A stretch of DNA of 50,736 nt from an uncultured Alphaproteobacteria bacterium (lineage in GTDB: Bacteria; Pseudomonadota; Alphaproteobacteria; CAAHEQ01; UBA3637). Below, in pieces: positions 1 to 50,736 of the stretch. The stretch is from positions 1 through 50,736 of the forward strand of contig CALXVS010000010.1 in assembly GCA_944392145.1 (NCBI GenBank). Direction: 5' to 3'. The position numbers and the translations under genes are program-made. Under the pieces are notes generated by a model. It was not told where the DNA came from. It worked only from the letters and a program-made list of their open reading frames with translations, and did not search any database. Within the stretch, counting starts at the first letter, position 1, and the number at the start of each line of letters is the position of its first letter.

Positions 1-480
1 CTCGGGTCAAGCTTAGAGGGTGACGGTGGAGGAGGAAAAGGATGCCCGATCGGGGTCGGGCATGACGGGAGGGGGAAGATGCCCGATCGGGGTCGGGCAT
101 GACGGTGGAGGGGAGTCCCGGACGCTGACTCAACTTCAATCGTCATCCTTGCGCAGGCGAGGATCCAGGCAACATGAATACCGCTTTTTAGAAACGAGAG
201 GCGTCCCCACCCGCGAAAAAGCACACCGCCTGCGACACCCCTCCGGCGGTCATCCTTGCGAAAGCGAGGATCCAGGAAAAACAATACCGCTTTTATAGGG
301 GCGTTAACGCCCCGCCAAAATAAGGAATCATCGCCCTGGACCCTCGGGTCAAGCTTAGAGGGTGACGGTGGAGGAGGAAAAGGATGCCCGATCGGGGTCG
401 GGCATGACGGGAGGGGGAAAGGATGCCCGACAGGAAAGGGCATGACAGAGCAAGGAAAGGACACCCGCACGCGCAAGCAT
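1..480. repeat. Mosaic of REP-like palindromic repeats upstream of uvrA
   Basis: This stretch holds no convincing gene. It is built from recurring modules: a left hairpin around GTCATCCTTGCGNNNGCGAG (about 141-167 and 250-276), a middle segment ending in CCGCTTTT, and a right hairpin. The right hairpin comes in two kinds here, ATGCCCGATCGGGGTCGGG (about 46, 79 and 385) and CCCTCGGGTCAAGCTTAGAG (near 1 and 340). The same modules recur at 3360-3735, 45250-45745, 46505-47225 and 49985-50736. Confidence 0.85.
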
Positions 481-504
481 GCCGCGCCCCCTCCTTTTTT
501 TATC

Positions 505-533
505 TTGCCAATTGGAAAAAAAGGCGCTATAAT
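505..533 (+). promoter_or_regulatory. uvrA promoter
   Basis: TTGCCA (505-510), a 17-bp spacer, and TATAAT (528-533). The -10 box overlaps the upstream ATG at 532, so translation must start further downstream. Confidence 0.75.
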
Positions 534-558
534 GCCCGAAACAAAAAAGGAACAAACC

Positions 559-3357
559 ATGCCATCCTACATTAAAATCCGCGGTGCGCGGGAGCATAAT
601 TTAAAAAACATAGACGTAGATATTCCACGCGATAAATTGGTCGTTATCACAGGGCTGTCGGGGTCGGGAAAATCCTCGCTGGCCTTTGACACCATTTATG
701 CCGAAGGGCAGCGCCGCTATGTGGAAAGTTTATCGGCCTATGCGCGGCAGTTTTTGGATCTGATGAAAAAACCCGATGCCGATTCCATAGAGGGCCTGTC
801 CCCCGCGATTTCCATTGAGCAAAAAACCACCTCTAAAAATCCCCGCTCCACCGTCGGCACCGTCACGGAAATTTATGATTATATGCGCCTGTTATGGGCC
901 CGGGTCGGGGTGCCGTATTCGCCCGCAACGGGGTTGCCCATTACGGCGCAAAGCATCACGCAAATGACCGATGCCGTCATGGCATACGCGGAGGGGACAA
1001 AGTTGATGATTTTGGCGCCCGTCGTGCGCGCCCGCAAAGGCGAGTATAAAAAAGAGCTGGCCGATTATCAAAAAAAGGGCTATGGCCGTGTGAAAATTGA
1101 CGGCACGCTTTATGAAATAGACCAAACTCCCGCCCTGGATAAAAATAAAAAGCATGATATTTCCCTGGTTATTGACCGGTTGGTTGTCCGGCCGGGGATT
1201 GAGGCGCGCGCCGCCGATTCACTGGAAAAAGCCGCCACTTTGGCCGACGGGTTGGTGCAGGTGGAAATCATGGGCGATTCCCCCGAAACACGGTTGTTTT
1301 CCACAAAATTTGCCTGCCCCGTATCGGGATTTACGTTAAGCGAGTTGGAACCGCGCCTGTTTTCTTTCAACAACCCGCAAGGGGCGTGCCCTGTGTGCGC
1401 CGGCCTGGGGTTCAAGCAATACGTGGACCCGGCGCTGGTCATTCCCGACCCGCGTAAATCGGTGCGCGGCGGGGCCATTGCCCCGTGGACCAGCGGCGGC
1501 GGCGATATGTTCAGTTGGTATGACGCGGCGTTAAAATCCCTGATGCGACAGATTGATTTTAACCCCGACACGCCGTGGCAACACCTCCCCGAAACCGTGC
1601 GCCAGGCCATTTTATACGGCACCGCCACGCGGTATGGACACTTTGAAGGGGTCATTCCCAACATGGAACGCCGGTATTTGGAAACACAATCCGACTGGAT
1701 GCGGGAGGAAATTTCAAAATATCAGGCAACCAGTCCGTGCGAAGCCTGCCACGGCCAACGGTTAAAGCCCGAAGCCCTGTGCGTGAAAATTGGCGGTGAA
1801 AACATTGCCGAGGCGACACACCGCTCCATTGGTGCGGCGCTGACGTGGTTTCGCGCCCTGCCCGACACGCTGACCCCGCAAACGCGCGAAATTGCCGCCC
1901 GTATTTTAAAGGAAATCACCGATCGGTTAGACTTTTTGAACAACGTCGGTCTGGGGTATTTGTCCTTGGACCGCATGAGCGGCACCCTATCGGGCGGTGA
2001 AGCACAACGCATTCGGTTGGCCAGTCAAATCGGATCGGGTTTAACGGGCGTGTTATATGTGTTGGATGAACCGTCTATCGGCCTGCACCAACGCGATAAT
2101 GACCGGTTGTTGGCCACGCTGACGCGCCTGCGCGACTTGGGCAACACCGTGATTGTGGTGGAACACGACGAAGACGCCATTCGTGCCGCCGATTATGTGA
2201 TTGACATGGGGCCCGAAGCCGGCCGTCACGGCGGCTATATTGTGGCCGAGGGCACACCGGAACAGGTCGCTCAAAACCCCATTTCCGCAACGGGGCAATA
2301 TCTGTCGGGCATGCGCAAAATCATTGTGCCCCCCATGCGCCGCGCCGGCAACGGGCATGTGTTAAAGGTAGAGGGCGCCCGCGCCAATAACCTGAAAAAC
2401 GTATCGGTGTCTGTTCCGTTGGGCACGTTCACCTGCGTCACGGGTGTGTCGGGCGGCGGGAAATCGTCGCTTGTTATTGAAACGTTGTATAAGGGGTTGA
2501 ATCAACTGATTAACCATGCGAAAGAGCCGGCCGGCCCCTTTGACCGTATCACGGGACTGGGGCATATTGACAAGATTATTGACATTGACCAAAGCCCCAT
2601 CGGGCGCACACCGCGGTCCAATCCGGCGACGTATACGGGTATGTTCACGGCCATCCGCGAATGGTTTGCCGGCCTGCCCGAAGCCAAAGCGCGCGGTTAT
2701 AAACCGGGGCGGTTTTCCTTTAACGTGCGTGGCGGTCGGTGCGAAGCCTGCTCGGGCGACGGCGTTTTAAAAATTGAAATGCATTTTTTACCCGATGTGT
2801 ATGTCCAATGCGACTCATGTCGGGGCAAACGTTATAACCGCGAAACACTGGACATTCAATATCGCGGTAAATCCATTGCCGATGTGTTGGACATGACGGT
2901 GGACGAAGCTGCCGAATTTTTCAAAAACTTCCCGGGCCTGCGCGACAAATGCGCGTTGTTGCAACGGGTGGGATTGGGCTATATGCAGTTGGGGCAATCG
3001 GCCCTGACCCTGTCGGGCGGCGAAGCACAGCGCATTAAATTATCCAAAGAACTCTCCCGCCGCTCAACAGGCAAAACGTTGTATATTTTGGATGAACCAA
3101 CAACGGGACTGCATTTTGCCGATATTCAAAAACTGTTGGAAGTGTTACACACCCTGGTGGATCAAGGCAACACCGTCGTGGTCATTGAACATAACTTGGA
3201 CGTCATTAAAACGGCCGATTATATCATAGATATGGGCCCCGAAGGCGGCGATGCCGGCGGCCGTGTGGTGGCCACCGGCACCCCCGAACAAGTCGCCCAA
3301 AACCCCGCCAGCCACACCGGCCGGTATTTAAGGAAATACCTCAATTCCGATCAGTAA
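559..3357 (+). CDS. uvrA: Excinuclease ABC subunit A (UvrA)
   Basis: UvrA is the damage-recognition ATPase of nucleotide excision repair; it loads UvrB onto damaged DNA. The 932-aa product is close to the usual ~940. It has two ABC modules: Walker [10 protein letters not shown] at about residues 32-40 and GVSGGGKSS near 630, with LSGGEAQRI signatures near 478 and 820. Zinc-binding CxxC pairs follow the family pattern, except that the first pair (about residue 252) reads CPVS, a Ser replacing the second Cys, as I recall for other alphaproteobacterial UvrA proteins. The ATG at 559 has an AAGGAA ribosome site and lies downstream of the promoter. The reading frame stays open upstream into repeats, which should not be annotated as coding. 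Confidence 0.97.
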
Positions 3358-3359
3358 CC

Positions 3360-3735
3360 GCTCCCCCTCCCTCTGCGTCCTCCTTGCGAACGCGAGGATC
3401 CAGGAAAAACAATTCCGCTTTTACCAACCCTTGACGCCCCGCTAAAATAAGGACTCATTGCCCTGGACCCTCGGGCCAAGCCCAAGGGTGACAACAGAGG
3501 GGGAACCACCGTTCGTGACAAGTTGTCCCGACCGGCGACACCATCCCCGGCGGTCATCCTTGCGCATGCGAGGATCCAGGCAACATTATTACCGCTTTTC
3601 CTACCCTTGACGCATCATAAAATAAGGAATCATTGCCCTGGATGCCCGATCGGAGTCGGGCATGACGAGAGGGAGGGATGCCCGATCGGGGTCGGGCATG
3701 ACGGGGGGGGGGAGTATCCTTGCGCACACGCGCAC
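3360..3735. repeat. REP-like palindromic repeat mosaic downstream of uvrA
   Basis: There is no credible gene here. Left hairpins occur near 3380-3406 and 3552-3580. Right hairpins of the CCCTCGGGCCAAG type (near 3460-3495) and the ATGCCCGATCGGAGTCGGG type (3642-3668 and 3677-3703) follow, as in the other mosaics in this window. Confidence 0.85.
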
Positions 3736-3757
3736 AGGATAAAAAATACCGCTTTTT

Positions 3758-4192
3758 TTAGGCGATTTCGCGCGCCTGCTCGCGTAAAAACGTCATTGTG
3801 GGGACAAATCGCACTTTATTCTTTAGCACAGTCTTTTGTTCCGGCACCACGGTCGCGCTTGCTGCCGCCGGTGCAGTGGCCGCGACCTCTGCTGCCCGGG
3901 ACGTTTCGGCCGCTTGTGTATCGGCAATTACTTGTGCCGCAGCGGCCACCGCCGGTGTTTTATCCGCCGCCAATTCTTGCGTCAATTCGGGCAAACAGGC
4001 TTGCGCTTTACCCAATGCCGCATTCAATTCGGCATTTTCCTTTTCTTCTTTTTTCTTTAACAAAACCGCTGTCCACAGGGCTAATAACGCCTTGGCACTG
4101 TTATCTTTCTTTTTGAAAACGCCGCTTAATAAAAACACTCCGGCCAAGCAATTGCTGATATTCGCAAAGATATCTAAAACAGATGCATCCAT
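3758..4192 (-). CDS. Hypothetical membrane-anchored alanine-rich protein
   Basis: I do not recognise this 144-aa protein. Residues 1-27 are hydrophobic and could anchor it in the inner membrane. Residues 40-70 are lysine/glutamate-rich and could form a coiled coil. The rest is a long alanine-rich linker (about 70-115) and a basic end. I prefer the minus-strand frame over the longer overlapping plus-strand frame (3798-4277) because its ATG at 4192 has a strong GGAGGA ribosome site and a good promoter at 4227-4255. A mechanical or envelope role is possible but cannot be shown. Confidence 0.6.
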   Translation of the reverse strand: MDASVLDIFANISNCLAGVFLLSGVFKKKDNSAKALLALWTAVLLKKKEEKENAELNAALGKAQACLPELTQELAADKTPAVAAAAQVIADTQAAETSRAAEVAATAPAAASATVVPEQKTVLKNKVRFVPTMTFLREQAREIA

Positions 4193-4226
4193 GGTATTCC
4201 TCCGTCAATTATGCTTTAATGTGTTT

Positions 4227-4255
4227 ATTTTACTTGGCATTCCCGACTTTGTCAA
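4227..4255 (-). promoter_or_regulatory. Promoter of the 3758-4192 gene
   Basis: Read on the minus strand: TTGACA (4255-4250), 17 bp, TAAAAT (4232-4227), ending about 35 bases before the ATG. Confidence 0.6.
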
Positions 4256-4332
4256 GCTTTTTTTAAAAAAAGTATAAAAAAAAGTTCTTCCCCCTTTGGC
4301 AAGACCTCTTTTTTTTAACGCTTTTACTTAAA

Positions 4333-4578
4333 TTACCGCCCGCGTCGCTGCGCTTTGACCTGGGCAGAGGTCATCTCTTTCCCTTTTTCTCCTTGTGGAA
4401 CCAACACTTTGACTTCTTTAATCATCTGTTGAATTTCTGTATGCGTCACTTTTTCGCCCTTTTCCTGCTTTTCACGCACGCTTTTTAACGTCGGACAATG
4501 CTTCATAAGCTCTTTTTGCATTTTTGCTTCTTTTTTAAGTTGGTCTTCTTTTACAGCCGTGCTGACTTCTTTAATCAT
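4333..4578 (-). CDS. Hypothetical small charged protein
   Basis: A possible 81-aa protein, very rich in Lys, Glu and Gln, predicted helical throughout, with no recognised domain, signal peptide or membrane segment. It lies upstream of and parallel to the 3758-4192 gene and divergently from the hydrolase gene. No clear ribosome site precedes the ATG, so either the start is wrong or this is a fortuitous frame. It is kept because the composition is protein-like and no better frame occupies this stretch. Confidence 0.35.
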   Translation of the reverse strand: MIKEVSTAVKEDQLKKEAKMQKELMKHCPTLKSVREKQEKGEKVTHTEIQQMIKEVKVLVPQGEKGKEMTSAQVKAQRRGR

Positions 4579-4598
4579 TTGAGTTTTAATTTGTTTTC

Positions 4599-4627
4599 TT
4601 GACTTTTAATAGGTTGTTTGGCATACT
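4599..4627 (+). promoter_or_regulatory. Promoter of the alpha/beta hydrolase gene
   Basis: TTGACT (4599-4604), 17 bp, CATACT (4622-4627), about 32 bases before the ATG at 4659. Confidence 0.55.
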
Positions 4628-4658
4628 GCCCGCTGTCAATTTAAGGAGTTCTTATCAC

Positions 4659-5456
4659 ATGCAGCAACACTTTTCCCGATACATCCCGGTCACATCGACC
4701 GAACGCATCTTTATTGACATAACCCATCCCACAGGCCTCACAGCCGGTGTGGTTTTTGTCTTACACGGCTTGGCCGGTTGGCGGGACGAATCGTTTTTAA
4801 CCGCTGCACGGGATGTGTTTATCCGTCATGGTTTAACAACAGTAGCCATTGATGCACGCTATGGCTTGGGTCAAGGTGACGGCCCCTTGGAAAAGGCGTG
4901 TTTTTCAACCTTTATCGCCGATTTAGGGGCCGCCGTTTCTTGGGCCGAAACACAGCCGTTTTTTCGGGCACCGTTTTACCTGTGCGGTCATTCGTTGGGC
5001 GGCGGCGCGTGTTTGCATCATGCCCTGAACCACCCGAATCGTGTGGCAGGGGTTGTGACCTTATCGGCTGTGTTCAATGGAAATTTGCTGATTGATTCAT
5101 ATCGCACGCATAAGCCGGATTTCATGAAACAATGGGAAACAACACGCTTTTTACCCCGCACTCGCCCCGACATTCCCGACAAATCGGGCCGCATTGCGTT
5201 TGACCATTTGGCCGATGCTGTCACATATCAATTAGACAAAGACGCCGCCCGATTGACCGCGCCGCTTTTAATGATTTGCGGCGATCGGGATATTTCCTCT
5301 ACAAAAGAAATGAACCTGCGCTTTTTTGACGGCGCCGGTGGAAAAAAGGAAATGGCCTGTCTGCCGGGGGCGAATCACACCTACACGAATGCCGGCAATA
5401 TCCCGGCTCTTAAAACGGTGGTGGATAACTGGCTGTCCCAGTTGGAAATGTCTTAA
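4659..5456 (+). CDS. Alpha/beta hydrolase (serine esterase/lipase-like)
   Basis: A 265-aa single-domain alpha/beta hydrolase. Visible elements are the oxyanion-hole strand VLHGLAG near residue 35, the nucleophile elbow GHSLGGG (about 109-115, catalytic Ser near 111), an acid loop GDRDISS near 208 and the catalytic His in GANHTYT near 241. There is no signal peptide, so it should be cytoplasmic. The substrate cannot be inferred. The ATG at 4659 is chosen because AAGGAG lies at the proper distance; an upstream in-frame extension would start inside the promoter. Confidence 0.85.
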   Translation: MQQHFSRYIPVTSTERIFIDITHPTGLTAGVVFVLHGLAGWRDESFLTAARDVFIRHGLTTVAIDARYGLGQGDGPLEKACFSTFIADLGAAVSWAETQPFFRAPFYLCGHSLGGGACLHHALNHPNRVAGVVTLSAVFNGNLLIDSYRTHKPDFMKQWETTRFLPRTRPDIPDKSGRIAFDHLADAVTYQLDKDAARLTAPLLMICGDRDISSTKEMNLRFFDGAGGKKEMACLPGANHTYTNAGNIPALKTVVDNWLSQLEMS

Positions 5457-5475
5457 AATTGTCATCAAAAAACAC

Positions 5476-5504
5476 TTGCGCCGTGCCGGACAAATATTTA
5501 TACT
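5476..5504 (+). promoter_or_regulatory. Promoter of the BOF-family gene
   Basis: TTGCGC (5476-5481), 17 bp, TATACT (5499-5504), about 35 bases before the ATG at 5540. Confidence 0.5.
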
Positions 5505-5539
5505 TTTCCATGGGAAGAATCAATAAAAGGAGTTTGTTC

Positions 5540-5908
5540 ATGAAAAAATATATTCTCTCACTTGCTCTTGTAACAGCTTTAACGGCGGTTTCCGCCCTGG
5601 CAGCACGCCCCCACATGGGCGGCGGATTTACGGGCCCGGGGGCCGAATCGGCAACAGTGGCCGATGCCTTAAAAATGCGGGACGACACACCTGTTACCCT
5701 GCGCGGAACAATTGAAAAACGCTTGGGCGGGGAACATTATTTGTTTAAAGACGCAACCGGCACCATCACGGTTGAAATTGACGATGATAAGTGGAACGGC
5801 CAAAACGTGACCCCCGACACGCCAATTGAAATTTCCGGTGAAATTGACAAAGATTGGACCTCTTTAAAAGTGGATGTTGATGTTGTTCGGTTAATCCCCG
5901 GTAATTAA
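5540..5908 (+). CDS. Periplasmic BOF (YgiW/YdeI-type OB-fold) protein
   Basis: This 122-aa secreted protein has a Sec signal peptide (basic MKKY, hydrophobic core, cleavage after SALA near residue 22). The mature part reads like the bacterial OB-fold family: a TVADALKMRDDTPVTLRG entry strand, a YLFKDATGTITVEIDD core and an EISGEIDKDW strand. Family members such as E. coli YgiW and YdeI are periplasmic stress-tolerance proteins; the ligand is unknown. The ATG at 5540 has AAAAGGAG upstream, and a strong terminator follows the gene. Confidence 0.85.
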   Translation: MKKYILSLALVTALTAVSALAARPHMGGGFTGPGAESATVADALKMRDDTPVTLRGTIEKRLGGEHYLFKDATGTITVEIDDDKWNGQNVTPDTPIEISGEIDKDWTSLKVDVDVVRLIPGN

Positions 5909-5930
5909 ACAGGATTAAAAAAAAATCATG

Positions 5931-5970
5931 ACGCCGTTCCCGTGTGCATCGGGACGGCGTTTTGATTTTT
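5931..5970 (+). terminator. Rho-independent terminator after the BOF gene
   Basis: A G/C-rich stem (ACGCCGTTCCCG pairing with CGGGACGGCGT) is followed by TTTTGATTTTT. Confidence 0.85.
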
Positions 5971-6088
5971 CCGCTTCTTTCCTCCTGTTTGTTCCTTGCG
6001 TCCTGCGCCGTGGCCTCATTCAATTCCCCACTCCCTCCTTATCACACTCCTTGCCCCCACATAATACGCGTTTCTTTTCTTTCCTTTC

Positions 6089-6202
6089 GTCCCACACCCG
6101 CATACTGTTTATTCCTTTGCACCTCGCACCCGCATACTGTTTATTCCTCCGCACCTCGCGCTTGCATACTGTTTATTCCCCCGCACCTCGCGCCCGCATA
6201 AA
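6089..6202. repeat. 32-bp tandem repeat, about 3.5 units
   Basis: The core GCATACTGTTTATTCC recurs at 6100, 6132 and 6164, and a partial copy GCATA starts at 6196, giving an exact 32-bp period. The whole interval 5971-6238 shows no gene; the plus-strand open frames are low-complexity products of this repeat. Confidence 0.85.
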
Positions 6203-6238
6203 AAAATATCGTTTTGCCGTTTTTTTATAAAAAAGAAC

Positions 6239-6267
6239 TTGACAGGTCTCTTTTTTACGGCTATACT
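6239..6267 (+). promoter_or_regulatory. tRNA-Val promoter
   Basis: TTGACA (6239-6244), 17 bp, TATACT (6262-6267), 14 bp before the tRNA 5' end. This is close to the ideal sigma-70 consensus. Confidence 0.85.
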
Positions 6268-6281
6268 ACCTCCTGTTTTTT

Positions 6282-6356
6282 GGGTGTGTAGCTCAGCGGG
6301 AGAGCATTACCTTCACACGGTAGGGGCCGCAGGTTCAATCCCTGCCACACCCACCA
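6282..6356 (+). tRNA. tRNA-Val (anticodon CAC), prophage integration site
   Basis: A complete cloverleaf is visible: acceptor GGGTGTG/CACACCC, D arm GCTC/GAGC, anticodon loop TTCACAC with anticodon CAC, T arm GCAGG-TTCAATC-CCTGC, discriminator A and an encoded CCA (6354-6356). The phage recombined inside the anticodon-to-T-arm segment, so the 3' part and its terminator at this end are phage-supplied and restore a functional gene. Confidence 0.95.
6309..6336 (+). other. attL core
   Basis: 28 bp from ACCTTCACACGG to GCAGGTTC are identical to 44816-44843. The core covers the anticodon stem-loop through the start of the T loop, the usual target region for tyrosine integrases. Confidence 0.9.
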
Positions 6357-6364
6357 ATTATAAC

Positions 6365-6395
6365 GCCCTGATAATAAAGGGCTTTATTTATTTTT
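6365..6395 (+). terminator. tRNA-Val terminator supplied by the phage
   Basis: GCCCT (6365-6369) pairs with AGGGC (6378-6382), followed by a T-rich run. The original chromosomal terminator is now at 44987-45010. Confidence 0.75.
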
Positions 6396-6476
6396 AAGTG
6401 TTAGAAATTCAAAAAACAGAACACCCTAAAAAGACCCACAAAAACCCCAAAAACCATAAGAAAATTTTAAAAAAGT

Positions 6477-6492
6477 GGGCAAAATTTGGGCA
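6477..6492. other. Candidate integrase arm-type site (left)
   Basis: GGGCAAAATTTGGGCA is found at both prophage ends (also 44739-44754), about 140 bp inside attL and 60 bp inside attR. Each contains a repeated GGGCA. The rest of 6396-6534 shows no gene. Confidence 0.45.
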
Positions 6493-6534
6493 GGGTTTTT
6501 CGGCTTGGACGAATCGTAATATTGCCCCAAAAAA

Positions 6535-6711
6535 TCACTTTTCCAATTCGGATTTTGGGCTGTTTTCCCTAAACCACAGCCTTTCTTTAAACTCGGCTTG
6601 TTTTCCCTTATTGTATCCCGAGACCGGCCGAAAATACCCCATCACCCGTGTCCAACACTCAACCGGTTGACGCAATGATTCATTGGCCGCTAAAATTTCC
6701 TGATCTGTCAT
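6535..6711 (-). CDS. Stand-alone glycyl-radical C-terminal tail of anaerobic ribonucleotide reductase (NrdD-like), 58 aa
   Basis: This short reading frame encodes 58 aa. Residues 17-46 (VECWTRVMGYFRP, then VSGYNKGKQAEFKER) match the extreme C terminus of class III ribonucleotide reductases, in which the Gly of RVxGY carries the catalytic radical. The ~600-aa catalytic barrel and the zinc cysteines are absent. A GrcA/YfiD-like role, replacing a damaged radical domain of the host NrdD, is inference; a short remnant is the alternative. An AAAGGGA ribosome site precedes the ATG. It is the last minus-strand gene before attL and lies 12 bp beyond the membrane-protein gene. Confidence 0.7.
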   Translation of the reverse strand: MTDQEILAANESLRQPVECWTRVMGYFRPVSGYNKGKQAEFKERLWFRENSPKSELEK

Positions 6712-6723
6712 CTTTTTTCCCTT

Positions 6724-7281
6724 TCATATGATTAACAAAAAGCCCGTTATAAACCCGGCCACCCACTCGGCAACGGCGGTAGCACTGTTTTTAATTTTTC
6801 CGCAATCCTTTAAGCTCCAAAACACCGCATAGACCAAAGCAACTAAAAGCCCCGCAAAGCCAAAGTATGCACTTCCTAGAGCTATCGCAACCAGCAAAGC
6901 CGGCAATTCATACCGGAAGAACATCCACAAAAAGTCATACCCGAACCCATACCAACCACCGGCCGGCACAAGAAACTTGACCCATTTATCCCAGAAGTAT
7001 TTTTGATACCGTTCTTTCATTTCATCATCCGGCAGACCGTCCCGGGACATATCAAAGGCCGGCCCATGCCCGGGTGCCCAATAAAGACCTTGCAAAGCCA
7101 ACGCGACAACGACCGCCTGCGCCCAATGATACCCGCTTATCCATAAAGCACCACTAACCCCGACAAACCCGATGATATGTTGGATAAATCTGTTTTGAAT
7201 AATAGGCTTATTCCAACCATCAGAGCCGAACATCCGCCGCCATACCGCCTCAAAACACCCCGTCAATATAGCTAAAATCAT
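6724..7281 (-). CDS. Phage multi-pass membrane protein, function unknown
   Basis: A 185-aa protein with several hydrophobic segments (around residues 34-65, 122-148 and 168-185) and a tryptophan- and tyrosine-rich central loop with WAPGHGPAFDMS. It lies directly after Rz1 with AAGGAGG at its start, so it is co-expressed with the lysis genes. I do not recognise the family. A holin-like or superinfection-exclusion role would fit the position, but nothing in the sequence proves it. Confidence 0.75.
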   Translation of the reverse strand: MILAILTGCFEAVWRRMFGSDGWNKPIIQNRFIQHIIGFVGVSGALWISGYHWAQAVVVALALQGLYWAPGHGPAFDMSRDGLPDDEMKERYQKYFWDKWVKFLVPAGGWYGFGYDFLWMFFRYELPALLVAIALGSAYFGFAGLLVALVYAVFWSLKDCGKIKNSATAVAEWVAGFITGFLLII

Positions 7282-7285
7282 TGTT

Positions 7286-7462
7286 TTACCCTCCTTTTGA
7301 ACATTCCTTCAAATACGTTTCCAACTCAACCGCCCGCAAAACATAATCTTGAACCGTTATCAAGGTCCTTGGAGGCACCGGCTGACACGTGTTAACCGGC
7401 ACATATCTTGGGCTACAAGCACTGACGCACATCAAAGCCCATAATATCACGACACATTTCAT
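7286..7462 (-). CDS. Rz1: Rz1-like outer-membrane spanin lipoprotein
   Basis: A 58-aa lipoprotein with a signal ending in the lipobox VSAC (lipidated Cys at residue 16), followed by a short proline-containing mature part (CQPVPPR). Its first ~50 bases overlap the end of the Rz gene in another frame, the classic nested spanin arrangement. I chose the ATG at 7462, with AAAGGA upstream, over the longer frame because it places a lipoprotein signal at the N terminus. It should link with Rz to disrupt the outer membrane during lysis. Confidence 0.8.
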   Translation of the reverse strand: MKCVVILWALMCVSACSPRYVPVNTCQPVPPRTLITVQDYVLRAVELETYLKECSKGG

Positions 7463-7682
7463 CTTTCGTTTTTTTCCTTTCAATCTTTTTCTGTACCTTT
7501 TGGACCACCTCACCGGCTGTTATCATGCCCTGCCGGGCATTGATGACACACTGCACCGCTTTGTTCTCCGTCTCCAGCCGGTGTGCCGTGTATCCTTTGT
7601 CATAGGCATAGCCATAAAACCACGTCGTCCCCAAAACAACCGCCACCAAAGCAGCCATTAAACCGTATATTCGCATTGTCAT
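7413..7682 (-). CDS. Rz: Rz-like inner-membrane spanin
   Basis: An 89-aa type II membrane protein: one N-terminal transmembrane segment (about residues 5-24) and then a charged helical periplasmic domain (KVQKKIERKKTKDE). Size, topology and overlap with a lipoprotein gene fit an i-spanin. AAGGAA precedes the ATG. A fragment similar to its first 15 codons occurs outside the prophage at 45733-45807. Confidence 0.8.
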   Translation of the reverse strand: MTMRIYGLMAALVAVVLGTTWFYGYAYDKGYTAHRLETENKAVQCVINARQGMITAGEVVQKVQKKIERKKTKDEMCRDIMGFDVRQCL

Positions 7683-7706
7683 ATCATTTTTCCTTAAATA
7701 AACCTG

Positions 7707-7735
7707 TTGACATTCCCTAAAAAAGACTGTATAGT
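7707..7735 (+). promoter_or_regulatory. Promoter of antirepressor leader 1
   Basis: TTGACA (7707-7712), 17 bp, TATAGT (7730-7735). It fires against the late operon. The expected RNA start is near 7742, over 200 nt before the coding start. Confidence 0.8.
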
Positions 7736-7741
7736 GTTTCG

Positions 7742-7947
7742 TAGAGGTTAAGAACTCTAATGCTACCGGTTAGCGCACTCGTTAGGGCGTTATTTTTATG
7801 TCATATGTGACCTCCCAGTCATTATGATAAAAGTTTATGCCAAGAGTGCGGTGAATATATTGAATAAACCCACGTGTGTAGTATCACGTTCTTAAACTCT
7901 TGGCACCTTACTATTTAAGGTAACTTTTTAAGAAGAGGATACTACCT
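7742..7947 (+). ncRNA. Structured 5' leader RNA 1 (c4-like, antirepressor control)
   Basis: This ~205-nt leader is non-coding. Hairpin 1 (stem GTAG 7741-7744 with CTAC 7763-7766) exposes TTAAGAAC (7748-7755). GTTCTTAA (7888-7895) can pair either with that loop or, extended as TTCTTAAA, with TTTAAGAA (7927-7934) next to the ribosome site. GTAGTATC (7878-7885) also pairs with GATACTAC (7938-7945), closing the site. TGCCAAGAG (7838-7846) pairs with CTCTTGGCA (7897-7905). The layout matches the co-transcribed c4 antisense RNA of P1/P7. Confidence 0.65.
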
Positions 7948-8751
7948 ATGACAAATTTAATCAAAATCACCGAGATTGAACAAGAACCGCGCATCCAAGA
8001 TATTGTTTTGGGGCGTGCTTTGGGATTAGCACGTGCACGAAAAATAAAAGATGTTATTGATGCAAATATGGCAGAATTATTGACTTATGGTCGTGCGCCC
8101 TTGATAAGGGCGGACGTGAAAATCGGCTGTGCAACCCGTAAGACAGAATCCTATTATTTAAACGAACCGCAAGCATTACTTATTTGTATGTTTTCACGGA
8201 CAGATAAAGCGGCGGAAGTAAGGAAAGAGGTCATACAGGCCTACATGGCATTAAAACACCCTCAAAACGACCTTGGCCTTGTCCCGGTCTCCTCCTACAC
8301 CCGACGTCTTCCCTCCGGACCGCGGGAAATCAAGTTATCCGAAAAAGCCCGGTCTGAAATCGGCGGGATTGTCAAGGCGTGCATCGGTTCGGCCTTAAAA
8401 GACATCACCGTGACACAAACGGTTGACCCCATTGGATACAATATCCCCGAATCGTTAAAGCAACCCGACGTCGTGCCGGCCGAGGTGGAAAAGGAGCTGT
8501 GGCGCCTGACCGAACAGTTGCATTACGGACTTCAAAAGCAACAACCGAAAGCACAAAACACATCGGTGCTGAATTTGTTTTACCTATTGCGGGCACTTAA
8601 AACGGTTTTAACCCGGTATCGCACCGTGCAAAACGAAACGTTGTTTGCCGTGGACATGATGAAAGGGGATAAAAACTATGAAAAGGACGAGGCTTTAGAA
8701 CGCATATACATCCTAAACGCCATGACGAACGGCGCGTTACGGGTGTGCTGA
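7948..8751 (+). CDS. Antirepressor-type protein A with shared C-terminal domain
   Basis: A 267-aa protein. Residues 1-105 form an N-terminal module (DIVLGRALGLARARKIKDVI ... YYLNEPQALLICMFS ... EVRKEVIQAYMAL) typical of phage antirepressor/anti-immunity proteins that are neither BRO nor Rha. Residues 106-267 are a domain shared with three other proteins here (19276, 39671, 42518), starting LGLVPVSSYTRR and ending TNGALRVC. It is transcribed against the late operon, next to the spanins. Such proteins usually counter the CI repressor or act on the host; the target is unknown. An RNA leader controls it. Confidence 0.75.
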   Translation: MTNLIKITEIEQEPRIQDIVLGRALGLARARKIKDVIDANMAELLTYGRAPLIRADVKIGCATRKTESYYLNEPQALLICMFSRTDKAAEVRKEVIQAYMALKHPQNDLGLVPVSSYTRRLPSGPREIKLSEKARSEIGGIVKACIGSALKDITVTQTVDPIGYNIPESLKQPDVVPAEVEKELWRLTEQLHYGLQKQQPKAQNTSVLNLFYLLRALKTVLTRYRTVQNETLFAVDMMKGDKNYEKDEALERIYILNAMTNGALRVC

Positions 8752-8755
8752 CAAC

Positions 8756-8785
8756 AACGCCGGACTGAACATCCGGCGTTGATTT
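8756..8785 (+). terminator. Terminator after antirepressor A
   Basis: AACGCCGGA (8756-8764) pairs with TCCGGCGTT (8772-8780), then GATTTATTTA. The loop CTGAACA and most of the stem recur after all four paralogues, so this hairpin travels with the C-terminal cassette. Confidence 0.7.
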
Positions 8786-8787
8786 AT

Positions 8788-9192
8788 TTATCCATGATTA
8801 TAGAGGGTAAATGCACGATCAATCCAAATTATATGAAAAATTTCTCCTTCCCGAAAACCAACAAAAGGGGCTTTCCCGAAAAACCTAAATGCCAACAGCT
8901 TTGTATCTGGTTTTACAATGGCAGGAATGGCCGCTTTAATAGAATCATGACTGATTATCTCACAACCCAATCCATGCCGAGGAGCATTTGTAAGCTCTTG
9001 CCATGTCATCCGAGAATGCTTATGCAATGTTTTTAAAAACTCTATCTGTTCTTTTTCTGTGCAATTATTTAAATCAAATCCGTCTTGTAAATGTTTAATT
9101 GAAAAAGAAGGACGTTCATTATTCGTGCTTACAGATGTTGTTTTAGCATATAAAGGACAGTCTTTACACTGTTTAAACGGGCTTTTTCGCAT
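8788..9192 (-). CDS. Putative toxin partner of a Panacea-domain antitoxin
   Basis: A 134-aa protein encoded one base after the Panacea gene (stop-T-ATG), so it is translationally coupled. The N terminus has a CKDCPLYAK Cys pair. The C terminus (LLAFRFFGKAPFVGFREG ... FHIIWIDRAFTLYNHG) has the alternating pattern of small beta-sheet RNase-type toxins. No characterised family can be named with certainty. The toxin role rests on the Panacea neighbour and the gene order antitoxin-toxin. Confidence 0.6.
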   Translation of the reverse strand: MRKSPFKQCKDCPLYAKTTSVSTNNERPSFSIKHLQDGFDLNNCTEKEQIEFLKTLHKHSRMTWQELTNAPRHGLGCEIISHDSIKAAIPAIVKPDTKLLAFRFFGKAPFVGFREGEIFHIIWIDRAFTLYNHG

Positions 9193-9193
9193 A

Positions 9194-9634
9194 TTATACT
9201 AAACGTGTTTTGAAAAAGCGCTTCATGCTTTCATCTGAAATGACATCATCTTTTGTTTTATTATATGATTCAATCCATGGACTTTCAGCATGCGTCATAT
9301 CCCGCAATCTCCAAGCAGAATATTGTCCAAATTCAGCATAAATATCATCTAAAAACGACCTTATTTCACAAGGAATAGAATCAATCTTAAATCCAGGTTC
9401 AGGCATTAAACACGCTGAGCCGTTTACCTTAAATTTATGATATAACAACGGAACAACCGGACCATGTTGCCATGCCTGTAACGTTTCATCAAACAACCGC
9501 TTTCCATGCATTGCCAAATAAAAACCCTGAGCATAATAACATAATTTTTGAAGCTTCAAATTTGAAATACAATCTTCAGCTTCATGATCAACCAATGTTA
9601 AAAAATAATTGGCGACATCCATAGCCGTTACCAT
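9194..9634 (-). CDS. Panacea-domain (DUF4065/SocA-like) antitoxin
   Basis: A 146-aa protein with the Panacea signature: DVANYFLTL near the start, ISNLKLQKLCYYAQGFYLA, and AWQHGPVVPLLYHKF. Panacea proteins act as versatile antitoxins paired with varied toxins, and some are proteolytic adaptors such as Caulobacter SocA. The ATG at 9634 is preferred over the longer frame from 9727 because AAGGAG precedes it and the frame upstream covers its promoter. With 8788-9192 it forms a cargo unit with its own promoter between lysozyme and spanins. Confidence 0.85.
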   Translation of the reverse strand: MVTAMDVANYFLTLVDHEAEDCISNLKLQKLCYYAQGFYLAMHGKRLFDETLQAWQHGPVVPLLYHKFKVNGSACLMPEPGFKIDSIPCEIRSFLDDIYAEFGQYSAWRLRDMTHAESPWIESYNKTKDDVISDESMKRFFKTRLV

Positions 9635-9682
9635 ACTTGTTTTCTCCTTTTTTTGAAAGCCAAAAGATTTCGGCTTTCCTAT

Positions 9683-9711
9683 AGGATAAAACCAATTCAC
9701 GATTCTGTCAA
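9683..9711 (-). promoter_or_regulatory. Promoter of the Panacea toxin-antitoxin unit
   Basis: On the minus strand TTGACA (9711-9706), 17 bp, TATCCT (9688-9683). A hairpin GAAAGCC/GGCTTTC lies between promoter and ATG. Confidence 0.6.
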
Positions 9712-9712
9712 T

Positions 9713-9753
9713 AAAAAAACGCATCATCCTTTCCTTTCGCGTCCTGATGCGTT
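9713..9753 (-). terminator. Terminator between lysozyme and the Panacea unit
   Basis: Minus strand AACGCATCA (9753-9745) pairs with TGATGCGTT (9726-9718), then a T run (9717-9713). It isolates the Panacea unit from late transcription. Confidence 0.75.
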
Positions 9754-9806
9754 AATTATAACAAATTTTGTTACTTTTTTGAATGACCTTGAATTATCCT
9801 TTTATA

Positions 9807-10229
9807 TCACACATCCCAAAAGAAATAGCACAACTCTTCGGTGCGGCGCTTGAACAGACCAAGCAATCCGTTTTTAAAGCCATAATCCCATTCGCGGCAA
9901 ACGGCTGCCCAATCGCGGGCGCAAATGGCCCGATAGAGGTTTGATTTTAAAAACCCGGCCGCGTTCCAATTGTAGACCAAACTGGCGATGGCCTCTTTCT
10001 GCCGATTTGTCAACGGAAAGGGTATTTTACCGAATACCGGATACACCTCGCGGATACAATAATCATTCAGCAATGCCTCGGCATAATCCGCCGTGATGAT
10101 ATCCCCCTCTTGCACTTTTCGCCCGTCGGGATAGGATGTATTTCCATATCCGATTGTCCAAACGCCGACGGGGCATTTATAGGCTTGCAACCGTAAACCC
10201 TCATATTTTTTTATCAATCCCGTTGTCAT
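9807..10229 (-). CDS. Phage endolysin, T4-type lysozyme (GH24)
   Basis: A 140-aa GH24 muramidase that cleaves peptidoglycan at lysis. The active-site region is YEGLRLQAYKCPVGVWTIGY with catalytic Glu at residue 10 and the Thr of TIGYGNT. The usual Asp of this triad is Cys here (AYKCP), a variant seen in other phage lysozymes. LTNRQKEAIASLVYNWN is the conserved helical core. There is no export signal, so a holin is required. AGGAAA precedes the ATG; the gene follows the holin-like protein. Confidence 0.9.
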   Translation of the reverse strand: MTTGLIKKYEGLRLQAYKCPVGVWTIGYGNTSYPDGRKVQEGDIITADYAEALLNDYCIREVYPVFGKIPFPLTNRQKEAIASLVYNWNAAGFLKSNLYRAICARDWAAVCREWDYGFKNGLLGLFKRRTEELCYFFWDV

Positions 10230-10238
10230 GAGTTTTTC

Positions 10239-10583
10239 CTATTTAAATAAAAACGTGCCGACTTCGCCCACCGACACACCAAAACCGGCACATAATAAAG
10301 TGATAAGCACATAAATAAACACCTTGTTGGATAACACTTCCTTTACCGCGCCGGTGACAGAAACACGCTTACTAACCAACTCTAAAACCCGGTCAATTTT
10401 TGTGTCCATCACGGCCACTTTTTTTTCAATGTCTGTTACTTTTTTTTCAATCTTTGTCATGCGTTCATCCATTTGTTCAAAATCCTTGCATTGTTCTTCA
10501 TGTAAAAGCAAGGCGGCCTTTGACAGACCACCTTGTTTTACTTGTCCTTTGATCATGTCCAAAGCCACACGTTGTTTACACAT
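10239..10583 (-). CDS. Holin-like protein with coiled coil and C-terminal membrane segment
   Basis: A 114-aa protein: helical N terminus, a heptad coiled coil (MTKIEKKVTDIEKKVAVMDTK) and one transmembrane segment near the C terminus (VFIYVLITLLCAGFGVSVG). This resembles XhlA/gp-type lysis accessory membrane proteins, and it sits directly before the lysozyme gene. The ATG at 10583 is preferred to 10619 because GGAGGG lies just upstream; it overlaps the preceding gene by 8 bases. Whether it forms holes itself is not shown. Confidence 0.65.
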   Translation of the reverse strand: MCKQRVALDMIKGQVKQGGLSKAALLLHEEQCKDFEQMDERMTKIEKKVTDIEKKVAVMDTKIDRVLELVSKRVSVTGAVKEVLSNKVFIYVLITLLCAGFGVSVGEVGTFLFK

Positions 10584-11049
10584 CTGTTCCCTCCGTTTCT
10601 TGATTGATCCATTCGTCAAACGTCATCGGATTTTTTAACCACCATTCTTCCGTCTCTGTGTAATCCCTCAAATAGGAACGATAGTCTTTATATGCCTGCC
10701 GTTCTTCATCTGTAATCGGATAATCAGGACATGATACGCACGGATCCGTTTCGCGCAAATAGCTGTTACGGACGAAGCGAACCTTGGCACGTTTATTATC
10801 GGACTGCTCTTTGTCATAGGCGACCTTTTGTTCATCCGTCATCGCGGCATAGTGGATTTGTTCAACTTCACTTATTTTACGAACCGTGTAGCGACCATTA
10901 AAGCAATCAATCATATATTCGCCCGATTCATTGCACCGTTTAGCTACGTCAGCATAAATAGCTTCGTATTCGGCGGGCGTGTGGTTACTGTCGCCCCTAA
11001 TTAGAGAATCTTTAGAAATATCAAAACTTTTAAAATCAATGTCTTGCAT
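10576..11049 (-). CDS. Tail fibre assembly chaperone-like protein
   Basis: A 157-aa protein whose C terminus (PITDEERQAYKDYRSYLRDY, then a WW pair and FDEW) matches the phage tail assembly chaperone family found directly after tail-fibre genes, which helps fold or attach the fibre. It lies immediately after the fibre gene with AAAGGA before the ATG. The N-terminal half is not conserved in a way I recognise. Confidence 0.7.
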   Translation of the reverse strand: MQDIDFKSFDISKDSLIRGDSNHTPAEYEAIYADVAKRCNESGEYMIDCFNGRYTVRKISEVEQIHYAAMTDEQKVAYDKEQSDNKRAKVRFVRNSYLRETDPCVSCPDYPITDEERQAYKDYRSYLRDYTETEEWWLKNPMTFDEWINQETEGTDV

Positions 11050-11088
11050 AATTTTTTATTCCTTTCATATATCAAAAATAACAGTCGG

Positions 11089-11940
11089 CTAATACCCGAT
11101 TGCCATCCAAAAGGCATCATCCCCGTGTGAAGCATGTGTCCAGTCAATTTGAAAGGTTGTTTTTGTGCGAGTGTTACCAAGAACGAATAACCGGGAGCCT
11201 CCAGCCGGTACACCATTGCCTGATTTACAAACGCCAGTGACAGAATAAGTATTTGTCGTAAAAGGTGTTGGCAGCGTGACCGTTGCTGCACCGTTCATCG
11301 GGATGTGGGTATACCCCCATTGAATAATAAGGCCATTGGCAAATTTCGTATAATTACTCCAGCTTGAAGTGATAACAAAACCGACAACGGTATTTTTGCC
11401 AGCGGCCGTAATGTTATCCATGGATGTATTTGCTTTCGTTGAAAAATCAAACGCTTCCCACCCGATATTTATGCCATCCGTTGTTAAAACTTTGCCGTCA
11501 TTGCCGGATTGATCGGGAATAATTTTATCACGAAAGAAAACACCGCCGGATATCCAGTTTGTCGTATCCTCAGCCGGGTTGGTTGTTGTCCATGTGCCCG
11601 TTTTGTTGATATAAATATCAAACGGATGCGCGTCATCATAATACGAGCAGACAGAATATTTATAATAGGTTTCTGTCGGCAACCATGAGGGGATGCCCTC
11701 TTTCGTATTTTCCAAAATCGCCTTGCACAACACAAATTGCAGTCCTTGCATTTCTTCCAAACGTGGCAAAATGCTGGCACTGGTCGTTGCATTCAGCCAT
11801 CCGGTCAGCCACGCCGGCAAAGATTGAATTGTTTCAGGATCAGAAGAACTTTCCGCTGTCCCGGCAGAATATGACCCAAACACCCCGTTGTTATCCGCAT
11901 TTTGAGCAAATTGCTTCAATTGAAACCGATTATTCGCCAT
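11089..11940 (-). CDS. Tail fibre / receptor-binding protein
   Basis: A 283-aa protein at the end of the tail operon. The N terminus (RFQLKQFAQNADNNGVFGSY) is the likely baseplate attachment part. The C-terminal ~90 residues (FANGLIIQWGYTHIP, then VTLPTPFTTNTYSVT) match the common receptor-binding tip fold of tail fibres that begin GLIIQWG and end near the C terminus. It should determine host recognition. AGGAGGT precedes the ATG and overlaps the end of the DUF2612-type gene. Confidence 0.85.
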   Translation of the reverse strand: MANNRFQLKQFAQNADNNGVFGSYSAGTAESSSDPETIQSLPAWLTGWLNATTSASILPRLEEMQGLQFVLCKAILENTKEGIPSWLPTETYYKYSVCSYYDDAHPFDIYINKTGTWTTTNPAEDTTNWISGGVFFRDKIIPDQSGNDGKVLTTDGINIGWEAFDFSTKANTSMDNITAAGKNTVVGFVITSSWSNYTKFANGLIIQWGYTHIPMNGAATVTLPTPFTTNTYSVTGVCKSGNGVPAGGSRLFVLGNTRTKTTFQIDWTHASHGDDAFWMAIGY

Positions 11941-12571
11941 TGATACCTCCTATTATATCGTTATATGTTGCAAATCTTCCCTCACCCATGGGATCACCCT
12001 CGTATGTTCCAAAACCCACCGTAATGGGAGAGGGAACAATTTGATTGTATGACCCAAAACCAAAATATTTTTGTTCAATTTTTTGAAATTCAATTTCGGA
12101 CCCGACACCAGCTGGGCGCGGTAAAATTTGCGGAAACAGGGCGCGTTCCCAATCCGCCAACTCAAAATCAAACGCAAAGATCAGGGTGGACATGTTTAAG
12201 GCATCCACCATATAAACACGACCGCGATCCTTGAACAAATTCTTTAAAAACAAATTGATTGTTGAAATTGTGCCATCCCATGTTGTGCCAAAAGCCCTTA
12301 TTTTAATCACTTCCCGAAACTGATCATCCGTTAAATGATAGGACACCCCATCAATCGTGAAATTTCGGGTAATTTTAAATAAAAGCCCCCAAAAATAATC
12401 TAATGCTTCCGGAATACAGGTATCAAAGTTCATGATTTCCTGACCGAAAATCGCCGAAACATCCGCATATGTGTCATAAATTTTGGCTTTTTCCATCATC
12501 AATGCGGATATATTCGTATACCCGAATTGCCGTTGTATGCTGTCAAGGGCCAACTGTGTGTAATCAGTCAT
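11930..12571 (-). CDS. Baseplate/tail protein (DUF2612-type)
   Basis: A 213-aa protein between baseplate J and the fibre gene, the position of gpI/DUF2612 proteins that link fibre to baseplate. Supporting residues include a conserved central stretch (GTTWDGTISTINLFLKNLF) and an aromatic-rich C terminus. The ATG at 12571 has GAGGTG upstream and overlaps the end of the J gene, indicating coupling. Confidence 0.7.
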   Translation of the reverse strand: MTDYTQLALDSIQRQFGYTNISALMMEKAKIYDTYADVSAIFGQEIMNFDTCIPEALDYFWGLLFKITRNFTIDGVSYHLTDDQFREVIKIRAFGTTWDGTISTINLFLKNLFKDRGRVYMVDALNMSTLIFAFDFELADWERALFPQILPRPAGVGSEIEFQKIEQKYFGFGSYNQIVPSPITVGFGTYEGDPMGEGRFATYNDIIGGINGE

Positions 12572-13745
12572 TTGACACCTCATTCGTTGCTATATTATCG
12601 GCCGATAAAGCAGCCACTTGTTCAATGGACAAAGAAAGATAATCCAAATAACCCGTTTCCCCCGAAACATTTACTTTAACGCTTAATAAATCCATATAGG
12701 GGAAATCATCAAACGCCTGCGCCAACATGTTTCCGGAAATTGTTTGACCGATTTTAAATCCGTTTTCGGCGATATAACTTAAAAGTTGGTTTTTGATTTT
12801 ATCGGTAATATCGGCCGGTGTATACAGGTTGCGTTCATAATTAATTTGAACGCTTAAATCAACAACATCCGGGCGCCGGATTTTATAATAAAACGTATAA
12901 TCCGCATTCGGATCATAATATCCGACAACCGTATCACCGACCGTGCCGGCCCCTAAAGTTTTAACCCGTCCCAGGCATGTGGCAATATCGTTCCCGTTGC
13001 CCCCCAAGACACATAAATAAATGCTGTTGCGTTCCATGGTAACACCGTCCACAACTTGTGTTATTGATTTTGCATTTTCCCGGCCGACGACACTTAACAC
13101 GCCATCCAGCTGGGCAATGTTATCCACAATGGCCCCCAATAATCCGATAGCCCGAATGTTCAACCAATTTGCCGTTATCCGTTGTTTAAATTCGTTATCG
13201 GTTTCGGTTGCATATCCCGTCGCTCCGGCATAATTGTTCGTCACGGTATCCCACCCGGAAATGTTTGTCACAATTGTTGTCACGGTTCCCGGTAAAACTT
13301 GTATGGCACCGCTTGTCGTTGAGGCAAATTGTGCGTTGATACTGCCTGTGCTGGGCAGCGTTGTGTTATCCAGCGCTGCAAACTGATATGTGCCGTCGGA
13401 CACCAACGATCCGGCCGGAATAATTGTGCCGGCAGCCCCCGTCAATGTGCAAACGACCACCGTTGGTTGGTTTAATTTGCGCGTATACCCGAAAACCGCC
13501 GCACTGCGATCCAGTTCATCCCCCACCGCATAAAAGGGTAAAAATGAATTGGCAACTTTTAAAAGGCTTTCTTGGGTTAAATTAAGTGCTTTCATGTCAT
13601 AGTCAATTAACTGCCCTTGCGCTGTGCCGCTGGAAACATCCAAATCAGATCCCAAAGCCTTTTTATAGGCCTGCTCTACATCCGCCCGTATCACAGAGGC
13701 ATCAACAGTAATCACGCCCAATTCGTTCACGCTAAATAAGCTCAT
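12564..13745 (-). CDS. Baseplate J-like protein
   Basis: A 393-aa baseplate wedge protein. Family features are the N-terminal helix (DVEQAYKKALGSDLDVSSGT), the DELDRSAAVFGYTR turn, and RITANWLNIRAIG ahead of the repeated alpha/beta C-terminal half. J-like proteins form the wedge that triggers sheath contraction. The ATG overlaps the stop of the gp25-like gene by four bases; GGAG precedes it. Confidence 0.9.
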   Translation of the reverse strand: MSLFSVNELGVITVDASVIRADVEQAYKKALGSDLDVSSGTAQGQLIDYDMKALNLTQESLLKVANSFLPFYAVGDELDRSAAVFGYTRKLNQPTVVVCTLTGAAGTIIPAGSLVSDGTYQFAALDNTTLPSTGSINAQFASTTSGAIQVLPGTVTTIVTNISGWDTVTNNYAGATGYATETDNEFKQRITANWLNIRAIGLLGAIVDNIAQLDGVLSVVGRENAKSITQVVDGVTMERNSIYLCVLGGNGNDIATCLGRVKTLGAGTVGDTVVGYYDPNADYTFYYKIRRPDVVDLSVQINYERNLYTPADITDKIKNQLLSYIAENGFKIGQTISGNMLAQAFDDFPYMDLLSVKVNVSGETGYLDYLSLSIEQVAALSADNIATNEVSND

Positions 13746-14077
13746 AGGTCAAACGCTCCATAAATTGAATTAATGTTTGCTTCGCACACCAACGTTTCCC
13801 CGGTGTGTGTCAGTTTTAAGGAAGACACGCTGACAATGTCTTCTCCGTCCAATATTCTGTTTTGGATCATGTTTTTAACATAGGTTTCACCGCCGGCTTT
13901 GCCCAAGACGGTGTTGTCATAATCAATCCCCTCTTCTTGATTTAAGGGATTTTCACCCAGGTATAATCCGATCCTTGTTTTGGTATTTTGGGCGCATGCT
14001 TTAAGTCCCTCCAAAACCGACAGGTTTCCCTGCGTCACAACCAAATTGTTGTGCGCATCCAACTCTAATGTTTTCAT
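13742..14077 (-). CDS. gp25/W-like baseplate wedge protein
   Basis: A 111-aa protein (LVVTQGNLSVLEGLKACAQN, RIGLYLGENPLNQEEGIDY) with size, fold pattern and position (between spike and J) of gp25/W or DUF2634 baseplate proteins. The ATG at 14077 has AGAGGA upstream; the longer frame to 14245 overlaps the spike gene and lacks a ribosome site. Confidence 0.75.
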   Translation of the reverse strand: MKTLELDAHNNLVVTQGNLSVLEGLKACAQNTKTRIGLYLGENPLNQEEGIDYDNTVLGKAGGETYVKNMIQNRILDGEDIVSVSSLKLTHTGETLVCEANINSIYGAFDL

Positions 14078-14087
14078 GTTTTCCTCT

Positions 14088-14798
14088 TTAGGCTGATTTA
14101 ACAATACTGCTGCCGGATGTAATTTGCCCGCTGACACCGGCGACAACAACCGTATCACCGATGCGGGCAATCCCGGCACCGCCGGAAGCACCCAAATTGA
14201 CCTCGTTAGCTTCAACGGTGGCACTTTGGGCCTGAACAGACACACTGCCCTGAATCGTCCCGGTCAAGGATGAGGACGTTAACGCAAGGGAAGATATTCC
14301 GTTATCGGACGAAACCGTCATGGTTATTTGATCAGGTTTTATGACAACTTGGGACGACCCGTTTTTAAGTGTTAAGCCATTGGGCGTATATCCAAAATCA
14401 AACGGCAAAAAGACACCATTACTTAAACTAAACAGTTGATTACTGCCAGCCCCGGCAACCTGATGTGTCGCAAAATATTTCGTCGGATCATATTTACAGG
14501 CCAACAGAACCCCTTTATCCCCAACCGCGATCGGGATACTGATTTCACACTGGCCGCCCTTTATGACAAAAACGGGGATGTTAAAAATTGGCTCTTGCTG
14601 CGGTAAAACAGCACCCAGTGTGGTTTGCAGCCGAATGACGGGACGCACGTCAACCGTATTGTCGTCGTTCACAGCCGAAACTTCAACAATAGAAACGGTA
14701 AACAGATTATTCATTAAATAATCTTGAATAATCTGTCCCAAAGCGCCCCAAGCCTCATCCAAATTGGCCGGGTTAAAAGAGGGAATGTTATTTTTCAA
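14088..14798 (-). CDS. Baseplate spike protein (gp138/gpV-like)
   Basis: A 236-aa protein with an OB-like N-terminal half (FTVSIVEVSAVNDDNTVDVRP, IPIAVGDKGVLLACKYD) and a glycine/serine/threonine-rich beta-helical C-terminal half, as in gp138-type central spikes that pierce the outer membrane. The start codon is TTG at 14798, with GGAGAG upstream, overlapping the end of the hub gene by 11 bases; no ATG fits as well. Confidence 0.75.
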   Translation of the reverse strand: MKNNIPSFNPANLDEAWGALGQIIQDYLMNNLFTVSIVEVSAVNDDNTVDVRPVIRLQTTLGAVLPQQEPIFNIPVFVIKGGQCEISIPIAVGDKGVLLACKYDPTKYFATHQVAGAGSNQLFSLSNGVFLPFDFGYTPNGLTLKNGSSQVVIKPDQITMTVSSDNGISSLALTSSSLTGTIQGSVSVQAQSATVEANEVNLGASGGAGIARIGDTVVVAGVSGQITSGSSIVKSA

Positions 14799-15663
14799 GG
14801 ATTTCTCTCCGATATAAATTTAAATGAGTAAACCAGGCTGACCCTTTTGTATCACATTGATGCGTGATTGTTTGAACCGCATATTTTTCACCGTTTAATT
14901 CCGTGAACTTTTGTGTTTGTAAATTGACCAATTGCCCGGTAATCACTGACGGATCCAACCGCACCCGCACATCACACCCGACGTTTGTCGGACGCGGCGA
15001 ACCGATCATGTTGCGTTGATCAATAACAAACGTTTTAAATGACTTCACAACATCGCCCGGACGTTTCACAATCAACATATTTTGATACAGATAGATATCA
15101 AGTCCCGTTATTCGGGCCAATTTTCGCAAATGACCCGGCAAATTTAAATCCGAACCCGAATAATTTTGAACAAATACGGGGTCGCTTAACCCGTTTCTGA
15201 ACGAATAGCCATACTCTTTGGCCAACGTTGATAAAATAAGCGATAAATTTGTTTCCCCCTTAAACGAATAGCTTTTTGGTGTTTCCAAAAGCGTTGAAAA
15301 ACTGCTCATCGCCTTAATTTGAATATTGTAATTGGCTTCATCTAAATTGGGGACGGCCTCAACAATGTTCCCGGCAAAGATCATGGCGTATTTGTTGTCG
15401 TATCCGGCAATCAGTTCAATCCGGTTGCGAATTTGGTTTTTGGTGAACGTCGTATAGCTGGTCCCCAGTTTATTCATAGTCTCTCGCTTTAGACCGTAAA
15501 TTGTTATGTTTGCTTCCTGAATCGCACCGGAAACGGTTGCTTGTGCGTTAAATTCAACCTTATACTGAATATTCAGATTGCTTAAAACTTTACGCTCTTT
15601 TAAATCAACACTCCCATCCAGTAAAATAAGTTGAAAATGCCGTTTTGGAATAGACCATTTCAT
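14788..15663 (-). CDS. Baseplate hub protein (gpD/gp44-like)
   Basis: A 291-aa protein placed between the nuclease A cassette and the spike, where the hub is found. It starts with a beta-rich domain (FQLILLDGSVDLKERKVLS), has FAGNIVEAVPN and FSTLLETPKSYSF, then LRKLARITGLDIYLYQNMLI, all typical of late-control-D-like hubs that hold the spike. AGAGGG precedes the ATG. Confidence 0.75.
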   Translation of the reverse strand: MKWSIPKRHFQLILLDGSVDLKERKVLSNLNIQYKVEFNAQATVSGAIQEANITIYGLKRETMNKLGTSYTTFTKNQIRNRIELIAGYDNKYAMIFAGNIVEAVPNLDEANYNIQIKAMSSFSTLLETPKSYSFKGETNLSLILSTLAKEYGYSFRNGLSDPVFVQNYSGSDLNLPGHLRKLARITGLDIYLYQNMLIVKRPGDVVKSFKTFVIDQRNMIGSPRPTNVGCDVRVRLDPSVITGQLVNLQTQKFTELNGEKYAVQTITHQCDTKGSAWFTHLNLYRREILEK

Positions 15664-15704
15664 GTAAATCCCTCTTTTTTAATGCATCGTCCCCACAAAA
15701 CAGG

Positions 15705-15733
15705 TTGACTTATCTTTTTGTAAGTGATATAAT
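15705..15733 (+). promoter_or_regulatory. Promoter of small RNA A
   Basis: TTGACT (15705-15710), 17 bp, TATAAT (15728-15733), on the strand opposite to the late operon. The 29 bp are identical to 23532-23560. Confidence 0.85.
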
Positions 15734-15739
15734 TGTTTA

Positions 15740-15832
15740 AAAGTTGGTTGAGGAAGGGGCTTTGACCCTAGTCAGTGTCTGTCAACCAGGTGACCGCAAG
15801 TTAGTAGACCCGCCTCTTGCGGCTTTTTATTT
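15740..15832 (+). ncRNA. Small RNA A, convergent with nuclease A
   Basis: This ~90-nt RNA has no reading frame. GTTGGTTG (15753-15760) pairs with CAACCAG (15783-15789), forming a first hairpin. A strong terminator follows: CCGCAAG (15794-15800) with CTTGCGG (15816-15822) and a T run. The T run contains the complement of the nuclease A stop codon (15827-15829). The first ~65 nt are identical to small RNA B, while the terminator stem differs. Confidence 0.75.
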
Positions 15833-16351
15833 TTCGTAATAAGCCGTCATTACAAACTGTATCCTTGATTTAAACAATTTAGGCTCTACAATAACTTTTT
15901 TTCCCTTATGTCTAATTATAAAATCTTTTTTCTCATCTTGGTAAATTTCCCCTTTCTCAATGACCTCTGTCAATGAAGAAAGTAGCTTACCCAAAGGCTG
16001 TTTTGTTTCTTTCCGACGCTTAACAATATGCTGCAGTCCCATATCATCGTTCCCCCAAATCAGGGAAATACCCCCTATGTCTTTGCGCATAAAGGCGTCT
16101 TTAACGTATCCTTGTTTTTCTTTCATTAACAAGTCAACCGCCGCTTGTCCTTTAACACCCGTGTATTCTTTGCCTAAAATATCGGCTGTCTTTGCACTGC
16201 CTTTATCAAAATGAGCTCTATCCGCTCCGCTTTCAGCAAACTTCCCGTCTTTATCCCGTTTATGCTTGCTTTCGTCCCAAGCATTTAAAGCACGCAGACC
16301 GGTATCTATCCGAATCAGGCGTTCTTTTGTGTTGATTTCAATACGTATCAT
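15827..16351 (-). CDS. Putative PBECR-like phage nuclease A
   Basis: A 174-aa protein. Residues ~28-45 (AWDESKHKRDKDGKFAESG) are the linker often found between phage head proteins and attached toxin domains. The core (GKEYTGVKGQAAVDLLMKEK, IGGISLIWGNDDMGLQHIVK) is nearly identical to 23657-24169 and to the portal C terminus; the last ~45 residues differ. The pattern with GLQHIVKRR fits the phage barnase/EndoU/colicin-type (PBECR) nuclease group, with the His as likely catalytic residue. This is by eye. It lies 3 bp after the plug gene. Confidence 0.6.
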   Translation of the reverse strand: MIRIEINTKERLIRIDTGLRALNAWDESKHKRDKDGKFAESGADRAHFDKGSAKTADILGKEYTGVKGQAAVDLLMKEKQGYVKDAFMRKDIGGISLIWGNDDMGLQHIVKRRKETKQPLGKLLSSLTEVIEKGEIYQDEKKDFIIRHKGKKVIVEPKLFKSRIQFVMTAYYEK

Positions 16352-16354
16352 GTT

Positions 16355-16654
16355 TCAGACCTTATATTCCGTATCATAAACCAACACAAAACGCGTATTG
16401 AATGCGTCATAATGGGGGTCTTCGTTTCCGTATAAATCTTCAAAGAACAGATTACCGGTCAACAGATTGTTTAACAACAGCGGCATTTTATTGCAGCAGG
16501 TTCGGCCGGCAAAAATACCGACGCCATCTATCGCGATATCGCAATACAAAACCCCTTTTGTTGTTGTGCGCAAAGACATATCAACAACCTGATCGCCGGC
16601 ATCAAAGGAAAAGGATTGATTCGGTTCGTTATTTAAGTTAATTAAATATTTCAT
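16355..16654 (-). CDS. Baseplate plug-like protein (Pam3 gp18-type)
   Basis: A 99-aa beta-rich protein (VDMSLRTTTKGVLYCDIAID, NLLTGNLFFEDLYGN) in the position of the small plug protein that closes the baseplate central channel in Pam3-type contractile phages, between the Dit-like protein and the hub. Family assignment rests on length, position and strand pattern. It overlaps the preceding gene by four bases, with AAAGG upstream. Confidence 0.6.
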   Translation of the reverse strand: MKYLINLNNEPNQSFSFDAGDQVVDMSLRTTTKGVLYCDIAIDGVGIFAGRTCCNKMPLLLNNLLTGNLFFEDLYGNEDPHYDAFNTRFVLVYDTEYKV

Positions 16655-17196
16655 TTTATAACCTTTTTAAAAACCTGACCGATTGAAATGGTATTACTGT
16701 ATGCCGGCAACATCGGATCACTTTCGGCATCGGGACGGATAATTTGAACAAACGTCATTTCCACTTCAAACAGGCCATAGTTATCATAATTTTCCGGTAT
16801 GCGGTAATCTTGCAATGTCATCCAATCGTAAACACCGCTTTTTGTTTGAATTTTCAGGCGGTAAATACCTTTTTTATACCGGTCCAACGCCTGGCGGGTT
16901 TTGTTAATTAACGCGTCACGCCCGGACCAATATGTTTCTTTGACATCGCTTAACCCAGCGTTTGTTCGGGAAATAACCCCAATCACCGTTAATGTGTCCG
17001 GATTATCGTATTTATAATCCGTCGCGGATGTTCCGTTTTCTAACGGATAATCCGTCACACTGGAGGTGGCTTCAAAGCCCGCCTCACGAATACTGTCAAA
17101 TGCCAAGACTTGCTGTTCTTCAGTGGGCGATTTTATATACCATATCGCATAAACAGATGTATTTAAAAACGTGTTTAAAAGACTTGTTAAAATCAT
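16651..17196 (-). CDS. Dit-like phage tail protein
   Basis: A 181-aa protein directly after the tape measure. EATSSVTDYPLENG is the hallmark of Dit/DUF2586-like N-terminal domains that form the hub ring attaching baseplate to tube; TLTVIGVISRT and FEVEMTFVQI are further strands. The ATG overlaps the tape measure stop (ATGA). Confidence 0.75.
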   Translation of the reverse strand: MILTSLLNTFLNTSVYAIWYIKSPTEEQQVLAFDSIREAGFEATSSVTDYPLENGTSATDYKYDNPDTLTVIGVISRTNAGLSDVKETYWSGRDALINKTRQALDRYKKGIYRLKIQTKSGVYDWMTLQDYRIPENYDNYGLFEVEMTFVQIIRPDAESDPMLPAYSNTISIGQVFKKVIK

Positions 17197-18662
17197 GCCG
17201 GCACCACACTGTTTGTTCCGTTGTAAATGGCTTTGTTTAAGGCCCGTTGAACTTGTCCGATATCGCCGCCGTTAATGGTAATATTAAAGACCGGCTTCAT
17301 CGGGGCACGCATATAAGAAGTTTGATGCTCCTTAATAACCTCGCGGACATGTTCTTCCGAATAACGGTCTTGTTCCACACGCTTTTCGGCAGGTGTTGGT
17401 ATCATGTTAAAAACGGGCTTTTGCCAATCAAAATATCCCTTTTGTTCCGGCGCAAGGGCTCCCTTTTGGGAAGCGTTTATGCCCCGTTCAGCCTCCTTTT
17501 GCTCGCCCAAAAGGAAATCCGGCAGAAAGGATTTAATTTTTTCCCACTTTTCTTTAAAATAAGAGACTATGTTATCAAAGGCAGTTTTTGCTTTTTCAAA
17601 AACACTGTCCCAAACACCCCCTAACGAAGACAGGATTTTATCAGCGAACCCTTTTAACGCCTCATAAGTTTGCTGCACAAATCCCGGTATTTCTTTTAAA
17701 AATGAAATAACCCCTTCTCCAAATTCTACACAGAATTGTGCAAATAAAGAAACCCCCTCAATAATAAGCTTAAGGGCCTCTTTAACACTTGTTAAAACAT
17801 CACCAATCCCCCGTTGGATAAAAAAGACCGCCTTACCCAGACCTTCACCCATCTCATAAAGGGCCCGAACGGCTATACCCGTCGCGGCGCCCAAAAATTT
17901 CATAAGCTTTTGAAAGGATTCTATATACTTGCCGCTGTTATCAAAGGAAATATTCAGCTTTTTAAGGGCATCATGCACACCGTCCAAAAACGTATAGCCC
18001 CCGCTCATGAGTGTTTGTTCAAGCAATTTCGTCGCGTTTTGAACGCGCCGCATCACCGCAACCGTTTTTTCAGTGATCGTTGCGAATTTTTGGGCTTCCT
18101 CACGGATGTGTTCAAATTCCTGATCCGACATTCTTAACAACCGTAAAGAGGCCGGGTCAGTAAGGCCCAATTCAGTTGCTACTTTTATTTGGGCGTCATC
18201 GTTTAAACCTTTAAATTTTTTTCTTAACTCATCAAAAATTTCAAAACTGTTTTTGAACTCACCGTCCTTGCGATACAGGGAAAGCCCCACCTGATTCCCG
18301 ACCGTTAAAAGCGGACCGGAAGCCGTTGTGCGCAACTCAACAATGGCTTGTTCAATTTTTCCGATCGCATTCAATGCCCCTTCGGATGAACCGCCCACCT
18401 GCGCCATCATGGCTTGAAACAGGCTGAGTTCTTGGACAGGCAGATGAAACCGTTCCGATGCATCCGCAACAGACCGAATGTTATCATATAACTTTTTGAA
18501 CCCGTAAATCACGGATCCGGTCCCCAACAAACCAGCAAAACTGCCCGTCAGGCTGCTTTTAATCTCTTTTCCGACCGTTTCAACTTTTTCCCGAAACTGG
18601 TCCAGTTGTTTTTTGGCCTCGCCGGCGTTCAAAAACAATGTAATAACTGCTTCCGTATTCAT
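17193..18662 (-). CDS. Tape measure protein
   Basis: A 489-aa protein, short for the family, that should set tail length. It begins with a helical segment (EAVITLFLNAGEAKKQLDQF, KVETVGKEI), has a tape-measure core (FHLPVQELSLFQAMM), hydrophobic stretches (about residues 255-275 and 305-325) and long amphipathic helices. It follows the two tail chaperone frames, the invariant order in tailed phages. Confidence 0.9.
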   Translation of the reverse strand: MNTEAVITLFLNAGEAKKQLDQFREKVETVGKEIKSSLTGSFAGLLGTGSVIYGFKKLYDNIRSVADASERFHLPVQELSLFQAMMAQVGGSSEGALNAIGKIEQAIVELRTTASGPLLTVGNQVGLSLYRKDGEFKNSFEIFDELRKKFKGLNDDAQIKVATELGLTDPASLRLLRMSDQEFEHIREEAQKFATITEKTVAVMRRVQNATKLLEQTLMSGGYTFLDGVHDALKKLNISFDNSGKYIESFQKLMKFLGAATGIAVRALYEMGEGLGKAVFFIQRGIGDVLTSVKEALKLIIEGVSLFAQFCVEFGEGVISFLKEIPGFVQQTYEALKGFADKILSSLGGVWDSVFEKAKTAFDNIVSYFKEKWEKIKSFLPDFLLGEQKEAERGINASQKGALAPEQKGYFDWQKPVFNMIPTPAEKRVEQDRYSEEHVREVIKEHQTSYMRAPMKPVFNITINGGDIGQVQRALNKAIYNGTNSVVPA

Positions 18663-18838
18663 CTTTTTGCCTTTTTCGCCAAATTATAGGCGGCTGTTTC
18701 ATTATTTGCCCGCACATAGCTGACAACCTGCATCATCCAAAAATCATGCAGGTCCATATGCTTTAACTCTTGGGTTGAACAATTGCCGTTTAATAAATTG
18801 CCCACCGCATTACTTAATCCAAAATCTTTATATTCAAC
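18659..18838 (-). CDS. Tail assembly chaperone extension (G-T type), probably made by -1 frameshift
   Basis: The frame -1 to the chaperone gene stays open from before its stop to 18659, ending on the ATG of the tape measure. It reads EYKDFGLSNAVGNLLNG, then LHDFWMMQVVSYVRANNETA, a plausible chaperone extension, and it has no ribosome site of its own. The 60 codons shown start at the A-AAG candidate slip site (18841-18838); TTTTGGA (18823-18817) is another. Many tailed phages make a G-T fusion this way before the tape measure. The exact slip site is inference. Confidence 0.6.
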   Translation of the reverse strand, partial: VEYKDFGLSNAVGNLLNGNCSTQELKHMDLHDFWMMQVVSYVRANNETAAYNLAKKAKR

Positions 18839-19197
18839 TTTCCTTCGAGTGTTTGGATTAAGGGATGGAATTGCGGTGAGCTTTTGATAAAAACTTTTTG
18901 AAATTCCAAAATCTGAAGCCCCAGGTTGATTAACGACAGCGGATTTTGAAACATCCCGTCTGCCGCCGACAGCGAAAAACGTTGCCCCGGTTGCAACAAA
19001 GGCATGGTGCCCGTTCCATCCATGGGTGTGGCCAATTTTAACAGGTTTTCCAAAAACGGCCGGATAGATAACTTTTCCTTTGACCCAATAAGCCCCAGCG
19101 CCGTATCCATAAAATCCAATCCCTCCAATGCCCCAAACAGGCGGATTTTGAATTTCAAGGTATTGTCCAAATCTTTAATTTCAATCAGTTTTTCCAT
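18814..19197 (-). CDS. Tail assembly chaperone (G-like)
   Basis: A 127-aa protein (LIEIKDLDNTLKFKIRLFGA, LEGLDFMDTALGL) immediately upstream of the tape measure. Such proteins coat the tape measure and recruit tube subunits. Its 3' end overlaps the -1 frame extension, which supports the assignment. AAAGGA precedes the ATG. The gene lies downstream of the lipoprotein-BRO moron, which separates it from the tube gene. Confidence 0.75.
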   Translation of the reverse strand: MEKLIEIKDLDNTLKFKIRLFGALEGLDFMDTALGLIGSKEKLSIRPFLENLLKLATPMDGTGTMPLLQPGQRFSLSAADGMFQNPLSLINLGLQILEFQKVFIKSSPQFHPLIQTLEGKLNIKILD

Positions 19198-19210
19198 GTT
19201 TATCCTTTCT

Positions 19211-19243
19211 TTTAAAAAAAATCCCCCGTTTGAAGCGGGGGAT
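19211..19243 (-). terminator. Terminator downstream of the lipoprotein-BRO moron
   Basis: Minus strand ATCCCCCG pairs with CGGGGGAT around loop TTCAAA, followed by eight T residues. Confidence 0.8.
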
Positions 19244-19275
19244 ATAAAGACCGAATGTTCAGTCCGGCGGTATTA

Positions 19276-20427
19276 TCAGCACACCCGTAACGCGCCGTTT
19301 GTCAGGGCGTTTAAGATGTATATGCGTTCTAAAGCCTCGTCCTTTTCATAGTTTTTATCCCCTTTCATCATGTCAACGGCAAACAACGTTTCGTTTTGCA
19401 CGGTGCGATACCGGGTTAAAACCGTTTTAAGTGCCCGCAATAGGTAAAACAAATTCAGCACCGATGTGTTTTGTGCTTTCGGTTGTTGCTTTTGAAGTCC
19501 GTAATGCAACTGTTCGGTCAGGCGCCACAGCTCCTTTTCCACCTCGGCCGGCACGACGTCGGGTTGCTTTAACGATTCGGGGATATTGTATCCAATGGGG
19601 TCAACCGTTTGTGTCACGGTGATGTCTTTTAAGGCCGAACCGATGCACGCCTTGACAATCCCGCCGATTTCAGACCGGGCTTTTTCGGACAACTTGATTT
19701 CCCGCGGTCCGGAGGGAAGACGTCGGGTGTATGAGGATACCGGAACGAGGCCAAGCTCTTGTTGCGCCGGGGAGACATAGGCGCCGGTCTTGCGGATACT
19801 TGGTAGGACTTCCGAATAGACCCAGTCAGCAAAGGCTTGCGCTTGCGGTTTGTTAGAACGGAATATCAGGCGGTAGAGATTGGGTTCGTTGATGATTGTA
19901 ATTTGCTGCATTACAGAAAAGAACATAATTTCTTGGTTTATGCTAACCATACACCCCTTCGGTGGGTTAGTGGCTCTTGTCACATACACCCACAAGTTTT
20001 CTATATCACAACGATTTTTCCCATATTTTTTAAATTCTTCTTCACGTTGTTTCTTCCACCTTTTTTCCCGTTCTTCTTGCTCTTTCTTTTCCTCCAAGTA
20101 TTTTTTGTGATTTTCTTTGATTTGTTCACTTAGTTCATTGCGACAGGATTCTATTCGTCTATATCCTTCTTTAAGATGAGTTTTATAAATGAACTTTTGG
20201 AAATCATTATAAGAGGATTCAACTTCCTTTAATTTTTTTTCTGTTTTATTCAAGTATGCCATTTTTTCTGATTTCTCTAAAGAAATTTCTTGTTCATCAT
20301 GGCAATCATCATAAAAATACGAATAATTACTCCGACTGCCAACCAATTGCTCAATTGCATCATTCCTTAGATCAGAACACGCACACAAAGTTCCCAAAAT
20401 AATAAAACACGAAACTTGCTTTAACAT
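19276..20427 (-). CDS. Chimeric moron: lipoprotein/coiled coil fused to a truncated BRO module and the shared C-terminal domain
   Basis: A 383-aa frame in three parts. Residues 1-17 are a lipoprotein signal (FIILGTLCAC, lipobox TLCAC). Residues 18-~150 are a charged coiled coil (EEKKEQEEREKRWKKQREEE). From ~175 (ITIINEPNLYRLIFRS) comes the second half of a BRO-N domain without its first ~60 residues, then the shared C-terminal domain. The antirepressor part could not reach DNA if the protein is exported. It is either a recombination relic or a new envelope protein. It has its own promoter and is bracketed by hairpins in the tail operon. Confidence 0.65.
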   Translation of the reverse strand: MLKQVSCFIILGTLCACSDLRNDAIEQLVGSRSNYSYFYDDCHDEQEISLEKSEKMAYLNKTEKKLKEVESSYNDFQKFIYKTHLKEGYRRIESCRNELSEQIKENHKKYLEEKKEQEEREKRWKKQREEEFKKYGKNRCDIENLWVYVTRATNPPKGCMVSINQEIMFFSVMQQITIINEPNLYRLIFRSNKPQAQAFADWVYSEVLPSIRKTGAYVSPAQQELGLVPVSSYTRRLPSGPREIKLSEKARSEIGGIVKACIGSALKDITVTQTVDPIGYNIPESLKQPDVVPAEVEKELWRLTEQLHYGLQKQQPKAQNTSVLNLFYLLRALKTVLTRYRTVQNETLFAVDMMKGDKNYEKDEALERIYILNALTNGALRVC

Positions 20428-20465
20428 AAGTTCTCCCTTTCACAGGAAAACCATTAGCACACTTT

Positions 20466-20495
20466 AGTATATGTGTCAACACATAATTTTGACAA
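20466..20495 (-). promoter_or_regulatory. Promoter of the lipoprotein-BRO moron
   Basis: Minus strand TTGTCA (20495-20490), 18 bp, TATACT (20471-20466). An overlapping TTGACA (20479-20474), 17 bp, TAATGG (20456-20451) is a second possibility. Confidence 0.6.
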
Positions 20496-20529
20496 TCCCT
20501 CTCTAAAATATCAAAATGCATTCTTCATT

Positions 20530-20562
20530 TAAACACGCCCCCATAAAAAAGGGGCGTGTTTT
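20530..20562. terminator. Hairpin between tail tube gene and moron
   Basis: AACACGCCCC pairs with GGGGCGTGTT around a short A-rich loop. The T run is strong on the plus strand and weak on the minus strand, so it may work in both directions. Confidence 0.6.
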
Positions 20563-20571
20563 TTTAATCAC

Positions 20572-21036
20572 CTAAAGCGGCAGCGGCACTTTTGACGTAA
20601 ACGTGAAAGCATAGGACTTTGCGCCCTGCCCTTCGTCTAAATTATTCGGATTGCCGCCTTGATCAGAAGTAATTGTTCCGCCGCTGTAGACATAGGTAAA
20701 GCCGGTCAGGTTATTCTTTTCCGTCAAAACCAATTCATAAGCCGTCGCTGGTTTATTAAAACTGGGCGTTGTAGCAGAAATCAATAAGTCAAGCACATTA
20801 CGGGCGTTTGAATTTGCCTTTAAACTAAATGTGCCGACATATAAAACCGGCTTTTGATTCACGGAAGACAACCCATCGGCCCCCAAATCTACGGAAGCCG
20901 GCTCATTATCTTCCCATGTAATGCCATCCGATGCAAAGCCCTGAAGCTTTAAATAAGGGACAACCGGCAATGCCGTTAATGAATAGGAACAAGTTGTAAA
21001 ACCATTCCCGTTTGTTGAAATATCCACGATATCCAT
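20572..21036 (-). CDS. Tail tube protein
   Basis: A 154-aa protein directly after the sheath gene, the fixed position of the tube. Beta-rich sequence ([39 protein letters not shown]) fits DUF3277-like tube proteins that polymerise inside the sheath. AAGGAGG precedes the ATG. Confidence 0.75.
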
Positions 21037-21047
21037 TTAATCCTCCT

Positions 21048-22601
21048 TTAAGCGCCATAAATATTGTTGATAATGCGTATTTCGTTCACAACACCGCCAC
21101 ATAAATAACAAATAACGATGCGGACACGTCGTTCGGCGATATCTTCAGTTGTTAAATCCTGTATCTTGAAATAATACCCGTTATTGGCGACAGCATCGGC
21201 TGCGGCTGCAACACCGGTTGCCTGAACAATATTCAACCGATCTGTGTCCGACAGCGTTCCATTTTGGGCAATCGCGCCGTTTTTCTTGCCTTTTTCAAAC
21301 GAGGGAGAAATCAAAGAACTGATTAAGTCAACAGCATCTTGACCTTGCAATTTAACCTTATTTAAAGAATCAAATGCATTCATGACCGCAACCTGAATAT
21401 CCTGTTCAAGCCACGCTTCATTACACTGAACATCCTCGGTTCCGAAAGAGCCCTGCATTAACCCTTTTCCATAATAAACGGCCTCTTGAGAGCCAAAGCC
21501 GACAGAATAAACACAAGAAATACAATACTGCGCCAATTCGTCCCACAAGGCTATATTCGTTTGACCGGATTGATAATCTGTGACCGTGCCCAAGTCTGTG
21601 ACAGGCGTGTAGCCGTCAGCCGGTTGAAAATTAAAGTTAATTGCCCCATTCGTCGCATTATAATCAACAGAGGCTGCAATTGAACAATCCAAAACGTTTA
21701 CATATTCATTTTTCGGATCATAACAAACCACATATCCCGTTGATCCGGTCAGTTTTTTCTGTAGACTTTCCGCTGCCGTTAAATCATGAATGTTGAAAAC
21801 CAACCGCACACGGGTATTATATGTTTGCCCGTTTTGCACCGTTTGCAACCATTCAACCGCGCTTTGCATCTCTTCCTCGGTAAGCGTTTCAAGCGTGGTA
21901 ATGGAAAAACCGGCCGTGTTCGCATGATAAATACGATCGCAAAATTGCGAAAAGGTTTCGGCATTCGCGCCTTGCGACAATTCAGCATCCAATAATCCCA
22001 AAGGGGCCGCATAATCAGATCCGGTTGTTCCGACTGTAACAGCGGCAACGGTTGATCCCGTTCCGGACGTGCCCGAAGTAATGATAAATCCCCCGGTAAT
22101 GGAACTATACGACACACTGGCCCCGGTATAGGCTTCTCCGCCGTCTGAATTTGTTCGCAAAGCCGTTTGAATGACCGTCGCGGCATCTGAATAGGATGTA
22201 ATACTATTCAAATTAACAGATACCTCAAATGCTTCCCCGTCCATTGTCACATTAAAAGAGCCCGCGCCGATGGATTTTAACTCTTGAACAGACGTTGTGA
22301 CCTTTGCCCCCTTATAAAAGGCGGAAGAGGCTTCTTTAAACCAACGGCCGACAATGACTTTATCCGGCGCCAAACCTGTTTTGGACAAGCGGCTGAAATA
22401 TTTTTGCACTTGTTTATACTCCGGTAAATCTTGTCCGAAATAAGCACCAAACGATGTAATCCCTGTAAATTCCAAAGCCTTAACGGTGGATGGAATCAAT
22501 GGATTAACCATCGCCAGCAGCATATGTTGTTTTTCAGTATCAAAGGCCGGTGTTTGACTGACACCGCTGATGGGAACGATTGCACTATATGGTAATGACA
22601 T
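21048..22601 (-). CDS. Contractile tail sheath protein (DUF3383-type)
   Basis: A 517-aa protein. The N terminus (AFDTEKQHMLLAMVNPLIP), the YSFRLSKTGLAPDKVIVGRW-like segment near residue 85 and the conserved C-terminal portion (NNGYYFKIQDLTTEDIAERR) match DUF3383 sheaths. It shows the phage has a contractile tail. The gene lies between the neck terminator and the tube; AAGGAG precedes the ATG. Confidence 0.85.
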   Translation of the reverse strand: MSLPYSAIVPISGVSQTPAFDTEKQHMLLAMVNPLIPSTVKALEFTGITSFGAYFGQDLPEYKQVQKYFSRLSKTGLAPDKVIVGRWFKEASSAFYKGAKVTTSVQELKSIGAGSFNVTMDGEAFEVSVNLNSITSYSDAATVIQTALRTNSDGGEAYTGASVSYSSITGGFIITSGTSGTGSTVAAVTVGTTGSDYAAPLGLLDAELSQGANAETFSQFCDRIYHANTAGFSITTLETLTEEEMQSAVEWLQTVQNGQTYNTRVRLVFNIHDLTAAESLQKKLTGSTGYVVCYDPKNEYVNVLDCSIAASVDYNATNGAINFNFQPADGYTPVTDLGTVTDYQSGQTNIALWDELAQYCISCVYSVGFGSQEAVYYGKGLMQGSFGTEDVQCNEAWLEQDIQVAVMNAFDSLNKVKLQGQDAVDLISSLISPSFEKGKKNGAIAQNGTLSDTDRLNIVQATGVAAAADAVANNGYYFKIQDLTTEDIAERRVRIVICYLCGGVVNEIRIINNIYGA

Positions 22602-22618
22602 TTTTTACTCCTTTGTTT

Positions 22619-23110
22619 TTAACCATTTCCAGCCCGAACAAGTGTTTTTTGAAAACGTGTTAAATAGGGCTGCTCTTTTGAAATGCTATCAATGATGTAA
22701 AGTTCCACATCAAATGAATAGCGCTTTAAAAATCGTTTATTTTCCTGTAAATCCGTTAAGTTTCGGATTTCGGAAAATGTTTTTAAGTTTCCTATGGGAT
22801 TGGGGATTTCTTTTAAATTAACCTCTAATGTTTGTTGATAAATCAGGGCGTTTTCAAAAGCATCGGGCCCGTAAAAATCAAATTGAACCGTATATATCCG
22901 CTCCAAATCATACGCCACTTGCACATTTTTATCGGTTTCATCAAACGACACTTCTCTTTGTTGACTGCGCCCCACCGGACGAACCGGCAAAACCGTCATT
23001 TGAACAAAATTGCTTTTGGGTGCCGGATCATCATCCAGATAAGGATTCATAAACTGCATATCGTTTGGAAGCAGTCCTTGCAAAAAATCATACACCTTTT
23101 GTTCCTGCAT
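22619..23110 (-). CDS. Neck/tail terminator-like protein
   Basis: A 163-aa protein (VYDFLQGLLPNDMQFMNPYL, YTVQFDFYGPDAFENALIY) typical of the gp12-like neck/tail terminator family placed directly before the sheath. It should cap the tail for head joining. I use the ATG at 23110, with AGGAGG upstream, rather than the longer frame; it overlaps the collar-type gene by 23 bases. Confidence 0.7.
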   Translation of the reverse strand: MQEQKVYDFLQGLLPNDMQFMNPYLDDDPAPKSNFVQMTVLPVRPVGRSQQREVSFDETDKNVQVAYDLERIYTVQFDFYGPDAFENALIYQQTLEVNLKEIPNPIGNLKTFSEIRNLTDLQENKRFLKRYSFDVELYIIDSISKEQPYLTRFQKTLVRAGNG

Positions 23111-23516
23111 CGTCTTCCTCCTGATCCAAATAGCAATAAAAGCAACGCCACCCGTCTTGTATCCAATCTTTTTTACCGACAAGCCGGTATTTCAGCCCCT
23201 CACACATAAATGTGTCACACCCCAATTGACGTATTTGGTCCAGCTGCGTTGCTTCATGTGACACATACCCGCGGAAATATTGGTATTCCCGCACATTAAA
23301 GCCCAACTGCATTAATAATTGTTCCGATGCCGGTTGCAGTTTCCCCTGAACTTCAATGGTTTCTGTTTTGCGAACCGGTTCACGGGACGAGGGATCCCAT
23401 GTAATCGCCGTATGTGTAAAAACAAGCGTTTTCCAAGGATTCACAAGCGAAAGTGCTCCGGCAACGATATTATGTAAATTAAGACCCGTCATGTTTTTTC
23501 TTTCGTTATTCTTCAT
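23088..23516 (-). CDS. Phage collar/head-closure protein
   Basis: A 142-aa protein between connectors and neck terminator. The beta-rich region (ALSLVNPWKTLVFTHTAITW, IEVQGKLQPASEQLLMQLGF) and the position suggest a collar or head-completion protein. An internal ATG at 23492 is an alternative start; neither has an ideal ribosome site. Nuclease cassette B sits directly upstream in the transcript. Confidence 0.6.
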   Translation of the reverse strand: MKNNERKNMTGLNLHNIVAGALSLVNPWKTLVFTHTAITWDPSSREPVRKTETIEVQGKLQPASEQLLMQLGFNVREYQYFRGYVSHEATQLDQIRQLGCDTFMCEGLKYRLVGKKDWIQDGWRCFYCYLDQEEDDAGTKGV

Positions 23517-23531
23517 CCCCCGAAAAACAGG

Positions 23532-23560
23532 TTGACTTATCTTTTTGTAAGTGATATAAT
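23532..23560 (+). promoter_or_regulatory. Promoter of small RNA B
   Basis: TTGACT (23532-23537), 17 bp, TATAAT (23555-23560), identical to the promoter of small RNA A. Confidence 0.85.
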
Positions 23561-23566
23561 TGTTTA

Positions 23567-23660
23567 AAAGTTGGTTGAGGAAGGGGCTTTGACCCTAGTC
23601 AGTGTCTGTCAACCAGGTGACCCGTCTGTTAGTAAATTTCCTCAGACGGGCTTTTTTTAT
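23567..23660 (+). ncRNA. Small RNA B, convergent with nuclease B
   Basis: The transcribed part is identical to small RNA A up to GGTGACC, then has its own terminator stem: CCCGTCTG (23621-23628) with CAGACGGG (23643-23650) and a T run. The nuclease B stop codon (23657-23659) lies in that T run. The loop between the stem arms retains TTAGTA, as in A. Confidence 0.75.
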
Positions 23661-24169
23661 GTATGATAAGCAGTAAAAACAAATTGAAATTCTTCTCCGT
23701 TCATCTTTGGTTCTATAATAGCTTTTTTCTGTTTAAAATTGATTTCAAATCTTCCCTTTTTTGCAAAAGTTAACTCCCCTTTCTCAATGACCTCTGTCAA
23801 TGAAGAAAGTAGCTTACCCAAAGGCTGTTTTGTTTCTTTCCGCCGCTTAATAATATGCTGCAATCCCATATCATCATTTCCCCAAATCAGGGAAATACCC
23901 CCTATGTCTTTGCGTATAAATGCGTCTTTAACGTATCCTTGTTTTTCTTTCATTAACAAGTCAACCGCCGCTTGTCCTTTAACCCCTGTGTATTCTTTGC
24001 CTAAAATATCGGCTATCTTTGCACTGCCTTTACCGGAAATTCCCGACTGTTTTGCAAACTTCCCGTCTTTATCTCGTTTATGCTTACTTTCCTCCCAAGC
24101 GTTCAAAGCATATATGCCGGTATCTATCCGAATCAGGCGTTCTTTTGTGTTGATTTCAATGCGTATCAT
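23657..24169 (-). CDS. Putative PBECR-like phage nuclease B
   Basis: A 170-aa paralogue of nuclease A. The N terminus (MIRIEINTKERLIRIDTG), the linker ESKHKRDKDGKFAKQSG and the core to GLQHIIKRRKETKQ are nearly the same; the last ~45 residues (LTFAKKGRFEINFKQKKAII) differ strongly. It overlaps the upstream connector gene by 14 bases, so it is translated with the head-tail operon. A toxin carried in or made with the virion is possible. The ATG at 24169 is chosen because nuclease A starts at the same residue. Confidence 0.6.
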   Translation of the reverse strand: MIRIEINTKERLIRIDTGIYALNAWEESKHKRDKDGKFAKQSGISGKGSAKIADILGKEYTGVKGQAAVDLLMKEKQGYVKDAFIRKDIGGISLIWGNDDMGLQHIIKRRKETKQPLGKLLSSLTEVIEKGELTFAKKGRFEINFKQKKAIIEPKMNGEEFQFVFTAYHT

Positions 24170-24755
24170 ACTTGATAACCTCATAAGCGATACTCTTTTT
24201 TAAATACCCCGTATCAACAAGCGGTTTAGCACTTCCTTTTTTCCGAACGGTTGAGGGGGCATTTGGGGGATCTTGAATTTCATCAATGCTTTTTGCAATG
24301 CTGGTTTGCATGGCAACCCCGACATTTTTCATGCATTTACGCAAAGACAATCCTTTTTCCATGCTGTCTTGAAGCACCTTTGCCCAGGTGGCTTCATCTT
24401 TTTGGACGGCATTACGCATAAACGGCCGGGGCGGAATAACAACATCATGCGCCGGGATGACAACATCTTGCGCAAAGTTGCTCTTTTTTTTCTGAACGAA
24501 CCGGCCATTGCGGTTAAACTGACCGTTTTTTTCGTTCAAAGACCGGTAAATTGTCCGGTGCTGCTCCGGCACATGAATTTTTGCCCCATATTCCTGGATC
24601 AGCGCATTTTTGGCAACTTCCAAGCCATTTGGATAGGCGTCCCCCTCAAAATACCCGGCCTTAACCCCTTTGACTGTTGATAATTCTTTTTTGAACCGGG
24701 CACATAACTTTTGGACCCCCTTAAGATCAACCTTGACATCAAACTTGCCCGCCAT
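24156..24755 (-). CDS. HK97-gp10-like head-tail connector
   Basis: A 199-aa protein. VKVDLKGVQKLCARFKKELS, ALIQEYGAKIHVPEQHRTIY, IPPRPFMRNAV and PLVDTGYLKKSIAYEV are the characteristic segments of gp10-type neck proteins (PRPFMR and DTGxLxxSI). The ATG at 24755 has AGGGGG upstream. It overlaps both neighbours. Confidence 0.85.
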   Translation of the reverse strand: MAGKFDVKVDLKGVQKLCARFKKELSTVKGVKAGYFEGDAYPNGLEVAKNALIQEYGAKIHVPEQHRTIYRSLNEKNGQFNRNGRFVQKKKSNFAQDVVIPAHDVVIPPRPFMRNAVQKDEATWAKVLQDSMEKGLSLRKCMKNVGVAMQTSIAKSIDEIQDPPNAPSTVRKKGSAKPLVDTGYLKKSIAYEVIKYDTH

Positions 24756-25167
24756 ATGTCCCCCTGTAATACGGCCATGGTGATGTCGGGCGTTTGGGCA
24801 TTGGCGGCCGAACGGCAGATAAGATAACCAACAGCTCCAATCCATAGGGCGATAAAGCCAAAGCTTGCTCTAACCAATTTTTGAATTGTTTAAAAGTTGA
24901 GGACACATCCGCCTCACTGGCGCTTGAAAGGGGAATGGTTCGTGCCAAATCCGGATTCATTTGCAAATATAAAATATGACAGCAAGCGAGGTAATTACCG
25001 CGTACCTGCAAATCCAACGACAAATTGATTGCCCCGGGGATATTTGAAATATAGCTGCCGACACTTTTGGCCGCGGCTATAATGGCCGTATCGTCCATGT
25101 TTTTAAAATAGGGGAAATCGGCCCGAAGGATATCCGGTTCAATCACAATTGTCGTTGGAGGTGTCAT
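24739..25167 (-). CDS. Head-tail connector (DUF4054-type)
   Basis: A 142-aa, mostly helical protein (ILRADFPYFKNMDDTAIIAA, NYLACCHILYLQMN) with the organisation of DUF4054/gp6-like adaptors that bind below the portal. It lies between the capsid-proximal unknown gene and the gp10-like gene. Confidence 0.75.
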   Translation of the reverse strand: MTPPTTIVIEPDILRADFPYFKNMDDTAIIAAAKSVGSYISNIPGAINLSLDLQVRGNYLACCHILYLQMNPDLARTIPLSSASEADVSSTFKQFKNWLEQALALSPYGLELLVILSAVRPPMPKRPTSPWPYYRGTYGGQV

Positions 25168-25168
25168 G

Positions 25169-25522
25169 TTATTTCTTCTTTGTTAATTTCTTTTCTTTTT
25201 GAAACTCGGTAACAGCCGTTTCAATCTCTTCTTCAGCCTTTTGAAGCGTTTCGCCGTCAATTTGGGATGAGCCGTCCGTCAAGGCGCCGACCTCTTTTTC
25301 TTGTGATTGGGCGCTTTCTTTTTTTTCTTGAATAATAAAGCAGCCTTTCGGGTTTTTATCCGAACAAATACGCGGCCGAATAAATGCGCCATATTCATCC
25401 ATCAAGCGTTCATATAAAGAATCCGGAATGATATTCAGCATCGGTTCGGGCTTTAACGTAATTGTCACCTTGTTTTTCAACGCAAAGCAGGAAGCATTCG
25501 TTCCCCGTTTAATAATAATCAT
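25169..25522 (-). CDS. Phage structural-region protein of unknown function
   Basis: A 117-aa protein. The first half is beta-type (FALKNKVTITLKPEPMLNII), and the second half is a Glu/Lys-rich helix ending in LTKKK. It sits between capsid and connector genes, where head-completion or accessory proteins are common, but I do not recognise it. The ATG at 25522 gives AAAGG a normal spacing; another ATG lies six bases upstream. Confidence 0.6.
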   Translation of the reverse strand: MIIIKRGTNASCFALKNKVTITLKPEPMLNIIPDSLYERLMDEYGAFIRPRICSDKNPKGCFIIQEKKESAQSQEKEVGALTDGSSQIDGETLQKAEEEIETAVTEFQKEKKLTKKK

Positions 25523-25577
25523 GTTCATCCTTTCATAAAAACGGGGGCCTGTTTCAAGCCCCCTTTTTTAGGTTGAT

Positions 25578-26627
25578 TTAAGAAATGCCGTTATACCGCA
25601 CGATAAACATCGGGTATTGGACAACGCATCCGGATGTGGCGGCCGAAATCTTTTGCGATGTGACACTGTCTTTCACAAATAACGGATAAGCCCGCGCCAT
25701 TTCCACATAAGAGTTCAAAACTGTTTCCCGATTGCCCGGAATTAAAACCAAATAGAAGACATCGGAAGATGAATCCGCATCGTTAAACTGCGGAACAGCA
25801 ACAATTTCCAATTTATTGCCGTATGCTTCTTTCAGTTTAACACGTGCCGTTAAACCGTAAGTGTTGGCCCGATCCAATTGCGCAATGGAATCAGAGGCAA
25901 CCGCTAAAATTGCTTTCCCGCCGTTTTCCATTTCTTCATTGGCTAACCCTGCCGATTGAACGTTTAATTCGGAAAAAGCCGCCACAATGTCGTTATAGAT
26001 ATCTTCCGGCGTTTTAGAAGCCCATTCTGTTTTATTGTTAACGGTTGCCACCGCTTTAAAATCCGTCAACGATGGATCGTTTAACAGCCCATAGATCGGC
26101 GCATCACGGCCCGCCGTGGAAACACCGTTAAAGAAAAAATTGTTCCGCGCGATTGCCAATGTCCGCATGGATGCTTCGGCTTGATCGGCCCGATAATTTT
26201 CATAAAAAGAATTAACGGTTGCCTCTTCCAAATCGGTTGCATGCCAAGAGGTCGTATAGTAATAAACACCGCGCGGCGTGTTGGAATAATTGGTTCCGGC
26301 ATCTAATCCGTCGGTTGTTGTTCCGTCATCCGGGGACACTTTCCCCGTATATTCCTTTAATTTAATTGTGACCACTTTATCGCCCCAATTCCCGTTTTTT
26401 TGCGGTGTTGCGATTTTGTCGGCCACACGCGGTGCGGTCAAAACCTCAATCGCTTTCGGACGGATATAATTCAAAGCACCCAACGGCGCATTGATGTTCG
26501 GCGTTGTAATCATGCCGGGCAATGCGTTTTGAACGGCGATAATCCCTTTCTCTTTCGCGCGTTTAAAATAATCCGCATTTTGCGGATTTTCAACAGAGAC
26601 ACTGTTATTAATTTTGATTTTTGTCAT
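25578..26627 (-). CDS. Major capsid protein (DUF2184-type)
   Basis: A 349-aa protein with HK97-type capsid features: an N-terminal arm, an E-loop region (VVTIKLKEYTGKVSPDDGT), the spine helix area (SMRTLAIARNNFFFNG), and a P-domain/C-terminal part with YGNKLEIVAVPQF and YPLFVKDSVTSQKIS. This is consistent with DUF2184 capsids. The ATG at 26627 has AAGGAG upstream. Confidence 0.85.
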   Translation of the reverse strand: MTKIKINNSVSVENPQNADYFKRAKEKGIIAVQNALPGMITTPNINAPLGALNYIRPKAIEVLTAPRVADKIATPQKNGNWGDKVVTIKLKEYTGKVSPDDGTTTDGLDAGTNYSNTPRGVYYYTTSWHATDLEEATVNSFYENYRADQAEASMRTLAIARNNFFFNGVSTAGRDAPIYGLLNDPSLTDFKAVATVNNKTEWASKTPEDIYNDIVAAFSELNVQSAGLANEEMENGGKAILAVASDSIAQLDRANTYGLTARVKLKEAYGNKLEIVAVPQFNDADSSSDVFYLVLIPGNRETVLNSYVEMARAYPLFVKDSVTSQKISAATSGCVVQYPMFIVRYNGIS

Positions 26628-26638
26628 TTTTTTACTCC

Positions 26639-27142
26639 TTAAATATGGCAGATTTCGCAAACTTGATTGGCTGCGGCACCCGTTTCAACGACCCATCCGG
26701 TATCAATAAACCCCTCCGGGATGTTATCCGTCACTTCAATGGCCGTTCCGGATACAGTTTCCGTGCGTGTAATGGCCAATGTTTGAATTGCCCCCGTCGT
26801 CGGATTAACAACAACATTTTGCCCTTTAACGGCCGCTGTCGTTGAAACAGCGTAACAATATCCTTTTTTCACAACACAGACTTCTTCACCATCATTGATG
26901 TTCATGCTGTTTGTAACACCGTTTAAGGCCGGTTGATATTTTTCAAAAACGACAAAGCCGGCAACGGCGGTTGCTCCTGTTTTTTGACCGACGACCTGTG
27001 TTTCCGGATCTGTTCCCGGGAAACAAAAGCCCCCGGCCACGACATCCGATTCTGCCACCATCGGCAATTTTGTCACGGGGTTTTGGCGGGAAATCAACCC
27101 CGCTTTACCCAAAGCTTGTTCAATATAAACTTGATTTTGCAT
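26639..27142 (-). CDS. Capsid cement/decoration protein (gp24-like)
   Basis: A 167-aa beta-rich protein upstream of the capsid gene. Features such as GTDPETQVVGQKTGATAVAG and INDGEEVCVVKKGYCYAVST are typical of structural cement proteins that stabilise the head. GGAGGG precedes tandem ATGs; I use the second (27142) for spacing. Confidence 0.75.
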   Translation of the reverse strand: MQNQVYIEQALGKAGLISRQNPVTKLPMVAESDVVAGGFCFPGTDPETQVVGQKTGATAVAGFVVFEKYQPALNGVTNSMNINDGEEVCVVKKGYCYAVSTTAAVKGQNVVVNPTTGAIQTLAITRTETVSGTAIEVTDNIPEGFIDTGWVVETGAAANQVCEICHI

Positions 27143-27154
27143 CATTACCCTCCA

Positions 27155-27808
27155 TTAAAAATTCGGTTCAACTTCTTGTGTGTTTTCGCCGGCACCGTAA
27201 TTAAACGCATTATCCAGGCGAACTGTCTTTTTACACGCCTTTAACATTGCCGATAATTCAGCAACATTTTCCCTTTCGGTCGGAACACCCAAGTGATTCA
27301 GCGCTTTTACATAAATATCGCGTTCGTTCATGCCGGTAAAATTAAAATCACCGCAAACGTCTTTTGCCGCGTTGTAAGCACGCACCCTGGCTTCCTCCGT
27401 TTCTTTTTGTTTTTGCGAAACGGCATTAAAGATTTTTTGATACACAGCATCGTAATTTTCCGCTTTGCACGTGTTTTCTGATTTGACCGGTTCGGATACG
27501 TTTGCGTCTTTATCTTTTTCCTCTTGCGGCTCTTCATTATCCGCCTTTGACGTTTCAGACGGTTTATAAGCAAGTTTTTCAGCAAGTTTGGCAATTTCTC
27601 TGACTTTTTCATCTTCGCCGCCCGCAAATTCATTATCCGGTTTTCCGGAAATCGCCATGATTTCACGGATGATTTCCCGCTTATCTTCATTTTCGGTAAT
27701 GGCATCCGTTCCTTTATGAGCGTCTTCTTTTGCTTCTTGCGCAAAGAATTCACCCAAGTCAATTTCTTTACCGTCAATAAGCAACTTGACTTCATTTTTT
27801 GTTTTCAT
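27155..27808 (-). CDS. Nested scaffold protein (internal start in the protease gene)
   Basis: An in-frame ATG at 27808 is preceded by a perfect AAGGAG at good spacing, inside the longer gene. It would yield a 217-aa acidic scaffold (KTKNEVKLLIDGKEIDLGEF onward) without the protease domain. The same arrangement is known for lambda C/Nu3. It should outnumber the fusion form during prohead assembly. Confidence 0.7.
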   Translation of the reverse strand: MKTKNEVKLLIDGKEIDLGEFFAQEAKEDAHKGTDAITENEDKREIIREIMAISGKPDNEFAGGEDEKVREIAKLAEKLAYKPSETSKADNEEPQEEKDKDANVSEPVKSENTCKAENYDAVYQKIFNAVSQKQKETEEARVRAYNAAKDVCGDFNFTGMNERDIYVKALNHLGVPTERENVAELSAMLKACKKTVRLDNAFNYGAGENTQEVEPNF

Positions 27809-28351
27809 TTTTTTCTCCTTGTTTAACACACGAACGGATGAACCACATCGGCCCCGCTCTACAACGGCAACATGGTTGCCCTTTAAATCGGTCGCAATGA
27901 AATCATATGCATCATCATCTGAACGCGTTAATTTGTTTTCATAACTGGCCGATAATTCTTCAATTCCCTTATTTTCAATCGTATCAATAATGCCGCCCCC
28001 AGAGAACATAAGAGGAACGCATAAAAATTCGCCCTCTACTTCGGCTTTTTCACCGGTTGTTCCCTCTTGAAAATCCTTGGCATCTTTACCGTCTTTCCCC
28101 AACCATTCATGGCCGTTGACTAGCGGTTTTAGGGCAAAACTGTCTTTTGCTTTTTCCAATTCTTCCGGCGGCAGAAAAACCTTATAGATTTTATCCGGGA
28201 TGATTTTAATCCCGTCAATCTGTTCCTCCCCCAGTTCAGAACCGTAATATTCCAAGATTCCCGATTTTAAAATCGGTGATTTATCAACATACAAGTATCC
28301 GTTCTCATCAAAATGCCGATGAGAAAGGTTATTTTTAACCCTAAAAAACAT
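27155..28351 (-). CDS. Prohead protease (DUF2213-type) fused to scaffold
   Basis: A 398-aa protein. Residues 1-~175 are the DUF2213 protease-like domain (KIYKVFLPPEELEKAKDSFA, PLVNGHEWLGKDGKD, ELSASYENKL, HVAVVERGRCGSSVRVL; His of NGH and Ser are candidate catalytic residues). The rest is an acidic, helical scaffold with DUF-type C terminus. The start has AAGGA and overlaps the MuF stop. An internal start makes the scaffold alone. Confidence 0.8.
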   Translation of the reverse strand: MFFRVKNNLSHRHFDENGYLYVDKSPILKSGILEYYGSELGEEQIDGIKIIPDKIYKVFLPPEELEKAKDSFALKPLVNGHEWLGKDGKDAKDFQEGTTGEKAEVEGEFLCVPLMFSGGGIIDTIENKGIEELSASYENKLTRSDDDAYDFIATDLKGNHVAVVERGRCGSSVRVLNKEKKMKTKNEVKLLIDGKEIDLGEFFAQEAKEDAHKGTDAITENEDKREIIREIMAISGKPDNEFAGGEDEKVREIAKLAEKLAYKPSETSKADNEEPQEEKDKDANVSEPVKSENTCKAENYDAVYQKIFNAVSQKQKETEEARVRAYNAAKDVCGDFNFTGMNERDIYVKALNHLGVPTERENVAELSAMLKACKKTVRLDNAFNYGAGENTQEVEPNF

Positions 28352-29268
28352 TATTTTTCCTTTATAATTTCATACGTTTCTTTTGCTTTGTTCCAAACGG
28401 CGCGGTATCCTTGATAAAGAATCACACCATTTGCCCGACATCGGCAATTCGGCCGCTGTGCCGGAAGCCCCCTGTTCCCATATGTATCAATGACGGGATA
28501 TCGGCTTTCTTCACCGTATTTATAAATTTTTCCGTTCAATTGTAAGTGACCGCCATCGCCTCGTGATGTCCGGCTGTCAACAACCGCCGACCACTCAAAA
28601 TAATCAATACCCGCATCTTGTTGCATCAGTTCATTTAATGCTTCGGTTGCTTTAGATGTTTGATCGCGTGCAATGCGTTTGACGCGATCCTTTGTTATAT
28701 GCTTTTGCGTTAAAAGGGCATTATACACATCTTTCCACCCCTGCCCGCGCGTCATACCGTCAAACACAATGTTTTCAATGTTCGTCAACGTCTGAGTGGT
28801 TGTATTGCGAATTAAGGCCACATTTCGCCGCATAAACAGTCGCATCATCTCATCATACGCTTGGTCATAATGGATTGTGACGGCCTTTAATCCCGCTTTA
28901 TCTAATGCATCCCGTGCCGTTTTTTGGCCGAATCGCCTTATTTTCCTGATGAATTGAAGAACGATCTTTTCACCGTTTTTTGTCACCGTATCAAGTCCGG
29001 TTGTTTTCAGCTGCCGGATGACATATTCCACCGAAAAAACAGACGGTTTCCGGCGCGGATTATCAACATACAGGGCATTTTGAACGGGAATGGTCGTATA
29101 AACCCGTTCAATCTGCTTAAAACAAACCTCTAAAAACCTCATAAGCTCGGCATCCAAAGCCAGTCGGTAAAACACTTCCGCCGCTTTCCCCTTACCGGTT
29201 AAGTCAAGCGTTGTGTATCCGCCCCGTAAGCGCGACCGCCGTGTTCGGTTCGTTGTTTGTATGGTCAT
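28351..29268 (-). CDS. MuF-like phage minor head protein
   Basis: A 305-aa head morphogenesis protein. Its C-terminal part has the MuF signature: RIARDQTSKATEALN, FEWSAVVDSRTSRGDGGHLQ, and the Cys motif RPNCRCRANGV. Such proteins are packaged with the portal and may enter the host with DNA. It follows portal and nuclease C with small RNA C between them. Confidence 0.9.
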   Translation of the reverse strand: MTIQTTNRTRRSRLRGGYTTLDLTGKGKAAEVFYRLALDAELMRFLEVCFKQIERVYTTIPVQNALYVDNPRRKPSVFSVEYVIRQLKTTGLDTVTKNGEKIVLQFIRKIRRFGQKTARDALDKAGLKAVTIHYDQAYDEMMRLFMRRNVALIRNTTTQTLTNIENIVFDGMTRGQGWKDVYNALLTQKHITKDRVKRIARDQTSKATEALNELMQQDAGIDYFEWSAVVDSRTSRGDGGHLQLNGKIYKYGEESRYPVIDTYGNRGLPAQRPNCRCRANGVILYQGYRAVWNKAKETYEIIKEK

Positions 29269-29290
29269 TTTGTTCTTATTAAAAAAGAGG

Positions 29291-29319
29291 TTGATTTATC
29301 TTTCCGTAAGTGATATAAT
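29291..29319 (+). promoter_or_regulatory. Promoter of small RNA C
   Basis: TTGATT (29291-29296), 17 bp, TATAAT (29314-29319). The spacer (TATCTTTCCGTAAGTGA) differs from A and B by only two bases. Confidence 0.8.
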
Positions 29320-29325
29320 GTAAAG

Positions 29326-29413
29326 TAACCTGAAAGTGGTTGTAGAATTCGGTCTGTCAACCTTAAAGTTAGACATAGTGAACAAGTCCTCTAACGCTTT
29401 CAGGTTTATTATT
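29326..29413 (+). ncRNA. Small RNA C, convergent with the portal-nuclease gene
   Basis: Diverged in sequence but alike in layout: GGTTG pairs with CAACC (29338-29342 with 29358-29362), and the segment CTGTCAACC is kept. Here the terminal stem closes the whole RNA: AACCTGAAAG (29327-29336) pairs with CTTTCAGGTT (29397-29406), then TATTATT. The nuclease stop codon (29409-29411) sits in this tail. Confidence 0.7.
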
Positions 29414-31346
29414 CCACATAATAAGCGGTTAAAACAAAATTTATTTTTTGATTATACAATCTTGGTTCAATAACCGCTTTTTTAGATTTATATTCAATCA
29501 TAAATCTTCCTACACTACTTTCTTTAAGTTCCCCTTTTTCCACAATATCCGTCAGACTGCTTAAAAGTTTTCCAAGATTTTGATCCGTTTCTTTCCGCCG
29601 CTTAATAATATGCTGCAGGCCCATATCATCGTTCCCCCAAATCAGGGAAATACCCCCTATGTCTTTGCGCATAAAGGCGTCTTTAACGTATCCTTGTTTT
29701 TCTTTCATTAACAAGTCAACCGCCGCTTGTCCTTTAACACCCGTGTATTCTTTGCCTAAAATATCGGCTGTCTTTACACTGCCTTTATCGGAATGCGAGT
29801 CACCCGCCCCGCTTTCGGAAAACTTCCCGTCTTTATCACGCGGATGCTGTGACTCTTGCCATGCATTTTGGGCTTTCAATTTGGACGTCACCTCATCCGT
29901 GATATCGTCATAACCCAACAACCCGTCTACATCAGCGTCAATATCTATGTCGCCGATATTCAGATCTTTATCTTTCTTTAACCAGTTAAAGACGTCCTCT
30001 GTCTTGGCACCCATTTCAATCAGGGCTTTTGCCACTTCAACTTGACCTTTAAAAACCTCGGTGGTTTCTTTCTTGTTCAGTTCTTCCAGTGGTTTAAAGA
30101 TGTAATCTTTAAACTTAACAAATTTTCCGGCATCCATCCCGGCGACAACACCATACATGACCAGTAAATTGTCTTTGATAGATGTTTGAATGCGCCGCAC
30201 TTCGTCATACCAGCTTTTGCGATCCCCCTCACCGGTTGCATCCATACCTTGGGCCGATTTACCGAACAATTCCGTCATCGGAATAAAGGTTTTGGCCGCA
30301 ACAATGGCGTAGAACAACTCTACATTCTCACGCAATCCGGTTAAAGAAGTGGTTAATTGCATCACATCTTCTTCCAATGCTAACGGCGTCACCATAAAGT
30401 TATCCTGGACGGTTGACATCAGTTCCAATTGCTTCCGAAAGTTTTCGGCATTTACCGCAAAATTATTCCGATCCGTTTTCATGTAAATATAACGAAACCG
30501 GTTGATTAAATTGGCCGCCCCTTGGCTGACCAGGTTTGAATTGGCAACATCCGCCTTAATCAATTGAGTTAACGGCATGCCGAAATACATGCACAACGGC
30601 TTCATCATTGTTTCGGGGGTGTTTTGTTCAAAATGCAAAAAATGGCTGTGATGACACACACCAAGCCCGACAACATACCAACTTTTGGGTTTCATATAGT
30701 CATGTTCGGCCGGATTGATCGTATTAACCTCAACCGCTTGAACATTCACCGGATCAATATGCCGGAAGCCTTTAAACCGACGCATATCCATTTTTGATAA
30801 ATCCAAAGGCTCGGCCAGATTGTCTAATCCAAAGTCCAAGTAAATTAAACAACCGCCACTGACAAAAGAGCTGCGAACAGCGTTTATCAAATGTTCCGTT
30901 AAATGAAAAACATTTGCTTTTTTATCCAATGCACTCCTGTTAAAATCGCTCTCGTCTGACAGTATCTCCCCGCCTTTTGAAAACGGTGTTTTTGAAAGCA
31001 ATTCAAAAACTTTATTCATCAGCGGATCTTGCGCTAATGTATAACATTCCCAATAATTGACATTTTGATAATTATAATAGGCCAACTGGGCGGTTCCATA
31101 CCCACTGTTGACGGATTGCAAAGGGCTGACCCATTGGTTTTCAAGGCGCACTTTATGGGCATTATACATCTTAATGCCATATGCGGCCCCTAAATCTTTG
31201 GCCCCACCTGTTAGGCGCAATTGTGCCAAGGTAATCGGCTCTTTTACTGACAGGTCTTTTTTATCCCGCTTAAAAAAATCCGGATTAACCAACCATCTAA
31301 AAGGGCTCTTTTCCTGCCTTTTTTTAAAAAAATTTGAAAAATTCAT
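29409..31346 (-). CDS. Portal protein (DUF1073-type) with C-terminal PBECR-like nuclease domain
   Basis: A 645-aa fusion. Residues 1-~485 are a portal of the DUF1073 group (NVNYWECYTLAQDPLMNKVF, MPLTQLIKADVANSNLVSQG, FMVTPLALEEDVMQLTTSLT, IPMTELFGKSAQGMDATGEG). Then comes the linker NAWQESQHPRDKDGKFSESG and a domain nearly identical to nucleases A and B through GLQHIIKRRKE, again with a different last ~45 residues. Twelve nuclease copies could thus be carried per virion. The ATG at 31346 overlaps the TerL stop (TGATG). Confidence 0.85.
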   Translation of the reverse strand: MNFSNFFKKRQEKSPFRWLVNPDFFKRDKKDLSVKEPITLAQLRLTGGAKDLGAAYGIKMYNAHKVRLENQWVSPLQSVNSGYGTAQLAYYNYQNVNYWECYTLAQDPLMNKVFELLSKTPFSKGGEILSDESDFNRSALDKKANVFHLTEHLINAVRSSFVSGGCLIYLDFGLDNLAEPLDLSKMDMRRFKGFRHIDPVNVQAVEVNTINPAEHDYMKPKSWYVVGLGVCHHSHFLHFEQNTPETMMKPLCMYFGMPLTQLIKADVANSNLVSQGAANLINRFRYIYMKTDRNNFAVNAENFRKQLELMSTVQDNFMVTPLALEEDVMQLTTSLTGLRENVELFYAIVAAKTFIPMTELFGKSAQGMDATGEGDRKSWYDEVRRIQTSIKDNLLVMYGVVAGMDAGKFVKFKDYIFKPLEELNKKETTEVFKGQVEVAKALIEMGAKTEDVFNWLKKDKDLNIGDIDIDADVDGLLGYDDITDEVTSKLKAQNAWQESQHPRDKDGKFSESGAGDSHSDKGSVKTADILGKEYTGVKGQAAVDLLMKEKQGYVKDAFMRKDIGGISLIWGNDDMGLQHIIKRRKETDQNLGKLLSSLTDIVEKGELKESSVGRFMIEYKSKKAVIEPRLYNQKINFVLTAYYVE

Positions 31347-32776
31347 CACCGCAAAAATATCCTTCTTGCTCTGTCCCAATCGGGGCTTAAATTCCGTCGG
31401 GCCACTTTAAGCCCGTAAATTAAACAATCTACCAAATCATCGTGTTCATCCTGCTTACCACCGGTGAAAGCCTCTGTTTGTTTTATAAACTCAGGTATCC
31501 ACGACGCACTTTCAGGTATGTATACATATCCGCTTTCCAAATCGGCCGATATTTCCAGAAATCTTGTATACTTGTCCGCAACCTGCTCTTTGGATAGGAT
31601 TTTGTTGTAAAAGGTCGGCTGTAATTCTTTGATCGGAAGCCCCTCTTCCCGTAACTGTTGGATCAGGGAAATCCCGGATCCTTTATTTTCAATATAAACG
31701 GATCCAATCGTATTACACACACCGTATTTTGAAACGCAGTCGTGGTAAAATGCCGTTAAGTCATTCCTTAAAGCCGGAAAGTTGACTTTTTTACAATAGG
31801 CCTCCAGCAAATACCGCTCTTTTCCCTTTATCCCAAACAGCACAAAAGCCGAATTATCGGCCGATTTCTTTTCCGAAAACGCCGTATCGGCAACAATGAA
31901 CAAAATATCAAACTTATCCGGGGCAGATAAATAACGCCGGAAATGCTCTGTTTTTATCAGGTTGCCGCCTTGAATAATCGGGTTTTGCTGATAAAGCGCC
32001 TGAAAATTCGTATTCCCCAATGCCTTTTCCTGCTCACGCAAAAAGTGAATGTCACGAAATTCAGGGAACAACGCGTTGCCGTTACTATCTATGGCCGGAT
32101 GACGACTGGAAATAACCTTATCCCGATAAAATGAATCCGCCTTTAGCATGCCGATTAAATCATCTGTATGCCAGCGTGAATGCAGGACCAAAACCATTGT
32201 GTCGTTCTGCCGCCGCGACATAATATCCCCCCGAAACCTGTTTTCAACCTTTGCCCGAATGGTCGGGGAAAGCGCATCCTCCGCGTTGCGGTAGGGGTCA
32301 TCAATGATGGATATGTTGGACGGATACCCGGTGTTTCCCTCCCCCATCAAACGATAGTCAATCTGCCCGCCCCCTTTAAACCAAACAGATTCAGAGGTAA
32401 ACCGTTTTATAACATTGCCAAACACCGCTTGATAACGGTCACTTTTCAATATTCCCAAAACCTCGGATTGTGTTTTTTCTCTTAAATCGTCTGAAGACGT
32501 ATAAAAGTTAAATTTTAAGCCTCCATGCAATCCTATCAGCCAGGAAGTAAATATCCGCAGCTTTGTTGACTTACCATGCTGCACCGGTTCTTCACTTGTC
32601 GCTATGGGGCGTTCCCCTTTTAAAAACCTGAAATAAAGCTCATACTGGAAAAAATCACAAAGCTCTTCTTCCCATTTGCCTGTTTTAAATCCATCGGCGC
32701 CGCGCAGGTCTTCGTTAATGTAAAGATAGAAACTGTAAAAATCTGTTTGCAGATCCTTACGTTCGCTTTCTTTCAT
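31346..32776 (-). CDS. terL: Terminase large subunit
   Basis: A 476-aa DNA-packaging motor. The ATPase part has a Walker A-like PVQHGKST near residue 66 and Walker B ISIIDDPY. The RNase H-like nuclease part has FIVADTAFSEKK, VYIENKGSG and the terminal DEHDDLVDCL acidic pair. It cuts concatemers and pumps DNA through the portal. I start at 32776 (GGAG upstream), overlapping TerS by 20 bases; the longer frame lies inside terS. Confidence 0.9.
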   Translation of the reverse strand: MKESERKDLQTDFYSFYLYINEDLRGADGFKTGKWEEELCDFFQYELYFRFLKGERPIATSEEPVQHGKSTKLRIFTSWLIGLHGGLKFNFYTSSDDLREKTQSEVLGILKSDRYQAVFGNVIKRFTSESVWFKGGGQIDYRLMGEGNTGYPSNISIIDDPYRNAEDALSPTIRAKVENRFRGDIMSRRQNDTMVLVLHSRWHTDDLIGMLKADSFYRDKVISSRHPAIDSNGNALFPEFRDIHFLREQEKALGNTNFQALYQQNPIIQGGNLIKTEHFRRYLSAPDKFDILFIVADTAFSEKKSADNSAFVLFGIKGKERYLLEAYCKKVNFPALRNDLTAFYHDCVSKYGVCNTIGSVYIENKGSGISLIQQLREEGLPIKELQPTFYNKILSKEQVADKYTRFLEISADLESGYVYIPESASWIPEFIKQTEAFTGGKQDEHDDLVDCLIYGLKVARRNLSPDWDRARRIFLR

Positions 32777-33116
32777 CTCTTCTCCGCTCCATGATTGATA
32801 AAAGCTCTTGACTGGATACAATCGGAATGTTGATATCATTCCCCTCACTGTTCGTTGCGGCTACTTTATCTACATATAACCCGGCCAGCTTTCCTTTTAA
32901 TTCTTCTGCTTTTATTGCACCATTGATGTTACCGGTATCCAAGGCGGCCTTTTGAAGCTTAACAAGTTCGTCAAAGCTCTCTACCCCCGTATATCCCAGT
33001 TTCCGAAGACGGGCACGCTCTCTACGGACTTGAACCGATTTTAACCCGCCTTTACGCCCAAGCTCTCGTGCTTCTTTCCCGCTTTTGACCGGGATCAAAT
33101 TTTGTTCGTTTGCCAT
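32757..33116 (-). CDS. terS: Terminase small subunit-like protein
   Basis: A 119-aa, basic protein directly before terL. The N terminus contains a KGG motif (GKEARELGRKGGLKS), then RRERARLRKLGY and a helical oligomerisation part (LQKAALDTGNINGAIKAEEL). Position and make-up indicate the DNA-recognising small terminase. AAAGGT precedes the ATG. A 10-bp phased repeat array lies 100 bp upstream. Confidence 0.7.
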   Translation of the reverse strand: MANEQNLIPVKSGKEARELGRKGGLKSVQVRRERARLRKLGYTGVESFDELVKLQKAALDTGNINGAIKAEELKGKLAGLYVDKVAATNSEGNDINIPIVSSQELLSIMERRRDERKRT

Positions 33117-33214
33117 TGTTCATACCTTTAAAAAAACGCTGCGTTTATAAACACAAATGGAAAAGCATACTTCGTGCCGATTATATCAAAATTATAGCGT
33201 TTTTTTGGGTAAAA

Positions 33215-33265
33215 TGTCCAAAACAAAAATGTCCAAAAATGTCCAAAAGTGTCCAAAAATGTCCA
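33215..33265. repeat. Helically phased TGTCCA iteron array
   Basis: TGTCCA occurs at 33215, 33230, 33240, 33250 and 33260, the last four exactly 10 bp apart and separated by A-rich spacers. It is in the leader of terS, a likely place for packaging or regulatory protein binding. Confidence 0.75.
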
Positions 33266-33277
33266 AATTGAAACATT

Positions 33278-33688
33278 TTATATCTTTTTCAAAATTTCAT
33301 CCAGGCCACGCTCAAAATAATTGCGCAAGGTTTGCCGGCAAACACATCGGGACGCATACTGCCGACTGACTAATTCCCGGGCAATTCGTTTCCACCCCAT
33401 ACCGGAGCACCGCATGTTCACAGCGGCCTGTTGCTCGCCATGAATCAGACGAAGCCAACTTTCCACCGCTTCCACATGTGCGATTTCTTCCGACCGAACA
33501 CTCATACCAAAACCGCTTTCAACATCTTCCATGATATCTTCTAAACTGCGCTCGTTATCCGGAATAATAACATATTTCCCCAATAAACATTCCACCCGTT
33601 TGGGGCCGACACGCGGCATCCGCCGATAAATGCTGAATGCTTGACGGATCGCTTCCTCTAACTCCCGACGATTACTTGGTTTGTTCAT
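33278..33688 (-). CDS. DUF6362-type helix-turn-helix phage protein
   Basis: A 136-aa protein with a C-terminal helix-turn-helix (MGWKRIARELVSRQYASRCV, then RQTLRNYFERGLDEIL) and an N-terminal helical part. It corresponds to DUF6362-type proteins commonly encoded upstream of terminase genes in alphaproteobacterial phages. A late regulator or packaging accessory role is inference. AAAGG precedes the ATG. Confidence 0.65.
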   Translation of the reverse strand: MNKPSNRRELEEAIRQAFSIYRRMPRVGPKRVECLLGKYVIIPDNERSLEDIMEDVESGFGMSVRSEEIAHVEAVESWLRLIHGEQQAAVNMRCSGMGWKRIARELVSRQYASRCVCRQTLRNYFERGLDEILKKI

Positions 33689-33689
33689 A

Positions 33690-34121
33690 TTAAACTGCCT
33701 TTCTTTTGTAAATATTCGGAAATGCCATATAAACCGTGTCTTTTATCGGTTCAAACCCGCCCTTTTTAACACCATACAGATCGTAAATCGTTCGGCTTGC
33801 CTGATCTTGTTCTACTCCGTGATTCAGCAAATACACATAACACTTGTCCGCTTCTTCGTCGGACGTAATCTGTTGTTCTGCTTGCATATTATCCAATTCA
33901 CTCAAAACATGCGATATCGTCGGGAATGTGCGCACTTTTCCGAACTTAACCACCTTGTATGCCGCTGTTTTTACCTGTTCCACCGTATAGGGCTTTAATG
34001 CCTCACTCCAGCGCCGGATAATCTCATCCCGATCCTGTCCCTCTTTGGGCTTCGTTTCCCAATTCGGCATACCGTAAATATCCGAAAAAATTCCAAAAAC
34101 TGCTTCAAACTGCATATTCAT
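33690..34121 (-). CDS. Replication-region phage protein, helicase-loader-like
   Basis: A 143-aa helical protein (FSDIYGMPNWETKPKEGQDR, RRWSEALKPYTVEQVKTAAY, RTFPTISHVLSELDN). Similar small proteins follow replisome organisers in phages and include helicase-loader relatives; this is a weak match. Coupled to the upstream DUF6291-type gene. The start at 34121 has GGGAGG upstream. Confidence 0.5.
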   Translation of the reverse strand: MNMQFEAVFGIFSDIYGMPNWETKPKEGQDRDEIIRRWSEALKPYTVEQVKTAAYKVVKFGKVRTFPTISHVLSELDNMQAEQQITSDEEADKCYVYLLNHGVEQDQASRTIYDLYGVKKGGFEPIKDTVYMAFPNIYKRKAV

Positions 34122-34123
34122 CG

Positions 34124-34864
34124 CTAAATCCTCCCCTCTAACCATGCTCTGCGCATTTCATCCGTAATTGGCTGGGCAAAGGCAACACCTCTACCCGAAA
34201 AAACTCTTTCCACAGGCTTTCGCACGTCCTCCCTTTCCCATGTTCGCACTGCCGATCGCCAATCTTTCATCGGGCTTTTACCCACTTTCCACCCCTTGGC
34301 TTCGTAAAAATCCCAAAATTTCCCGGCATCAACGTTGTTTTGTCGTTCACGGCAATATGCTTCAACCTCATCAACCGTTGGTTTTTTGAATTTTTTTTCG
34401 GGTGGGGGAACACACACATCCGAACAACGTGAGGATGTGTATATGGGGGTATTATTTTTATTATTTTTATTTTCTTCTTGGGGGATTGTTAAGGGGGCAT
34501 TCTTCTTTTCTTTTGTTTCTTTTTGCTCGTTTTCAAGTTTTTCAAGTTCATCTTGATTTTTTTTCAAGTTTTCAAGTTTTTCAAGTTGCATCTTGAAATC
34601 TTGATTTTTTTCAAGTTCATCTTGAAAACTTGATTTCTTTTTGCGACCGCATCCACAACGGCTGCCTCCCCAAGTAAGACTTTCAGCACCAGTATTTCCC
34701 ACAGGATTAACAGCGTGCACCAATGCGGCAATAATCGGATCTTCAGGCTCAACACCTTTAAAAACATAATCCGTCAAGGCATCGTAAAATTTCAATCGCA
34801 AATCGTCCGGTAATTTATCGGCAGCTTCTTTGAAATTTGAAAAAAATGTAAATCTGTCTGTCAT
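34124..34864 (-). CDS. Replisome-organiser-like protein (DUF6291-type N terminus)
   Basis: A 246-aa protein. N terminus (FSNFKEAADKLPDDLRLKFY, AVNPVGNTGAESLTWGGSRC) matches DUF6291-type. The middle is a low-complexity Lys/Glu/Asn coiled coil (ELEKLENEQKETKEKK) encoded by short CAAGTT/CTTGAA repeats (34530-34640). The C terminus (VEAYCRERQNNVDAGKFWDF, WRSAVRTWERE) is the tail common to phage replication initiators. The repeat block may be an origin, as in lambda O. Start 34864 with GAGGG. Confidence 0.7.
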   Translation of the reverse strand: MTDRFTFFSNFKEAADKLPDDLRLKFYDALTDYVFKGVEPEDPIIAALVHAVNPVGNTGAESLTWGGSRCGCGRKKKSSFQDELEKNQDFKMQLEKLENLKKNQDELEKLENEQKETKEKKNAPLTIPQEENKNNKNNTPIYTSSRCSDVCVPPPEKKFKKPTVDEVEAYCRERQNNVDAGKFWDFYEAKGWKVGKSPMKDWRSAVRTWEREDVRKPVERVFSGRGVAFAQPITDEMRRAWLEGRI

Positions 34865-34990
34865 TTCTTCACCCTCAGTGGTGGTCGGACACTGAGGAAG
34901 CCCGGCCATAATCTTTGAACGCCCTCCTCAAAGGCGTGGGGTGACGTTTCACTGACGGGAGGGAGAACCCGCGCCACCCCATACACTCCC

Positions 34991-35320
34991 TTATTGCGCA
35001 ATACCTAACTTGGCCGCCAACACTGCCAACGGCCGATACACCGCTGCCTTTTTCATCTTACGGGAATCAAGCGCCGCCGCTGAAACCGTGTTAAACGCCC
35101 GAACAACCATCGGATCCGCAGCACCGATACCGCCAACGTCATGTTCATCCGGTGTTTCGGTATTCTCCGCCCGAATCTGGGATGTCGCTTTCCGGCATAC
35201 CGGTTTTCCGGCGGCATCGCAAACCTCAACCTCGGCTCCCATCATTTCAAAAATATGCAGCAATGCGGCCAACTCACACGCCTCTTTCAATTCATCTTTC
35301 TTCTTTTTCTTGAAAATCAT
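34991..35320 (-). CDS. Hypothetical phage early protein
   Basis: A 109-aa protein with no recognised domain: basic N terminus (FKKKKKDELKEA), a helical stretch (CELAALLHIFEMMGAEVEVC), then a central region of mixed composition and a helical C terminus (YRPLAVLAAKLGIAQ). It overlaps the VRR-NUC gene by 29 bases. AAAGGGA precedes the ATG. The next 120 bases (34870-34990) contain nothing evident. Confidence 0.55.
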   Translation of the reverse strand: MIFKKKKKDELKEACELAALLHIFEMMGAEVEVCDAAGKPVCRKATSQIRAENTETPDEHDVGGIGAADPMVVRAFNTVSAAALDSRKMKKAAVYRPLAVLAAKLGIAQ

Positions 35321-35741
35321 CTTTTTCCCTTTCCCAATTTGTGACTGTGTTTATAAATTCATCCAATGAACGACAACACGCCCACCGATGCCCTGCCGCA
35401 ATTAAAAAATCACGGTAGTCCTTTTGCGCCGGCGACAATTTTCCGTCCGCCGACTTCATTTCTATAAAACCAATACGTCCCCTCGGCAAAAATACGATTA
35501 AATCCGGGAACCCCGCCCGAACCCCCATGCGTTTAAACTTGACGCCCTCACGAATATCTCGCGCCCCACCATTGGGGGAATGATGCACCTTTAACCGCCC
35601 CTGAACACCAGGATGCGTCCGTTCAAACCACGCCACACACGCCCGTTGAATCACATCCTCTGATCGGCTGTCTACAAACCGCTCAAAGGTGTCCTCCGAC
35701 AAACGCATTTTCTTGATAATCACGGGGTTAAAGCGAATCAT
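35292..35741 (-). CDS. VRR-NUC domain nuclease
   Basis: A 149-aa nuclease of the PD-(D/E)XK-like VRR-NUC family. Catalytic elements are GVRAGFPDLIVFLPRG (Asp) and IGFIEMKSADGKLSPAQKDY (Glu-x-Lys). It is a structure-specific endonuclease candidate for replication or recombination intermediates. The ATG overlaps the preceding stop (ATGA), so it is coupled to the Cro-like gene. Confidence 0.9.
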   Translation of the reverse strand: MIRFNPVIIKKMRLSEDTFERFVDSRSEDVIQRACVAWFERTHPGVQGRLKVHHSPNGGARDIREGVKFKRMGVRAGFPDLIVFLPRGRIGFIEMKSADGKLSPAQKDYRDFLIAAGHRWACCRSLDEFINTVTNWEREKDDFQEKEER

Positions 35742-35950
35742 TCCCGCGTTTCCTTGATGGTTGAAAAATTATCCATAAAACCCAAAACTCGCTTCTTTAT
35801 TTTCTCACCAAATTCACGCCCACGTTTCAGGTCATAAAAAAAACGACCATCATTGTTTGATTTAAGACCGAAAGTCGTTTCAGAAATATTGTTTTTTTTA
35901 ATAAAATCAAAACATTTATTATAAAATTCATCATTTGTGCAAATTGGCAT
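35738..35950 (-). CDS. Small Cro-like regulator (first gene of the minus-strand early operon)
   Basis: A 70-aa protein divergent from the CI repressor. Its sequence (FYNKCFDFIKKNNISETTFG, FFYDLKRGREFGEKI) reads as a short helix-turn-helix of Cro-like size. The position, directly downstream of an early promoter facing CI, supports a Cro function. The ATG at 35950 has AGAGGA upstream and is preferred to the frame from 35989. Confidence 0.6.
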   Translation of the reverse strand: MPICTNDEFYNKCFDFIKKNNISETTFGLKSNNDGRFFYDLKRGREFGEKIKKRVLGFMDNFSTIKETRE

Positions 35951-35980
35951 TTTTATCCTCTTTTGTTGTTCTTTATGGTT

Positions 35981-36009
35981 TAAATACAATCAAAATGATA
36001 AAAAGTCAA
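35981..36009 (-). promoter_or_regulatory. Early/lytic promoter (Cro-side)
   Basis: Minus strand TTGACT (36009-36004), 17 bp, TATTTA (35986-35981), about 30 bases before the Cro-like ATG. Confidence 0.65.
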
Positions 36010-36013
36010 GTTA

Positions 36014-36077
36014 TTTTTACAATTTTTAAAAATATATAACAACATTTTTTTTCTTTACTTAATTGTCTTTTTACAAT
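36014..36077. promoter_or_regulatory. Candidate repressor operators between Cro-like and CI genes
   Basis: TTTTTACAAT is present at 36014-36023 and 36068-36077, the second overlapping the CI -10 box. The reverse form ATTGTAAAAA and a near copy AATGTAAAAA occur at 38894-38916 in front of another early promoter. Confidence 0.45.
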
Positions 36078-36082
36078 ATAAT
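36054..36082 (+). promoter_or_regulatory. CI repressor promoter
   Basis: TTTACT (36054-36059), 17 bp, TATAAT (36077-36082), with AAAGGAGG just before the ATG at 36102. Confidence 0.65.
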
Positions 36083-36101
36083 ATCAAAAAAAGGAGGTTT
36101 C

Positions 36102-36752
36102 ATGACAACACCTGACGATATAAGACAACACGTAAATAACCTTTTGCTTCAAAAGGGAATCAGTCTTAATTCTGCCTCTTTAATGGTGGGAAAAGACCAA
36201 ACTTATCTGTTTCAATATGTTCACAGAAAAACGCCCAAGCGATTAAAAGAAGATGTGCGTCAAAAACTGGCAGAAATCTTAAATGTTTCAGAACAAGAAC
36301 TGACCGACTTAACATTAAACGAGAAACCGATCGGACCCCTTGTCAAAATAGATGTTTTAGATGCGGTTGCTTGTTGCGGTAACGGTATTGAAAATTTTTC
36401 GGAAAACGTGATTGGACAACACATGATGACGCTTCCGGCTTTACGCGAATTTACGTCATCCGCCCCGGAAAACATAAAAATTATCAAAGCAATCGGCGAT
36501 TCAATGATCCCAACCATCAATTCGGGGGACTTGGTCTGGATTGATGTATCCGAAAAAACGCCCTCCAGTGACGGATTATATTTGCTGTGCATTGGGCGCG
36601 ATCTGATGATTAAACGTATACAAATCAATCCGTTTAATAACTCCGCTACTGTCAAGTCTGACAACCCGCGTTACGCCGTTTTTGAAAAAGAAAACTTTGC
36701 CGACATTCAAGTCATGGGAAAAGTCATTTACCACATCCAACGGGTGGGGTGA
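36102..36752 (+). CDS. CI-type phage repressor with LexA-like S24 peptidase domain
   Basis: A 216-aa repressor. Residues ~8-65 are the DNA-binding helix-turn-helix domain (LLQKGISLNSASLMVGKDQT). Residues ~85-216 are a LexA-like autoprotease: likely cleavage at Cys-Gly in AVACCGNG, catalytic Ser in GDSMIPTINSGD near residue 133 and Lys in LMIKRI near 170. It should keep the prophage silent and self-cleave on RecA activation. It heads an operon with the next HTH gene. Confidence 0.9.
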   Translation: MTTPDDIRQHVNNLLLQKGISLNSASLMVGKDQTYLFQYVHRKTPKRLKEDVRQKLAEILNVSEQELTDLTLNEKPIGPLVKIDVLDAVACCGNGIENFSENVIGQHMMTLPALREFTSSAPENIKIIKAIGDSMIPTINSGDLVWIDVSEKTPSSDGLYLLCIGRDLMIKRIQINPFNNSATVKSDNPRYAVFEKENFADIQVMGKVIYHIQRVG

Positions 36753-37093
36753 TGCATAACAAACTAAAAGACTTTTTAAAACAAAATAACATCAAACAAA
36801 TTCAGGTCGCTCATAACTTGGGTATGAAACAGGCAACAGTTAATCATTATTTAAATGGGCGTCGCCACATCACAACGGCATTCCTAAACAGGTTTTGTGC
36901 CGCTTTTAATATTGAACCGAATACGTTTTTTTCAAATAAACCTCTGAAAAACCCTGATTCTTCAAAACTTGAAGTTCAAAAGCAACTTTGTTTGATAGAA
37001 AAACAACTTAATCGTGTCACCCAAGAACTGCTTGAAATCCAAAAAAATATGTGTAATCTTTCCGTCGCCATCAGCAGCTATCGTAAAGAGTAA
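36752..37093 (+). CDS. XRE-family helix-turn-helix protein
   Basis: A 113-aa protein: an N-terminal XRE/Cro-like helix-turn-helix (KQIQVAHNLGMKQATVNHYL, NGRRHIT) and a C-terminal coiled coil (KQLCLIEKQLNRVTQELLEI) probably for dimerisation. The ATG overlaps the CI stop (TGATG), so both are made from one transcript. Likely a second lysogeny regulator. A GTG three bases earlier is an alternative start. Confidence 0.8.
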   Translation: MHNKLKDFLKQNNIKQIQVAHNLGMKQATVNHYLNGRRHITTAFLNRFCAAFNIEPNTFFSNKPLKNPDSSKLEVQKQLCLIEKQLNRVTQELLEIQKNMCNLSVAISSYRKE

Positions 37094-37118
37094 CCCCAAA
37101 AAAAACGCACGTTTTTCA

Positions 37119-37147
37119 TTGATTATGAACAAAAAATGTGCTATAAT
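37119..37147 (+). promoter_or_regulatory. Promoter of the second Panacea unit
   Basis: TTGATT (37119-37124), 17 bp, TATAAT (37142-37147), 22 bases before the ATG at 37170. Confidence 0.7.
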
Positions 37148-37169
37148 ATGATTGTTTAAAGGAGATCAT

Positions 37170-37709
37170 ATGTATTCTGCCGACAAAGTTTTGCAAATAA
37201 TCACTTATCTGTTATCGCTTAATAACGGACGAATGGATTTATTGAAGCTGATGAAAGAACTTTATTTAATTGACCGCAGATCAATTGAAGAACGCGATTC
37301 TTCCCTATCCGGCGATGTATTTTGCAGTATGCCTCATGGTCCGGTTTTAAGCCAAACACTCAACATGTTGACAATGCTCCCTGATTATCCGTCTTGGTTT
37401 GAGTATTTAGATTCATCCCGAAAAATGTATTATCCTGACATTGTTTTAAAAAAACAACTCCCGGAGCTGGACCGCCTAAGCGAAAAAGATAAATCCTACA
37501 TTCGTGAAATTTCTGATAAATTTAAAGATTATACCGAATTTCAGATAGAGGATTACACGCATAAACTGCCCGAATGGGTGGATCCCAACGGCAGCAGCCG
37601 CAAAATCCGCTTTCAAGATGTCATGCGCGCTCTTCAAAAAAGTGATACGGAAATCTTGGCCGCAAAAAAAGAATATGATGCCTTAAACGAGCTATGTCAT
37701 GCGGGTTAA
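37170..37709 (+). CDS. Panacea-domain-type antitoxin, second copy
   Basis: A 179-aa protein with a Panacea pattern: ADKVLQIITYLLSLNNGRMD, LLKLMKELYLIDRRSIEERD and FCSMPHGPVLSQTLNML (the M-x-HGPV motif), followed by a helical C-terminal extension (KDYTEFQIEDYTHKLPEW). It heads a two-gene unit with its own promoter just behind the repressor genes, so it can be expressed in the lysogen. AAAGGAG precedes the ATG. Confidence 0.8.
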   Translation: MYSADKVLQIITYLLSLNNGRMDLLKLMKELYLIDRRSIEERDSSLSGDVFCSMPHGPVLSQTLNMLTMLPDYPSWFEYLDSSRKMYYPDIVLKKQLPELDRLSEKDKSYIREISDKFKDYTEFQIEDYTHKLPEWVDPNGSSRKIRFQDVMRALQKSDTEILAAKKEYDALNELCHAG

Positions 37710-38115
37710 TTATAAGGGATACTGCCTGTGGGCGGATGATATTCCCGATCCGTTGGCACCGCATTATATTGTAGTCACATCTGACTCAAACCCGGAAGGT
37801 TTAATGCTGGTCTGTGTTATTTCCTCCATAAAATACAAACCTGACGGAACACCCAAATATCATGACACAGCTTGCCTGATCCACCCGGGGGAAATTACGG
37901 ACGAATCCGGGCGTTCTATTATTACAAAACCCTCTTTTGTTCGGTATCAATATGCCTGTGAAATGGAATCAAACGATATTTTGTTAAAACAACTGTCTGG
38001 AAAATATAAATATAAATGTAAAATATCAGATGCCCTTTTAAAACGTATTCAGGACGGTGCAAAAATATCTCTTGAACTGGAACCCCGGTTTAAAAAATAC
38101 TTTGATTATTTTTAA
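37699..38115 (+). CDS. Putative toxin partner of the second Panacea antitoxin
   Basis: A 138-aa protein that overlaps the Panacea gene by 11 bases. YIVVTSDSNPEGLMLVCVIS and HDTACLIHPGEI resemble small beta-barrel (MazF/PemK-like) toxins, but with no certain family. It is unlike the partner of the first Panacea gene, consistent with Panacea antitoxins pairing with different toxins. The role is inferred from context. Confidence 0.6.
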   Translation: MRVNYKGYCLWADDIPDPLAPHYIVVTSDSNPEGLMLVCVISSIKYKPDGTPKYHDTACLIHPGEITDESGRSIITKPSFVRYQYACEMESNDILLKQLSGKYKYKCKISDALLKRIQDGAKISLELEPRFKKYFDYF

Positions 38116-38156
38116 GCCTTTTTTGTTCATTCTATATTCCGAATATCAAGATTCTT

Positions 38157-38456
38157 TTATTTTCTAACGACACTTGCTGTTAATTTAACACCAAAGTGCC
38201 GCATCACATTCATGACTGTCCCCAATTCCGGATTCCCATTACCGGAAAGTGATTTATAAAGGCTTGTTCGGCTCATACCCGTTTCTTTAGCCAATCGGCT
38301 CATCCCTTTGGCTTTAGCAATATCCCCTATCGCTGCCGCCAATAAGGCCGGATCATTTTCTTCCAACACAGCCGACAAATATTCAGCTATATCATACTCA
38401 TCTTTCAAAAATTCGGAGGCATCAAATTCCGAAACAACAATCTTCTTTTTTGTCAT
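38157..38456 (-). CDS. HigA-type (HI1420-like) antitoxin
   Basis: A 99-aa addiction-module antidote protein. The N-terminal arm (FDASEFLKDEYDIAEYLSAV) and the helix-turn-helix MSRLAKETGMSRTSLYKSLS match the HI1420-type antitoxin family, which bind the toxin and the operon promoter. It is encoded one base after the toxin, the HigBA order. GAGGTG precedes the ATG. Confidence 0.9.
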   Translation of the reverse strand: MTKKKIVVSEFDASEFLKDEYDIAEYLSAVLEENDPALLAAAIGDIAKAKGMSRLAKETGMSRTSLYKSLSGNGNPELGTVMNVMRHFGVKLTASVVRK

Positions 38457-38457
38457 A

Positions 38458-38748
38458 TCACACCTCTTCTTTCATTTTTCTTGCTCTTTTAATGTCTTTT
38501 GCCTGTGTTGACTTATTTCCGCCGCATAATAATAAAATCCAAGTCACACCTTTTTTCATAAAATACAACCGATATCCGGGTCCGTAAAAAATTCTTATTT
38601 CATAAAGGCCTGCCTCTATTGCTTTAAAATCACCCCAGTTACCTAAAGTAATCCGCCTGATTCGGGCAATAATAACGGCACGCGCCTTATCATCGTCCAA
38701 ATCCGCCAACCATTCGGCAAAAACACTTGTCTGTTGCACTCTTATCAT
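38458..38748 (-). CDS. HigB/Gp49-like toxin (RelE superfamily)
   Basis: A 96-aa toxin. FAEWLADLDDDKARAVIIAR, EAGLYEIRIFYGPGYRLYF and LLLCGGNKSTQAKDIKRAR are the hallmark of phage-derived Gp49-like RelE-fold toxins that cut ribosome-bound mRNA. The promoter at 38756-38784 places the RNA start at or one base before the ATG, so the transcript is probably leaderless. Confidence 0.9.
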   Translation of the reverse strand: MIRVQQTSVFAEWLADLDDDKARAVIIARIRRITLGNWGDFKAIEAGLYEIRIFYGPGYRLYFMKKGVTWILLLCGGNKSTQAKDIKRARKMKEEV

Positions 38749-38755
38749 AAGCTTA

Positions 38756-38784
38756 ATTGTATCTTATAAAAGACAACCTGTCAA
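38756..38784 (-). promoter_or_regulatory. HigBA promoter
   Basis: Minus strand TTGACA (38784-38779), 17 bp, TACAAT (38761-38756). Only seven bases separate the -10 box from the ATG at 38748. Confidence 0.8.
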
Positions 38785-38893
38785 GCGTTTTTTAAACTCC
38801 CTACCTAATTAGGGCATTTTCGCCATAATTAAATGGAGTGTAACCGACACCTTTTAAAAAAAAATCAAAAAATTTCCCCTTATTTTTCATTGT

Positions 38894-38916
38894 ATTGTAA
38901 AAAAATAATGTAAAAA
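38894..38916. promoter_or_regulatory. Candidate CI/Cro operators before the right early promoter
   Basis: ATTGTAAAAA (38894-38903) and AATGTAAAAA (38907-38916), 13 bp apart, match the repeats near the CI promoter in reverse orientation. Nothing else is seen in 38785-38940 apart from very A/T-rich sequence. Confidence 0.45.
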
Positions 38917-38940
38917 AGTGTTTTTTATTGATTTTTATTG

Positions 38941-38969
38941 TTGACAATTGTCTTTGTTTATTGTATATT
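38941..38969 (+). promoter_or_regulatory. Early promoter of the plus-strand operon
   Basis: TTGACA (38941-38946), 17 bp, TATATT (38964-38969). The leader to the ATG at 39112 is about 135 nt. Confidence 0.8.
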
Positions 38970-39111
38970 ATCAATATAACACAACGCCGCTTGTATGGGT
39001 GCGAACATTCTATATCCCACGCGGACAGGGTAGCCCTCCTTTATCAGGGTATCTGGCAGAAAAGCCCGCGAAAAAACACAGAAAAACAGAGTTAGACGAC
39101 TGGGAGGTCAC

Positions 39112-39378
39112 ATGACAAACGAAGAAAAAGCACGCCAATATGACGCCTTTGTTGCCGCTATCCGGCGCAAAGCGGACGAAATCGTCGCCGATGCTGTCTA
39201 TGATCGGCTTTACGATGAAGCTGCCCCCACTCCGATGCAGGCGCTGGATAACTGGTTGGACGGATTGGACAACCTGTTTGCCGGTCGGCAATACGGCGCC
39301 GAGGCCGCATACGACATGATTGAAGCCATTGTTGCCGAAAATTATCCTGGCATCTATCACACCAAAAACGTCGCTTGA
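39112..39378 (+). CDS. Hypothetical phage early protein
   Basis: An 88-aa acidic helical protein (YDAFVAAIRRKADEIVADAV, YDRLYDEAAPTPMQALDNWL). I do not recognise it. It is the first gene behind the strongest early promoter, so it is likely expressed right after induction. GGGAGG precedes the ATG. Its end lies 70 bases before the next promoter. Confidence 0.7.
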   Translation: MTNEEKARQYDAFVAAIRRKADEIVADAVYDRLYDEAAPTPMQALDNWLDGLDNLFAGRQYGAEAAYDMIEAIVAENYPGIYHTKNVA

Positions 39379-39445
39379 AAGAGGCAATGGAAGATAAAAA
39401 ATGACTTTATCTATCGCATTTACAGAATTTTTTCACAAAAACTTG

Positions 39446-39475
39446 TTGACAATAAGCACCAAATGTGATTATAAT
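39446..39475 (+). promoter_or_regulatory. Promoter of antirepressor leader 2
   Basis: TTGACA (39446-39451), 18 bp, TATAAT (39470-39475). Confidence 0.8.
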
Positions 39476-39481
39476 GGGGGT

Positions 39482-39670
39482 AAGGCTAAACACCTTATTA
39501 CAAGCGGACTGTCCGCCCCGAAAGATTTGCGGTTATTTTTGTATCCGATGAATGTCGGGGGTGCAGAGAATAAAAGAGGATTCGTCCGAATAATCTCGCT
39601 CGTCTTGTATCGAGTGTTTAGCCCCCGGCGCCTGACCGGTTCAGGCCTTCTAAACAAAGGATACAAGAAA
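39482..39670 (+). ncRNA. Structured 5' leader RNA 2 (c4-like)
   Basis: Hairpin 1 (TAAGG 39481-39485 with CCTTA 39493-39497) exposes CTAAACA. GTGTTTAGCC (39614-39623) is the exact complement of GGCTAAACAC (39484-39493) and can also pair with CTAAACA (39650-39656) beside the ribosome site. TCTTGTATC (39603-39611) and TTGTATCC (39539-39546) each match the ribosome-site sequence GGATACAAGA (39659-39668). The roles match those in leaders 1 and 3. Confidence 0.65.
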
Positions 39671-40480
39671 ATGCAAGAATTAGTCAGCATTATCAATAAT
39701 CAAATAAAAACAACATCAAATATCATTGCGTCAACATTTGGCAAAGCGCATAAGGATGTTTTGCGCCGTATTGAATCGTTGGAAATCCCTGATGATTGGC
39801 ATCAGCGCAATTTTACGCCCATGCTTAAAACCGTTGATATTGGCGGCGGAGCAACTCGCCACGACAAAGCTTATGAAATCACCCGTGACGGATTTACGTT
39901 GCTTGCCATGGGCTTCACCGGCAAAAAGGCAATGGAATTTAAAATCAAATACATTGATGCCTTTAATAAAATGGAAGCGGCTTTAAAGGGACAAAACGAC
40001 CTTGGCCTTGTTCCCGTGTCCTCTTACACGCGCCGACTCCCGTCCGGCCCACGGGAAATTAAGTTGTCCGACAAAGCCCGCTCCGAAATCGGCGGGATTG
40101 TCAAGGCATGCATCGGTTCGGCCTTAAAAGACATCACCGTAACACAAACGGTTGACCCCATCGGATACAACATCCCCGAATCGTTAAAGCAACCCGATGT
40201 CGTGCCGGCCGAGGTGGAAAAGGAGCTGTGGCGCTTGACCGAACAGTTGCATTACGGACTTCAAAAGCAACAACCGAAAGCGCAAAACACATCGGTGTTG
40301 AATTTGTTTTACCTGCTCCGGGCACTTAAAACGGTTTTAACCCGGTATCGCACCGTGCAAAACGAAACCTTGTTTGCTGTTGACATGATGAAAGGGGATA
40401 AAAACTATGAGAAGGACGAGGCTTTAGAACGTATATACATCTTAAACGCCCTGACAAACGGCGCGTTACGGGTGTGCTGA
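39671..40480 (+). CDS. Rha-family regulator B with shared C-terminal domain
   Basis: A 269-aa protein. Residues 1-~108 are a Rha domain (TTSNIIASTFGKAHKDVLRR, AYEITRDGFTLLAMGFTGKK, AMEFKIKYIDAFNKME), found in phage regulators that interfere with lysogeny. From ~110 it carries the shared C-terminal domain, almost identical at DNA level to that of the BRO protein at 42518. It is preceded by a long RNA leader, with ribosome site AAAGGA. The hairpin CCGGACTGAACATCCGG follows the stop. Confidence 0.85.
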   Translation: MQELVSIINNQIKTTSNIIASTFGKAHKDVLRRIESLEIPDDWHQRNFTPMLKTVDIGGGATRHDKAYEITRDGFTLLAMGFTGKKAMEFKIKYIDAFNKMEAALKGQNDLGLVPVSSYTRRLPSGPREIKLSDKARSEIGGIVKACIGSALKDITVTQTVDPIGYNIPESLKQPDVVPAEVEKELWRLTEQLHYGLQKQQPKAQNTSVLNLFYLLRALKTVLTRYRTVQNETLFAVDMMKGDKNYEKDEALERIYILNALTNGALRVC

Positions 40481-40525
40481 CAACAACCCCGGACTGAACA
40501 TCCGGCATAAAATGAAAGGACTATC

Positions 40526-40945
40526 ATGAACTTGTCAAAATCATATCTTTTGGAGCGCTTTGCCGGGAATGAGGCCATCTTAAATCGCCTTGACAAAATC
40601 ACCGGCGACACGGTGTGTGTCAAACTCATGACACCGGAAGCGGCCAAAACAGACGAACAAAACCGCCTGTTTCATGCGCTGTTAAATGTGTTTTGGGATT
40701 CGGGGTGTTCGTCATTTATGGACATGGACGACATGCGGCTTTATTACAAGCGCACTGCCGGCCTGATCCATAAAAACAAATACGGCTTTTTGGTGGAATC
40801 CTCTTGGGGAACGGCTAAAAAAGAGCAAGCCGGCCGGGCGATTGATGCCCTGCTACACGACATGGACTTGTCCGGCGTTATCGGATCATCCATGGGAAAA
40901 AAGTATCAAGACATCTTAACCCATATCAGAAAGGAAACCATATGA
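40526..40945 (+). CDS. Recombination-region phage protein (NinB-like, tentative)
   Basis: A 139-aa protein (VKLMTPEAAKTDEQNRLFHA, LLNVFWDSGCSSFMDM, DMRLYYKRTAGLIHKNKYGF). The arrangement R/T-x-x-QN-x-LFHALL recalls NinB/ORF-type recombination mediators, and the gene is in the recombination operon, but the match is weak. AAAGGA precedes the ATG. It overlaps the next small gene by four bases (ATGA). Confidence 0.55.
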   Translation: MNLSKSYLLERFAGNEAILNRLDKITGDTVCVKLMTPEAAKTDEQNRLFHALLNVFWDSGCSSFMDMDDMRLYYKRTAGLIHKNKYGFLVESSWGTAKKEQAGRAIDALLHDMDLSGVIGSSMGKKYQDILTHIRKETI

Positions 40946-41061
40946 CAAATAAAGATTTTTTTGAAGAAATCCTGGCCGGATTGGTTATTATAACATTAGT
41001 GTTATCCCTTATCTTTATGGTGACCATATCCGCCGCCATAGATCCCGCGATTGGAGGATAA
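40942..41061 (+). CDS. Small single-pass membrane protein, 39 aa
   Basis: A short frame coupled to the preceding gene through an ATGA overlap. After MTNKDFFEE comes one transmembrane helix (LAGLVIITLVLSLIFMVTIS) and a short end. It stops one base before the Rad52 gene start. Phage recombination operons often include such small membrane proteins; the function is unknown. AAAGGA precedes the ATG. Confidence 0.65.
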   Translation: MTNKDFFEEILAGLVIITLVLSLIFMVTISAAIDPAIGG

Positions 41062-41062
41062 G

Positions 41063-41710
41063 ATGAGCAAAGACACCCTTATTCGCAAACTGGATCAACC
41101 CCTTTCCCCGTCACGGGTTAAGTTTCGGGAAAAAAGCAAGACGCAACTGTCCTATTTATCCGGAGCAGATGTGGAACGGGCGGCAAATACCATTTTCAAA
41201 CACGCTTGGTCCAGTGAAACCACCCAACTTGTCAAACTTTACGAGCGTGCCTATTCCAAAACTAAAACAAACGGGACAACCGTTGATATGGTTGAGGTTG
41301 CCTATATGGCCAAGGTCCGCGTTTTAGTGGACATCAATGGTGTTTCGGTTGTCCGGGAGGGATGCGGCGCCGGCAACGGTCAATCATCGGCCCTGAACCC
41401 GTTTGACGCCCACGAGCTGGCCATTAAAGAAGCCGAAACGGACGCCCGTAAACGCGCCCTTAAAACCTTTGGTGACCAATTCGGCTTATCACTTTATGAA
41501 AAAGAGATCAATCTGGCGCATGAATACGCCGATGCGCAAAAGTTTGATATTGATTATGTTGATTTGACGCGTAAAATCGCCACAGAAACAAGTGATGCTG
41601 AATTGCGTAACCTGTATCGTGATTATGACGGACCGTTTAAGGAAGAGGTTTTGGCGCACATTATGGTTCGGCGGAAAGAGCTATACCGGCAAACCGGAGG
41701 CAACAAATGA
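41063..41710 (+). CDS. Rad52-family single-strand annealing protein
   Basis: A 215-aa protein of the Rad52/Rad22 fold: TQLSYLSGADVERAANTIFK, VAYMAKVRVLVDINGVSVVR, EGCGAGNGQ and AHELAIKEAETDARKRALKT plus FGDQFGLSLY are family signatures. It should anneal ends produced by the adjacent exonuclease. The ATG at 41063 has GGAGG upstream. It overlaps the exonuclease gene by four bases. Confidence 0.92.
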   Translation: MSKDTLIRKLDQPLSPSRVKFREKSKTQLSYLSGADVERAANTIFKHAWSSETTQLVKLYERAYSKTKTNGTTVDMVEVAYMAKVRVLVDINGVSVVREGCGAGNGQSSALNPFDAHELAIKEAETDARKRALKTFGDQFGLSLYEKEINLAHEYADAQKFDIDYVDLTRKIATETSDAELRNLYRDYDGPFKEEVLAHIMVRRKELYRQTGGNK

Positions 41711-42342
41711 TTATTCACACAATGCCGCAGCGCAGCCCGGAATGGTATGCCGTTCGGTTTGGGAAAATCACCGGCTCAACCTTTTATCAATTCATGGGAA
41801 CGGGCAAAACGGTTGAAGACCGCATTTTTGAAAAAGCGGCCGAACATTTAACGCATCAAGCCGCGGTTGACAGTTTTGAATCAATAGACACGGAACGGGG
41901 CAAAACCCTGGAAGATGAGGCCGCCTTTTTATATTCGGTTATGACAGGGCGTGACGTTAAGCAGGTCGGCTTTATTGAGTATAATGCTTATGCGGGATGT
42001 TCTCCAGACGGCCTTGTCGCCGATGACGGCATGATTGAAACCAAATGCCCCCGGCAAGCCGGCCATTTAAAAACCGTTATCAACGGCTTTATCAAACCGG
42101 AATATCGTTGGCAAATGCAATACAACTTGTTCATCGCAGACCGGAAATGGTGCGACTTTGTGAGTTACTGCAAGCCGTTCGGCAAGCCTCACATCATTCG
42201 GGTGGACCGCGATCCGGCATGCTCGGCCCGTATTGCCGAAAAACTGGAAGAATTAAGCGGCCGGATTCAAGAAATTATCAACATGTATAACGAAAGGAGA
42301 AAAAAACTTGTTGACAACATCAAATCATGTATGGTATATTGA
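41707..42342 (+). CDS. YqaJ/lambda-Exo-type alkaline exonuclease
   Basis: A 211-aa 5'-3' exonuclease. QRSPEWYAVRFGKITGS is the entry motif, GCSPDGLVADDGMIETKCP carries the catalytic Asp and Glu-x-Lys, and WQMQYNLFIADRKWCDFVSY is the conserved end of the core. With Rad52 it forms a two-gene recombination system. Its last ~11 codons contain the promoter for leader 3. Confidence 0.95.
   Translation: MIIHTMPQRSPEWYAVRFGKITGSTFYQFMGTGKTVEDRIFEKAAEHLTHQAAVDSFESIDTERGKTLEDEAAFLYSVMTGRDVKQVGFIEYNAYAGCSPDGLVADDGMIETKCPRQAGHLKTVINGFIKPEYRWQMQYNLFIADRKWCDFVSYCKPFGKPHIIRVDRDPACSARIAEKLEELSGRIQEIINMYNERRKKLVDNIKSCMVY
42311..42340 (+). promoter_or_regulatory. Promoter of antirepressor leader 3
   Basis: TTGACA (42311-42316), 18 bp, TATATT (42335-42340), embedded in the 3' end of the exonuclease gene. 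Confidence 0.8.
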
Positions 42343-42346
42343 AGTC

Positions 42347-42517
42347 CTAAACATCAACGGCGGTATTCGCCCCTGTCAGTCTGGCGACTTTTTTATGCCC
42401 AGTTTATGGGGGATGAGAACCGAAAATATATTGAATATCGGTCAGCGTCCGTTGACGTTTAGTGAGTCCCCCACCTCTCATTGTAAAAGGTGGCTTCTAA
42501 AAATCAACGGAGTTACC
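42347..42517 (+). ncRNA. Structured 5' leader RNA 3 (c4-like)
   Basis: The clearest of the three. CTAAACATCAACGG (42347-42360) near the RNA start and CTAAAAATCAACGG (42497-42510) at the ribosome site differ by one base. CCGTTGACGTTTAG (42449-42462) pairs with the first in 13 of 14 positions and with the second in 12 of 14. GGGGG (42408-42412) and CCCCC (42468-42472) can also pair. The leader thus holds a mimic of its own translation start region. Confidence 0.7.
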
Positions 42518-43339
42518 ATGCATAAAGCATTAACTATATTTAATTATCAAAACAATCAAATCCGCACCAAGTTAATTAACAACGAACCTTATTTTTGTGG
42601 TTTGGATGTTTGCAAAATCTTGGGCATTAAAAACAACCGAGATACTATTACCAGATTACACGATGGCGTCGTTATTGCCGACACCACCGATTCTTTAGGC
42701 AGGCAACAAAGCGTTTCGTATATTAACGAGCCAAATCTTTATAAAGTAGCCTTTCAATCGCGTAAACCAACGGCTGAACCATTTGTCAATTGGGTATGCA
42801 AAGAAGTCCTACCAAGTATCCGCAAGACGGGAGCCTATGTCACACCGGCGCAACAGGAGCTGGGCCTTGTTCCGGTGTCTTCTTACACCCGCCGTCTCCC
42901 CTCCGGCCCGAGAGAAATAAAACTCTCCGACAAAGCCCGGTCGGAAATCGGCGGGATTGTCAAGGCGTGCATCGGTTCGGCCTTAAAAGACATCACCGTA
43001 ACACAAACGGTTGACCCCATCGGATACAACATCCCCGAATCGTTAAAGCAACCCGATGTCGTGCCGGCCGAGGTGGAAAAGGAGCTGTGGCGCTTGACCG
43101 AACAGTTGCATTACGGACTTCAAAAGCAACAACCGAAAGCGCAAAACACATCGGTGTTGAATTTGTTTTACCTGCTCCGGGCACTTAAAACGGTTTTAAC
43201 CCGGTATCGCACCGTGCAAAACGAAACCTTGTTTGCTGTTGACATGATGAAAGGGGATAAAAACTATGAGAAGGACGAGGCTTTAGAACGTATATACATC
43301 TTAAACGCCCTGACAAACGGCGCGTTACGGGTGTGCTGA
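42518..43339 (+). CDS. BRO-family antirepressor C with shared C-terminal domain
   Basis: A 273-aa protein. Residues 1-~110 are a full BRO-N domain (IRTKLINNEPYFCGLDVCKI, LGIKNNRDTITRL, SYINEPNLYKVAFQSRKPTA, FVNWVCKEVLPSIRKTGAY). From ~115 it has the shared C-terminal domain. The second half of its BRO domain resembles the truncated copy at 19276-20427. Likely a DNA-binding antirepressor; the RNA leader controls translation. ACGGAG is the ribosome site. Confidence 0.85.
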   Translation: MHKALTIFNYQNNQIRTKLINNEPYFCGLDVCKILGIKNNRDTITRLHDGVVIADTTDSLGRQQSVSYINEPNLYKVAFQSRKPTAEPFVNWVCKEVLPSIRKTGAYVTPAQQELGLVPVSSYTRRLPSGPREIKLSDKARSEIGGIVKACIGSALKDITVTQTVDPIGYNIPESLKQPDVVPAEVEKELWRLTEQLHYGLQKQQPKAQNTSVLNLFYLLRALKTVLTRYRTVQNETLFAVDMMKGDKNYEKDEALERIYILNALTNGALRVC

Positions 43340-43344
43340 CAACA

Positions 43345-43367
43345 CCGCCGGACTGAACATCCGGCAC
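43345..43367 (+). terminator. Conserved post-stop hairpin after BRO protein C
   Basis: GCCGGA (43347-43352) pairs with TCCGGC (43360-43365) around CTGAACA. It lacks a T run, so it may stabilise or process the RNA more than terminate. Confidence 0.5.
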
Positions 43368-43385
43368 AAAAGAAAGGGAATAAAA

Positions 43386-43538
43386 ATGTATCAAGTTATT
43401 GTTAGCGGTCACATCGCTAAAGAATATCCCGACAAATTCCGGGCATATGTCTGGTGCCACATGCACGGTCATATTGCGACCGGACAAGGATATTATTGGT
43501 TAGTTGGAGCAAAAATAAAGGAGGAGGAGTCAAGATGA
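43386..43538 (+). CDS. Small phage protein, 50 aa
   Basis: A 50-aa frame (YQVIVSGHIAKEYPDKFRAY, VWCHMHGHIATGQGYYWLVG, then AKIKEEESR) with AAAGG before the ATG and an ATGA overlap with the excisionase gene. Histidines, tryptophans and a Cys are prominent. I do not recognise it; the tight coupling suggests a real gene in the integration operon. Confidence 0.6.
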   Translation: MYQVIVSGHIAKEYPDKFRAYVWCHMHGHIATGQGYYWLVGAKIKEEESR

Positions 43539-43858
43539 CTGACTTTTTAATCACATTGTCTGAGATTGCACAGACATTACGATATGAAGGGGATAAGGCC
43601 GAATTACACGCCCGCAAATGGCTTTATAAACACGGCCTAAAACAATTTGCCACAGGTAAGTATGTAAGGAAGCAAGTAGAAAATATATTGGAAGCAAAGG
43701 GTAAAAAATGCTACATTACAGACAGCGCGGTAAAACATGGCACGTCCGAGGCAGTATTCGCGTGGGAAAACGCACCATCAAAATCCCCGAAAGATCTACT
43801 GGGTTTATTAAACTTAAAGATGCAAGAGAGTATGGAAGCAAACTTGAAACGGATATAA
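43535..43858 (+). CDS. Excisionase-like protein
   Basis: A 107-aa frame. The first ~58 residues (FLITLSEIAQTLRYEGDKAE, KWLYKHGLKQFATGKYVRKQ) look like a winged-helix excisionase that directs integrase toward excision. The remaining part overlaps the start of the integrase gene by 150 bases in another frame and is not obviously conserved. AGGAGGAG precedes the ATG. Confidence 0.65.
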   Translation: MTDFLITLSEIAQTLRYEGDKAELHARKWLYKHGLKQFATGKYVRKQVENILEAKGKKCYITDSAVKHGTSEAVFAWENAPSKSPKDLLGLLNLKMQESMEANLKRI

Positions 43859-44736
43859 GAGAAAACACCCTCTATCCTGAACAGGATAAAAGCCAAAAGA
43901 CAACCTTTGACGATTGTCTGTGCATACACCTGAATAAAAAAAGATTAAAACCTGCTGAAATCCAAAAGATAAAAATCCTTTTACCGAACTTTCAAGGTGT
44001 GTGTGTATCCGAAATAAAGGATGCATGGAATAGATTTTTGGCTAAAAAAAAGCACCTTGCACCAGCTACAATCAACCGTTATGCAAACACAATTAAAAGT
44101 ATAATTAAGAGTGGCGGTGAAGAAATAAACATAAAAGCCCCCCAAATTCAACATTTATCTGTCAAAAATCAGGTGGTTTTCCTTTTACCGGAGCAGATCA
44201 GACCCCTTTTAATCGGTTGTTATTCGGTTCACGCAAAGCCTATCTTTACCGTTTATGCCTATCAAGGATTACGCGAACAAGAAAATTTACAGTTGAAATG
44301 GGAGGATGTAGATTTAAAACGAGCTGTTCTGTTTATCCGAACATCTAAAAACGGGGAGTCGCGACAAATCCCTATGCACAAAAATGTGTGGTGGATTTTG
44401 ACAAGACACTGGATAAGATCGGGAAAACCCATCACCGGGAATGTGTGGCTGAATAGTAAGGGGCAACCCTACAAAGACACCCGGCACACGGGATGTGGCG
44501 GCAGCCCCGTCAGAAAAGCGCACACGCTTGCGCTTAAAAGATTAAAAGAGCAGCACGGTATAGAAATCAAAATGCGTGTCCACGACTGGCGACACGATTG
44601 GGCGTCCCGCATGGTTATGGCTGGCGTAGATTTATTGACCGTTCAAAAGCTAGGTGGGTGGAAATCGCTTGATATGGTTAAACGTTACGCCACATTTTCT
44701 GCGCGCCACGAGATTGATGCTATCAATAAAATTTAA
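43708..44736 (+). CDS. int: Tyrosine-type phage integrase
   Basis: A 342-aa recombinase. The N-terminal arm-binding region begins LHYRQRGKTWHVRGSIRVGK. Catalytic residues: Arg in AYQGLREQENLQLKW (about 186), the HDWRHDWAS box (His and Arg, about 291-294) and Tyr in MVKRYATFS (about 328). It integrates the phage into tRNA-Val, next to attR. AAGGG precedes the ATG. Confidence 0.95.
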   Translation: MLHYRQRGKTWHVRGSIRVGKRTIKIPERSTGFIKLKDAREYGSKLETDIRENTLYPEQDKSQKTTFDDCLCIHLNKKRLKPAEIQKIKILLPNFQGVCVSEIKDAWNRFLAKKKHLAPATINRYANTIKSIIKSGGEEINIKAPQIQHLSVKNQVVFLLPEQIRPLLIGCYSVHAKPIFTVYAYQGLREQENLQLKWEDVDLKRAVLFIRTSKNGESRQIPMHKNVWWILTRHWIRSGKPITGNVWLNSKGQPYKDTRHTGCGGSPVRKAHTLALKRLKEQHGIEIKMRVHDWRHDWASRMVMAGVDLLTVQKLGGWKSLDMVKRYATFSARHEIDAINKI

Positions 44737-44738
44737 TT

Positions 44739-44754
44739 GGGCAAAATTTGGGCA
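44739..44754. other. Candidate integrase arm-type site (right)
   Basis: GGGCAAAATTTGGGCA, identical to 6477-6492 and in the same orientation, directly after the integrase stop. Confidence 0.45.
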
Positions 44755-44815
44755 AATCAAAAATTTAATCTTAAGAAACATAGTAAAACAGGGCATTCTA
44801 AAAGATAGTTAAATA

Positions 44816-44843
44816 ACCTTCACACGGTAGGGGCCGCAGGTTC
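44816..44843 (+). other. attR core
   Basis: 28 bp identical to attL 6309-6336, ending at GGTTC of the tRNA T arm. The remaining tRNA 3' end is not adjacent; it follows after 113 bp. Confidence 0.9.
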
Positions 44844-44956
44844 GAACAAGCCGCAAGGCCGGCGGGAGACGGCCGGTTTTAATGCATTAAAATGCGGCGC
44901 GTTAATGTCCCGCAACGCGGGACAGCCCTTTAGGGTGAGCATTATATAATGCGAAT

Positions 44957-44976
44957 AATCCCTGCCACACCCACCA
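44957..44976 (+). pseudogene. tRNA-Val 3' fragment left at attR
   Basis: The T-arm 3' side, acceptor strand and CCA are identical to those of the intact tRNA, but are separated from the att core by a 113-bp insert within the T loop. Confidence 0.85.
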
Positions 44977-44986
44977 ATAAAAAAAG

Positions 44987-45010
44987 GCCGGTTTATCCGG
45001 CTTTTTTTAT
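44987..45010 (+). terminator. Original tRNA-Val terminator
   Basis: GCCGG (44987-44991) pairs with CCGGC (44997-45001), then a T run. It is repeated in the second unit near 45198-45221. Confidence 0.8.
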
Positions 45011-45249
45011 TGGTCTTGGATGTGCCGGATTGAACCTGCGGACAAAGCAGGTTCGAACAAGCCGCAAGGCCGGCGGGAGACGGCCGGTTTTAATGCATTA
45101 AAATGCGGCGCGTTAATGTCCCGCAACGCGGGACAGCCCTTTAGGGTGAGCATTATATAATGCGAATAATCCCTGCCACACCCACCAATAAAAAAAGGCC
45201 GGTTTATCCGGCTTTTTTTATTGGTCTTGGATGTGCCGGATTGAACCTG

Positions 45250-45732
45250 GCGGAAATGTTATCCCCGCCCGCAACACCCCTCCGGCCGTCATGCTTGCGA
45301 ATGCGAGGATCCAGCAGCACTGATACCGCTTTTCTTACCCCTTAACGCCCCACCAAAATAAGGACTCTTTGCCCTGGATACCCGATCGGAGTCGGGCATG
45401 ACGACGGTGGGGTGTCATGGACGGTGAAAGAACCCACCGCCCGCAACACCCCTCCGGCGGTCATCCTTGCGAAAGCGAGGATCCAGCAACACTGATACCG
45501 CTTTTTGGAAACGCGAGACATCCCCGCCCGTGAAAAAACCCACCACCTGCGACACCCCTTATGTCGTCATGCTTGCGAAAGCGGGAATCCAGGAAACATG
45601 AATTCCGCTTTTCTTACCCCTCAACACCCCGCCAAAATAAGGAATCATTGCCCTGGATACCCGCATCCGCGGGTATGACGTGAGGGGGGAAAGGATGCCC
45701 GATCGGAGTCGGGCATGACAAGGGGGAAAATG
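45250..45732. repeat. REP-like palindromic repeat mosaic
   Basis: Left hairpins near 45288-45314, 45459-45485 and 45565-45592; right hairpins of the GCCCGATCGGAGTCGGG-like type near 45378-45403 and 45693-45719, and of the type TACCCGCATCCGCGGGTA near 45658-45678. No gene. Confidence 0.85.
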
Positions 45733-45807
45733 TCACCCTTGCACAGACGAGAATTCAAAGAAAAATGCCCCCGCAGCAATAATCATACCGTATATTCGTA
45801 TTGTCAT
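45733..45807 (-). pseudogene. Remnant of a second prophage Rz (spanin) gene
   Basis: The minus-strand start MTIRIYGMIIAAGAFF parallels the prophage Rz start MTMRIYGLMAALVAVV. The frame soon runs into repeat sequence and stops after 24 codons. The flank AAACCTGTTGACA also resembles 7700-7712. It suggests a related prophage once lay here. Confidence 0.55.
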
Positions 45808-45856
45808 ATTTTCTTTTCCCATAAAAAAGTCCCAATCGCCAATTCATAAAAACCTG

Positions 45857-45885
45857 TTGACAGATAAGCATAAACGTATTATTAT
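45857..45885 (+). promoter_or_regulatory. Promoter of the Phd/RelE-type pair
   Basis: TTGACA (45857-45862), 17 bp, TATTAT (45880-45885). Confidence 0.75.
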
Positions 45886-45907
45886 TTACATAATGAACAT
45901 AATGTAA
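45886..45907. promoter_or_regulatory. Candidate antitoxin operator
   Basis: Inverted repeat TTACAT-10 bp-ATGTAA directly after the -10 box, positioned for autorepression by the antitoxin. Confidence 0.5.
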
Positions 45908-45925
45908 ACAAAAAGAGGTGTTAAA

Positions 45926-46180
45926 ATGACTCAAATCATTGCTATGAGAGAAGCGCGTCAGAATCTATCCGAACTTGTCAATCGTGTCGCTTATGGCAAC
46001 GAACGAATTTCTTTGACACGTAAAAATAAACCGGTTGCCGTATTGGTATCTTTGGATGATGCCAAAATATTGGAAGCGTTGGAAAATAAGGCTGATTTAA
46101 AAGATTTAGAAGCAATGATAAAAGAGGAGTTGGGTGAAACTGTCTCTTGGGAAGAAGCACGGCGTGAATTAGGTTTATAA
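45926..46180 (+). CDS. Phd/YefM-family antitoxin
   Basis: An 84-aa antitoxin. The N-terminal DNA-binding domain (MREARQNLSELVNRVAYGNE, RISLTRKNKPVAVLVSLDDA) is the Phd/YefM pattern. The C-terminal acidic helices (EAMIKEELGETVSWEEARRE) should wrap the toxin. AAGAGGTG precedes the ATG, and the toxin gene follows after one base. It is outside the prophage, between repeat mosaics. Confidence 0.93.
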   Translation: MTQIIAMREARQNLSELVNRVAYGNERISLTRKNKPVAVLVSLDDAKILEALENKADLKDLEAMIKEELGETVSWEEARRELGL

Positions 46181-46181
46181 A

Positions 46182-46475
46182 ATGTATCGCATCATTGTTA
46201 AAAAGTCAGTTATTAAAGAAATTAAAAATTTTCCTCTTCATATTAAAAAACAGATTGATCATACTATTCAATCTTTGGCAAAAGAACCTATTCCTGCCGG
46301 CGTCAAAAAAATAAAAGGATTGTCCCGTGATTTTATTAAACACATAGGGAGTGACTCTGTTTATCGTGTTCGTGTTGCAGAGTATCGGATTATTTATATT
46401 GTGTTTGAACAGGATATTTTAATTTGTATCGTTAAAATCGGTCTTAGAAAAGACGTTTATCGTTTTATTAAATAA
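46182..46475 (+). CDS. RelE/ParE-family toxin
   Basis: A 97-aa toxin: VKKSVIKEIKNFPLHIKKQI, then IKGLSRDFIKHIGSDSVYRV and RVAEYRIIYIVFEQDILICI, RLRKDVYRF-like end (GLRKDVYRFIK). The pattern KGL...YRVRVAEYRIIY is typical of RelE-type mRNA interferases; ParE action on gyrase is less likely. It is coupled to the antitoxin. Confidence 0.93.
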   Translation: MYRIIVKKSVIKEIKNFPLHIKKQIDHTIQSLAKEPIPAGVKKIKGLSRDFIKHIGSDSVYRVRVAEYRIIYIVFEQDILICIVKIGLRKDVYRFIK

Positions 46476-46504
46476 ATCCCTTAAAGTGTTGTGAAACACA
46501 TGTC

Positions 46505-47225
46505 TATAGTGGGGTGTCATGGACGGTGAAAGAACCCACCACCCGCGACACGCCTCCGGCGGTCATCCTTGTCCCCTCCCCGACCGTCATCCTTGTCTCC
46601 CCCTCCCCGTCATGCTTGCGAAAGCGAGGATCCAGGAAACATGAATACCGCTTTTTGGAAACGCGAGACATCCCCGCCCGTGAAAAAACCCACTGCCCTT
46701 GACGCCTCCCCGGCGGTCATCCTTGCGCAGGCGAGGATCCAGCAGCACTGATACCGCTTTTCCTACCCCTTAACACCCCGCCAAAATAAGGACTCTTTGC
46801 CCTGGATACCCGCATCCGCGGGTATGACGTGAGGGGGGAAAGGATGCCCGATCGGAGTCGGGCATGACATGGGGAGAAAATGTCATCCTTGCGAAAGCGA
46901 GGATCCAGCAGCACTGATACCGCTTTTTGGAAACGCGAGACATCCCCGCCCGTGAAAAAACCCACCACCCGCGACACCACCCCGGCGGTCATCCTTGCGA
47001 AAGCGAGGATCCAGCAGCATGAATGCCGCTTTTAGAGACCTTTGACATCCCGCCAAAAATAAGGATTCTTTGTCCTGGATCCTCGGGCCAAGCCCAAGGA
47101 TGACATGGAATGGGTTGTCCGCTATCGCGGAAAACGGACTCTTTGCCCTGGATGCCCGATCGGAGTCGGGCATGACGGAAGGGGAAAAGGATGCCCGCCT
47201 GCACGAGTATAACGAGAGGGGGGAA
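46505..47225. repeat. REP-like palindromic repeat mosaic
   Basis: Four left hairpins (near 46610-46635, 46714-46741, 46883-46909, 46987-47014) alternate with right hairpins of three kinds: GCCCGATCGGAGTCGGG (46848-46866, 47153-47175), TACCCGCATCCGCGGGTA (46807-46826) and CCTCGGGCCAAGCCCAAGGA (47081-47100). No gene is visible. Confidence 0.85.
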
Positions 47226-47235
47226 GAAAGAGTCT

Positions 47236-49737
47236 TTAATTGATCCGGCACAATCCATGAAGACTTGAAGCTTTACTAAATCTCGATATCCTGCCCAAAT
47301 ACCATTCAACGGTATAAGAAGAACTTGAAAGATGCAGATCACTCAACCAATAATAATTCATTGTTCCAAAGGCGGTTTTAAAGGCCGTCAGATTGGCTGA
47401 TTTGGTCTTATTAGCATCTTTATCTCCACGGGCGGCATTACAATACCCCGTTGTGCTTGCCCCGACAAAGTCATATCCGCATTTAAAATCGGATACCGTT
47501 GCCATACGTCCGCCCAACGATTGACAATAATTTTCCGCAGTCCAGCGATTCATCTGTTTTGTTGATCTGACATACGTGCCAACCCCAACAACTCTTTTTT
47601 TAACACCGGCATCCGTTTTACAGGTTCCATAAACCGGCGCTTCGTTACTGGAACCGTTGTTTTGCGCTGAATCTAACTCACAATATTGTCCGGGAGAACA
47701 CTGGGCATTGCTGATACATTGCGGCTTTTCACATTTGCCTTTCCCAACATGATATACAGTGCCGATAGGGCATCCCGGTGCGCATTGATTGGTATCCGGC
47801 ACCACACGCCGCCCGCAGGCTCGGCACATTTCATATTCATTGGAATAACGAAGCGGATAACTTTTTTCGGTATCACACGGAACACTGCGTGTATTATAAG
47901 ACCTGAAACACGAGCCTGTTTCACAAATACCACGGCAATGCCCATTAACAATTTCCCGATTGGGGCAATCCAAACACAACTCTTTTTCAATATCTAAAGA
48001 TACGGTTTTATCCTCTATTTCATCGCATGAGAAACAAGATCCATATGAGGCAAACTGACTCCCTTTCACACACGAGGAGGCATAACTGCAATAACTGCGG
48101 GTATCAACATGCCGTCCCGGGCAAGCCTCACAACGGCTTTTCTCTTCATCATCGTTGACAGGATACCCCTTTGTATCCGTGCAGCTGTAACACTTGCCGT
48201 TATAAACAAAGTTGGTTCCTTCCTGATAGCATTTCTTCATACAATACCCGTCCACAATTTCACGATCAGGACACGATAAACAGATTTCCTTTTCATCATC
48301 CGATGACACCCAATAACTTTCTTCTGTTGTGCAAGAATAGCATTTTCCGTTGGAAACAAAGTTGCTTCCTTTCTTATAACATTTTTTCATGCAATATCCG
48401 TCCACAATTTCACGATCAGGACACGATAAACAGGTTTCTTTTTCATCTTCCGATGTCACCCGATAACTTTTTTCTGTTGTGCAAGAATAGCATGTTCCGT
48501 CATAAACAAAGTTGGTTCCTTTCTTATAACATTTTTTCATACAATATCCGCCCACAATTTCACGGGCAGGACACGATAAACAGGTTTCTTTTTCATCATC
48601 CGATGACACCTGATAACTTGTTCCTGTTGTGCAAGAATAGCATTTCCCGTTGGAAACAAAGTTGGTGCCTTTCTTATAACATTTTTTCATGCAATATCTG
48701 TCCACAACTTCACGGTTGGAACAAGAAGTGCACGTTGCTTTTTCTTTATCAGAGTTCACCCCATAACTGATCGGCGTATTGCACGGATAACAAACGCCAT
48801 TAGAAACAAAATTACTTCCCGTTTCATAACAATCCTGCATGCAATAACTGCCATAGGCAGTATACCCTGCACATGTTTCACAGGTAGCTCTTTCTGCATC
48901 AGAGGACAAACCACCATATGATTTTCCATCCGTTGGACAATCATAACATTGCCCATAGCGCACAAAATTTATGCCGGCAACATAGCAATCTTTCATGCAA
49001 TAATTGCCGTAAACTTGTCGGCCAGTGCACGCTAAACAAGAGTCAACCTGTTCCTTTTGACTCGGATCAAGCCAAAATCCCCCCTCTGCTGAACAAGGAA
49101 TGCACCGACCCCCGGCAAAAAATTCGTTAGAATCACAATCTGCCGCCTTACTAGCCGTTTCATAAACACCTGTTGTATAATAATAGTCTGTTGTATAATA
49201 GTCTGTTGCATAATACTCTGAAAACGGATTTTCTTCGTTTTCAAGCAACAAATCAGCGTTGTAAATTAAAATCATGGCCGGGGCAACATCTTCTTCGCCA
49301 CACAGGTCATAGTTATCAGATAAAGGATCATACGCCTTATTGCCAACATACATTTCACGCGCAACGGTATAATTTTTTAATAACCCGCGACATGTCGCAT
49401 TGGCAACGTTTTCAAGTTCAACTTCAAAATAACGGGCATCCCATGATGAAAAGGCCGCCACATCGTATCCCAACATTGTTTTATCCCCAAACTCACCGGA
49501 ACTTAATTGAACCCCCGGTTCTATGGTATCAGATGTAACTTGCACCGCATAAACAATCGCGCGTTTGTTTAATTCATCCATTGTTTCATTTGTTTGATAT
49601 CTTTCAATCGCCGCCCGATACCCGAGGATTCCCGTTATTGATAAAATACCAATAATCGCCAATACCCCTAACATTTCAATCATAGAACGTCCCCATTCGG
49701 ACGATAAATTTATGCGTGATATCAAATCCAGCTTCAT
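47236..49737 (-). CDS. Pilin-like surface protein with eight cysteine-rich repeats and a C-type-lectin-like end
   Basis: An 833-aa protein. Residues 15-45 are a type IV prepilin N terminus (GRSMIEMLGVLAIIGILSIT; Glu at +5 after Gly). A pilin-like domain follows to ~210. Then come about eight ~50-aa repeats (YCMKKCYKKGTNFV, GKCYSCTT, DDEKETCLSC) with regular Cys pairs. The last ~120 residues (NRWTAENYCQSLGGRMATVS, YYWLSDLH, EWYLG, LCR) resemble a C-type lectin fold. Likely an exported adhesin or minor pilin. The ATG at 49737 has AGGAGG. Confidence 0.8.
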   Translation of the reverse strand: MKLDLISRINLSSEWGRSMIEMLGVLAIIGILSITGILGYRAAIERYQTNETMDELNKRAIVYAVQVTSDTIEPGVQLSSGEFGDKTMLGYDVAAFSSWDARYFEVELENVANATCRGLLKNYTVAREMYVGNKAYDPLSDNYDLCGEEDVAPAMILIYNADLLLENEENPFSEYYATDYYTTDYYYTTGVYETASKAADCDSNEFFAGGRCIPCSAEGGFWLDPSQKEQVDSCLACTGRQVYGNYCMKDCYVAGINFVRYGQCYDCPTDGKSYGGLSSDAERATCETCAGYTAYGSYCMQDCYETGSNFVSNGVCYPCNTPISYGVNSDKEKATCTSCSNREVVDRYCMKKCYKKGTNFVSNGKCYSCTTGTSYQVSSDDEKETCLSCPAREIVGGYCMKKCYKKGTNFVYDGTCYSCTTEKSYRVTSEDEKETCLSCPDREIVDGYCMKKCYKKGSNFVSNGKCYSCTTEESYWVSSDDEKEICLSCPDREIVDGYCMKKCYQEGTNFVYNGKCYSCTDTKGYPVNDDEEKSRCEACPGRHVDTRSYCSYASSCVKGSQFASYGSCFSCDEIEDKTVSLDIEKELCLDCPNREIVNGHCRGICETGSCFRSYNTRSVPCDTEKSYPLRYSNEYEMCRACGRRVVPDTNQCAPGCPIGTVYHVGKGKCEKPQCISNAQCSPGQYCELDSAQNNGSSNEAPVYGTCKTDAGVKKRVVGVGTYVRSTKQMNRWTAENYCQSLGGRMATVSDFKCGYDFVGASTTGYCNAARGDKDANKTKSANLTAFKTAFGTMNYYWLSDLHLSSSSYTVEWYLGRISRFSKASSLHGLCRIN

Positions 49738-49984
49738 ATGACTTTCCTCCTTTATCCTAAAAAAACAATGTGTTGACAATGTAACATAAAGGTTCCTTTT
49801 TGAAACGCCGAATAACCGGCCGGTATAAAAATAGGATATTTTTAAAATAATATTTTGATTTTTATATAATTTATTTGTTTTATATTTTTTATAGACAAAA
49901 GTAAAAAAACAGTTGCAATTAAAGGAACCTTTTTGTAACACGCATAACACGTTGTTTTTATGGGGGAATGGGAAAATATTGTCA
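49738..49984. other. A/T-rich upstream region of the pilin-like gene
   Basis: No gene is seen. Two copies of an AAAGGNNCC-type motif, AAAGGTTCCTTTTTG (49787-49801) and AAAGGAACCTTTTTG (49921-49935), lie about 130 bp apart and are each near-palindromic, so they could bind a regulator. Confidence 0.4.
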
Positions 49985-50736
49985 CCGTCCCTAATCCCTC
50001 CCCGGCCGTCATCCTTGTCCCCTCCCTGACCGTCATCCTTGTCCCCTCCCCGGCCGTCATCCTTGCCTCCCCCTCCCCGTCATTCCTGCGAAAGCGAGGA
50101 TCCAGCAGCACTGATACCGCTTTTCTTACCCCTTAACGTCCCGCTAAAATAAGGAATCATTGCCCTGGATGCCCGATCGGAGTCGGGCATGACGACGGTG
50201 GGGTGTCATGGACGGTGAAAGAACCCACCACCCGCAACACCTCTCCGGCGGTCATCCTTGCGCATGCGAGGATCCAGCAGCACTGATACCGCTTTTACCA
50301 ACCCCCAACGCCCCACTAAAATAAGGACTCATTGCCCCAGCCCCTCGGGTCAAACCCAAGGGTGACAGTAGTGAGGAGTCCCGGACGCTGACTCAACCTC
50401 AATCGTCATGCTTGCGAAAGCGAGCATCCAGGCAACATTATTACCGCTTTTCCTCCCCTTGACGCTCCACTAAAATAAGGAATTATTGCCCTGGATGCCC
50501 GATCAGGTCGGGCATGACGACGGTGGGGTGTCATGGACGGTGAAAGAACCCACCGCCGGCAACGCACCCCCGGCCGTCATGCTTGCGAAAGCGAGCATCC
50601 AGGGGAACTAATTCCGCTTTTATAGGGGCCTTAACGCCCCGCCAAAATAAGGAATTATTGCCCCAGACCCTCGGGTCAAGCTTAGAGGGTGACAGTAGAG
50701 AGGAGTCCCGGACGCTGGCTCAACCTCAATCGTCAT
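49985..50736. repeat. REP-like palindromic repeat mosaic at window end
   Basis: It starts with short tandem units (CCGTCATCCTTGTCCCCTCC-like, 50008-50080), then full elements with left hairpins near 50080, 50250, 50405 and 50575 and right hairpins of the GCCCGATCGGAGTCGGG and CCCTCGGGTCAAG kinds. No gene is visible up to the end. Confidence 0.85.

Follow-up and report, generated by a model that had tools for sequence, protein, structure and literature searches.

Probable C4-like antisense-RNA leaders of antirepressor-type genes in an alphaproteobacterial prophage and their apparent relationship with sRNA-Xcc1

Sequence comparison and RNA folding across a window of 50,736 nucleotides (the whole stretch of DNA that was analysed) from an uncultured alphaproteobacterium indicate that one leader in it, leader 1, is very probably a C4-type antisense-RNA immunity leader for the antirepressor gene located directly 3' of it (gene 1). 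The C4 mechanism has been known since phage P1, and these divergent alphaproteobacterial leaders are not recognised by Rfam. P1-type RNA immunity switches may occur in alphaproteobacterial prophages in Rfam-unrecognised forms, up to three per prophage and with separate codes. The features of leader 1 and gene 1 are listed below.

7707 to 7735, forward strand: near-perfect sigma-70-type promoter, TTGACA-17-TATAGT (11/12 consensus match)
7748 to 7755, forward strand: a1, the 5' copy of target a, TTAAGAAC, exact complement of the J3/1 region
7758 to 7797, forward strand: terminator-like hairpin (7758-7792) plus TTTTT, -7.3 kcal/mol
7760 to 7766, forward strand: b1, the 5' copy of target b, ATGCTAC, with one G-U pair to the P3 loop
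7838 to 7907, forward strand: C4-like antisense RNA core with a three-way junction fold
7878 to 7885, forward strand: b', the P3 loop GTAGTATC, anti-Shine-Dalgarno side, assigned by complementarity
7888 to 7896, forward strand: a', the J3/1 region GTTCTTAAA, assigned by complementarity
7927 to 7934, forward strand: a2, TTTAAGAA, target immediately 5' of the Shine-Dalgarno sequence, assigned by complementarity
7934 to 7939, forward strand: Shine-Dalgarno sequence AGAGGA
7938 to 7945, forward strand: b2, GATACTAC, overlapping the Shine-Dalgarno sequence and extending to -3, assigned by complementarity
7948 to 8751, forward strand: gene 1, antirepressor-like, 267 aa, with a weak Rha/BRO-N domain and a shared C-terminal domain

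Leader 1 (209 nt, 7742-7950) begins directly 3' of the promoter. A sequence-only reading had proposed that a nested stem encloses AAGAGGA and that the sequestering strand has an alternative 5' partner, and both pairings were recovered: AAGAGGA lies at 7933-7939, GTAGTATC (7878-7885) pairs with GATACTAC (7938-7945), TTCTTAAA (7889-7896) pairs with TTTAAGAA (7927-7934), TTAAGAAC (7748-7755) is opposite GTTCTTAA (7888-7895), and TGCCAAGAG (7838-7846) is opposite CTCTTGGCA (7897-7905). The minimum free energy (MFE) of the leader 1 RNA is -62.7 kcal/mol, whereas shuffled sequences average -43.5 (z -4.6; equalled by none of 200 shuffles), and its MFE fold contains the hairpin at the ribosome-binding site (RBS) with the ribosome site closed. 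Pairing of the antisense segment with the RBS reaches -19.8 versus a shuffle mean of -8.7 (z -4.8, p ~0.001), and pairing with the 5' copy reaches -17.5 with modest significance (p 0.037).

What had to be revised is the nature of the sequestering strand, which is more than one side of a cis hairpin for which a 5' segment competes: it consists of the P3 loop and the J3/1 strand of a C4-type junction. On its own, the core at 7838-7907 forms a three-way junction (-20.9 kcal/mol, z -3.1) composed of stems P1 (7838-7847/7896-7905, its 5' strand being TGCCAAGAG), P2 (7850-7852/7868-7870, weak, just 3 bp), and P3 (7872-7876/7885-7889), with a CACC tail at 7904-7907. The 8-nt P3 loop and the J3/1 strand are left free, and both are complementary to the RBS (b2 and a2) as well as to the 5' copy (b1 and a1). 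An equivalent junction is present in two further leaders of the same prophage (leaders 2 and 3), in a relative from another family of the same class (genome G047), in Thalassospira and Niveispirillum, and in phage P1. Segment 7838-7907 is most likely the antisense RNA itself, the sequestering strand being part of a compact RNA.

An alternative explanation would be a plain cis RBS hairpin with a 5' anti-hairpin, in which the leader toggles between two folds and no separate antisense RNA exists. This agrees with the RBS hairpin being the MFE state of full-length leader 1, where the cis RBS hairpin (-69.9) lies below the 5' pairing (-59.4) and the junction (-57.1), and with the folding of growing prefixes, in which a1 initially pairs with a' and is displaced in favour of the RBS hairpin once the RBS emerges. 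Since the RBS hairpin beats both other states in the full leader, cis sequestration alone could suffice. However, such a toggle leaves unexplained why most of the compared leaders from phage P1, gamma-phages, and Alphaproteobacteria carry a junction with a closing stem of 9-10 bp and a CACC/CGCC tail, and why homologous leaders match C4 and sRNA-Xcc1; we consider it unlikely and favour the C4-type reading.

The sequence-only reading had also placed the same scheme in two other leaders, and these were confirmed 5' of ATG 39671 (Rha, leader 2) and ATG 42518 (BRO, leader 3), with the layout of leader 1 (promoter, a1/b1, junction, a2/b2) and other sequences.

39446 to 39475, forward strand: leader 2 promoter, TTGACA-18-TATAAT (12/12)
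39484 to 39504, forward strand: leader 2 a1, GGCTAAACAC, and b1, TACAAG, assigned by complementarity
39554 to 39637, forward strand: leader 2 C4-like core, from its fold and a sub-threshold sRNA-Xcc1 match
39650 to 39668, forward strand: leader 2 a2, CTAAACA, and b2, GATACAAGA, at the RBS, assigned by complementarity
39671 to 40480, forward strand: Rha-type antirepressor/regulator (PF09669, 4.8e-26) with the shared C-terminal domain
42311 to 42340, forward strand: leader 3 promoter, TTGACA-18-TATATT (11/12)
42347 to 42360, forward strand: leader 3 a1, CTAAAC, and b1, TCAACGG, assigned by complementarity
42405 to 42475, forward strand: leader 3 C4-like core, from its fold
42497 to 42511, forward strand: leader 3 a2, CTAAA, and b2, TCAACGGA, at the RBS, assigned by complementarity
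42518 to 43339, forward strand: BRO-N antirepressor (PF02498, 1.7e-19) with the shared C-terminal domain

The antisense segments of leaders 1-3 pair with their own RBS at -19.8, -20.0, and -20.3, versus a non-cognate mean of -8.3 among the three; every cognate pair ranks first, and the permutation p of 0.17 reflects that three leaders are too few. The hairpin and TTTTT of leader 1 lie between a1/b1 and the core, overlapping b1, and occur at the equivalent position in several homologous leaders. The search that found them detected none in leaders 2 and 3, and a strict terminator scan found no terminator on the forward strand in any of the three leaders.

At the Rfam gathering cut-off, only tRNA-Val was detected in the whole window and no riboswitch; neither C4 (RF01695) in any of the three prophage leaders nor isrK anywhere in the window was matched. 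Leader 2 gave a sub-threshold match to sRNA-Xcc1 (RF02221; 48.8 bits against a cut-off of 53, E 6e-7) with the same consensus structure in the alignment, leaders 1 and 3 matched neither C4 nor sRNA-Xcc1, and permissive cmscan of leader 1 returned chance matches only. Because all three cores fail the Rfam score, they are classed as a divergent form with a presumed C4-like mode of action. The likeness to P1/P7 C4 (RF01695, with a1/b1 as RF03163) concerns the order of promoter, a1/b1, hairpin with U-run (in leader 1), junction, a2/b2, and antirepressor operon. In phage P1 immI (AF234172), the GenBank annotation runs promoter, a1, b1, c4, a2, b2, icd, and ant, and Rfam finds c4-a1b1, isrK-like, and C4. 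As in leader 1, the P3 loop of C4 pairs with the Shine-Dalgarno side (b2) and J3/1 with the upstream target (a2). In both systems TTTAT/ATTAT stands before stem P1 and CACC after it; in leader 1, TTTAT and CACC provide the sequence context for a possible RNase P cut at the 5' end of P1. Leader 1 shares with C4 a three-way junction with free P3 loop and J3/1 (its P2 being weak), a'/b' strands that complement a2/b2 at the RBS of the gene that follows, and an a1/b1 5' copy on one predicted transcript (b1 requiring one G-U pair); that the controlled gene is an antirepressor is read from its position and domain assignment alone. The prophage cores differ from C4 in scoring below its model, in lacking the small tetraloop hairpin that C4 has in P2, in an a2-b2 gap of 3 nt versus ~20 nt, in having the Rha/BRO gene itself as presumed target whereas it is an icd-like upstream ORF in phage P1, and in the presence of three private copies of the module, unlike P1/P7. 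The sRNA-Xcc1 family has the same fold and provides the closest model for leader 2, but leaders 1 and 3 remain unmatched by it.

Homologous loci showed that the pairing codes change while complementarity is kept. Genome G047 encodes three homologs of the gene 1 domain (40-47% identity), all three with their own leader of this design and changed codes (b2 being CACAAG, CACGAG, or CTGAGG, each matched by its loop and 5' copy), and the module is also present in MW202613, a phage from Manatee Spring. When the gene 1 protein was the sole query, viral contigs returned no matches, and scans with a five-protein alignment yielded 35 more loci (33 with readable leaders). The module was found in 11 of these 33; the other 22, including Brucella-type loci, showed no such core, and it is therefore not obligatory for the gene 1 family. 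Bona fide Rfam C4 (59.8-73.5 bits) occurs at three Thalassospira loci (L128, L131, and L133) and one IMG/VR locus (L117), and bona fide sRNA-Xcc1 (55.1 bits) in Niveispirillum (L138), so that C4 and sRNA-Xcc1 share the slot before one antirepressor family. Five gamma-phage loci (L141-L145), found via sRNA-Xcc1 similarity alone, contain unannotated bona fide sRNA-Xcc1 (71-86 bits) directly 5' of genes of roughly antirepressor type: Aaphi23, Rac-SA53, and Pmp3 have ant as the next gene, Acinetobacter phage 4316 has a KilA-N protein gene, and in Moraxella phage Mcat15 the next gene encodes an unnamed protein whose size is similar. The shared slot and the five gamma-phages point to sRNA-Xcc1 being, as it appears from sequence, a C4-type RNA. 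It has been described as an integron-borne, virulence-linked sRNA and not as an antirepressor antisense RNA (PMC2996969, PMC12444791). It is shown in no Rfam clan, and we found no link between sRNA-Xcc1 and C4 or antirepressors in the literature searched, although papers outside that search may contain it.

A table of 24 leaders from Alphaproteobacteria, gamma-phages, and phage P1 was examined by pairing matrices and not by a covariance model, since MAFFT aligned the cores unreliably. Nearly all four slots are exact complements of 4-11 nt, and b1/b'/b2 and a1/a'/a2 co-change. Cognate pairs exceeded non-cognate pairs with a permutation p of 5e-5 for both the RBS and the 5' side, and with p 0.015 (RBS) and 0.008 (5') in the five gamma-phage leaders alone; p-values of a 19-leader set are not fully blind because some of its alphaproteobacterial cores were picked by eye. 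These data bear on two further explanations. Control of gene 1 by a ligand riboswitch or an RNA thermometer would fit the alternative folds that surround the RBS, but the pairing sequences differ per leader with complementarity kept and Rfam shows no riboswitch, which makes it highly improbable. We give equally little credence to the repeats being DNA-level operators, recombination sites, or chance: inverted and direct repeats are indeed present in the DNA, yet their positions follow the RBS and promoter in every leader, the three sites co-change, and p is ~0.001 by shuffling and 5e-5 by permutation. Co-change of the three sites led us to reject the riboswitch, thermometer, and DNA-site readings.

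By analogy with known systems, the following mechanism may be proposed for the C4-type leader 1. The strong promoter would produce a single transcript carrying the a1/b1 copy, the 70-nt junction RNA, and the RBS of the Rha/BRO-like gene. In P1/P7, RNase P excises the C4 RNA, which blocks translation (PMC5320573), and in the lysogen the junction RNA could be cut out in the same way. This RNA, or the uncut strand in cis, would cover the ribosome site and keep the antirepressor off, and the CI-like S24 repressor (gene at 36063-36752), on which the antirepressor presumably acts, would hold. We infer that repression occurs in trans by the 70-nt RNA; uncut mRNA would also be off, because the closed RBS is thermodynamically preferred and a1 pairs with a' earlier. 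The 5' a1/b1 RNA, perhaps ending early at the hairpin and TTTTT, might take up the antisense strands and thereby open the RBS. A precedent is IsrK of the orf45-anrP system in Salmonella Gifsy-1, a short 5' RNA with a terminator and read-through into a folded-off downstream mRNA, which it can open and switch on (PMC4825925). The 5' partner of leader 1 may accordingly be compared with the a1/b1 sites of phage P1 by layout and with IsrK by function. As the three modules have different codes, each antirepressor would be controlled separately.

The N-terminus of the gene 1 product matches PF09669 (1.2e-3), PF02498 (4e-3), and phrog_5060 'anti-repressor Ant' (1.6e-4), and PF09669 was found in all five gene 1 homologs. 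The DNA of the C-terminal domain is 92-98% identical in four prophage genes (8263-8751, 19276-19764, 39992-40480, and 42851-43339), whose leaders and N-terminal halves differ. This pattern suggests that domains were swapped or converted between genes while each leader stayed with its N-terminus. No match to the shared domain was found outside the source genome among 113 relatives. The fourth copy, in the gene at 19276-20427 (reverse strand) inside the late operon, is joined to the second half of BRO-N as well as to a lipoprotein-like N-terminus that is unrelated, and no C4-like leader was seen there.

Two direct copies of 28 nt from the 3' half of tRNA-Val mark attL (6309-6336) and attR (44816-44843). 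The att sites bound a prophage of ~38.5 kb with an integrase (43708-44736) and myovirus-type baseplate genes. The spacing of 30 kb that the sequence-only reading had placed between leader 1 and the other two is an artefact of integration, as attL and attR flank the integrated prophage: once the phage DNA is circular, leader 1 would lie ~7 kb from leader 2 and closer to leader 3, all on one strand, and the three leaders would form one early-region group. A Gp49/HigB-like toxin and HI1420-type antidote pair (38157-38748, reverse strand) adjoins the early region, and two SocA/Panacea-domain genes are located at 9194-9727 and 37152-37709.

RF02221-like RNAs also occur in chromosomes. Sub-threshold matches (E 0.01 or better) were present in 30 of the 57 relatives searched from the source family and in none of 14 controls, with up to 12 per genome. 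These RNAs (L029-L088, genomes G000-G053) are cassette-like, often several per genome. By eye, most precede small lipoprotein-like genes or SGRSMVEMLGV pilin-like genes and each has its own terminator-like hairpin. Among 48 distinct chromosomal RNAs, the RBS of the own next gene was more complementary than those of others (p 0.0002), and the first coding bases gave no such signal (p 0.25); compared with the phage leaders, the RBS complementarity is weaker, and it comes mainly from J3/1. It is more probable than not that the whole sRNA-Xcc1 family is a C4-type branch silencing the next gene, which has left phages for chromosomal cassettes and there guards, copy by copy, the RBS of its own cargo gene, and that several antirepressors of a single prophage, sharing a C-terminal domain, have private RNA codes, with leader, RBS, and N-terminal domain moving as one cassette. 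The leader comparison offers a testable function for sRNA-Xcc1, which sits 5' of antirepressor-type genes whose ribosome sites it complements. Should the chromosomal copies act alike, one bacterial family would have up to a dozen such RNAs per genome before lipoprotein- or pilin-like genes. In one of these genomes (L075; G020:C14, positions 9584 and 9911), two RF02221-like cores lie in tandem ~330 bases apart.

What the first reader, a model, noticed from the sequence alone, without database searches (positions are those of the whole stretch)
15705..16351. Convergent small RNA / nuclease cassette, present three times in one prophage
Seen: at 15705-16351, 23532-24169 and 29291-29900 a plus-strand promoter (17-bp spacing, TATAAT) drives a ~90-nt non-coding RNA whose terminator meets the 3' end of a minus-strand gene for a nearly identical PBECR-like domain. 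In all three the nuclease stop codon sits in the T-rich tail of the RNA terminator. Known: phage PBECR-type domains are predicted RNase-fold toxins. Inference: the RNA and the nuclease are one unit, for example an RNA antidote or a control of a virion-delivered toxin. I know of no described system with this layout.
Basis: partly seen in the sequence, partly recalled or inferred. Interest (0 to 1): 0.88.

Follow-up and report, generated by a model that had tools for sequence, protein, structure and literature searches.

The report
RNA antidotes beside phage-borne nuclease toxins
A prophage carries three copies of a toxin-like RNA-cutting domain, each facing a short structured RNA on the opposite strand, and the same pairing recurs in many unrelated phages in the way a toxin is kept with its antidote, which would be a new, RNA-based kind of immunity to phage-delivered toxins.

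Summary
Three plus-strand promoters (TTGA[C/T]T-17-TATAAT at 15705, 23532, 29291) drive ~90-nt RNAs whose terminators end in the stop codon of a minus-strand PBECR1 (PF18809) nuclease domain. The third domain is the C-terminus of the portal protein.

The pairing is general. Of 25 non-redundant genes ending in PBECR1, 21 have such a unit by inspection. Strong opposite-strand promoters follow 14/25 versus 21/551 control gene ends (p=1.6e-12). A different nuclease family, PBECR2, shows the same (12/28 versus 3.5%, p=3e-8), including cultured phages RcapMu, RR1-B and Riverbug. Head proteins without a nuclease, and phage Mu (domain described as inactive), lack it.

RNA sequences differ, but stems show compensatory changes. 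In Campylobacter-type prophages six alternative C-terminal halves each come with their own RNA, and displaced modules keep the RNA while the nuclease is cut to 7-40 residues. The window shows the same block pattern.

Best explanation: the RNA is a cognate antidote, made from its own promoter in the lysogen, against a virion-borne RNase. Toxicity, transcription and binding are untested. No Rfam family matches, and no description was found in the open literature searched.

The parts
15705..15733 (+). Copy 1 promoter TTGACT-17-TATAAT
   Evidence: exact positions; identical to copy 2
15740..15836 (+). Copy 1 predicted ~95-nt RNA: hairpin P2 (15745-15751 with 15782-15788), then terminator hairpin (15794-15800 with 15816-15822) and T-run. 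Start inferred from the promoter
   Evidence: transcript not tested
15827..16351 (-). Copy 1 solo PBECR1 protein, 174 aa
   Evidence: PF18809 E=3e-11
23532..23560 (+). Copy 2 promoter TTGACT-17-TATAAT
23567..23659 (+). Copy 2 predicted RNA: P2 hairpin (23572-23578 with 23609-23615), terminator (23621-23628 with 23643-23650)
   Evidence: transcript not tested
23657..24169 (-). Copy 2 solo PBECR1 protein (alternative start at 24184)
   Evidence: PF18809 E=1e-10
29291..29319 (+). Copy 3 promoter TTGATT-17-TATAAT
29326..29414 (+). Copy 3 predicted RNA: closing stem P1 (ACCTGAAAG/CTTTCAGGT) enclosing hairpins P2 (GGTTG/CAACC) and P3 (GTTAGA/TCTAAC)
   Evidence: fold; same P1-P2-P3 layout as L022, L128, L082
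29409..31379 (-). Portal protein with C-terminal PBECR1 domain (domain about 29412-29762)
   Evidence: PF06381 E=1.5e-51 and PF18809 E=1.8e-9
28351..29268 (-). Short MuF head protein without nuclease and without convergent RNA: internal negative control, not part of the unit
   Evidence: PF04233; no promoter or structure after its stop (L222)

Best explanation
Each unit is a toxin with an RNA antidote. The toxin is a BECR-type RNase domain at the C-terminus of a phage head protein (portal or MuF) or encoded as a solo late gene, probably carried in the virion and injected. The antidote is a ~70-130-nt RNA: typically a closing stem around two hairpins, whose loops appear to touch in the best-resolved classes, made from its own sigma70-type promoter on the opposite strand and ending at the toxin's stop codon. 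Late genes are silent in a lysogen, so an opposite-strand, self-promoted RNA can be made there without making the toxin. It would protect the lysogen from toxin injected by the same or related phages, and the producer cell during assembly, probably by binding the RNase directly as in type III toxin-antitoxin systems. Toxin specificity (C-terminal half of the domain) and its RNA are exchanged together as one module between two conserved flanks: the N-terminal half of the domain and the RNA promoter. Displaced modules stay behind as toxin-less RNAs, like orphan immunity genes. Shown by sequence: layout, recurrence, RNA structure, co-exchange, orphan RNAs. Inferred: transcription, toxicity, delivery, inhibition by binding.
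For: Recurrence: convergent promoter at gene-terminal PBECR1 (14/25 versus 21/551, p=1.6e-12) and PBECR2 (12/28 versus 3.5%, p=3e-8), with the best -10 box 80-126 nt from the stop in all 28 PBECR2 loci; RNA folding z also lower than controls (p=1e-5 and 6e-5). Structured RNA: family A stems P1-P3 and loop contact with many compensatory pairs; PBECR2 class X stems. Co-exchange: six C-terminal halves on one constant N-part, each with its own RNA; same block pattern in the window. Orphan RNAs with truncated toxin tails and largely kept promoters, and with a 29-aa PBECR2 tail. Pattern scan of 249 genomes: 9 RNA hits, 7 next to a PBECR2 gene, 1 next to a tail, 1 alone; reversed-pattern control 0. 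Specificity: MuF proteins with short C-termini lack the RNA; in phage Mu, whose domain is described as inactive (PMC5512222), the next gene overlaps the stop by 4 bp. Catalytic His and C-terminal Thr/Ser kept (residues predicted in PMC5512222).
Against: No transcript, toxicity or binding data. Some PBECR1 genes lack the unit: L023, L032, L040, the weak hit L025, and domains inside long polyvalent proteins. RNA sequences are too diverse for one model. Orphan RNAs could be recombination debris rather than selected immunity. Control gene ends are often followed directly by coding sequence, which inflates the promoter contrast somewhat. Loop segments were chosen by eye; the less curated loop test was weak (p=0.053 and 0.025). 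In Campylobacter-type loci the -35 box is weak, so their promoter scores are low although the -10 box and layout are conserved.
Confidence: 0.7

Rival explanations
1. The RNA regulates the nuclease gene rather than the protein: by convergent transcription, by pairing with the 3' end of the nuclease mRNA (type I-like), or as a shared two-way terminator.
For: Convergent layout and a shared terminator region; the RNA end overlaps the nuclease gene by a few nucleotides.
Against: Overlap is only about 10 nt. Compensatory changes preserve internal RNA structure, not complementarity to the gene. Toxin-less orphan RNAs with promoters are kept.
Confidence: 0.15
2. The RNA is a phage RNA that the nuclease processes or binds for another purpose, for example a packaged RNA, a guide, or a decoy for host RNA-based defence; PBECR domains have been proposed to target CRISPR RNAs (PMC5512222).
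For: The nuclease is predicted to act on RNA; the RNA is strongly structured; orphan copies occur.
Against: Co-exchange of RNA with the toxin specificity half, and loss of the toxin while the RNA stays, fit neutralisation better. No Rfam match to any known RNA.
Confidence: 0.1
3. The RNA is an independent small RNA or mobile promoter element that travels beside the nuclease cassette with no functional link.
For: Copies 1 and 2 are recent duplications within one prophage.
Against: Same layout with unrelated RNA sequences beside two nuclease families in distant phages; absent at nuclease-less head genes.
Confidence: 0.05

Closest known systems
Type III toxin-antitoxin systems (ToxIN, CptIN, TenpIN)
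   Same: Protein endoribonuclease paired with a structured RNA proposed to neutralise it; a two-unit tandem RNA occurs in L047
   Different: There the RNA lies upstream on the same strand, in tandem repeats, under one promoter with a terminator before the toxin (PMC5086642). Here it is convergent, self-promoted, usually one unit, and the toxin is a phage head-protein C-terminus of another family
MuF polymorphic toxins of temperate phages (Jamet et al. 2017, PMC5576092)
   Same: Phage head protein with exchangeable C-terminal toxin; proposed to be injected and to favour lysogens
   Different: There a small downstream ORF is proposed as the immunity protein; here the immunity candidate is an opposite-strand RNA, and the window's carrier is the portal or a solo gene
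PBECR domains of polyvalent proteins (Iyer et al. 2017, PMC5512222)
   Same: Same nuclease families, same fusions to portal and MuF proteins, solo versions known
   Different: That paper does not mention a non-coding RNA partner ('noncoding' has 0 occurrences)
CDI/Rhs orphan toxin-immunity modules (Poole et al. 2011, cited in PMC5576092; details from own knowledge)
   Same: Displaced toxin tails with an intact immunity element in tandem
   Different: Immunity elements there are proteins

Membership tests
PBECR1 (PF18809) | Profile score above curated cut-off | tested here: met
   44.1, 42.2, 38.5 bits versus 27.6
PBECR1 (PF18809) | Active-site His in helix and C-terminal Thr/Ser | tested here: met
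   H48 and T109 nearly invariant in 26 sequences
PBECR1 (PF18809) | BECR-type fold | tested here: inconclusive
   Confident model (pLDDT 88.5); best PDB matches are a CDI protein and RelE/YoeB-type toxins but none at E<=0.001
PBECR1 (PF18809) | RNase activity | not testable with these tools
   needs expression
Type III toxin-antitoxin | RNA upstream of and co-directional with the toxin, one promoter, terminator between | tested here: not met
   RNA is convergent with its own promoter
Type III toxin-antitoxin | Antitoxin of tandem RNA repeats | tested here: not met
   single unit in the window; two adjacent units only in L047
Type III toxin-antitoxin | RNA binds and inhibits the toxin protein | not testable with these tools
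   needs binding or rescue assay
Type I toxin-antitoxin | RNA antisense to toxin mRNA | tested here: not met
   overlap limited to about 10 nt at the stop codon
MuF polymorphic toxins | Constant head-protein part with variable C-terminal toxin | tested here: met
   six C-terminal halves on one N-part in Campylobacter-type phages; in the window copy 3 is portal-fused rather than MuF-fused
MuF polymorphic toxins | Small downstream immunity protein ORF | tested here: not met
   convergent RNA follows the stop; no small same-strand ORF of 60 aa or more is listed there in the window
Any Rfam 15 RNA family | Covariance-model match | tested here: not met
   none in the window units or in 35 related loci

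The most novel reading that the evidence does not exclude
A widespread, undescribed class of RNA immunity: convergent structured RNAs that specifically neutralise virion-delivered BECR RNase toxins of phages, exchanged with the toxin's specificity half and kept as orphan immunity RNAs after toxin loss.
Probability: 0.65. Interest if true: 0.95.

Novelty: categorically new. Interest (0 to 1): 0.9.

Why it matters
Immunity to polymorphic toxins is described as protein-based. An RNA that protects a lysogen from an injected RNase would add a new kind of immunity, explain how phages carry RNase domains on their capsid proteins without harming their host, give PBECR domains (of unknown target) a handle for biochemistry, and reveal a set of structured RNAs absent from Rfam. 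It is directly testable with phages already in culture.

Tried and rejected
Rfam for a known RNA: none in the units. Exact promoter or RNA patterns of the window in viral contigs: no hits, so the window's RNA sequence is rare and the generality shows only through the nuclease. PBECR1 in 42 related genomes of the same family or order: none. Helicobacter, Bordetella, Burkholderia and similar PBECR1 hits: mostly domains inside long polyvalent proteins, not gene-terminal, so uninformative. Fixed 110-nt fold z-scores gave only weak contrast (p=0.02); folding from the predicted start was better. A less curated loop-loop swap test was borderline. Viral-contig hits to the class W pattern CTGGGYCTGG..CCCGATAG had no PBECR neighbour in any of the 6 and look like chance matches. 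A plasmid search failed on a frame error and was not repeated. Structure comparison with the PDB gave only weak matches. A packaging-signal or two-way-terminator-only reading was rejected because the RNAs differ in sequence, have their own promoters and occur without the nuclease.

Full report
1. The observation. Three plus-strand promoters with 17-bp spacing and TATAAT precede ~90-nt stretches ending in terminator-like hairpins whose T-runs contain the stop codons of minus-strand genes. Those genes end in a PBECR1 nuclease domain above Pfam's cut-off; the third is the C-terminus of the portal protein. No other PBECR1 exists in the genome, and none in 42 other genomes of its family or order. 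Copies 1 and 2 share promoter and RNA 5' part exactly; copy 3 shares only the promoter. In all three the N-terminal half of the domain is nearly identical in DNA, while the C-terminal half and the RNA 3' part differ.

2. Is it general for PBECR1? A degenerate pattern for the motif F..[RK].[DE].[LI]G.I..[LVI][VIL]WG found 89 stretches in viral contigs. Among 25 non-redundant genes ending in PBECR1 (including the window and L022), 21 are followed by an opposite-strand promoter and a structured RNA that ends at or near the stop codon, by inspection. By a scoring matrix, 14/25 have a promoter score of at least 10, against 21/551 other gene ends in the same contigs (Fisher p=1.6e-12). The exceptions are L023, L032, L040 and the sub-threshold hit L025. 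The RNAs fall into several sequence groups. Group A occurs as two adjacent units beside L047's nuclease, plus a separate third unit nearby.

3. PBECR2. A search for PF18810 in 299 genomes of the window's (unnamed) phylum gave 28 positive genomes. Of 28 analysed loci, 12 score at least 10 versus 3.5% of control ends (p=3e-8), and in all 28 the best -10 box lies 80-126 nt from the stop, although 45-160 was allowed. RNA folding z-scores are lower than controls for both families (medians -2.2 and -1.8 versus -0.3; p=1e-5 and 6e-5). Cultured phages show it too: RcapMu, RR1-B and Thermus phage Riverbug; EBPR siphovirus 4 (a partial record) as well, while one faecal phage record (L199) does not. The Riverbug RNA carries the same core (CTGGGCCTGG..CCCGATAG) as the genome class W, with different, compensating flanking stem bases.

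4. RNA structure. For 13 group A RNAs a hand-made structural alignment gives paired fractions of 64/66 (P1), 52/52 (P2), 65/65 (P3) and 52/52 for a loop2-loop3 contact (CGCC/GGCG, CGCA/TGCG, CGCT/AGCG, CCGC/GCGG), with several pair types per column. The loop segments were picked by eye, so this overstates the loop contact; the less curated swap test was p=0.053 for group A and 0.025 for PBECR2 class X. P1 complementarity is cognate-specific (59 of 65 pairs versus 24.8 expected on swapping). Window copy 3 folds into the same P1-P2-P3 layout as L022, L128 and L082; copies 1 and 2 lack P1 and use P3 as terminator.

5. Co-exchange and orphans. In contigs matching Campylobacter phage PP935708, the same N-terminal part is followed by six different C-terminal halves, each with its own RNA, most behind a closely similar promoter. 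Downstream lie one or two displaced modules: RNAs mostly 89-99% identical to the active ones, promoters largely kept, toxins cut to 7-40 residues. Class W shows an RNA with a 29-aa PBECR2 tail (L195) and a lone RNA (L192); a covariance model found two lone class X RNAs in a PBECR2-positive genome. Group A RNAs also occur alone between late genes (L131, L140), beside an HK97-gp10-like gene such as the one next to window copy 2. That neighbour match is by my reading of the sequence, not a profile search.

6. Specificity. MuF genes with short C-terminal extensions, including the window's own MuF (L222), show no promoter-plus-structure. Two long MuF genes (L204, L226) without a clear PBECR hit do; L226 has a sub-threshold MuF_C match. 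In phage Mu, whose domain is described as inactive (PMC5512222), the next gene overlaps the stop by 4 bp.

7. Mechanism. An antidote on the opposite strand with its own promoter can be made in a lysogen while the late operon is silent, which explains the layout. Co-exchange with the specificity half and retention after toxin loss are hallmarks of immunity elements in polymorphic toxin systems. Direct binding, as in type III systems, is the likeliest mode, because antisense overlap is minimal. Transcription, toxicity, injection and inhibition are inferred.

8. Novelty. PBECR domains, MuF polymorphic toxins and type III systems are known (PMC5512222, PMC5576092, PMC5086642), but ten searches of the open library found no description of this pairing, and Rfam has no match. 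Subscription journals and bioRxiv were not covered, so prior description elsewhere cannot be excluded.

Noticed in passing
window 7948-8751 (+), 19276-20427 (-), 39401-40480 (+), 42308-43339 (+): Four ORFs share a near-identical ~175-aa C-terminal region (QELGLVPVSSYTRRLP...NGALRVC) behind different N-terminal parts that look like phage antirepressor domains: another multiplied cassette in the same prophage.
   Followed up: no
window 39554-39637 (+): Rfam sRNA-Xcc1-like match just below its gathering score (48.8 versus 53 bits), at the start of one of those four ORFs.
   Followed up: no
window 44836-45254: 99% identical 211-bp tandem duplication just downstream of the integrase-like gene.
   Followed up: no
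window 47236-49950 (-): 904-aa gene with ~150-bp internal repeats encoding cysteine-rich units.
   Followed up: no
L139 1894-3412; L204 and L226: MuF proteins with C-terminal domains lacking a clear Pfam PBECR hit also carry convergent structured RNAs, so further nuclease families probably belong.
   Followed up: partly
L022 about 3853-3955 (-): A second, orphan group A RNA lies downstream of the portal-PBECR1/group B unit in the same contig.
   Followed up: partly

Follow-up and report, generated by a model that had tools for sequence, protein, structure and literature searches.

What the leader of a prophage antirepressor gene does is the question raised by a window of 50,736 bp from an uncultured alphaproteobacterium. 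The gene, at 39671–40480 on the plus strand, belongs to the Rha family of regulators/antirepressors (PF09669, E 4.8e-26; PHROG Rha-like and anti-repressor), and the DNA in front of it, here called leader 2, carries short segments that recur as direct and inverted copies. A first-pass annotation had read these copies as an RNA decoy scheme. The reading preferred here, to which we give a probability of about 0.8, is that leader 2 (39446–39670) is a C4-type antisense module that keeps the antirepressor gene silent.

The locus lies within a likely prophage of about 6.3–44.8 kb. A 31-nt direct repeat (97% identity) occurs at 6306–6336, in a tRNA-Val gene, and at 44813–44843, beyond the integrase, and the two copies are likely the att sites. 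No DNA similarity to known phages was found. Two type II toxin–antitoxin pairs were recognized, a Gp49-like toxin with an HI1420-type antidote at 38157–38748 (minus strand) and Phd/YefM with ParE at 45926–46475 (plus strand). A perfect tandem duplication of 203 nt (44836–45249) adjoins the attachment site, and an intergenic repeat around GTCATCCTTGCGAAAGCGAGGATCCAG is present in many copies within 45265–47200.

Layout of leader 2

Leader 2 is read from the plus strand and contains, in order, a consensus promoter, a 5' target a1b1, a terminator-like hairpin, a folded antisense RNA and a second target a2b2 over the ribosome site. The succession of a1b1, antisense core, a2b2 at the ribosome site and antirepressor gene is the layout of a C4-type module. 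The predicted sigma-70 type promoter (TTGACA-18-TATAAT, 39446–39475) has 12 of 12 consensus bases, and transcription is predicted to start from it. Hairpin I of the predicted fold (39480–39499) holds in its loop a1, GGCTAAACAC (39484–39493), of which a', GTGTTTAGCC (39614–39623), is the exact reverse complement. Downstream of a1 lies b1, TACAAGCGG (39499–39507), which offers the b' loop its 5' target; the homologous segment pairs with loop B at other loci. The b' element, TCTTGTATC (39603–39611), forms the loop of hairpin B and, with the linker a', makes up a single antisense stretch that is directed both to a1b1 and to a2b2, the latter consisting of a2, CTAAACA (39650–39656), located 5' of the Shine-Dalgarno sequence, and b2, GGATACAAGA (39659–39668), the ribosome site that serves the ATG start at 39671. 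This ribosome site is matched by the antisense RNA at 16 of 19 nt. The predicted duplex of a'b' with a1b1 (-25.8 kcal/mol) is stronger than that with a2b2 (-19.8 kcal/mol).

The five segments that the first-pass annotation had singled out read exactly as given. Both of its anti-ribosome segments, TCTTGTATC and an additional 8-nt segment, TTGTATCC (39539–39546), are antisense to GGATACAAGA, the 8-nt one exactly. The 8-nt segment is less secure, with only a small excess among relatives: complementarity of the spacer to its own ribosome site averaged 5.80 over 90 loci against 5.36, the highest of 5000 permutations being 5.76. Chance expectation was set by 30,000 dinucleotide shuffles of 39480–39673. 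Of these, 156 yielded a comparable 10-nt inverted repeat, one the repeat plus a third 7-nt copy, and none the full three-copy scheme with an adjacent 9-nt anti-ribosome segment. Searching for the scheme with 8-mers yields many AT-rich chance matches, and the 8-mer rule alone was therefore not counted as evidence.

Between b1 and the antisense RNA, a terminator-like hairpin (CCGC...GCGG, then UUAUUUUU; 39513–39540) has a U-run and is weak at -3.8 kcal/mol; a simple terminator scan finds none. It overlaps an alternative hairpin, GCGGA-CUG-UCCGC (39504–39516), which uses the GCGG of b1 and is a candidate antiterminator. According to constrained folding, the terminator strand would become available once antisense RNA occupies b1. 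Among 41 phage-like loci, 59% have a terminator-like hairpin between b1 and the element with an energy of -4 kcal/mol or lower, versus 11% of shuffles, an enrichment absent from the chromosomal group.

A frame open from 39401 to 40480 raises the alternative that leader 2 encodes an N-terminal extension of the Rha protein, with incidental repeats. This is scarcely credible and was rejected because that frame contains the consensus promoter, which places the ATG at 39401 upstream of the transcript. The Rha domain moreover begins at residue 14 counted from the 39671 start, and the RNA covariation and three-way pairing also speak against a coding function.

The predicted antisense RNA and its pairings across relatives

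The folded core (39554–39629) comprises a closing stem, a hairpin A with an internal loop, and hairpin B, which is the fold of the sRNA-Xcc1 family. A permissive Rfam scan placed sRNA-Xcc1 (RF02221) at 39554–39637 over the full model (1–87) with 48.8 bits and E 1.9e-7, short of the gathering cut-off of 53 bits, while the elements ahead of Rha genes in viral relatives score 59.9–63.8 bits. Even at E 10 the C4 model (RF01695, cut-off 45 bits) leaves leader 2 unmatched, and neither isrK (RF01394; 5' domain included) nor c4-2 matches it directly; all three were set aside as direct matches. By score, leader 2 is a member of none of RF02221, RF01695 and RF01394, and what is claimed here is a P1-like mode of action. 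A model built from 17 sRNA-Xcc1-type elements (R1) scores leader 2 at 50.3 bits and leader 1 (7839–7904) at 54.4 bits, both being part of its training set; Rfam found leader 2 independently of R1. Two-sided changes occurred in 17 of the 21 R1 base pairs, in the closing stem and hairpins, a count reached by none of 500 shuffles.

Of 96 genomes of relatives, 37 contain the RNA, in as many as 12 copies per genome; phylum-wide, 58 of 398 genomes carry it. In many relatives the closing stem is followed by ACC(A), resembling a tRNA acceptor stem, and leader 2 has GCC there. Chromosomal copies in this bacterial family (L017, L014, L030, L105 and similar; C6, C18 and C34 in the source genome) are followed by lipoprotein and pilin-like genes, and the element frequently has a CCACC..GGTGG hairpin and a T-rich stretch behind it. 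Three copies of the RNA lie close together at L105, and at L142:24-1251 an sRNA-Xcc1 module is found about 250 nt past a CRISPR array. The seven copies in the source genome, and the many in relatives ahead of lipoprotein and pilin-like genes, are what would be expected if the RNA were kept mainly as a trans regulator of host genes. For leader 2 this is very improbable, given its place in a prophage directly before an antirepressor gene and the 16/19-nt match to that gene's ribosome site.

Across relatives, the loop of hairpin B (b') and the following linker (a') are complementary to the 5' segment a1b1 and to the ribosome site a2b2 of the next gene. These pairings were compared with locus swaps, which preserve composition, so that the matches are locus-specific. 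Over 75 non-redundant loci, the mean complementary run between the loop and its own 5' region was 7.61 nt compared to 5.13 after swapping (highest of 5000 permutations 5.61), and that between the linker and its own 5' region 6.93 compared to 5.10, with the provisos that related loci are not fully independent and that locus-specific matches do not by themselves show function. A set of 26 RF02221 loci sampled elsewhere in the phylum gave own and swapped values of 6.73 and 4.72, and of 8.31 and 5.42. In the ribosome-site windows of 90 loci, own runs averaged 6.32 against 4.96 (highest permutation 5.33), and duplex energies with the own ribosome site -13.9 against -10.7 (best permutation -11.8); the own site ranked first among the 90 only at some loci (median rank 23). 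Covariation, which the first-pass annotation had proposed as a check, is evident among the roughly 100 relatives, whose segments diverge while complementarity is kept.

The same holds at loci ahead of Rha genes. On three viral contigs (L036, L038 and L032), an element that passes the RF02221 cut-off lies about 100 nt ahead of a Rha gene, and L150 is an additional Rha case. In the three viral contigs a1, a' and a2 co-vary as GTAGAAAC/GTTTC/GTAGAAAC, GTAGCAAC/GTTGC/GTAGCAAC and CTGAAAGC/GCTTTCAG/CTGAAAGC, compensatory changes that keep the pairing. Loss of the pairings in related phages was absent among those found, as L036, L038 and L032 retain all three copies. Sequence and comparison together establish the layout, the core fold, the pairings and their locus-specific conservation.

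Folded as a single molecule, the full leader 2 pairs its 5' half, with an anti-ribosome segment, directly to the ribosome site (z -2.7), which makes a switch acting only in cis possible, whereby alternative pairings within one mRNA would set translation through folding kinetics and no free antisense RNA would be needed. We consider this unlikely, since a compact conserved core with a covarying closing stem favours a released RNA, the founding member of the family is a separate RNA of about 88 nt on Northern blots (PMC2996969), and P1 C4 provides a precedent.

Three leaders ahead of three antirepressors

The prophage contains three such leaders, at 7.7, 39.5 and 42.3 kb, each before one antirepressor. 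Leader 1 (7707–7947, plus strand) has a promoter at 7707–7735, a1b1 at 7744–7775, a terminator-like element at about 7770–7796, the antisense element at 7839–7904 and a2b2 at 7928–7945, and precedes an antirepressor-like gene (7948–8751, plus strand; PHROG anti-repressor Ant, E 1.6e-4) with the shared C-terminus described below. Leader 3 (42311–42517, plus strand) has the same layout, with a promoter at 42311–42340, a1b1 at 42344–42366, a terminator-like element at 42367–42394, the antisense element at about 42407–42473 and a2b2 at 42497–42513, and its core scores only 8.8 bits with R1. It stands ahead of a Bro-N antirepressor (42518–43339, plus strand; PF02498, E 1.7e-19; PHROG anti-repressor Ant, E 1.6e-43). 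The leader of the open reading frame (ORF) at 39112 was also considered as leader 3; no C4-like core was found there, and leader 3 was taken at 42311.

The N-termini of the three target proteins (108–114 residues) are unrelated, and the C-terminal 159 residues are 98.7–100% identical and also show up as DNA repeats. This 159-residue domain occurs four times in the prophage, at 99–100% identity and with differing N-termini, at 8263–8751, 39992–40480 and 42851–43339 on the plus strand and at 19276–19755 on the minus strand, and had no strong homolog in 113 genomes searched, the source genome aside. The fourth copy (19276–20427, minus strand) combines it with a lipoprotein-like N-terminus and a fragment of Bro-N, and no C4-like element was found as a leader for this copy.

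The first-pass annotation had suggested that each locus holds a private RNA specificity, and prediction and comparison support this for the three leaders. Ribosome-site duplexes with the own antisense RNA reached -18.0, -19.8 and -18.4 kcal/mol for leaders 1, 2 and 3, versus -4.7 to -9.6 kcal/mol for foreign combinations. At the 5' copies the own values were -18.5, -25.8 and -21.3 kcal/mol and the foreign ones -5.8 to -17.0 kcal/mol; orthogonality is thus weaker there. The leaders do differ in sequence while keeping the scheme, yet to call them unrelated was an overstatement, as the a1 core CTAAACA is common to leaders 2 and 3, which differ chiefly in the b element. Because the a/b pairs differ among the three leaders, each antirepressor would have its own RNA key.

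Avoidance of cross-talk, as also proposed, agrees with the orthogonal predicted duplexes but has a candidate exception in leader 1, which contains at 7807–7820 a 14-nt segment, GTGACCTCCCAGTC, that is perfectly antisense to 39098–39111, the ribosome site of ORF 39112–39378. The predicted duplex has -33.8 kcal/mol, compared to a mean of -11.4 kcal/mol with 90 other ribosome sites. It is possible, judging by this match, that leader 1 controls this 88-residue gene in trans.

Proposed mechanism and comparison with known systems

The expression and processing of leader 2, the direction of control, attenuation and titration are inferred from the arrangement described above. On one transcript, a1b1 would be followed by the antisense RNA with a'b' in its folded core, then by a2b2, which covers the ribosome site, and by the gene. 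Transcription would be driven by the strong promoter at 39446, and the core (39554–39629) would be set free as a small RNA, with RNase P probably cleaving at the 5' end of the closing stem, as for P1 C4. The b' loop and a' linker would then pair with b2 and a2 on the phage's own mRNA and on that of an incoming phage, blocking translation of the antirepressor, which can rouse the prophage, so that lysogeny is kept and superinfection immunity conferred. By binding a1b1 in the nascent leader, the antisense RNA could also release the CCGC strand so that the terminator-like hairpin forms; the resulting early stop would constitute negative feedback. The short a1b1 RNA left by early termination could in turn titrate away the antisense RNA, in the manner of IsrK. 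"Decoy" may describe one of several roles of the 5' copy.

Extended to the whole sRNA-Xcc1 family, the proposal is that its members are C4-type antisense RNAs acting as on-board repressors of the gene behind them, whether antirepressors of several folds, the toxin SymE or surface-protein genes in small-genome relatives, with a feedback attenuator at a1b1. Since the three orthogonal copies of this prophage guard antirepressors with one shared C-terminal domain, leader and N-terminal domain would together form an exchangeable cassette. We put this wider proposal at somewhat better than even odds. The genes behind relatives' elements include Rha, Bro-N, KilA-N, P22_AR_N and SymE, and at two SymE loci (L128 and L148) b' matches the Shine-Dalgarno region. 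In a 2025 survey, the most widespread integron cassette of Xanthomonas was found to hold sRNA-Xcc1 together with symE; the RNA was reported upstream of symE with no mechanism given, its position suggesting "a divergent regulatory mechanism" (PMC12444791). Matches to C4, isrK and sRNA-Xcc1 close together in one Xylella genome were reported without being joined (PMC12189769). No paper joining sRNA-Xcc1 and C4 as one kind of RNA was found among the openly accessible papers searched, and as far as that search shows the link to C4 logic, symE copies included, is new. It offers a testable mechanism for a widespread small-RNA family, and the three antisense channels, predicted to be independent within one prophage, bear on how immunity circuits avoid interference and how their keys diversify.

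The closest known layout is that of C4 (RF01695) with a1b1 (RF03163) in phages P1 and P7, where the immI operon is c4-icd-ant. In the P1 database entry, a1 and b1, annotated as putative C4 targets, are followed in turn by c4, a2, b2 and icd, and the order a1, b1, antisense RNA, a2, b2 and gene is common to leader 2. Both have an antisense core with a closing stem and two hairpins, and P1 GCGGACAACCGCAGATTTCCGATATTGCGGTATTTTTGTGTCC and leader 2 GCGGACTGTCCGCCCCGAAAGATTTGCGGTTATTTTTGTATCC are visibly alike. In P1 and P7, b' blocks a ribosome site, an antirepressor is controlled, and a/b differences set immunity, features to which leader 2 is likened; how C4 acts as an antisense RNA, its cleavage by RNase P and the P1/P7 specificity are summarized in PMC5320573. 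Leader 2 differs in its core sequence, which stays below the C4 threshold, in a spacing of only 3 nt between a2 and b2, in the Rha gene lying directly behind with no icd between, and in the presence of three copies per phage. In 57 genomes, five of six weak C4-model matches fell on sRNA-Xcc1-type elements, and the two families thus share a design; common descent is no more than a possibility, P1 C4 scoring only 7.8 bits with R1.

With sRNA-Xcc1 (RF02221), leader 2 shares the core RNA, and members elsewhere show the same two target copies; it differs in scoring below the cut-off, and the family is described as an sRNA with no settled mechanism.

IsrK of Salmonella Gifsy-1 (RF01394) has a promoter, a short 5' RNA with its own terminator, and read-through into complementary RNA and an antirepressor operon (PMC4825925). 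There, the short RNA, which corresponds to the 5' copy, was shown experimentally to turn translation on (PMC4825925). Leader 2 might act likewise, with a'/b' sequestering the ribosome site in cis and a short a1b1 RNA (39482 to about 39540) binding a'b' in trans to switch the antirepressor on. The stronger binding of a'b' by a1b1 than by a2b2 and the terminator-like hairpin are in keeping with this, as is the match of the isrK model to a1b1 plus the following hairpin with its U-run in P1, where the Rfam C4 and c4-a1b1 models also match. The isrK model has no match in leader 2, unlike in P1; the leader 2 terminator is weak, and P1 C4, the closest layout match, represses. Activation of this type is a tentative reading, appreciably less probable than repression, with which it is compatible rather than mutually exclusive.

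The layout also has a described parallel in phage P4, where replication genes are controlled. As described in PMC4825925, the P4 CI RNA lies between two complementary sites, seqA and seqC, on one transcript whose output is termination, the upstream copy serving as the termination target (as cited in PMC4825925).

Follow-up and report, generated by a model that had tools for sequence, protein, structure and literature searches.

How might a gene be controlled whose leader carries, in addition to the ribosome-site region, a second copy of that region near its own start and, between the two copies, an element that can pair with either? This arrangement precedes an antirepressor-type gene (leader 3, 42347-42517) in the window, by which we mean the whole 50,736-nucleotide stretch of alphaproteobacterial DNA that was analysed. 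A preliminary description of the leader proposed, by comparison with the C4 antisense RNA of phages P1 and P7, that the middle element blocks translation and that the upstream copy is a decoy which competes for it.

Three complementary elements ahead of an antirepressor gene

A repeat search recovered the three elements of leader 3 where they had been described (Table 1), and the three-way complementarity is real. The middle element is 93% complementary to the decoy and, over 15 nt, 87% complementary to the target, while decoy and target, as copies of one another, share 84% identity over 19 nt. None of 300 dinucleotide shuffles of the leader produced a 14-mer pairing with both a 5' and a 3' partner at three mismatches or fewer to each; together with the covariation presented below, this rules out a chance repeat as the origin of the triple. 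The duplexes calculated with RNAduplex are of similar strength (middle:decoy -21.9 kcal/mol, middle:target -22.4 kcal/mol). Since a near-consensus promoter ends at 42340, the transcript is expected to start at approximately 42347, at or beside the decoy; the scan of the leader found three promoter-like sites, compared to 1.1 in shuffles.

The relatives of the leader 3 protein are distant only, and derive from 16 viral-contig loci and one other genome of 43. By eye, no triple was seen in the leader of that genome. Leaders 2 and 3 (39401-39671 and 42308-42518) are open in frame with their genes, with ORFs of 359 and 343 codons, respectively.

Table 1. Positions of the leader elements and of the genes that follow them, in window coordinates
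Feature	Position	Strand	Details
Promoter of leader 1	7707-7735	+	TTGACA, 17 nt, TATAGT; 11/12 consensus positions
Decoy of leader 1	7746-7767	+	
Three-stem core of leader 1	7839-7907	+	Model R1 38.4 bits, E 5.4e-7
Middle element of leader 1	7876-7895	+	
Target of leader 1	7928-7945	+	
Antirepressor-like gene with shared C-terminal part	7948-8751	+	phrog_5060 anti-repressor Ant, 1.6e-4
Promoter of leader 2	39446-39475	+	TTGACA, 18 nt, TATAAT; 12/12 consensus positions
Decoy of leader 2	39486-39504	+	
T1-like hairpin and T run of leader 2	39513-39540	+	Relaxed T threshold
Three-stem core of leader 2, sRNA-Xcc1-like	39554-39632	+	RF02221 48.8 bits; model R1 44.2 bits, E 2.2e-8
Middle element of leader 2	39604-39621	+	
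Target of leader 2	39650-39667	+	Before gene start 39671
Rha-type gene with shared C-terminal part	39671-40480	+	PF09669, 4.8e-26
Sigma-70-like promoter of leader 3	42311-42340	+	TTGACA, 18 nt, TATATT; 11/12 consensus positions
Decoy of leader 3, a1b1-like	42347-42360	+	CTAAACATCAACGG; at or adjoining the expected transcript start
T1 hairpin of leader 3	42367-42394	+	TCGCC/GGCGA, then C and six T; relaxed T threshold; a short decoy RNA may end here
Three-stem core of leader 3	42408-42475	+	P1 42408-42413/42467-42472; P2 42419-42423/42438-42442; P3 42446-42449/42454-42457
Middle (antisense) element of leader 3	42449-42462	+	CCGTTGACGTTTAG; P3 loop (b') and linker (a')
T2-like hairpin after leader 3 core	42471-42493	+	CCACC/GGTGG; overlaps P1 by 2 nt; weak T run
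Target of leader 3, ribosome-site copy of decoy	42497-42510 (feature 42497-42512)	+	CTAAAAATCAACGG; overlaps Shine-Dalgarno-like ACGGAG
Antirepressor-type gene, Bro-N domain	42518-43339	+	PF02498, 1.7e-19; best PHROG phrog_130 anti-repressor Ant, 1.6e-43

Two further leaders in the same prophage

The window carries a prophage, with an integrase at 43708-44736, and leader 3 does not stand alone. As the plural of the preliminary description had implied, leaders 1 and 2 carry the same three-way arrangement, each before an antirepressor-type gene and in sequences unrelated to leader 3; the sequences differ among the three leaders and the pairing is kept within each. Each of the three has a near-consensus promoter with a decoy close to where transcription should begin, as well as a weak hairpin with T run, a three-stem core and, at the ribosome site, a target.

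The C-terminal part of the gene product is near-identical in four genes (7948-8751, 19276-20427 on the minus strand, 39671-40480 and 42518-43339), the other three being 84-98% identical to the leader 3 gene, and the N-terminal parts of the four differ (Bro-N, Rha, unknown and a lipoprotein-like start). The shared part points to gene conversion or domain swapping between antirepressors in the recent past. For the gene at 19276-20427 (-), no such leader was detected in the model R1 search of the window. Just 3' of the integrase, a stretch of some 195 bases is, by eye, repeated nearly identically (44840-45030 and 45050-45245). Two gene pairs, at 38157-38748 (-) and 45926-46475 (+), are presumably toxin-antitoxin-like.

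The three-stem core and its place among RNA families

The core consists of three stems, P1, P2 and P3. Model R1 was built from 30 cores, namely that of leader 2 and its relatives, leaving out leaders 1 and 3, and it nevertheless found the core of leader 1 (Table 1). The core of leader 3 was missed by the default R1 search of the whole window, and once the filters were switched off it scored 14.4 bits (E 0.0013 over 201 bases); it is therefore a divergent copy, in which the three stems that R1 recognises clearly in leaders 1 and 2 are recognised weakly. Leaders 1 and 3 have AATATATTGAATA in P2 in common. In the core alignment, which was fitted to the structure, 92.4% of cells are paired (72.0% when shuffled), the covariation score is 0.590 (0.217 when shuffled), and 21 of the 22 core pairs show changes on both sides. 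By these comparative measures, the core structure is strongly supported.

At cut-off, Rfam models detected only a single tRNA in the whole window. The C4 model (RF01695) had no match in the window at cut-off and none to E 10 in leaders 1-3, which rules out membership in Rfam C4; the comparison with this model that had been suggested for leader 3 thus came out negative. The c4-a1b1 (RF03163) and IsrK (RF01394) models were likewise without a match to E 10 in the three leaders. The core of leader 2 resembles sRNA-Xcc1 (RF02221), scoring 48.8 bits at a relaxed threshold against a cut-off of 53 (E 1.6e-7), and leader 3 scored 17 bits, also below cut-off; this model gave no match in leader 1.

Decoy, antisense and target covary across leaders

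In order to follow the pairing beyond the window, we assembled leaders from 82 sources, leaving out same-place repeats, 17 loci, the P1 loci and the loci around the window's own genes. The 88 matches and leader 3 made 89, which were reduced to 74 at 80% identity and to 73 on dropping a reverse-strand match (L061:1498-1576). The antisense of each leader pairs far better with its own decoy than with the decoys of others (mean -23.5 versus -13.4 kcal/mol; z -29.9), its own decoy being the best of the 73 in 55 leaders. Pairing with its own downstream region is also stronger than with other downstream regions (-14.0 versus -10.9 kcal/mol; z -10.0), with the own region ranking best in five. Decoy pairing exceeds target pairing in 70 of 73 leaders, leader 3 being among the three exceptions.

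When the antisense was divided into its parts, the P3 loop covaried with b1 (z 23.9) and the linker with a1 (z 19.5) on the upstream side, whereas downstream the linker and the P1 3' strand reached z 8.4 and the P3 loop only z 1.2; the reversed controls of this test gave z 2.7 and 1.2. The test was repeated with a constant linker because shared ancestry was a concern. Among 13 leaders with the same linker, the loop matched its own upstream region best in 12 (z 9.0; downstream z 0.5), and among a further such set of five it did so in all five (z 3.3). In a class-wide set of 31 leaders, the test gave z 12.9. Since the loop covaries upstream, also where the linker is constant, and not downstream, the comparison indicates that the P3 loop is tied to the decoy, and that the ribosome site is matched mainly by the linker and the P1 strand.

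A downstream match of the loop is also present in leaders 1 and 2 (rank 1 of 73 in each case), and in leader 3 only via the whole middle element. Because the loop shows so little downstream covariation across the family, most chromosomal copies are without the full two-part target of leaders 1-3. For leader 3, whose P3/linker model and 27-nt antisense segment were both set by hand, the short P3 loop and linker alone rank poorly (24, 23, 40 and 19 of 73), and only with the whole middle element as query does the leader come to the fore (rank 1); in RNAduplex, both of its duplexes rank second among the upstream or downstream regions of the 73 leaders.

Relatives in phages and in bacterial genomes

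Of the 16 viral-contig loci with a Bro-N relative, ten were scanned; six of these carry sRNA-Xcc1 above cut-off (L118, L119, L120, L121, L122 and L125), one matches C4 (L130) and three match neither (L123, L124 and L128). An exact sRNA-Xcc1 motif of 23 fixed bases located 78 sites in 74 viral-contig stretches, 47 of them non-redundant with full flanks, and in these 47 phage leaders the antisense again covaries with the upstream (z -13.8) and downstream (z -9.0) regions. The proteins encoded downstream, 41 in number as six leaders had no usable ORF, include Bro-N (11), P22_AR_C (10), KilA-N (8), Rha (5) and AntA (2) domains, in families that may overlap, and 26 of the 41 match phrog_245, 'anti-repressor Ant'. 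Furthermore, in the four records examined out of 15 phage records, sRNA-Xcc1 matches above cut-off lie directly before ant of Aaphi23, a KilA-N gene of Acinetobacter phage 4316 and Ant of Pasteurella phage Pmp3, as well as in Moraxella phage Mcat15, where the downstream gene is hypothetical. Judged from these loci, sRNA-Xcc1 precedes phage antirepressor genes, which is a new observation. A conserved leader ORF for translational coupling, of the orf45 kind, is not general: 30 of the 47 phage leaders have a start-like codon after the T run, and ten of these 30 stay open past the core.

Among bacterial genomes, 43 represent the family, and 40 of these hold between one and 56 R1 cores each at E <=0.01; of 289 genomes sampled from the class, 37 have a match at E 0.001. 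Among named records, one exact sub-motif occurs in metagenome bins of Alphaproteobacteria, one of which bears only the title proteobacterium; the titles of several point to gut samples. The layout appears widespread in related gut bacteria. The genes 3' of the cores, named from their N-terminal sequences alone, are antirepressor-like, prepilin-like (GRSMVEMLGVLAIIG), short lipoprotein-like, helix-turn-helix proteins and others, and many cores of the family precede genes other than antirepressors. Four genomes (G049, G017, G058 and G019) hold 31 to 56 copies each; one locus (L034) has two cores 327 bases apart, and cores cluster on one strand. A search of plasmids with sRNA-Xcc1 gave four weak matches.

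Relation to known systems

With the C4 systems of P1 and P7 (RF01695 and RF03163, clan CL00128), the leaders share an RNA of three stems that carries its pairing sites in the P3 loop and linker, copies of these sites upstream (a1/b1) and at the target (a2/b2), and a co-directional antirepressor gene downstream. Indeed, leaders 1-3 each have a second copy upstream, and their P3 loop and linker can pair with the ribosome site. C4 is further characterised by RNase P processing and repression in trans. In the P1 record, whose locus is matched by Rfam C4 and c4-a1b1, a1/b1 lie upstream of C4 and a2/b2 downstream, the a sites being identical (TTGACAG). The systems differ in that the target in the leaders lies directly at the antirepressor start, whereas an icd gene intervenes in P1/P7, and in P2 of the window leaders, besides the lack of Rfam C4 and c4-a1b1 matches. 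The comparison with P1/P7 first drawn for leader 3 therefore holds for layout, pairing sites, 5' and 3' copies and type of gene, but not for the Rfam C4 model, and the relatives are nearer to sRNA-Xcc1. The decoy is an already known kind of feature: P1 has a1/b1, and Rfam has c4-a1b1, a name that also occurs in a table of Weinberg 2010 (PMC2864571).

The likeness to sRNA-Xcc1 lies in the P1-P2-P3 layout and in the score of leader 2; the phage relatives pass the cut-off, whereas the leader cores of the window fall below it. sRNA-Xcc1 is a Xanthomonas sRNA, located in integron cassettes according to the title of Chen 2011 (cited in PMC12189769 and PMC12444791), and the available text of the printed sources links it to virulence and does not describe it as an antirepressor leader.

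The IsrK-orf45-anrP locus of Gifsy-1 (RF01394) provides a further parallel. IsrK, a short RNA from the 5' end that stops at a terminator, pairs with the middle part of the long transcript to which it belongs, and an antirepressor-type gene lies downstream; in our leaders the decoy:middle pairing is present, and T1 is terminator-like, if weak in leader 3. In contrast, control in Gifsy-1 acts via the small ORF orf45, and the window leaders have no isrK match. On the minus strand of Gifsy-1, isrK (34240-34316) overlaps c4-a1b1 (34277-34329) and is followed by C4 (34131-34214) and then anrP; in this mapping, which is our own, 34316 is IsrK nucleotide 1, and the gene at 33513-34076, annotated as antirepressor-like, is read as anrP. 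According to the available part of the Gifsy-1 report (PMC4825925), short IsrK, acting in trans, renders the long transcript active for translation, and the cis mutations G28A and G31A raise expression, with C162U and C159U restoring pairing. On our mapping, nucleotides 28 and 31 of IsrK fall in decoy site a1 and nucleotides 162 and 159 in the C4 linker, with the right bases at all four positions. The term 'C4 RNA' is absent from PMC4825925.

The Group 1 sRNAs of Acinetobacter baumannii, as described in the accessible part of PMC5320573, similarly have C4-like cores, a conserved 5' hairpin region, GGW processing and many copies per genome; they differ in belonging to other bacteria and, in that text, in having no downstream target identified. 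In the open-licence PMC literature, as far as its accessible text extends, we found no paper linking sRNA-Xcc1, C4, c4-a1b1 and isrK except PMC12189769, the available part of which lists the families as separate annotations, with isrK 46 nt from C4 on the same strand in Xylella De Donno.

Hairpins flanking the core

A standard terminator scan found no terminator-like site in leaders 2 and 3, and their T1 hairpins were found at a relaxed T threshold. A T1 hairpin with T run between decoy and core occurs in 29 of the 47 phage leaders (3.7 expected) and in 16 of the 73 alphaproteobacterial leaders (5.1 expected). A second hairpin with T run, T2, follows the core in 53 of the 73 (8.2 expected), a count that does not include leader 3, and among these 53 its 5' arm overlaps P1, mostly by about 4 nt.

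Mechanism of control

We consider it probable, at roughly two chances in three, that leader 3 serves a prophage antirepressor gene as a control module of the C4 type, in which the middle RNA represses and the decoy relieves, most likely in trans. Directly observed are the geometry of the pairing and its covariation in many relatives, as well as promoter sequences and gene type. From these we infer a scheme of transcription, T1 termination, processing, repression and relief. One promoter would give a transcript starting at the decoy, part of which may stop at T1 to yield a short decoy RNA, as IsrK does, while read-through would produce the three-stem RNA, whose P3 loop and linker can pair with the gene's ribosome site. 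Alone after processing, or within the mRNA, this RNA would block antirepressor translation, and the decoy, by binding the same loop and linker, would relieve the repression, most likely in trans.

Relief in trans is supported by the trans effect of IsrK in the available account, whereas simple competition in cis is doubtful because breaking a1:a' in cis raised Gifsy-1 expression in that same account. Hence, the proposal that the decoy competes for the middle element finds a published parallel in its trans form and loses ground in its cis form. The direction of control, which had been left open, is less open than stated, since by analogy the middle RNA would repress. Against the module reading stand the divergent core of leader 3, the weakness of its T1 and T2 as terminators and, over the family, the poor match of the P3 loop to the downstream region. 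Furthermore, as the target of leader 3 pairs as well as its decoy in the calculated duplexes, repression in cis may win over the decoy in this leader.

Could the leader instead be a riboswitch-like element acting only in cis, in which decoy:middle, middle:target and the three-stem core are alternative mRNA folds chosen during transcription, with no separate RNA? For leader 3, the predicted folds are -55.5 (middle:target, the minimum), -53.3 (decoy:middle) and -48.8 kcal/mol (P1 forced), and for leader 2 they are similarly close (-64.1, -66.6 and -66.5 kcal/mol, respectively). The three folds of leader 3 are predicted to lie within 7 kcal/mol, and switching in cis is therefore a real rival. It would also agree with the overlap of T2 and P1 in the leaders that have T2, and with an alternative hairpin, P0, formed by the upstream strand and the P1/P2 5' strand, which covaries across leaders (z 10.0, against 3.2 for the reversed control and 0.5 and 1.6 for the shifted ones) and may hint at another switch. 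P0, in which the stretch before the core pairs with the P1/P2 5' strand, comprises 10-14 bp in L032, L031, L097, L108 and others. However, leaders 2 and 3 show only a weak P0 and leader 1 none, leader 3 being weak in T1, T2 and P0 alike, while C4 of P1 and P7 is reported, in the accessible part of PMC5320573, as a separate processed RNA acting on the target mRNA, and IsrK acts in trans. We therefore regard control in cis only as unlikely.

That the 5' copy is merely a second target, bound by the antisense RNA so as to shut down its own precursor and without a role in relief, would suit the P1 record and the Rfam entry, which call a1/b1 'putative target sites for C4 RNA' and c4-a1b1 'targets of C4 antisense RNA', but is quite improbable given that IsrK, which contains a1b1, activates in trans (PMC4825925, available part) and that the decoy beats the downstream region in matching the antisense in nearly all leaders.

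Implications

The reading of leader 3 as a control module with a built-in decoy joins RNA families that are filed apart, C4, c4-a1b1, isrK and sRNA-Xcc1, by one testable layout. It proposes a function for sRNA-Xcc1, in print a virulence sRNA, namely translational control of the gene directly downstream, and it offers an explanation for the conservation of the 5' decoy, a feature marked only as a putative target in P1. We tentatively raise the broader possibility that the four families are pieces of one module, consisting of an antisense repressor and a co-evolving built-in decoy, that this module has escaped from phages in small-genome Alphaproteobacteria, where as many as 56 copies per genome would now stand before genes for surface proteins, lipoproteins and other products, and that its hypervariable loop-decoy pair would serve as a private recognition code against cross-talk. 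The finding suggests that gut Alphaproteobacteria probably hold many such modules, as yet unstudied.

Follow-up and report, generated by a model that had tools for sequence, protein, structure and literature searches.

The question raised by this locus is why a single prophage should carry four genes whose products share one C-terminal domain (C-domain) and begin with four different N-terminal modules (N-modules). The window, by which we mean the whole stretch of DNA analysed here (50,736 nt), corresponds to a complete contig from a genome of 1.45 Mb, and it holds a prophage of 38.5 kb inserted at a tRNA-Val gene. An earlier note on this DNA had described the C-domain as a constant part, present four times behind exchangeable front ends, with gene conversion acting on two of its copies. 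The carriers of the common domain are called c8, c19, c39 and c42 here, after their positions at 8.3, 19.3, 40.0 and 42.9 kb.

Results

Table 1. Features of the prophage that bear on the four C-domain genes (SD, Shine-Dalgarno sequence; RBS, ribosome-binding site)
Feature	Coordinates	Strand	Description
Prophage extent	6309-44843	n/a	28-bp direct repeat at 6309-6336 (inside tRNA-Val) and 44816-44843
Promoter-like site, c8	7707-7735	+	TTGACA-17-TATAGT; 11/12 consensus; 213 nt upstream of ATG
Leader RNA element, c8	7839-7903	+	sRNA-Xcc1/C4-like; second hairpin antisense to c8 RBS
c8	7948-8751	+	Unnamed Rha/BRO-like N-module (to ~8262); C-domain 8272-8748
Post-stop hairpin and terminator, c8	8755-8781	+	10-bp stem, -17.6 kcal/mol; equalled by 0/200 shuffles; terminator scan
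c19	19276-20427	-	Lipoprotein signal and coil; last half of BRO-N (~19756-19911); C-domain 19279-19755
CI-like repressor	36063-36752	+	Peptidase_S24 over cutoff, HTH weak (Pfam); presumed antirepressor target
Promoter-like site, c39	39446-39475	+	TTGACA-18-TATAAT; 12/12 consensus; 196 nt upstream of ATG
Leader RNA element, c39	39554-39629	+	sRNA-Xcc1-like, antisense to c39 RBS; RF02221 match extends to 39637
c39	39671-40480	+	Rha N-module; C-domain 40001-40477; true start 39671, not 39401 (start and SD)
Gene between c39 and c42	40526-40945	+	No Pfam match
Rad52/22-family annealing protein	41051-41710	+	Pfam PF04098; between c39 and c42
YqaJ exonuclease	41707-42342	+	Pfam PF09588; between c39 and c42
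Promoter-like site, c42	42311-42340	+	TTGACA-18-TATATT; 11/12 consensus; 178 nt upstream of ATG
Leader RNA element, c42	42406-42476	+	Antisense to c42 RBS
c42	42518-43339	+	BRO-N module; C-domain 42860-43336
Integrase	43708-44736		Adjoins right-hand copy (44816-44843) of the 28-bp tRNA repeat

Four front ends on one conserved domain

The domain was found in copies of 477 nt (159 aa) at all four places where the earlier note had put it, and a search of the whole host assembly returned these same four, all inside the prophage. The note's claim that four different front ends are joined to it is borne out. Phage_pRha is recognised over the Pfam cutoff in c39 (91 bits, 9e-26) and Bro-N in c42 (70 bits, 3e-19); the module of c8 resembles Rha and Bro-N below cutoff only (19.8 and 18.2 bits), and its relatives in other genomes end in other C-termini. 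PHROGs labels for the N-modules read anti-repressor or Rha-like regulator, which denote predicted activity only. A whole N-module precedes the linker junction in three of the four genes. The exception is c19, which sits in the tail operon and in which a truncated Bro-N, still over cutoff at 45 bits, is fused in frame to a lipoprotein part with neither a viral relative nor a PHROG found for it. The covariance models R1 and R2 described below found no leader RNA for this gene, which has in addition only half of BRO-N; its role as a regulator is doubtful, and we take it for a degraded or redirected copy.

The DNA repeats extend over 514-601 nt, with 91-96% identity between inverted pairs, and run from a 5' boundary inside the linker (QND/QQE-LGLVP) that follows the N-module to a 3' boundary just past the post-stop hairpin. 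That hairpin as a shared functional end was considered and rejected, as it makes a good terminator in the c8 copy only; in c19, c39 and c42 it is weak, with 5 to 46 of 200 shuffles folding as well. A diversity-generating reading of the 3' hairpin was also rejected, the differences between copies being silent and of all kinds rather than adenine-specific. At the protein level the four C-domains vary at 2 of 159 positions, 24 (E/D) and 151 (M/L), and 40 of the 42 variable nucleotide sites are silent. Over codons 1-45, dS is 0.51-0.62 in five of the six pairs (0.145 for c8/c19) against a dN of 0-0.02, and dN/dS is about 0.02 across the diverged copies. Given that nearly all variable sites are silent and that dS is so high relative to dN, the C-domain is subject to strong purifying selection in no fewer than three diverged lineages; so much silent change beneath a constant protein shows that selection, and not homogenisation alone, has acted.

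Conversion is nonetheless part of the history of the 40.0- and 42.9-kb pair, as the earlier note had supposed without allowing for this selection. The two copies agree at 461 of 477 nt, with all 16 differences in nt 1-108 and none in nt 109-477; the chance of such clustering, which leaves the last 369 nt identical, is about 5e-11, and nt 109-477 read as a conversion tract. This pair had been singled out as almost identical, which is true of its last part in full, but c8 and c19 are closer overall (9 differences against 16). The linkers group c8 with c39 (QND) and c19 with c42 (QQE), and the domain bodies group c8 with c19 and c39 with c42; since these groupings conflict, the genes are mosaics. 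We conclude that the copies are kept alike by purifying selection together with conversion.

The profile search that had been proposed for the C-domain recovered no known family in Pfam, PHROGs or NCBIfam, where matches were at chance level only, and the reading of it as a known domain is rejected on the strength of these libraries. It had no match among PDB sequences or, at E<=1, among 50,697 phage and 72,556 plasmid records, and it was not found in the viral contigs. Scans with Pfam and PHROGs did not find KilAC within it, and hhalign against the P22_AR_C set returned a probability of 0.2%. Among 385 genomes of the class, 14 match the domain at E<=0.1, the host genome included, and two of the others were judged real. 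The sole full-length relative found, in genome G207, has 36% identity over C-domain residues 22-152, whilst the match in G325 (L035, 1435-1878) comprises residues 4-43 alone, at 58% identity, on a different phage protein. The part recurring there is the motif RxLPSGxxEIxLSEKAxxEIGGIVK, from the first 40 residues of the domain, and these first ~40 residues may be a functional motif of their own. The G207 relative (locus L052; CASFRQ010000111.1, an uncultured alphaproteobacterium) is the tail of a BRO-N protein encoded between recT plus a PDDEXK nuclease and an integrase; c42, similarly, has the Rad52-type and YqaJ pair on one side and the integrase on the other. Because the L052 relative is a BRO-N gene in a like neighbourhood, c42 probably stands at the ancestral locus and is the ancestral copy. 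AlphaFold predictions, one for full-length c42 and one for the domain alone, are helical in the C-terminal part, with mean pLDDT values (54 and 50) too uncertain to use.

Other parts of the prophage merit a brief description. A PBECR1 nuclease domain occurs three times at 81-88% DNA identity (15827-16351, 23657-24184 and within the portal gene at 29409-31379, all on the minus strand), with two copies standing alone and the third forming the C-terminal tail of the portal protein; it is a second 3' cassette within the same prophage. In a related viral contig (L025) the leader motif RDKDGKF is the same as at the PBECR1 copies and the C-termini differ. Two genes (9194-9727, minus; 37152-37709, plus) carry the SocA/Panacea domain typical of antitoxin-like modules. 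An HTH protein is encoded at 36749-37093. To the right of attR lies a perfect tandem repeat of 203 nt (44836-45249), each copy of which includes 22 bp from the 3' end of tRNA-Val, and which looks like leftovers of repeated integration.

Leader RNAs complementary to their own ribosome sites

Near-consensus promoter-like sites, identified by consensus scan, lie upstream of c8, c39 and c42, and each of these genes is preceded by a leader RNA element ending 41-44 nt before its start codon. The earlier note had mentioned neither these sites and leader RNAs nor the probable ancestral position of c42. The elements fold as closed units and show the sRNA-Xcc1 layout of outer stem, first hairpin with an AATA...GAATA motif, and second hairpin. 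When scored with the sRNA-Xcc1 model RF02221 (gathering 53 bits), all window elements fall below gathering, with 48.8 bits (E 6e-8) for c39, 17 bits for c42 and no match in the c8 leader; C4 (RF01695) and c4-2 (RF02944) have no match at E<=10 in the three leaders. The covariance model R1 (11 elements, c8 excluded and c42 included) has three matches in the window and all three are the leaders, c8 scoring 44.3 bits and c42, itself in the model, 35.8 bits. The model R2 (15 elements, all from outside the window and L052) has just two matches in the window at E<=1, both of them leaders: c39 at 46.6 bits (E 7e-9) and c8 at 36.6 bits (E 2e-6). It misses the c42 element and detects the leader of the BRO gene in L052 (27.7 bits), and 11 of the 16 pairs in its alignment have changes on both sides that preserve pairing.

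In each window leader, two blocks around the second hairpin show complementarity to a pair of blocks on either side of the SD of the leader's own gene. Measured against 300 dinucleotide-preserving shuffles per unit, the duplex between leader and own RBS has a z of -3.8 for c8, -3.5 for c39, -5.1 for c42 and -3.7 for L052, with no shuffle as good in any of the four. All six cross pairs within the window are weaker than the pairs of leader and own SD. A similar pattern is seen in genome G093, where four paralogous units have exact loop/SD matches of 6-7 nt that differ between units, and matches of at most 5 nt to other targets. Viral units gave an RNA-SD duplex z below -2 in 10 of 15 cases; for two of them, L009_7411 and L010_9853, pairing with the own target is no better than with the sister target.

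Only shuffle-corrected values count here, because raw duplex energies as low as -40 arise between one element and unrelated start sites. The duplex tests took in 63 of about 90 class-wide matches, lower-scoring ones being excluded, and five others (the three window leaders, L052 and L079); 22 of the 68 elements were set aside for having no start codon 20-65 nt downstream, L106 was excluded because a contig end truncates it, and the start codons used were picked by script and uncurated. Antirepressor-type units have a z below -2 in six of ten cases and not in the other four, and the complementarity is weak in non-antirepressor units with an sRNA-Xcc1 element (mean z -0.55; 4 of 36 below -2). 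The wider idea that all sRNA-Xcc1 elements are antisense to the following gene's ribosome site was consequently dropped: a permutation across loci, in which base composition was uncontrolled, gave 0/20000, and under the shuffle control it is the antirepressor units and a few others that stand out.

The same design at other loci

Viral BRO-N loci fetched by protein similarity only have an element over gathering directly upstream in 10 of 16 cases (RF02221 in nine, C4 in one), a figure that does not represent 16 independent cases, as it includes near-duplicate BRO units (L017/L024; L012/L013; L009/L010/L011/L023). One further locus (L016) has a sub-threshold element, and none was found in L015 and L018-L021. 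All 13 RF02221 matches over gathering here have a BRO-N or KilA-N gene next downstream, and of the three C4 matches two lie before BRO-N genes and one before an AntA gene; since both directly precede BRO-N-type genes, C4 and sRNA-Xcc1 occupy the same slot. Eight terminase-derived viral loci (L026-L033) contained no element match. Genes with the c8-type module, again fetched by protein only, have RF02221 or c4-2 just upstream in 5 of 10 cases at E<=0.1, two of these being over gathering. Among 318 genomes of the class, RF02221 matches 39 at E<=1e-3 and five over gathering, and five of the nine over-gathering elements precede antirepressor-type genes. sRNA-Xcc1 elements also precede many non-antirepressor genes. 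Genomes G135 and G331 (L112-L134) each carry 12-13 sRNA-Xcc1-like elements, many of them ahead of XRE-type regulators or of small genes belonging to a single family. A stand-alone sRNA-Xcc1-like element of 32.7 bits lies outside the prophage on another host contig (L079; C18, 15728-15811), with no gene of >=60 aa starting just downstream, and its RNA could act on messengers of other phages.

The idea that front ends are exchanged before an unvarying C-terminal domain proved right, and other phages follow the same plan with another C-domain. In locus L014 three units (KilA-N, KilA-N and Bro-N) each end in Pfam P22_AR_C; between two of these C-domains, identity is 96% at the protein level and 94% at the DNA level over 357 nt. 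As the L014 units share a constant part with no detectable relation to the window C-domain, the architecture recurs there independently. The reverse exchange is seen between L010 and L011, whose BRO-N modules are 100% identical over 117 residues and whose C-domains are unrelated, one being 97% identical to that of the L009 KilA-N protein and the other 92% to that of the L023 AntA protein. In the sister prophages L010, L011 and L023 the module junction is a LALPEP linker.

Discussion

We read the window, with moderate confidence, as an array of orthogonally silenced modular antirepressors that share one common effector domain. This reading leans on the precedent of C4, which is reported as an antisense RNA to the ribosome-site region of ant (PMC12197685) and, acting in trans, as the basis of P1/P7 heteroimmunity (PMC8546580, PMC12197685), and on reports that place sRNA-Xcc1 before symE in integron cassettes (PMC12444791) and list it close to C4 in Xylella genomes (PMC12189769). 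The four genes would be modular phage antirepressors, of which c8, c39 and c42 form complete units of promoter, structured sRNA-Xcc1/C4-type leader RNA and a gene joining an exchangeable N-module to the C-domain, with the fourth, c19, degraded or redirected. In the lysogen each leader RNA would pair with the SD region of its own messenger and keep that antirepressor off, as the complementarity suggests; the sequence fits action in cis and in trans alike. Should one unit escape, whether through induction or because the unit of an incoming phage is unmatched by the resident RNAs, the shared C-domain would act on one partner for all units, for which the CI-type repressor is the likeliest candidate. 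The earlier note had the front end choose the target and the constant part bind such a partner, a division of labour that the proteins may follow. Since the RNAs do not fit each other's targets, each unit would represent a separate immunity specificity, as c4 does in P1 and P7. What the sequence itself establishes is the repeats, the selection, the promoter-like sites and the RNA elements with their complementarity; that the RNAs silence, act in trans and set immunity specificity, and that the CI-like repressor is the target, is what we infer for this array. Its C-domain probably spread to the other front ends from the BRO gene beside the recombination genes.

Other explanations need to be weighed against this one. 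The genes may be modular antirepressors whose leaders act in cis only, as an attenuator or riboswitch-like fold onto their own SD, with no immunity specificity in trans. Every element does lie 20-60 nt upstream of its own target and the whole c8 leader folds with its SD paired; however, the elements have their own outer stem, like the 77-base c4 RNA that is reported to act in trans (PMC8546580, PMC12197685), and the host has a stand-alone element on another contig, and we consider restriction to cis unlikely. A different account would treat the repeats as recombination by-products, the phage-encoded Rad52/YqaJ pair having copied a recombination-prone 3' segment behind several of the phage's genes, where it would serve no shared role. 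It would accommodate the conversion tract, the position of c39 and c42 on either side of the recombination genes, the accidental look of the lipoprotein chimera and the threefold occurrence of PBECR1, but it sits poorly with the very low dN/dS over diverged copies, with linker junctions that follow whole N-modules in most of the genes and with the like sharing of P22_AR_C in L014, and in our view it is very unlikely.

It is also conceivable that the proteins are DNA-binding regulators or host-takeover proteins, in which the C-domain oligomerises and the leaders restrain toxic genes. Rha, KilA and Bro have been described as putative DNA-binding domains, toxicity is reported for some Ant-domain proteins (PMC6145125, PMC2701414), and the presence of sRNA-Xcc1 elements before non-antirepressor genes would be in line with this. 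Set against these points, the described silencer of an antirepressor, C4, is found at this same position ahead of BRO-N and AntA genes, and the parallel units bear a domain named after P22 Ant, such that a regulatory or takeover role of this kind seems improbable.

There is also a broader proposition, for which we find the case evenly balanced: that sRNA-Xcc1 RNAs play in phages the part that C4 plays, each silencing one antirepressor by covering its ribosome site, and that some prophages stack mutually blind units on one constant effector domain. This would amount to combinatorial heteroimmunity, with RNA specificity, N-module and C-module each exchanged independently of the other two. The sRNA-Xcc1 family would then gain a testable mechanism, where the available text of published accounts locates it before symE or within genomic islands, with no mechanism shown; its position upstream of symE in integron cassettes has been described as 'suggesting a divergent regulatory mechanism' (PMC12444791). 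Our literature search found no paper mentioning both 'sRNA-Xcc1' and 'antirepressor'. Shuffled multi-gene antirepressor sets would be explained as well: the sharing of antirepressor domains has so far been described as shuffling, with no reason given for several per phage, and antisense RNAs blind to one another's targets, combined with a common effector, would supply one. RNA models could then locate antirepressors of unknown sequence.

Comparison with known systems

The window leaders share their RNA fold and consensus with sRNA-Xcc1 (RF02221), but the published descriptions, in the parts available, present a virulence-linked, trans-acting sRNA (PMC2996969, PMC12444791, PMC12189769) and do not include pairing to the next gene, whereas the window elements precede antirepressors and are SD-complementary. 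The immI c4 system of P1 and P7 is alike in placing a small structured RNA, unit-specific and reportedly complementary around the RBS, upstream of an antirepressor gene. It differs in that the window RNAs are RF02221-like and not C4 by covariance model, and that the window has three units with different N-modules and one common C-domain in one prophage, with trans action only proposed. In phage phiCDKH01 two putative KilAC antirepressor genes, 79% identical, lie in one phage under its main repressor (PMC11172241), and the available text of that report makes no mention of an antisense leader. IsrK of Gifsy-1, upstream of antQ, is likewise a prophage small RNA tied to the expression of a neighbouring prophage regulator (PMC12197685); as reported there, it differs in activating an antiterminator gene, with no shared effector domain. 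P22_AR_C (PF10548) offers a parallel to the protein design, since in L014 and L009 it is the fixed C-terminal domain that follows different N-modules of a single phage, although it has no detectable relation to the window C-domain. Finally, the shuffling of BRO-N, KilA-N, Rha and KilA-C also involves N-modules, such as Rha for Bro, that swap before a common type of C-domain (PMC6145125, citing Iyer et al. 2002); the exchange reported there is between phages, whereas the window holds four near-identical DNA copies of one domain in a single prophage, accompanied by leader RNAs.
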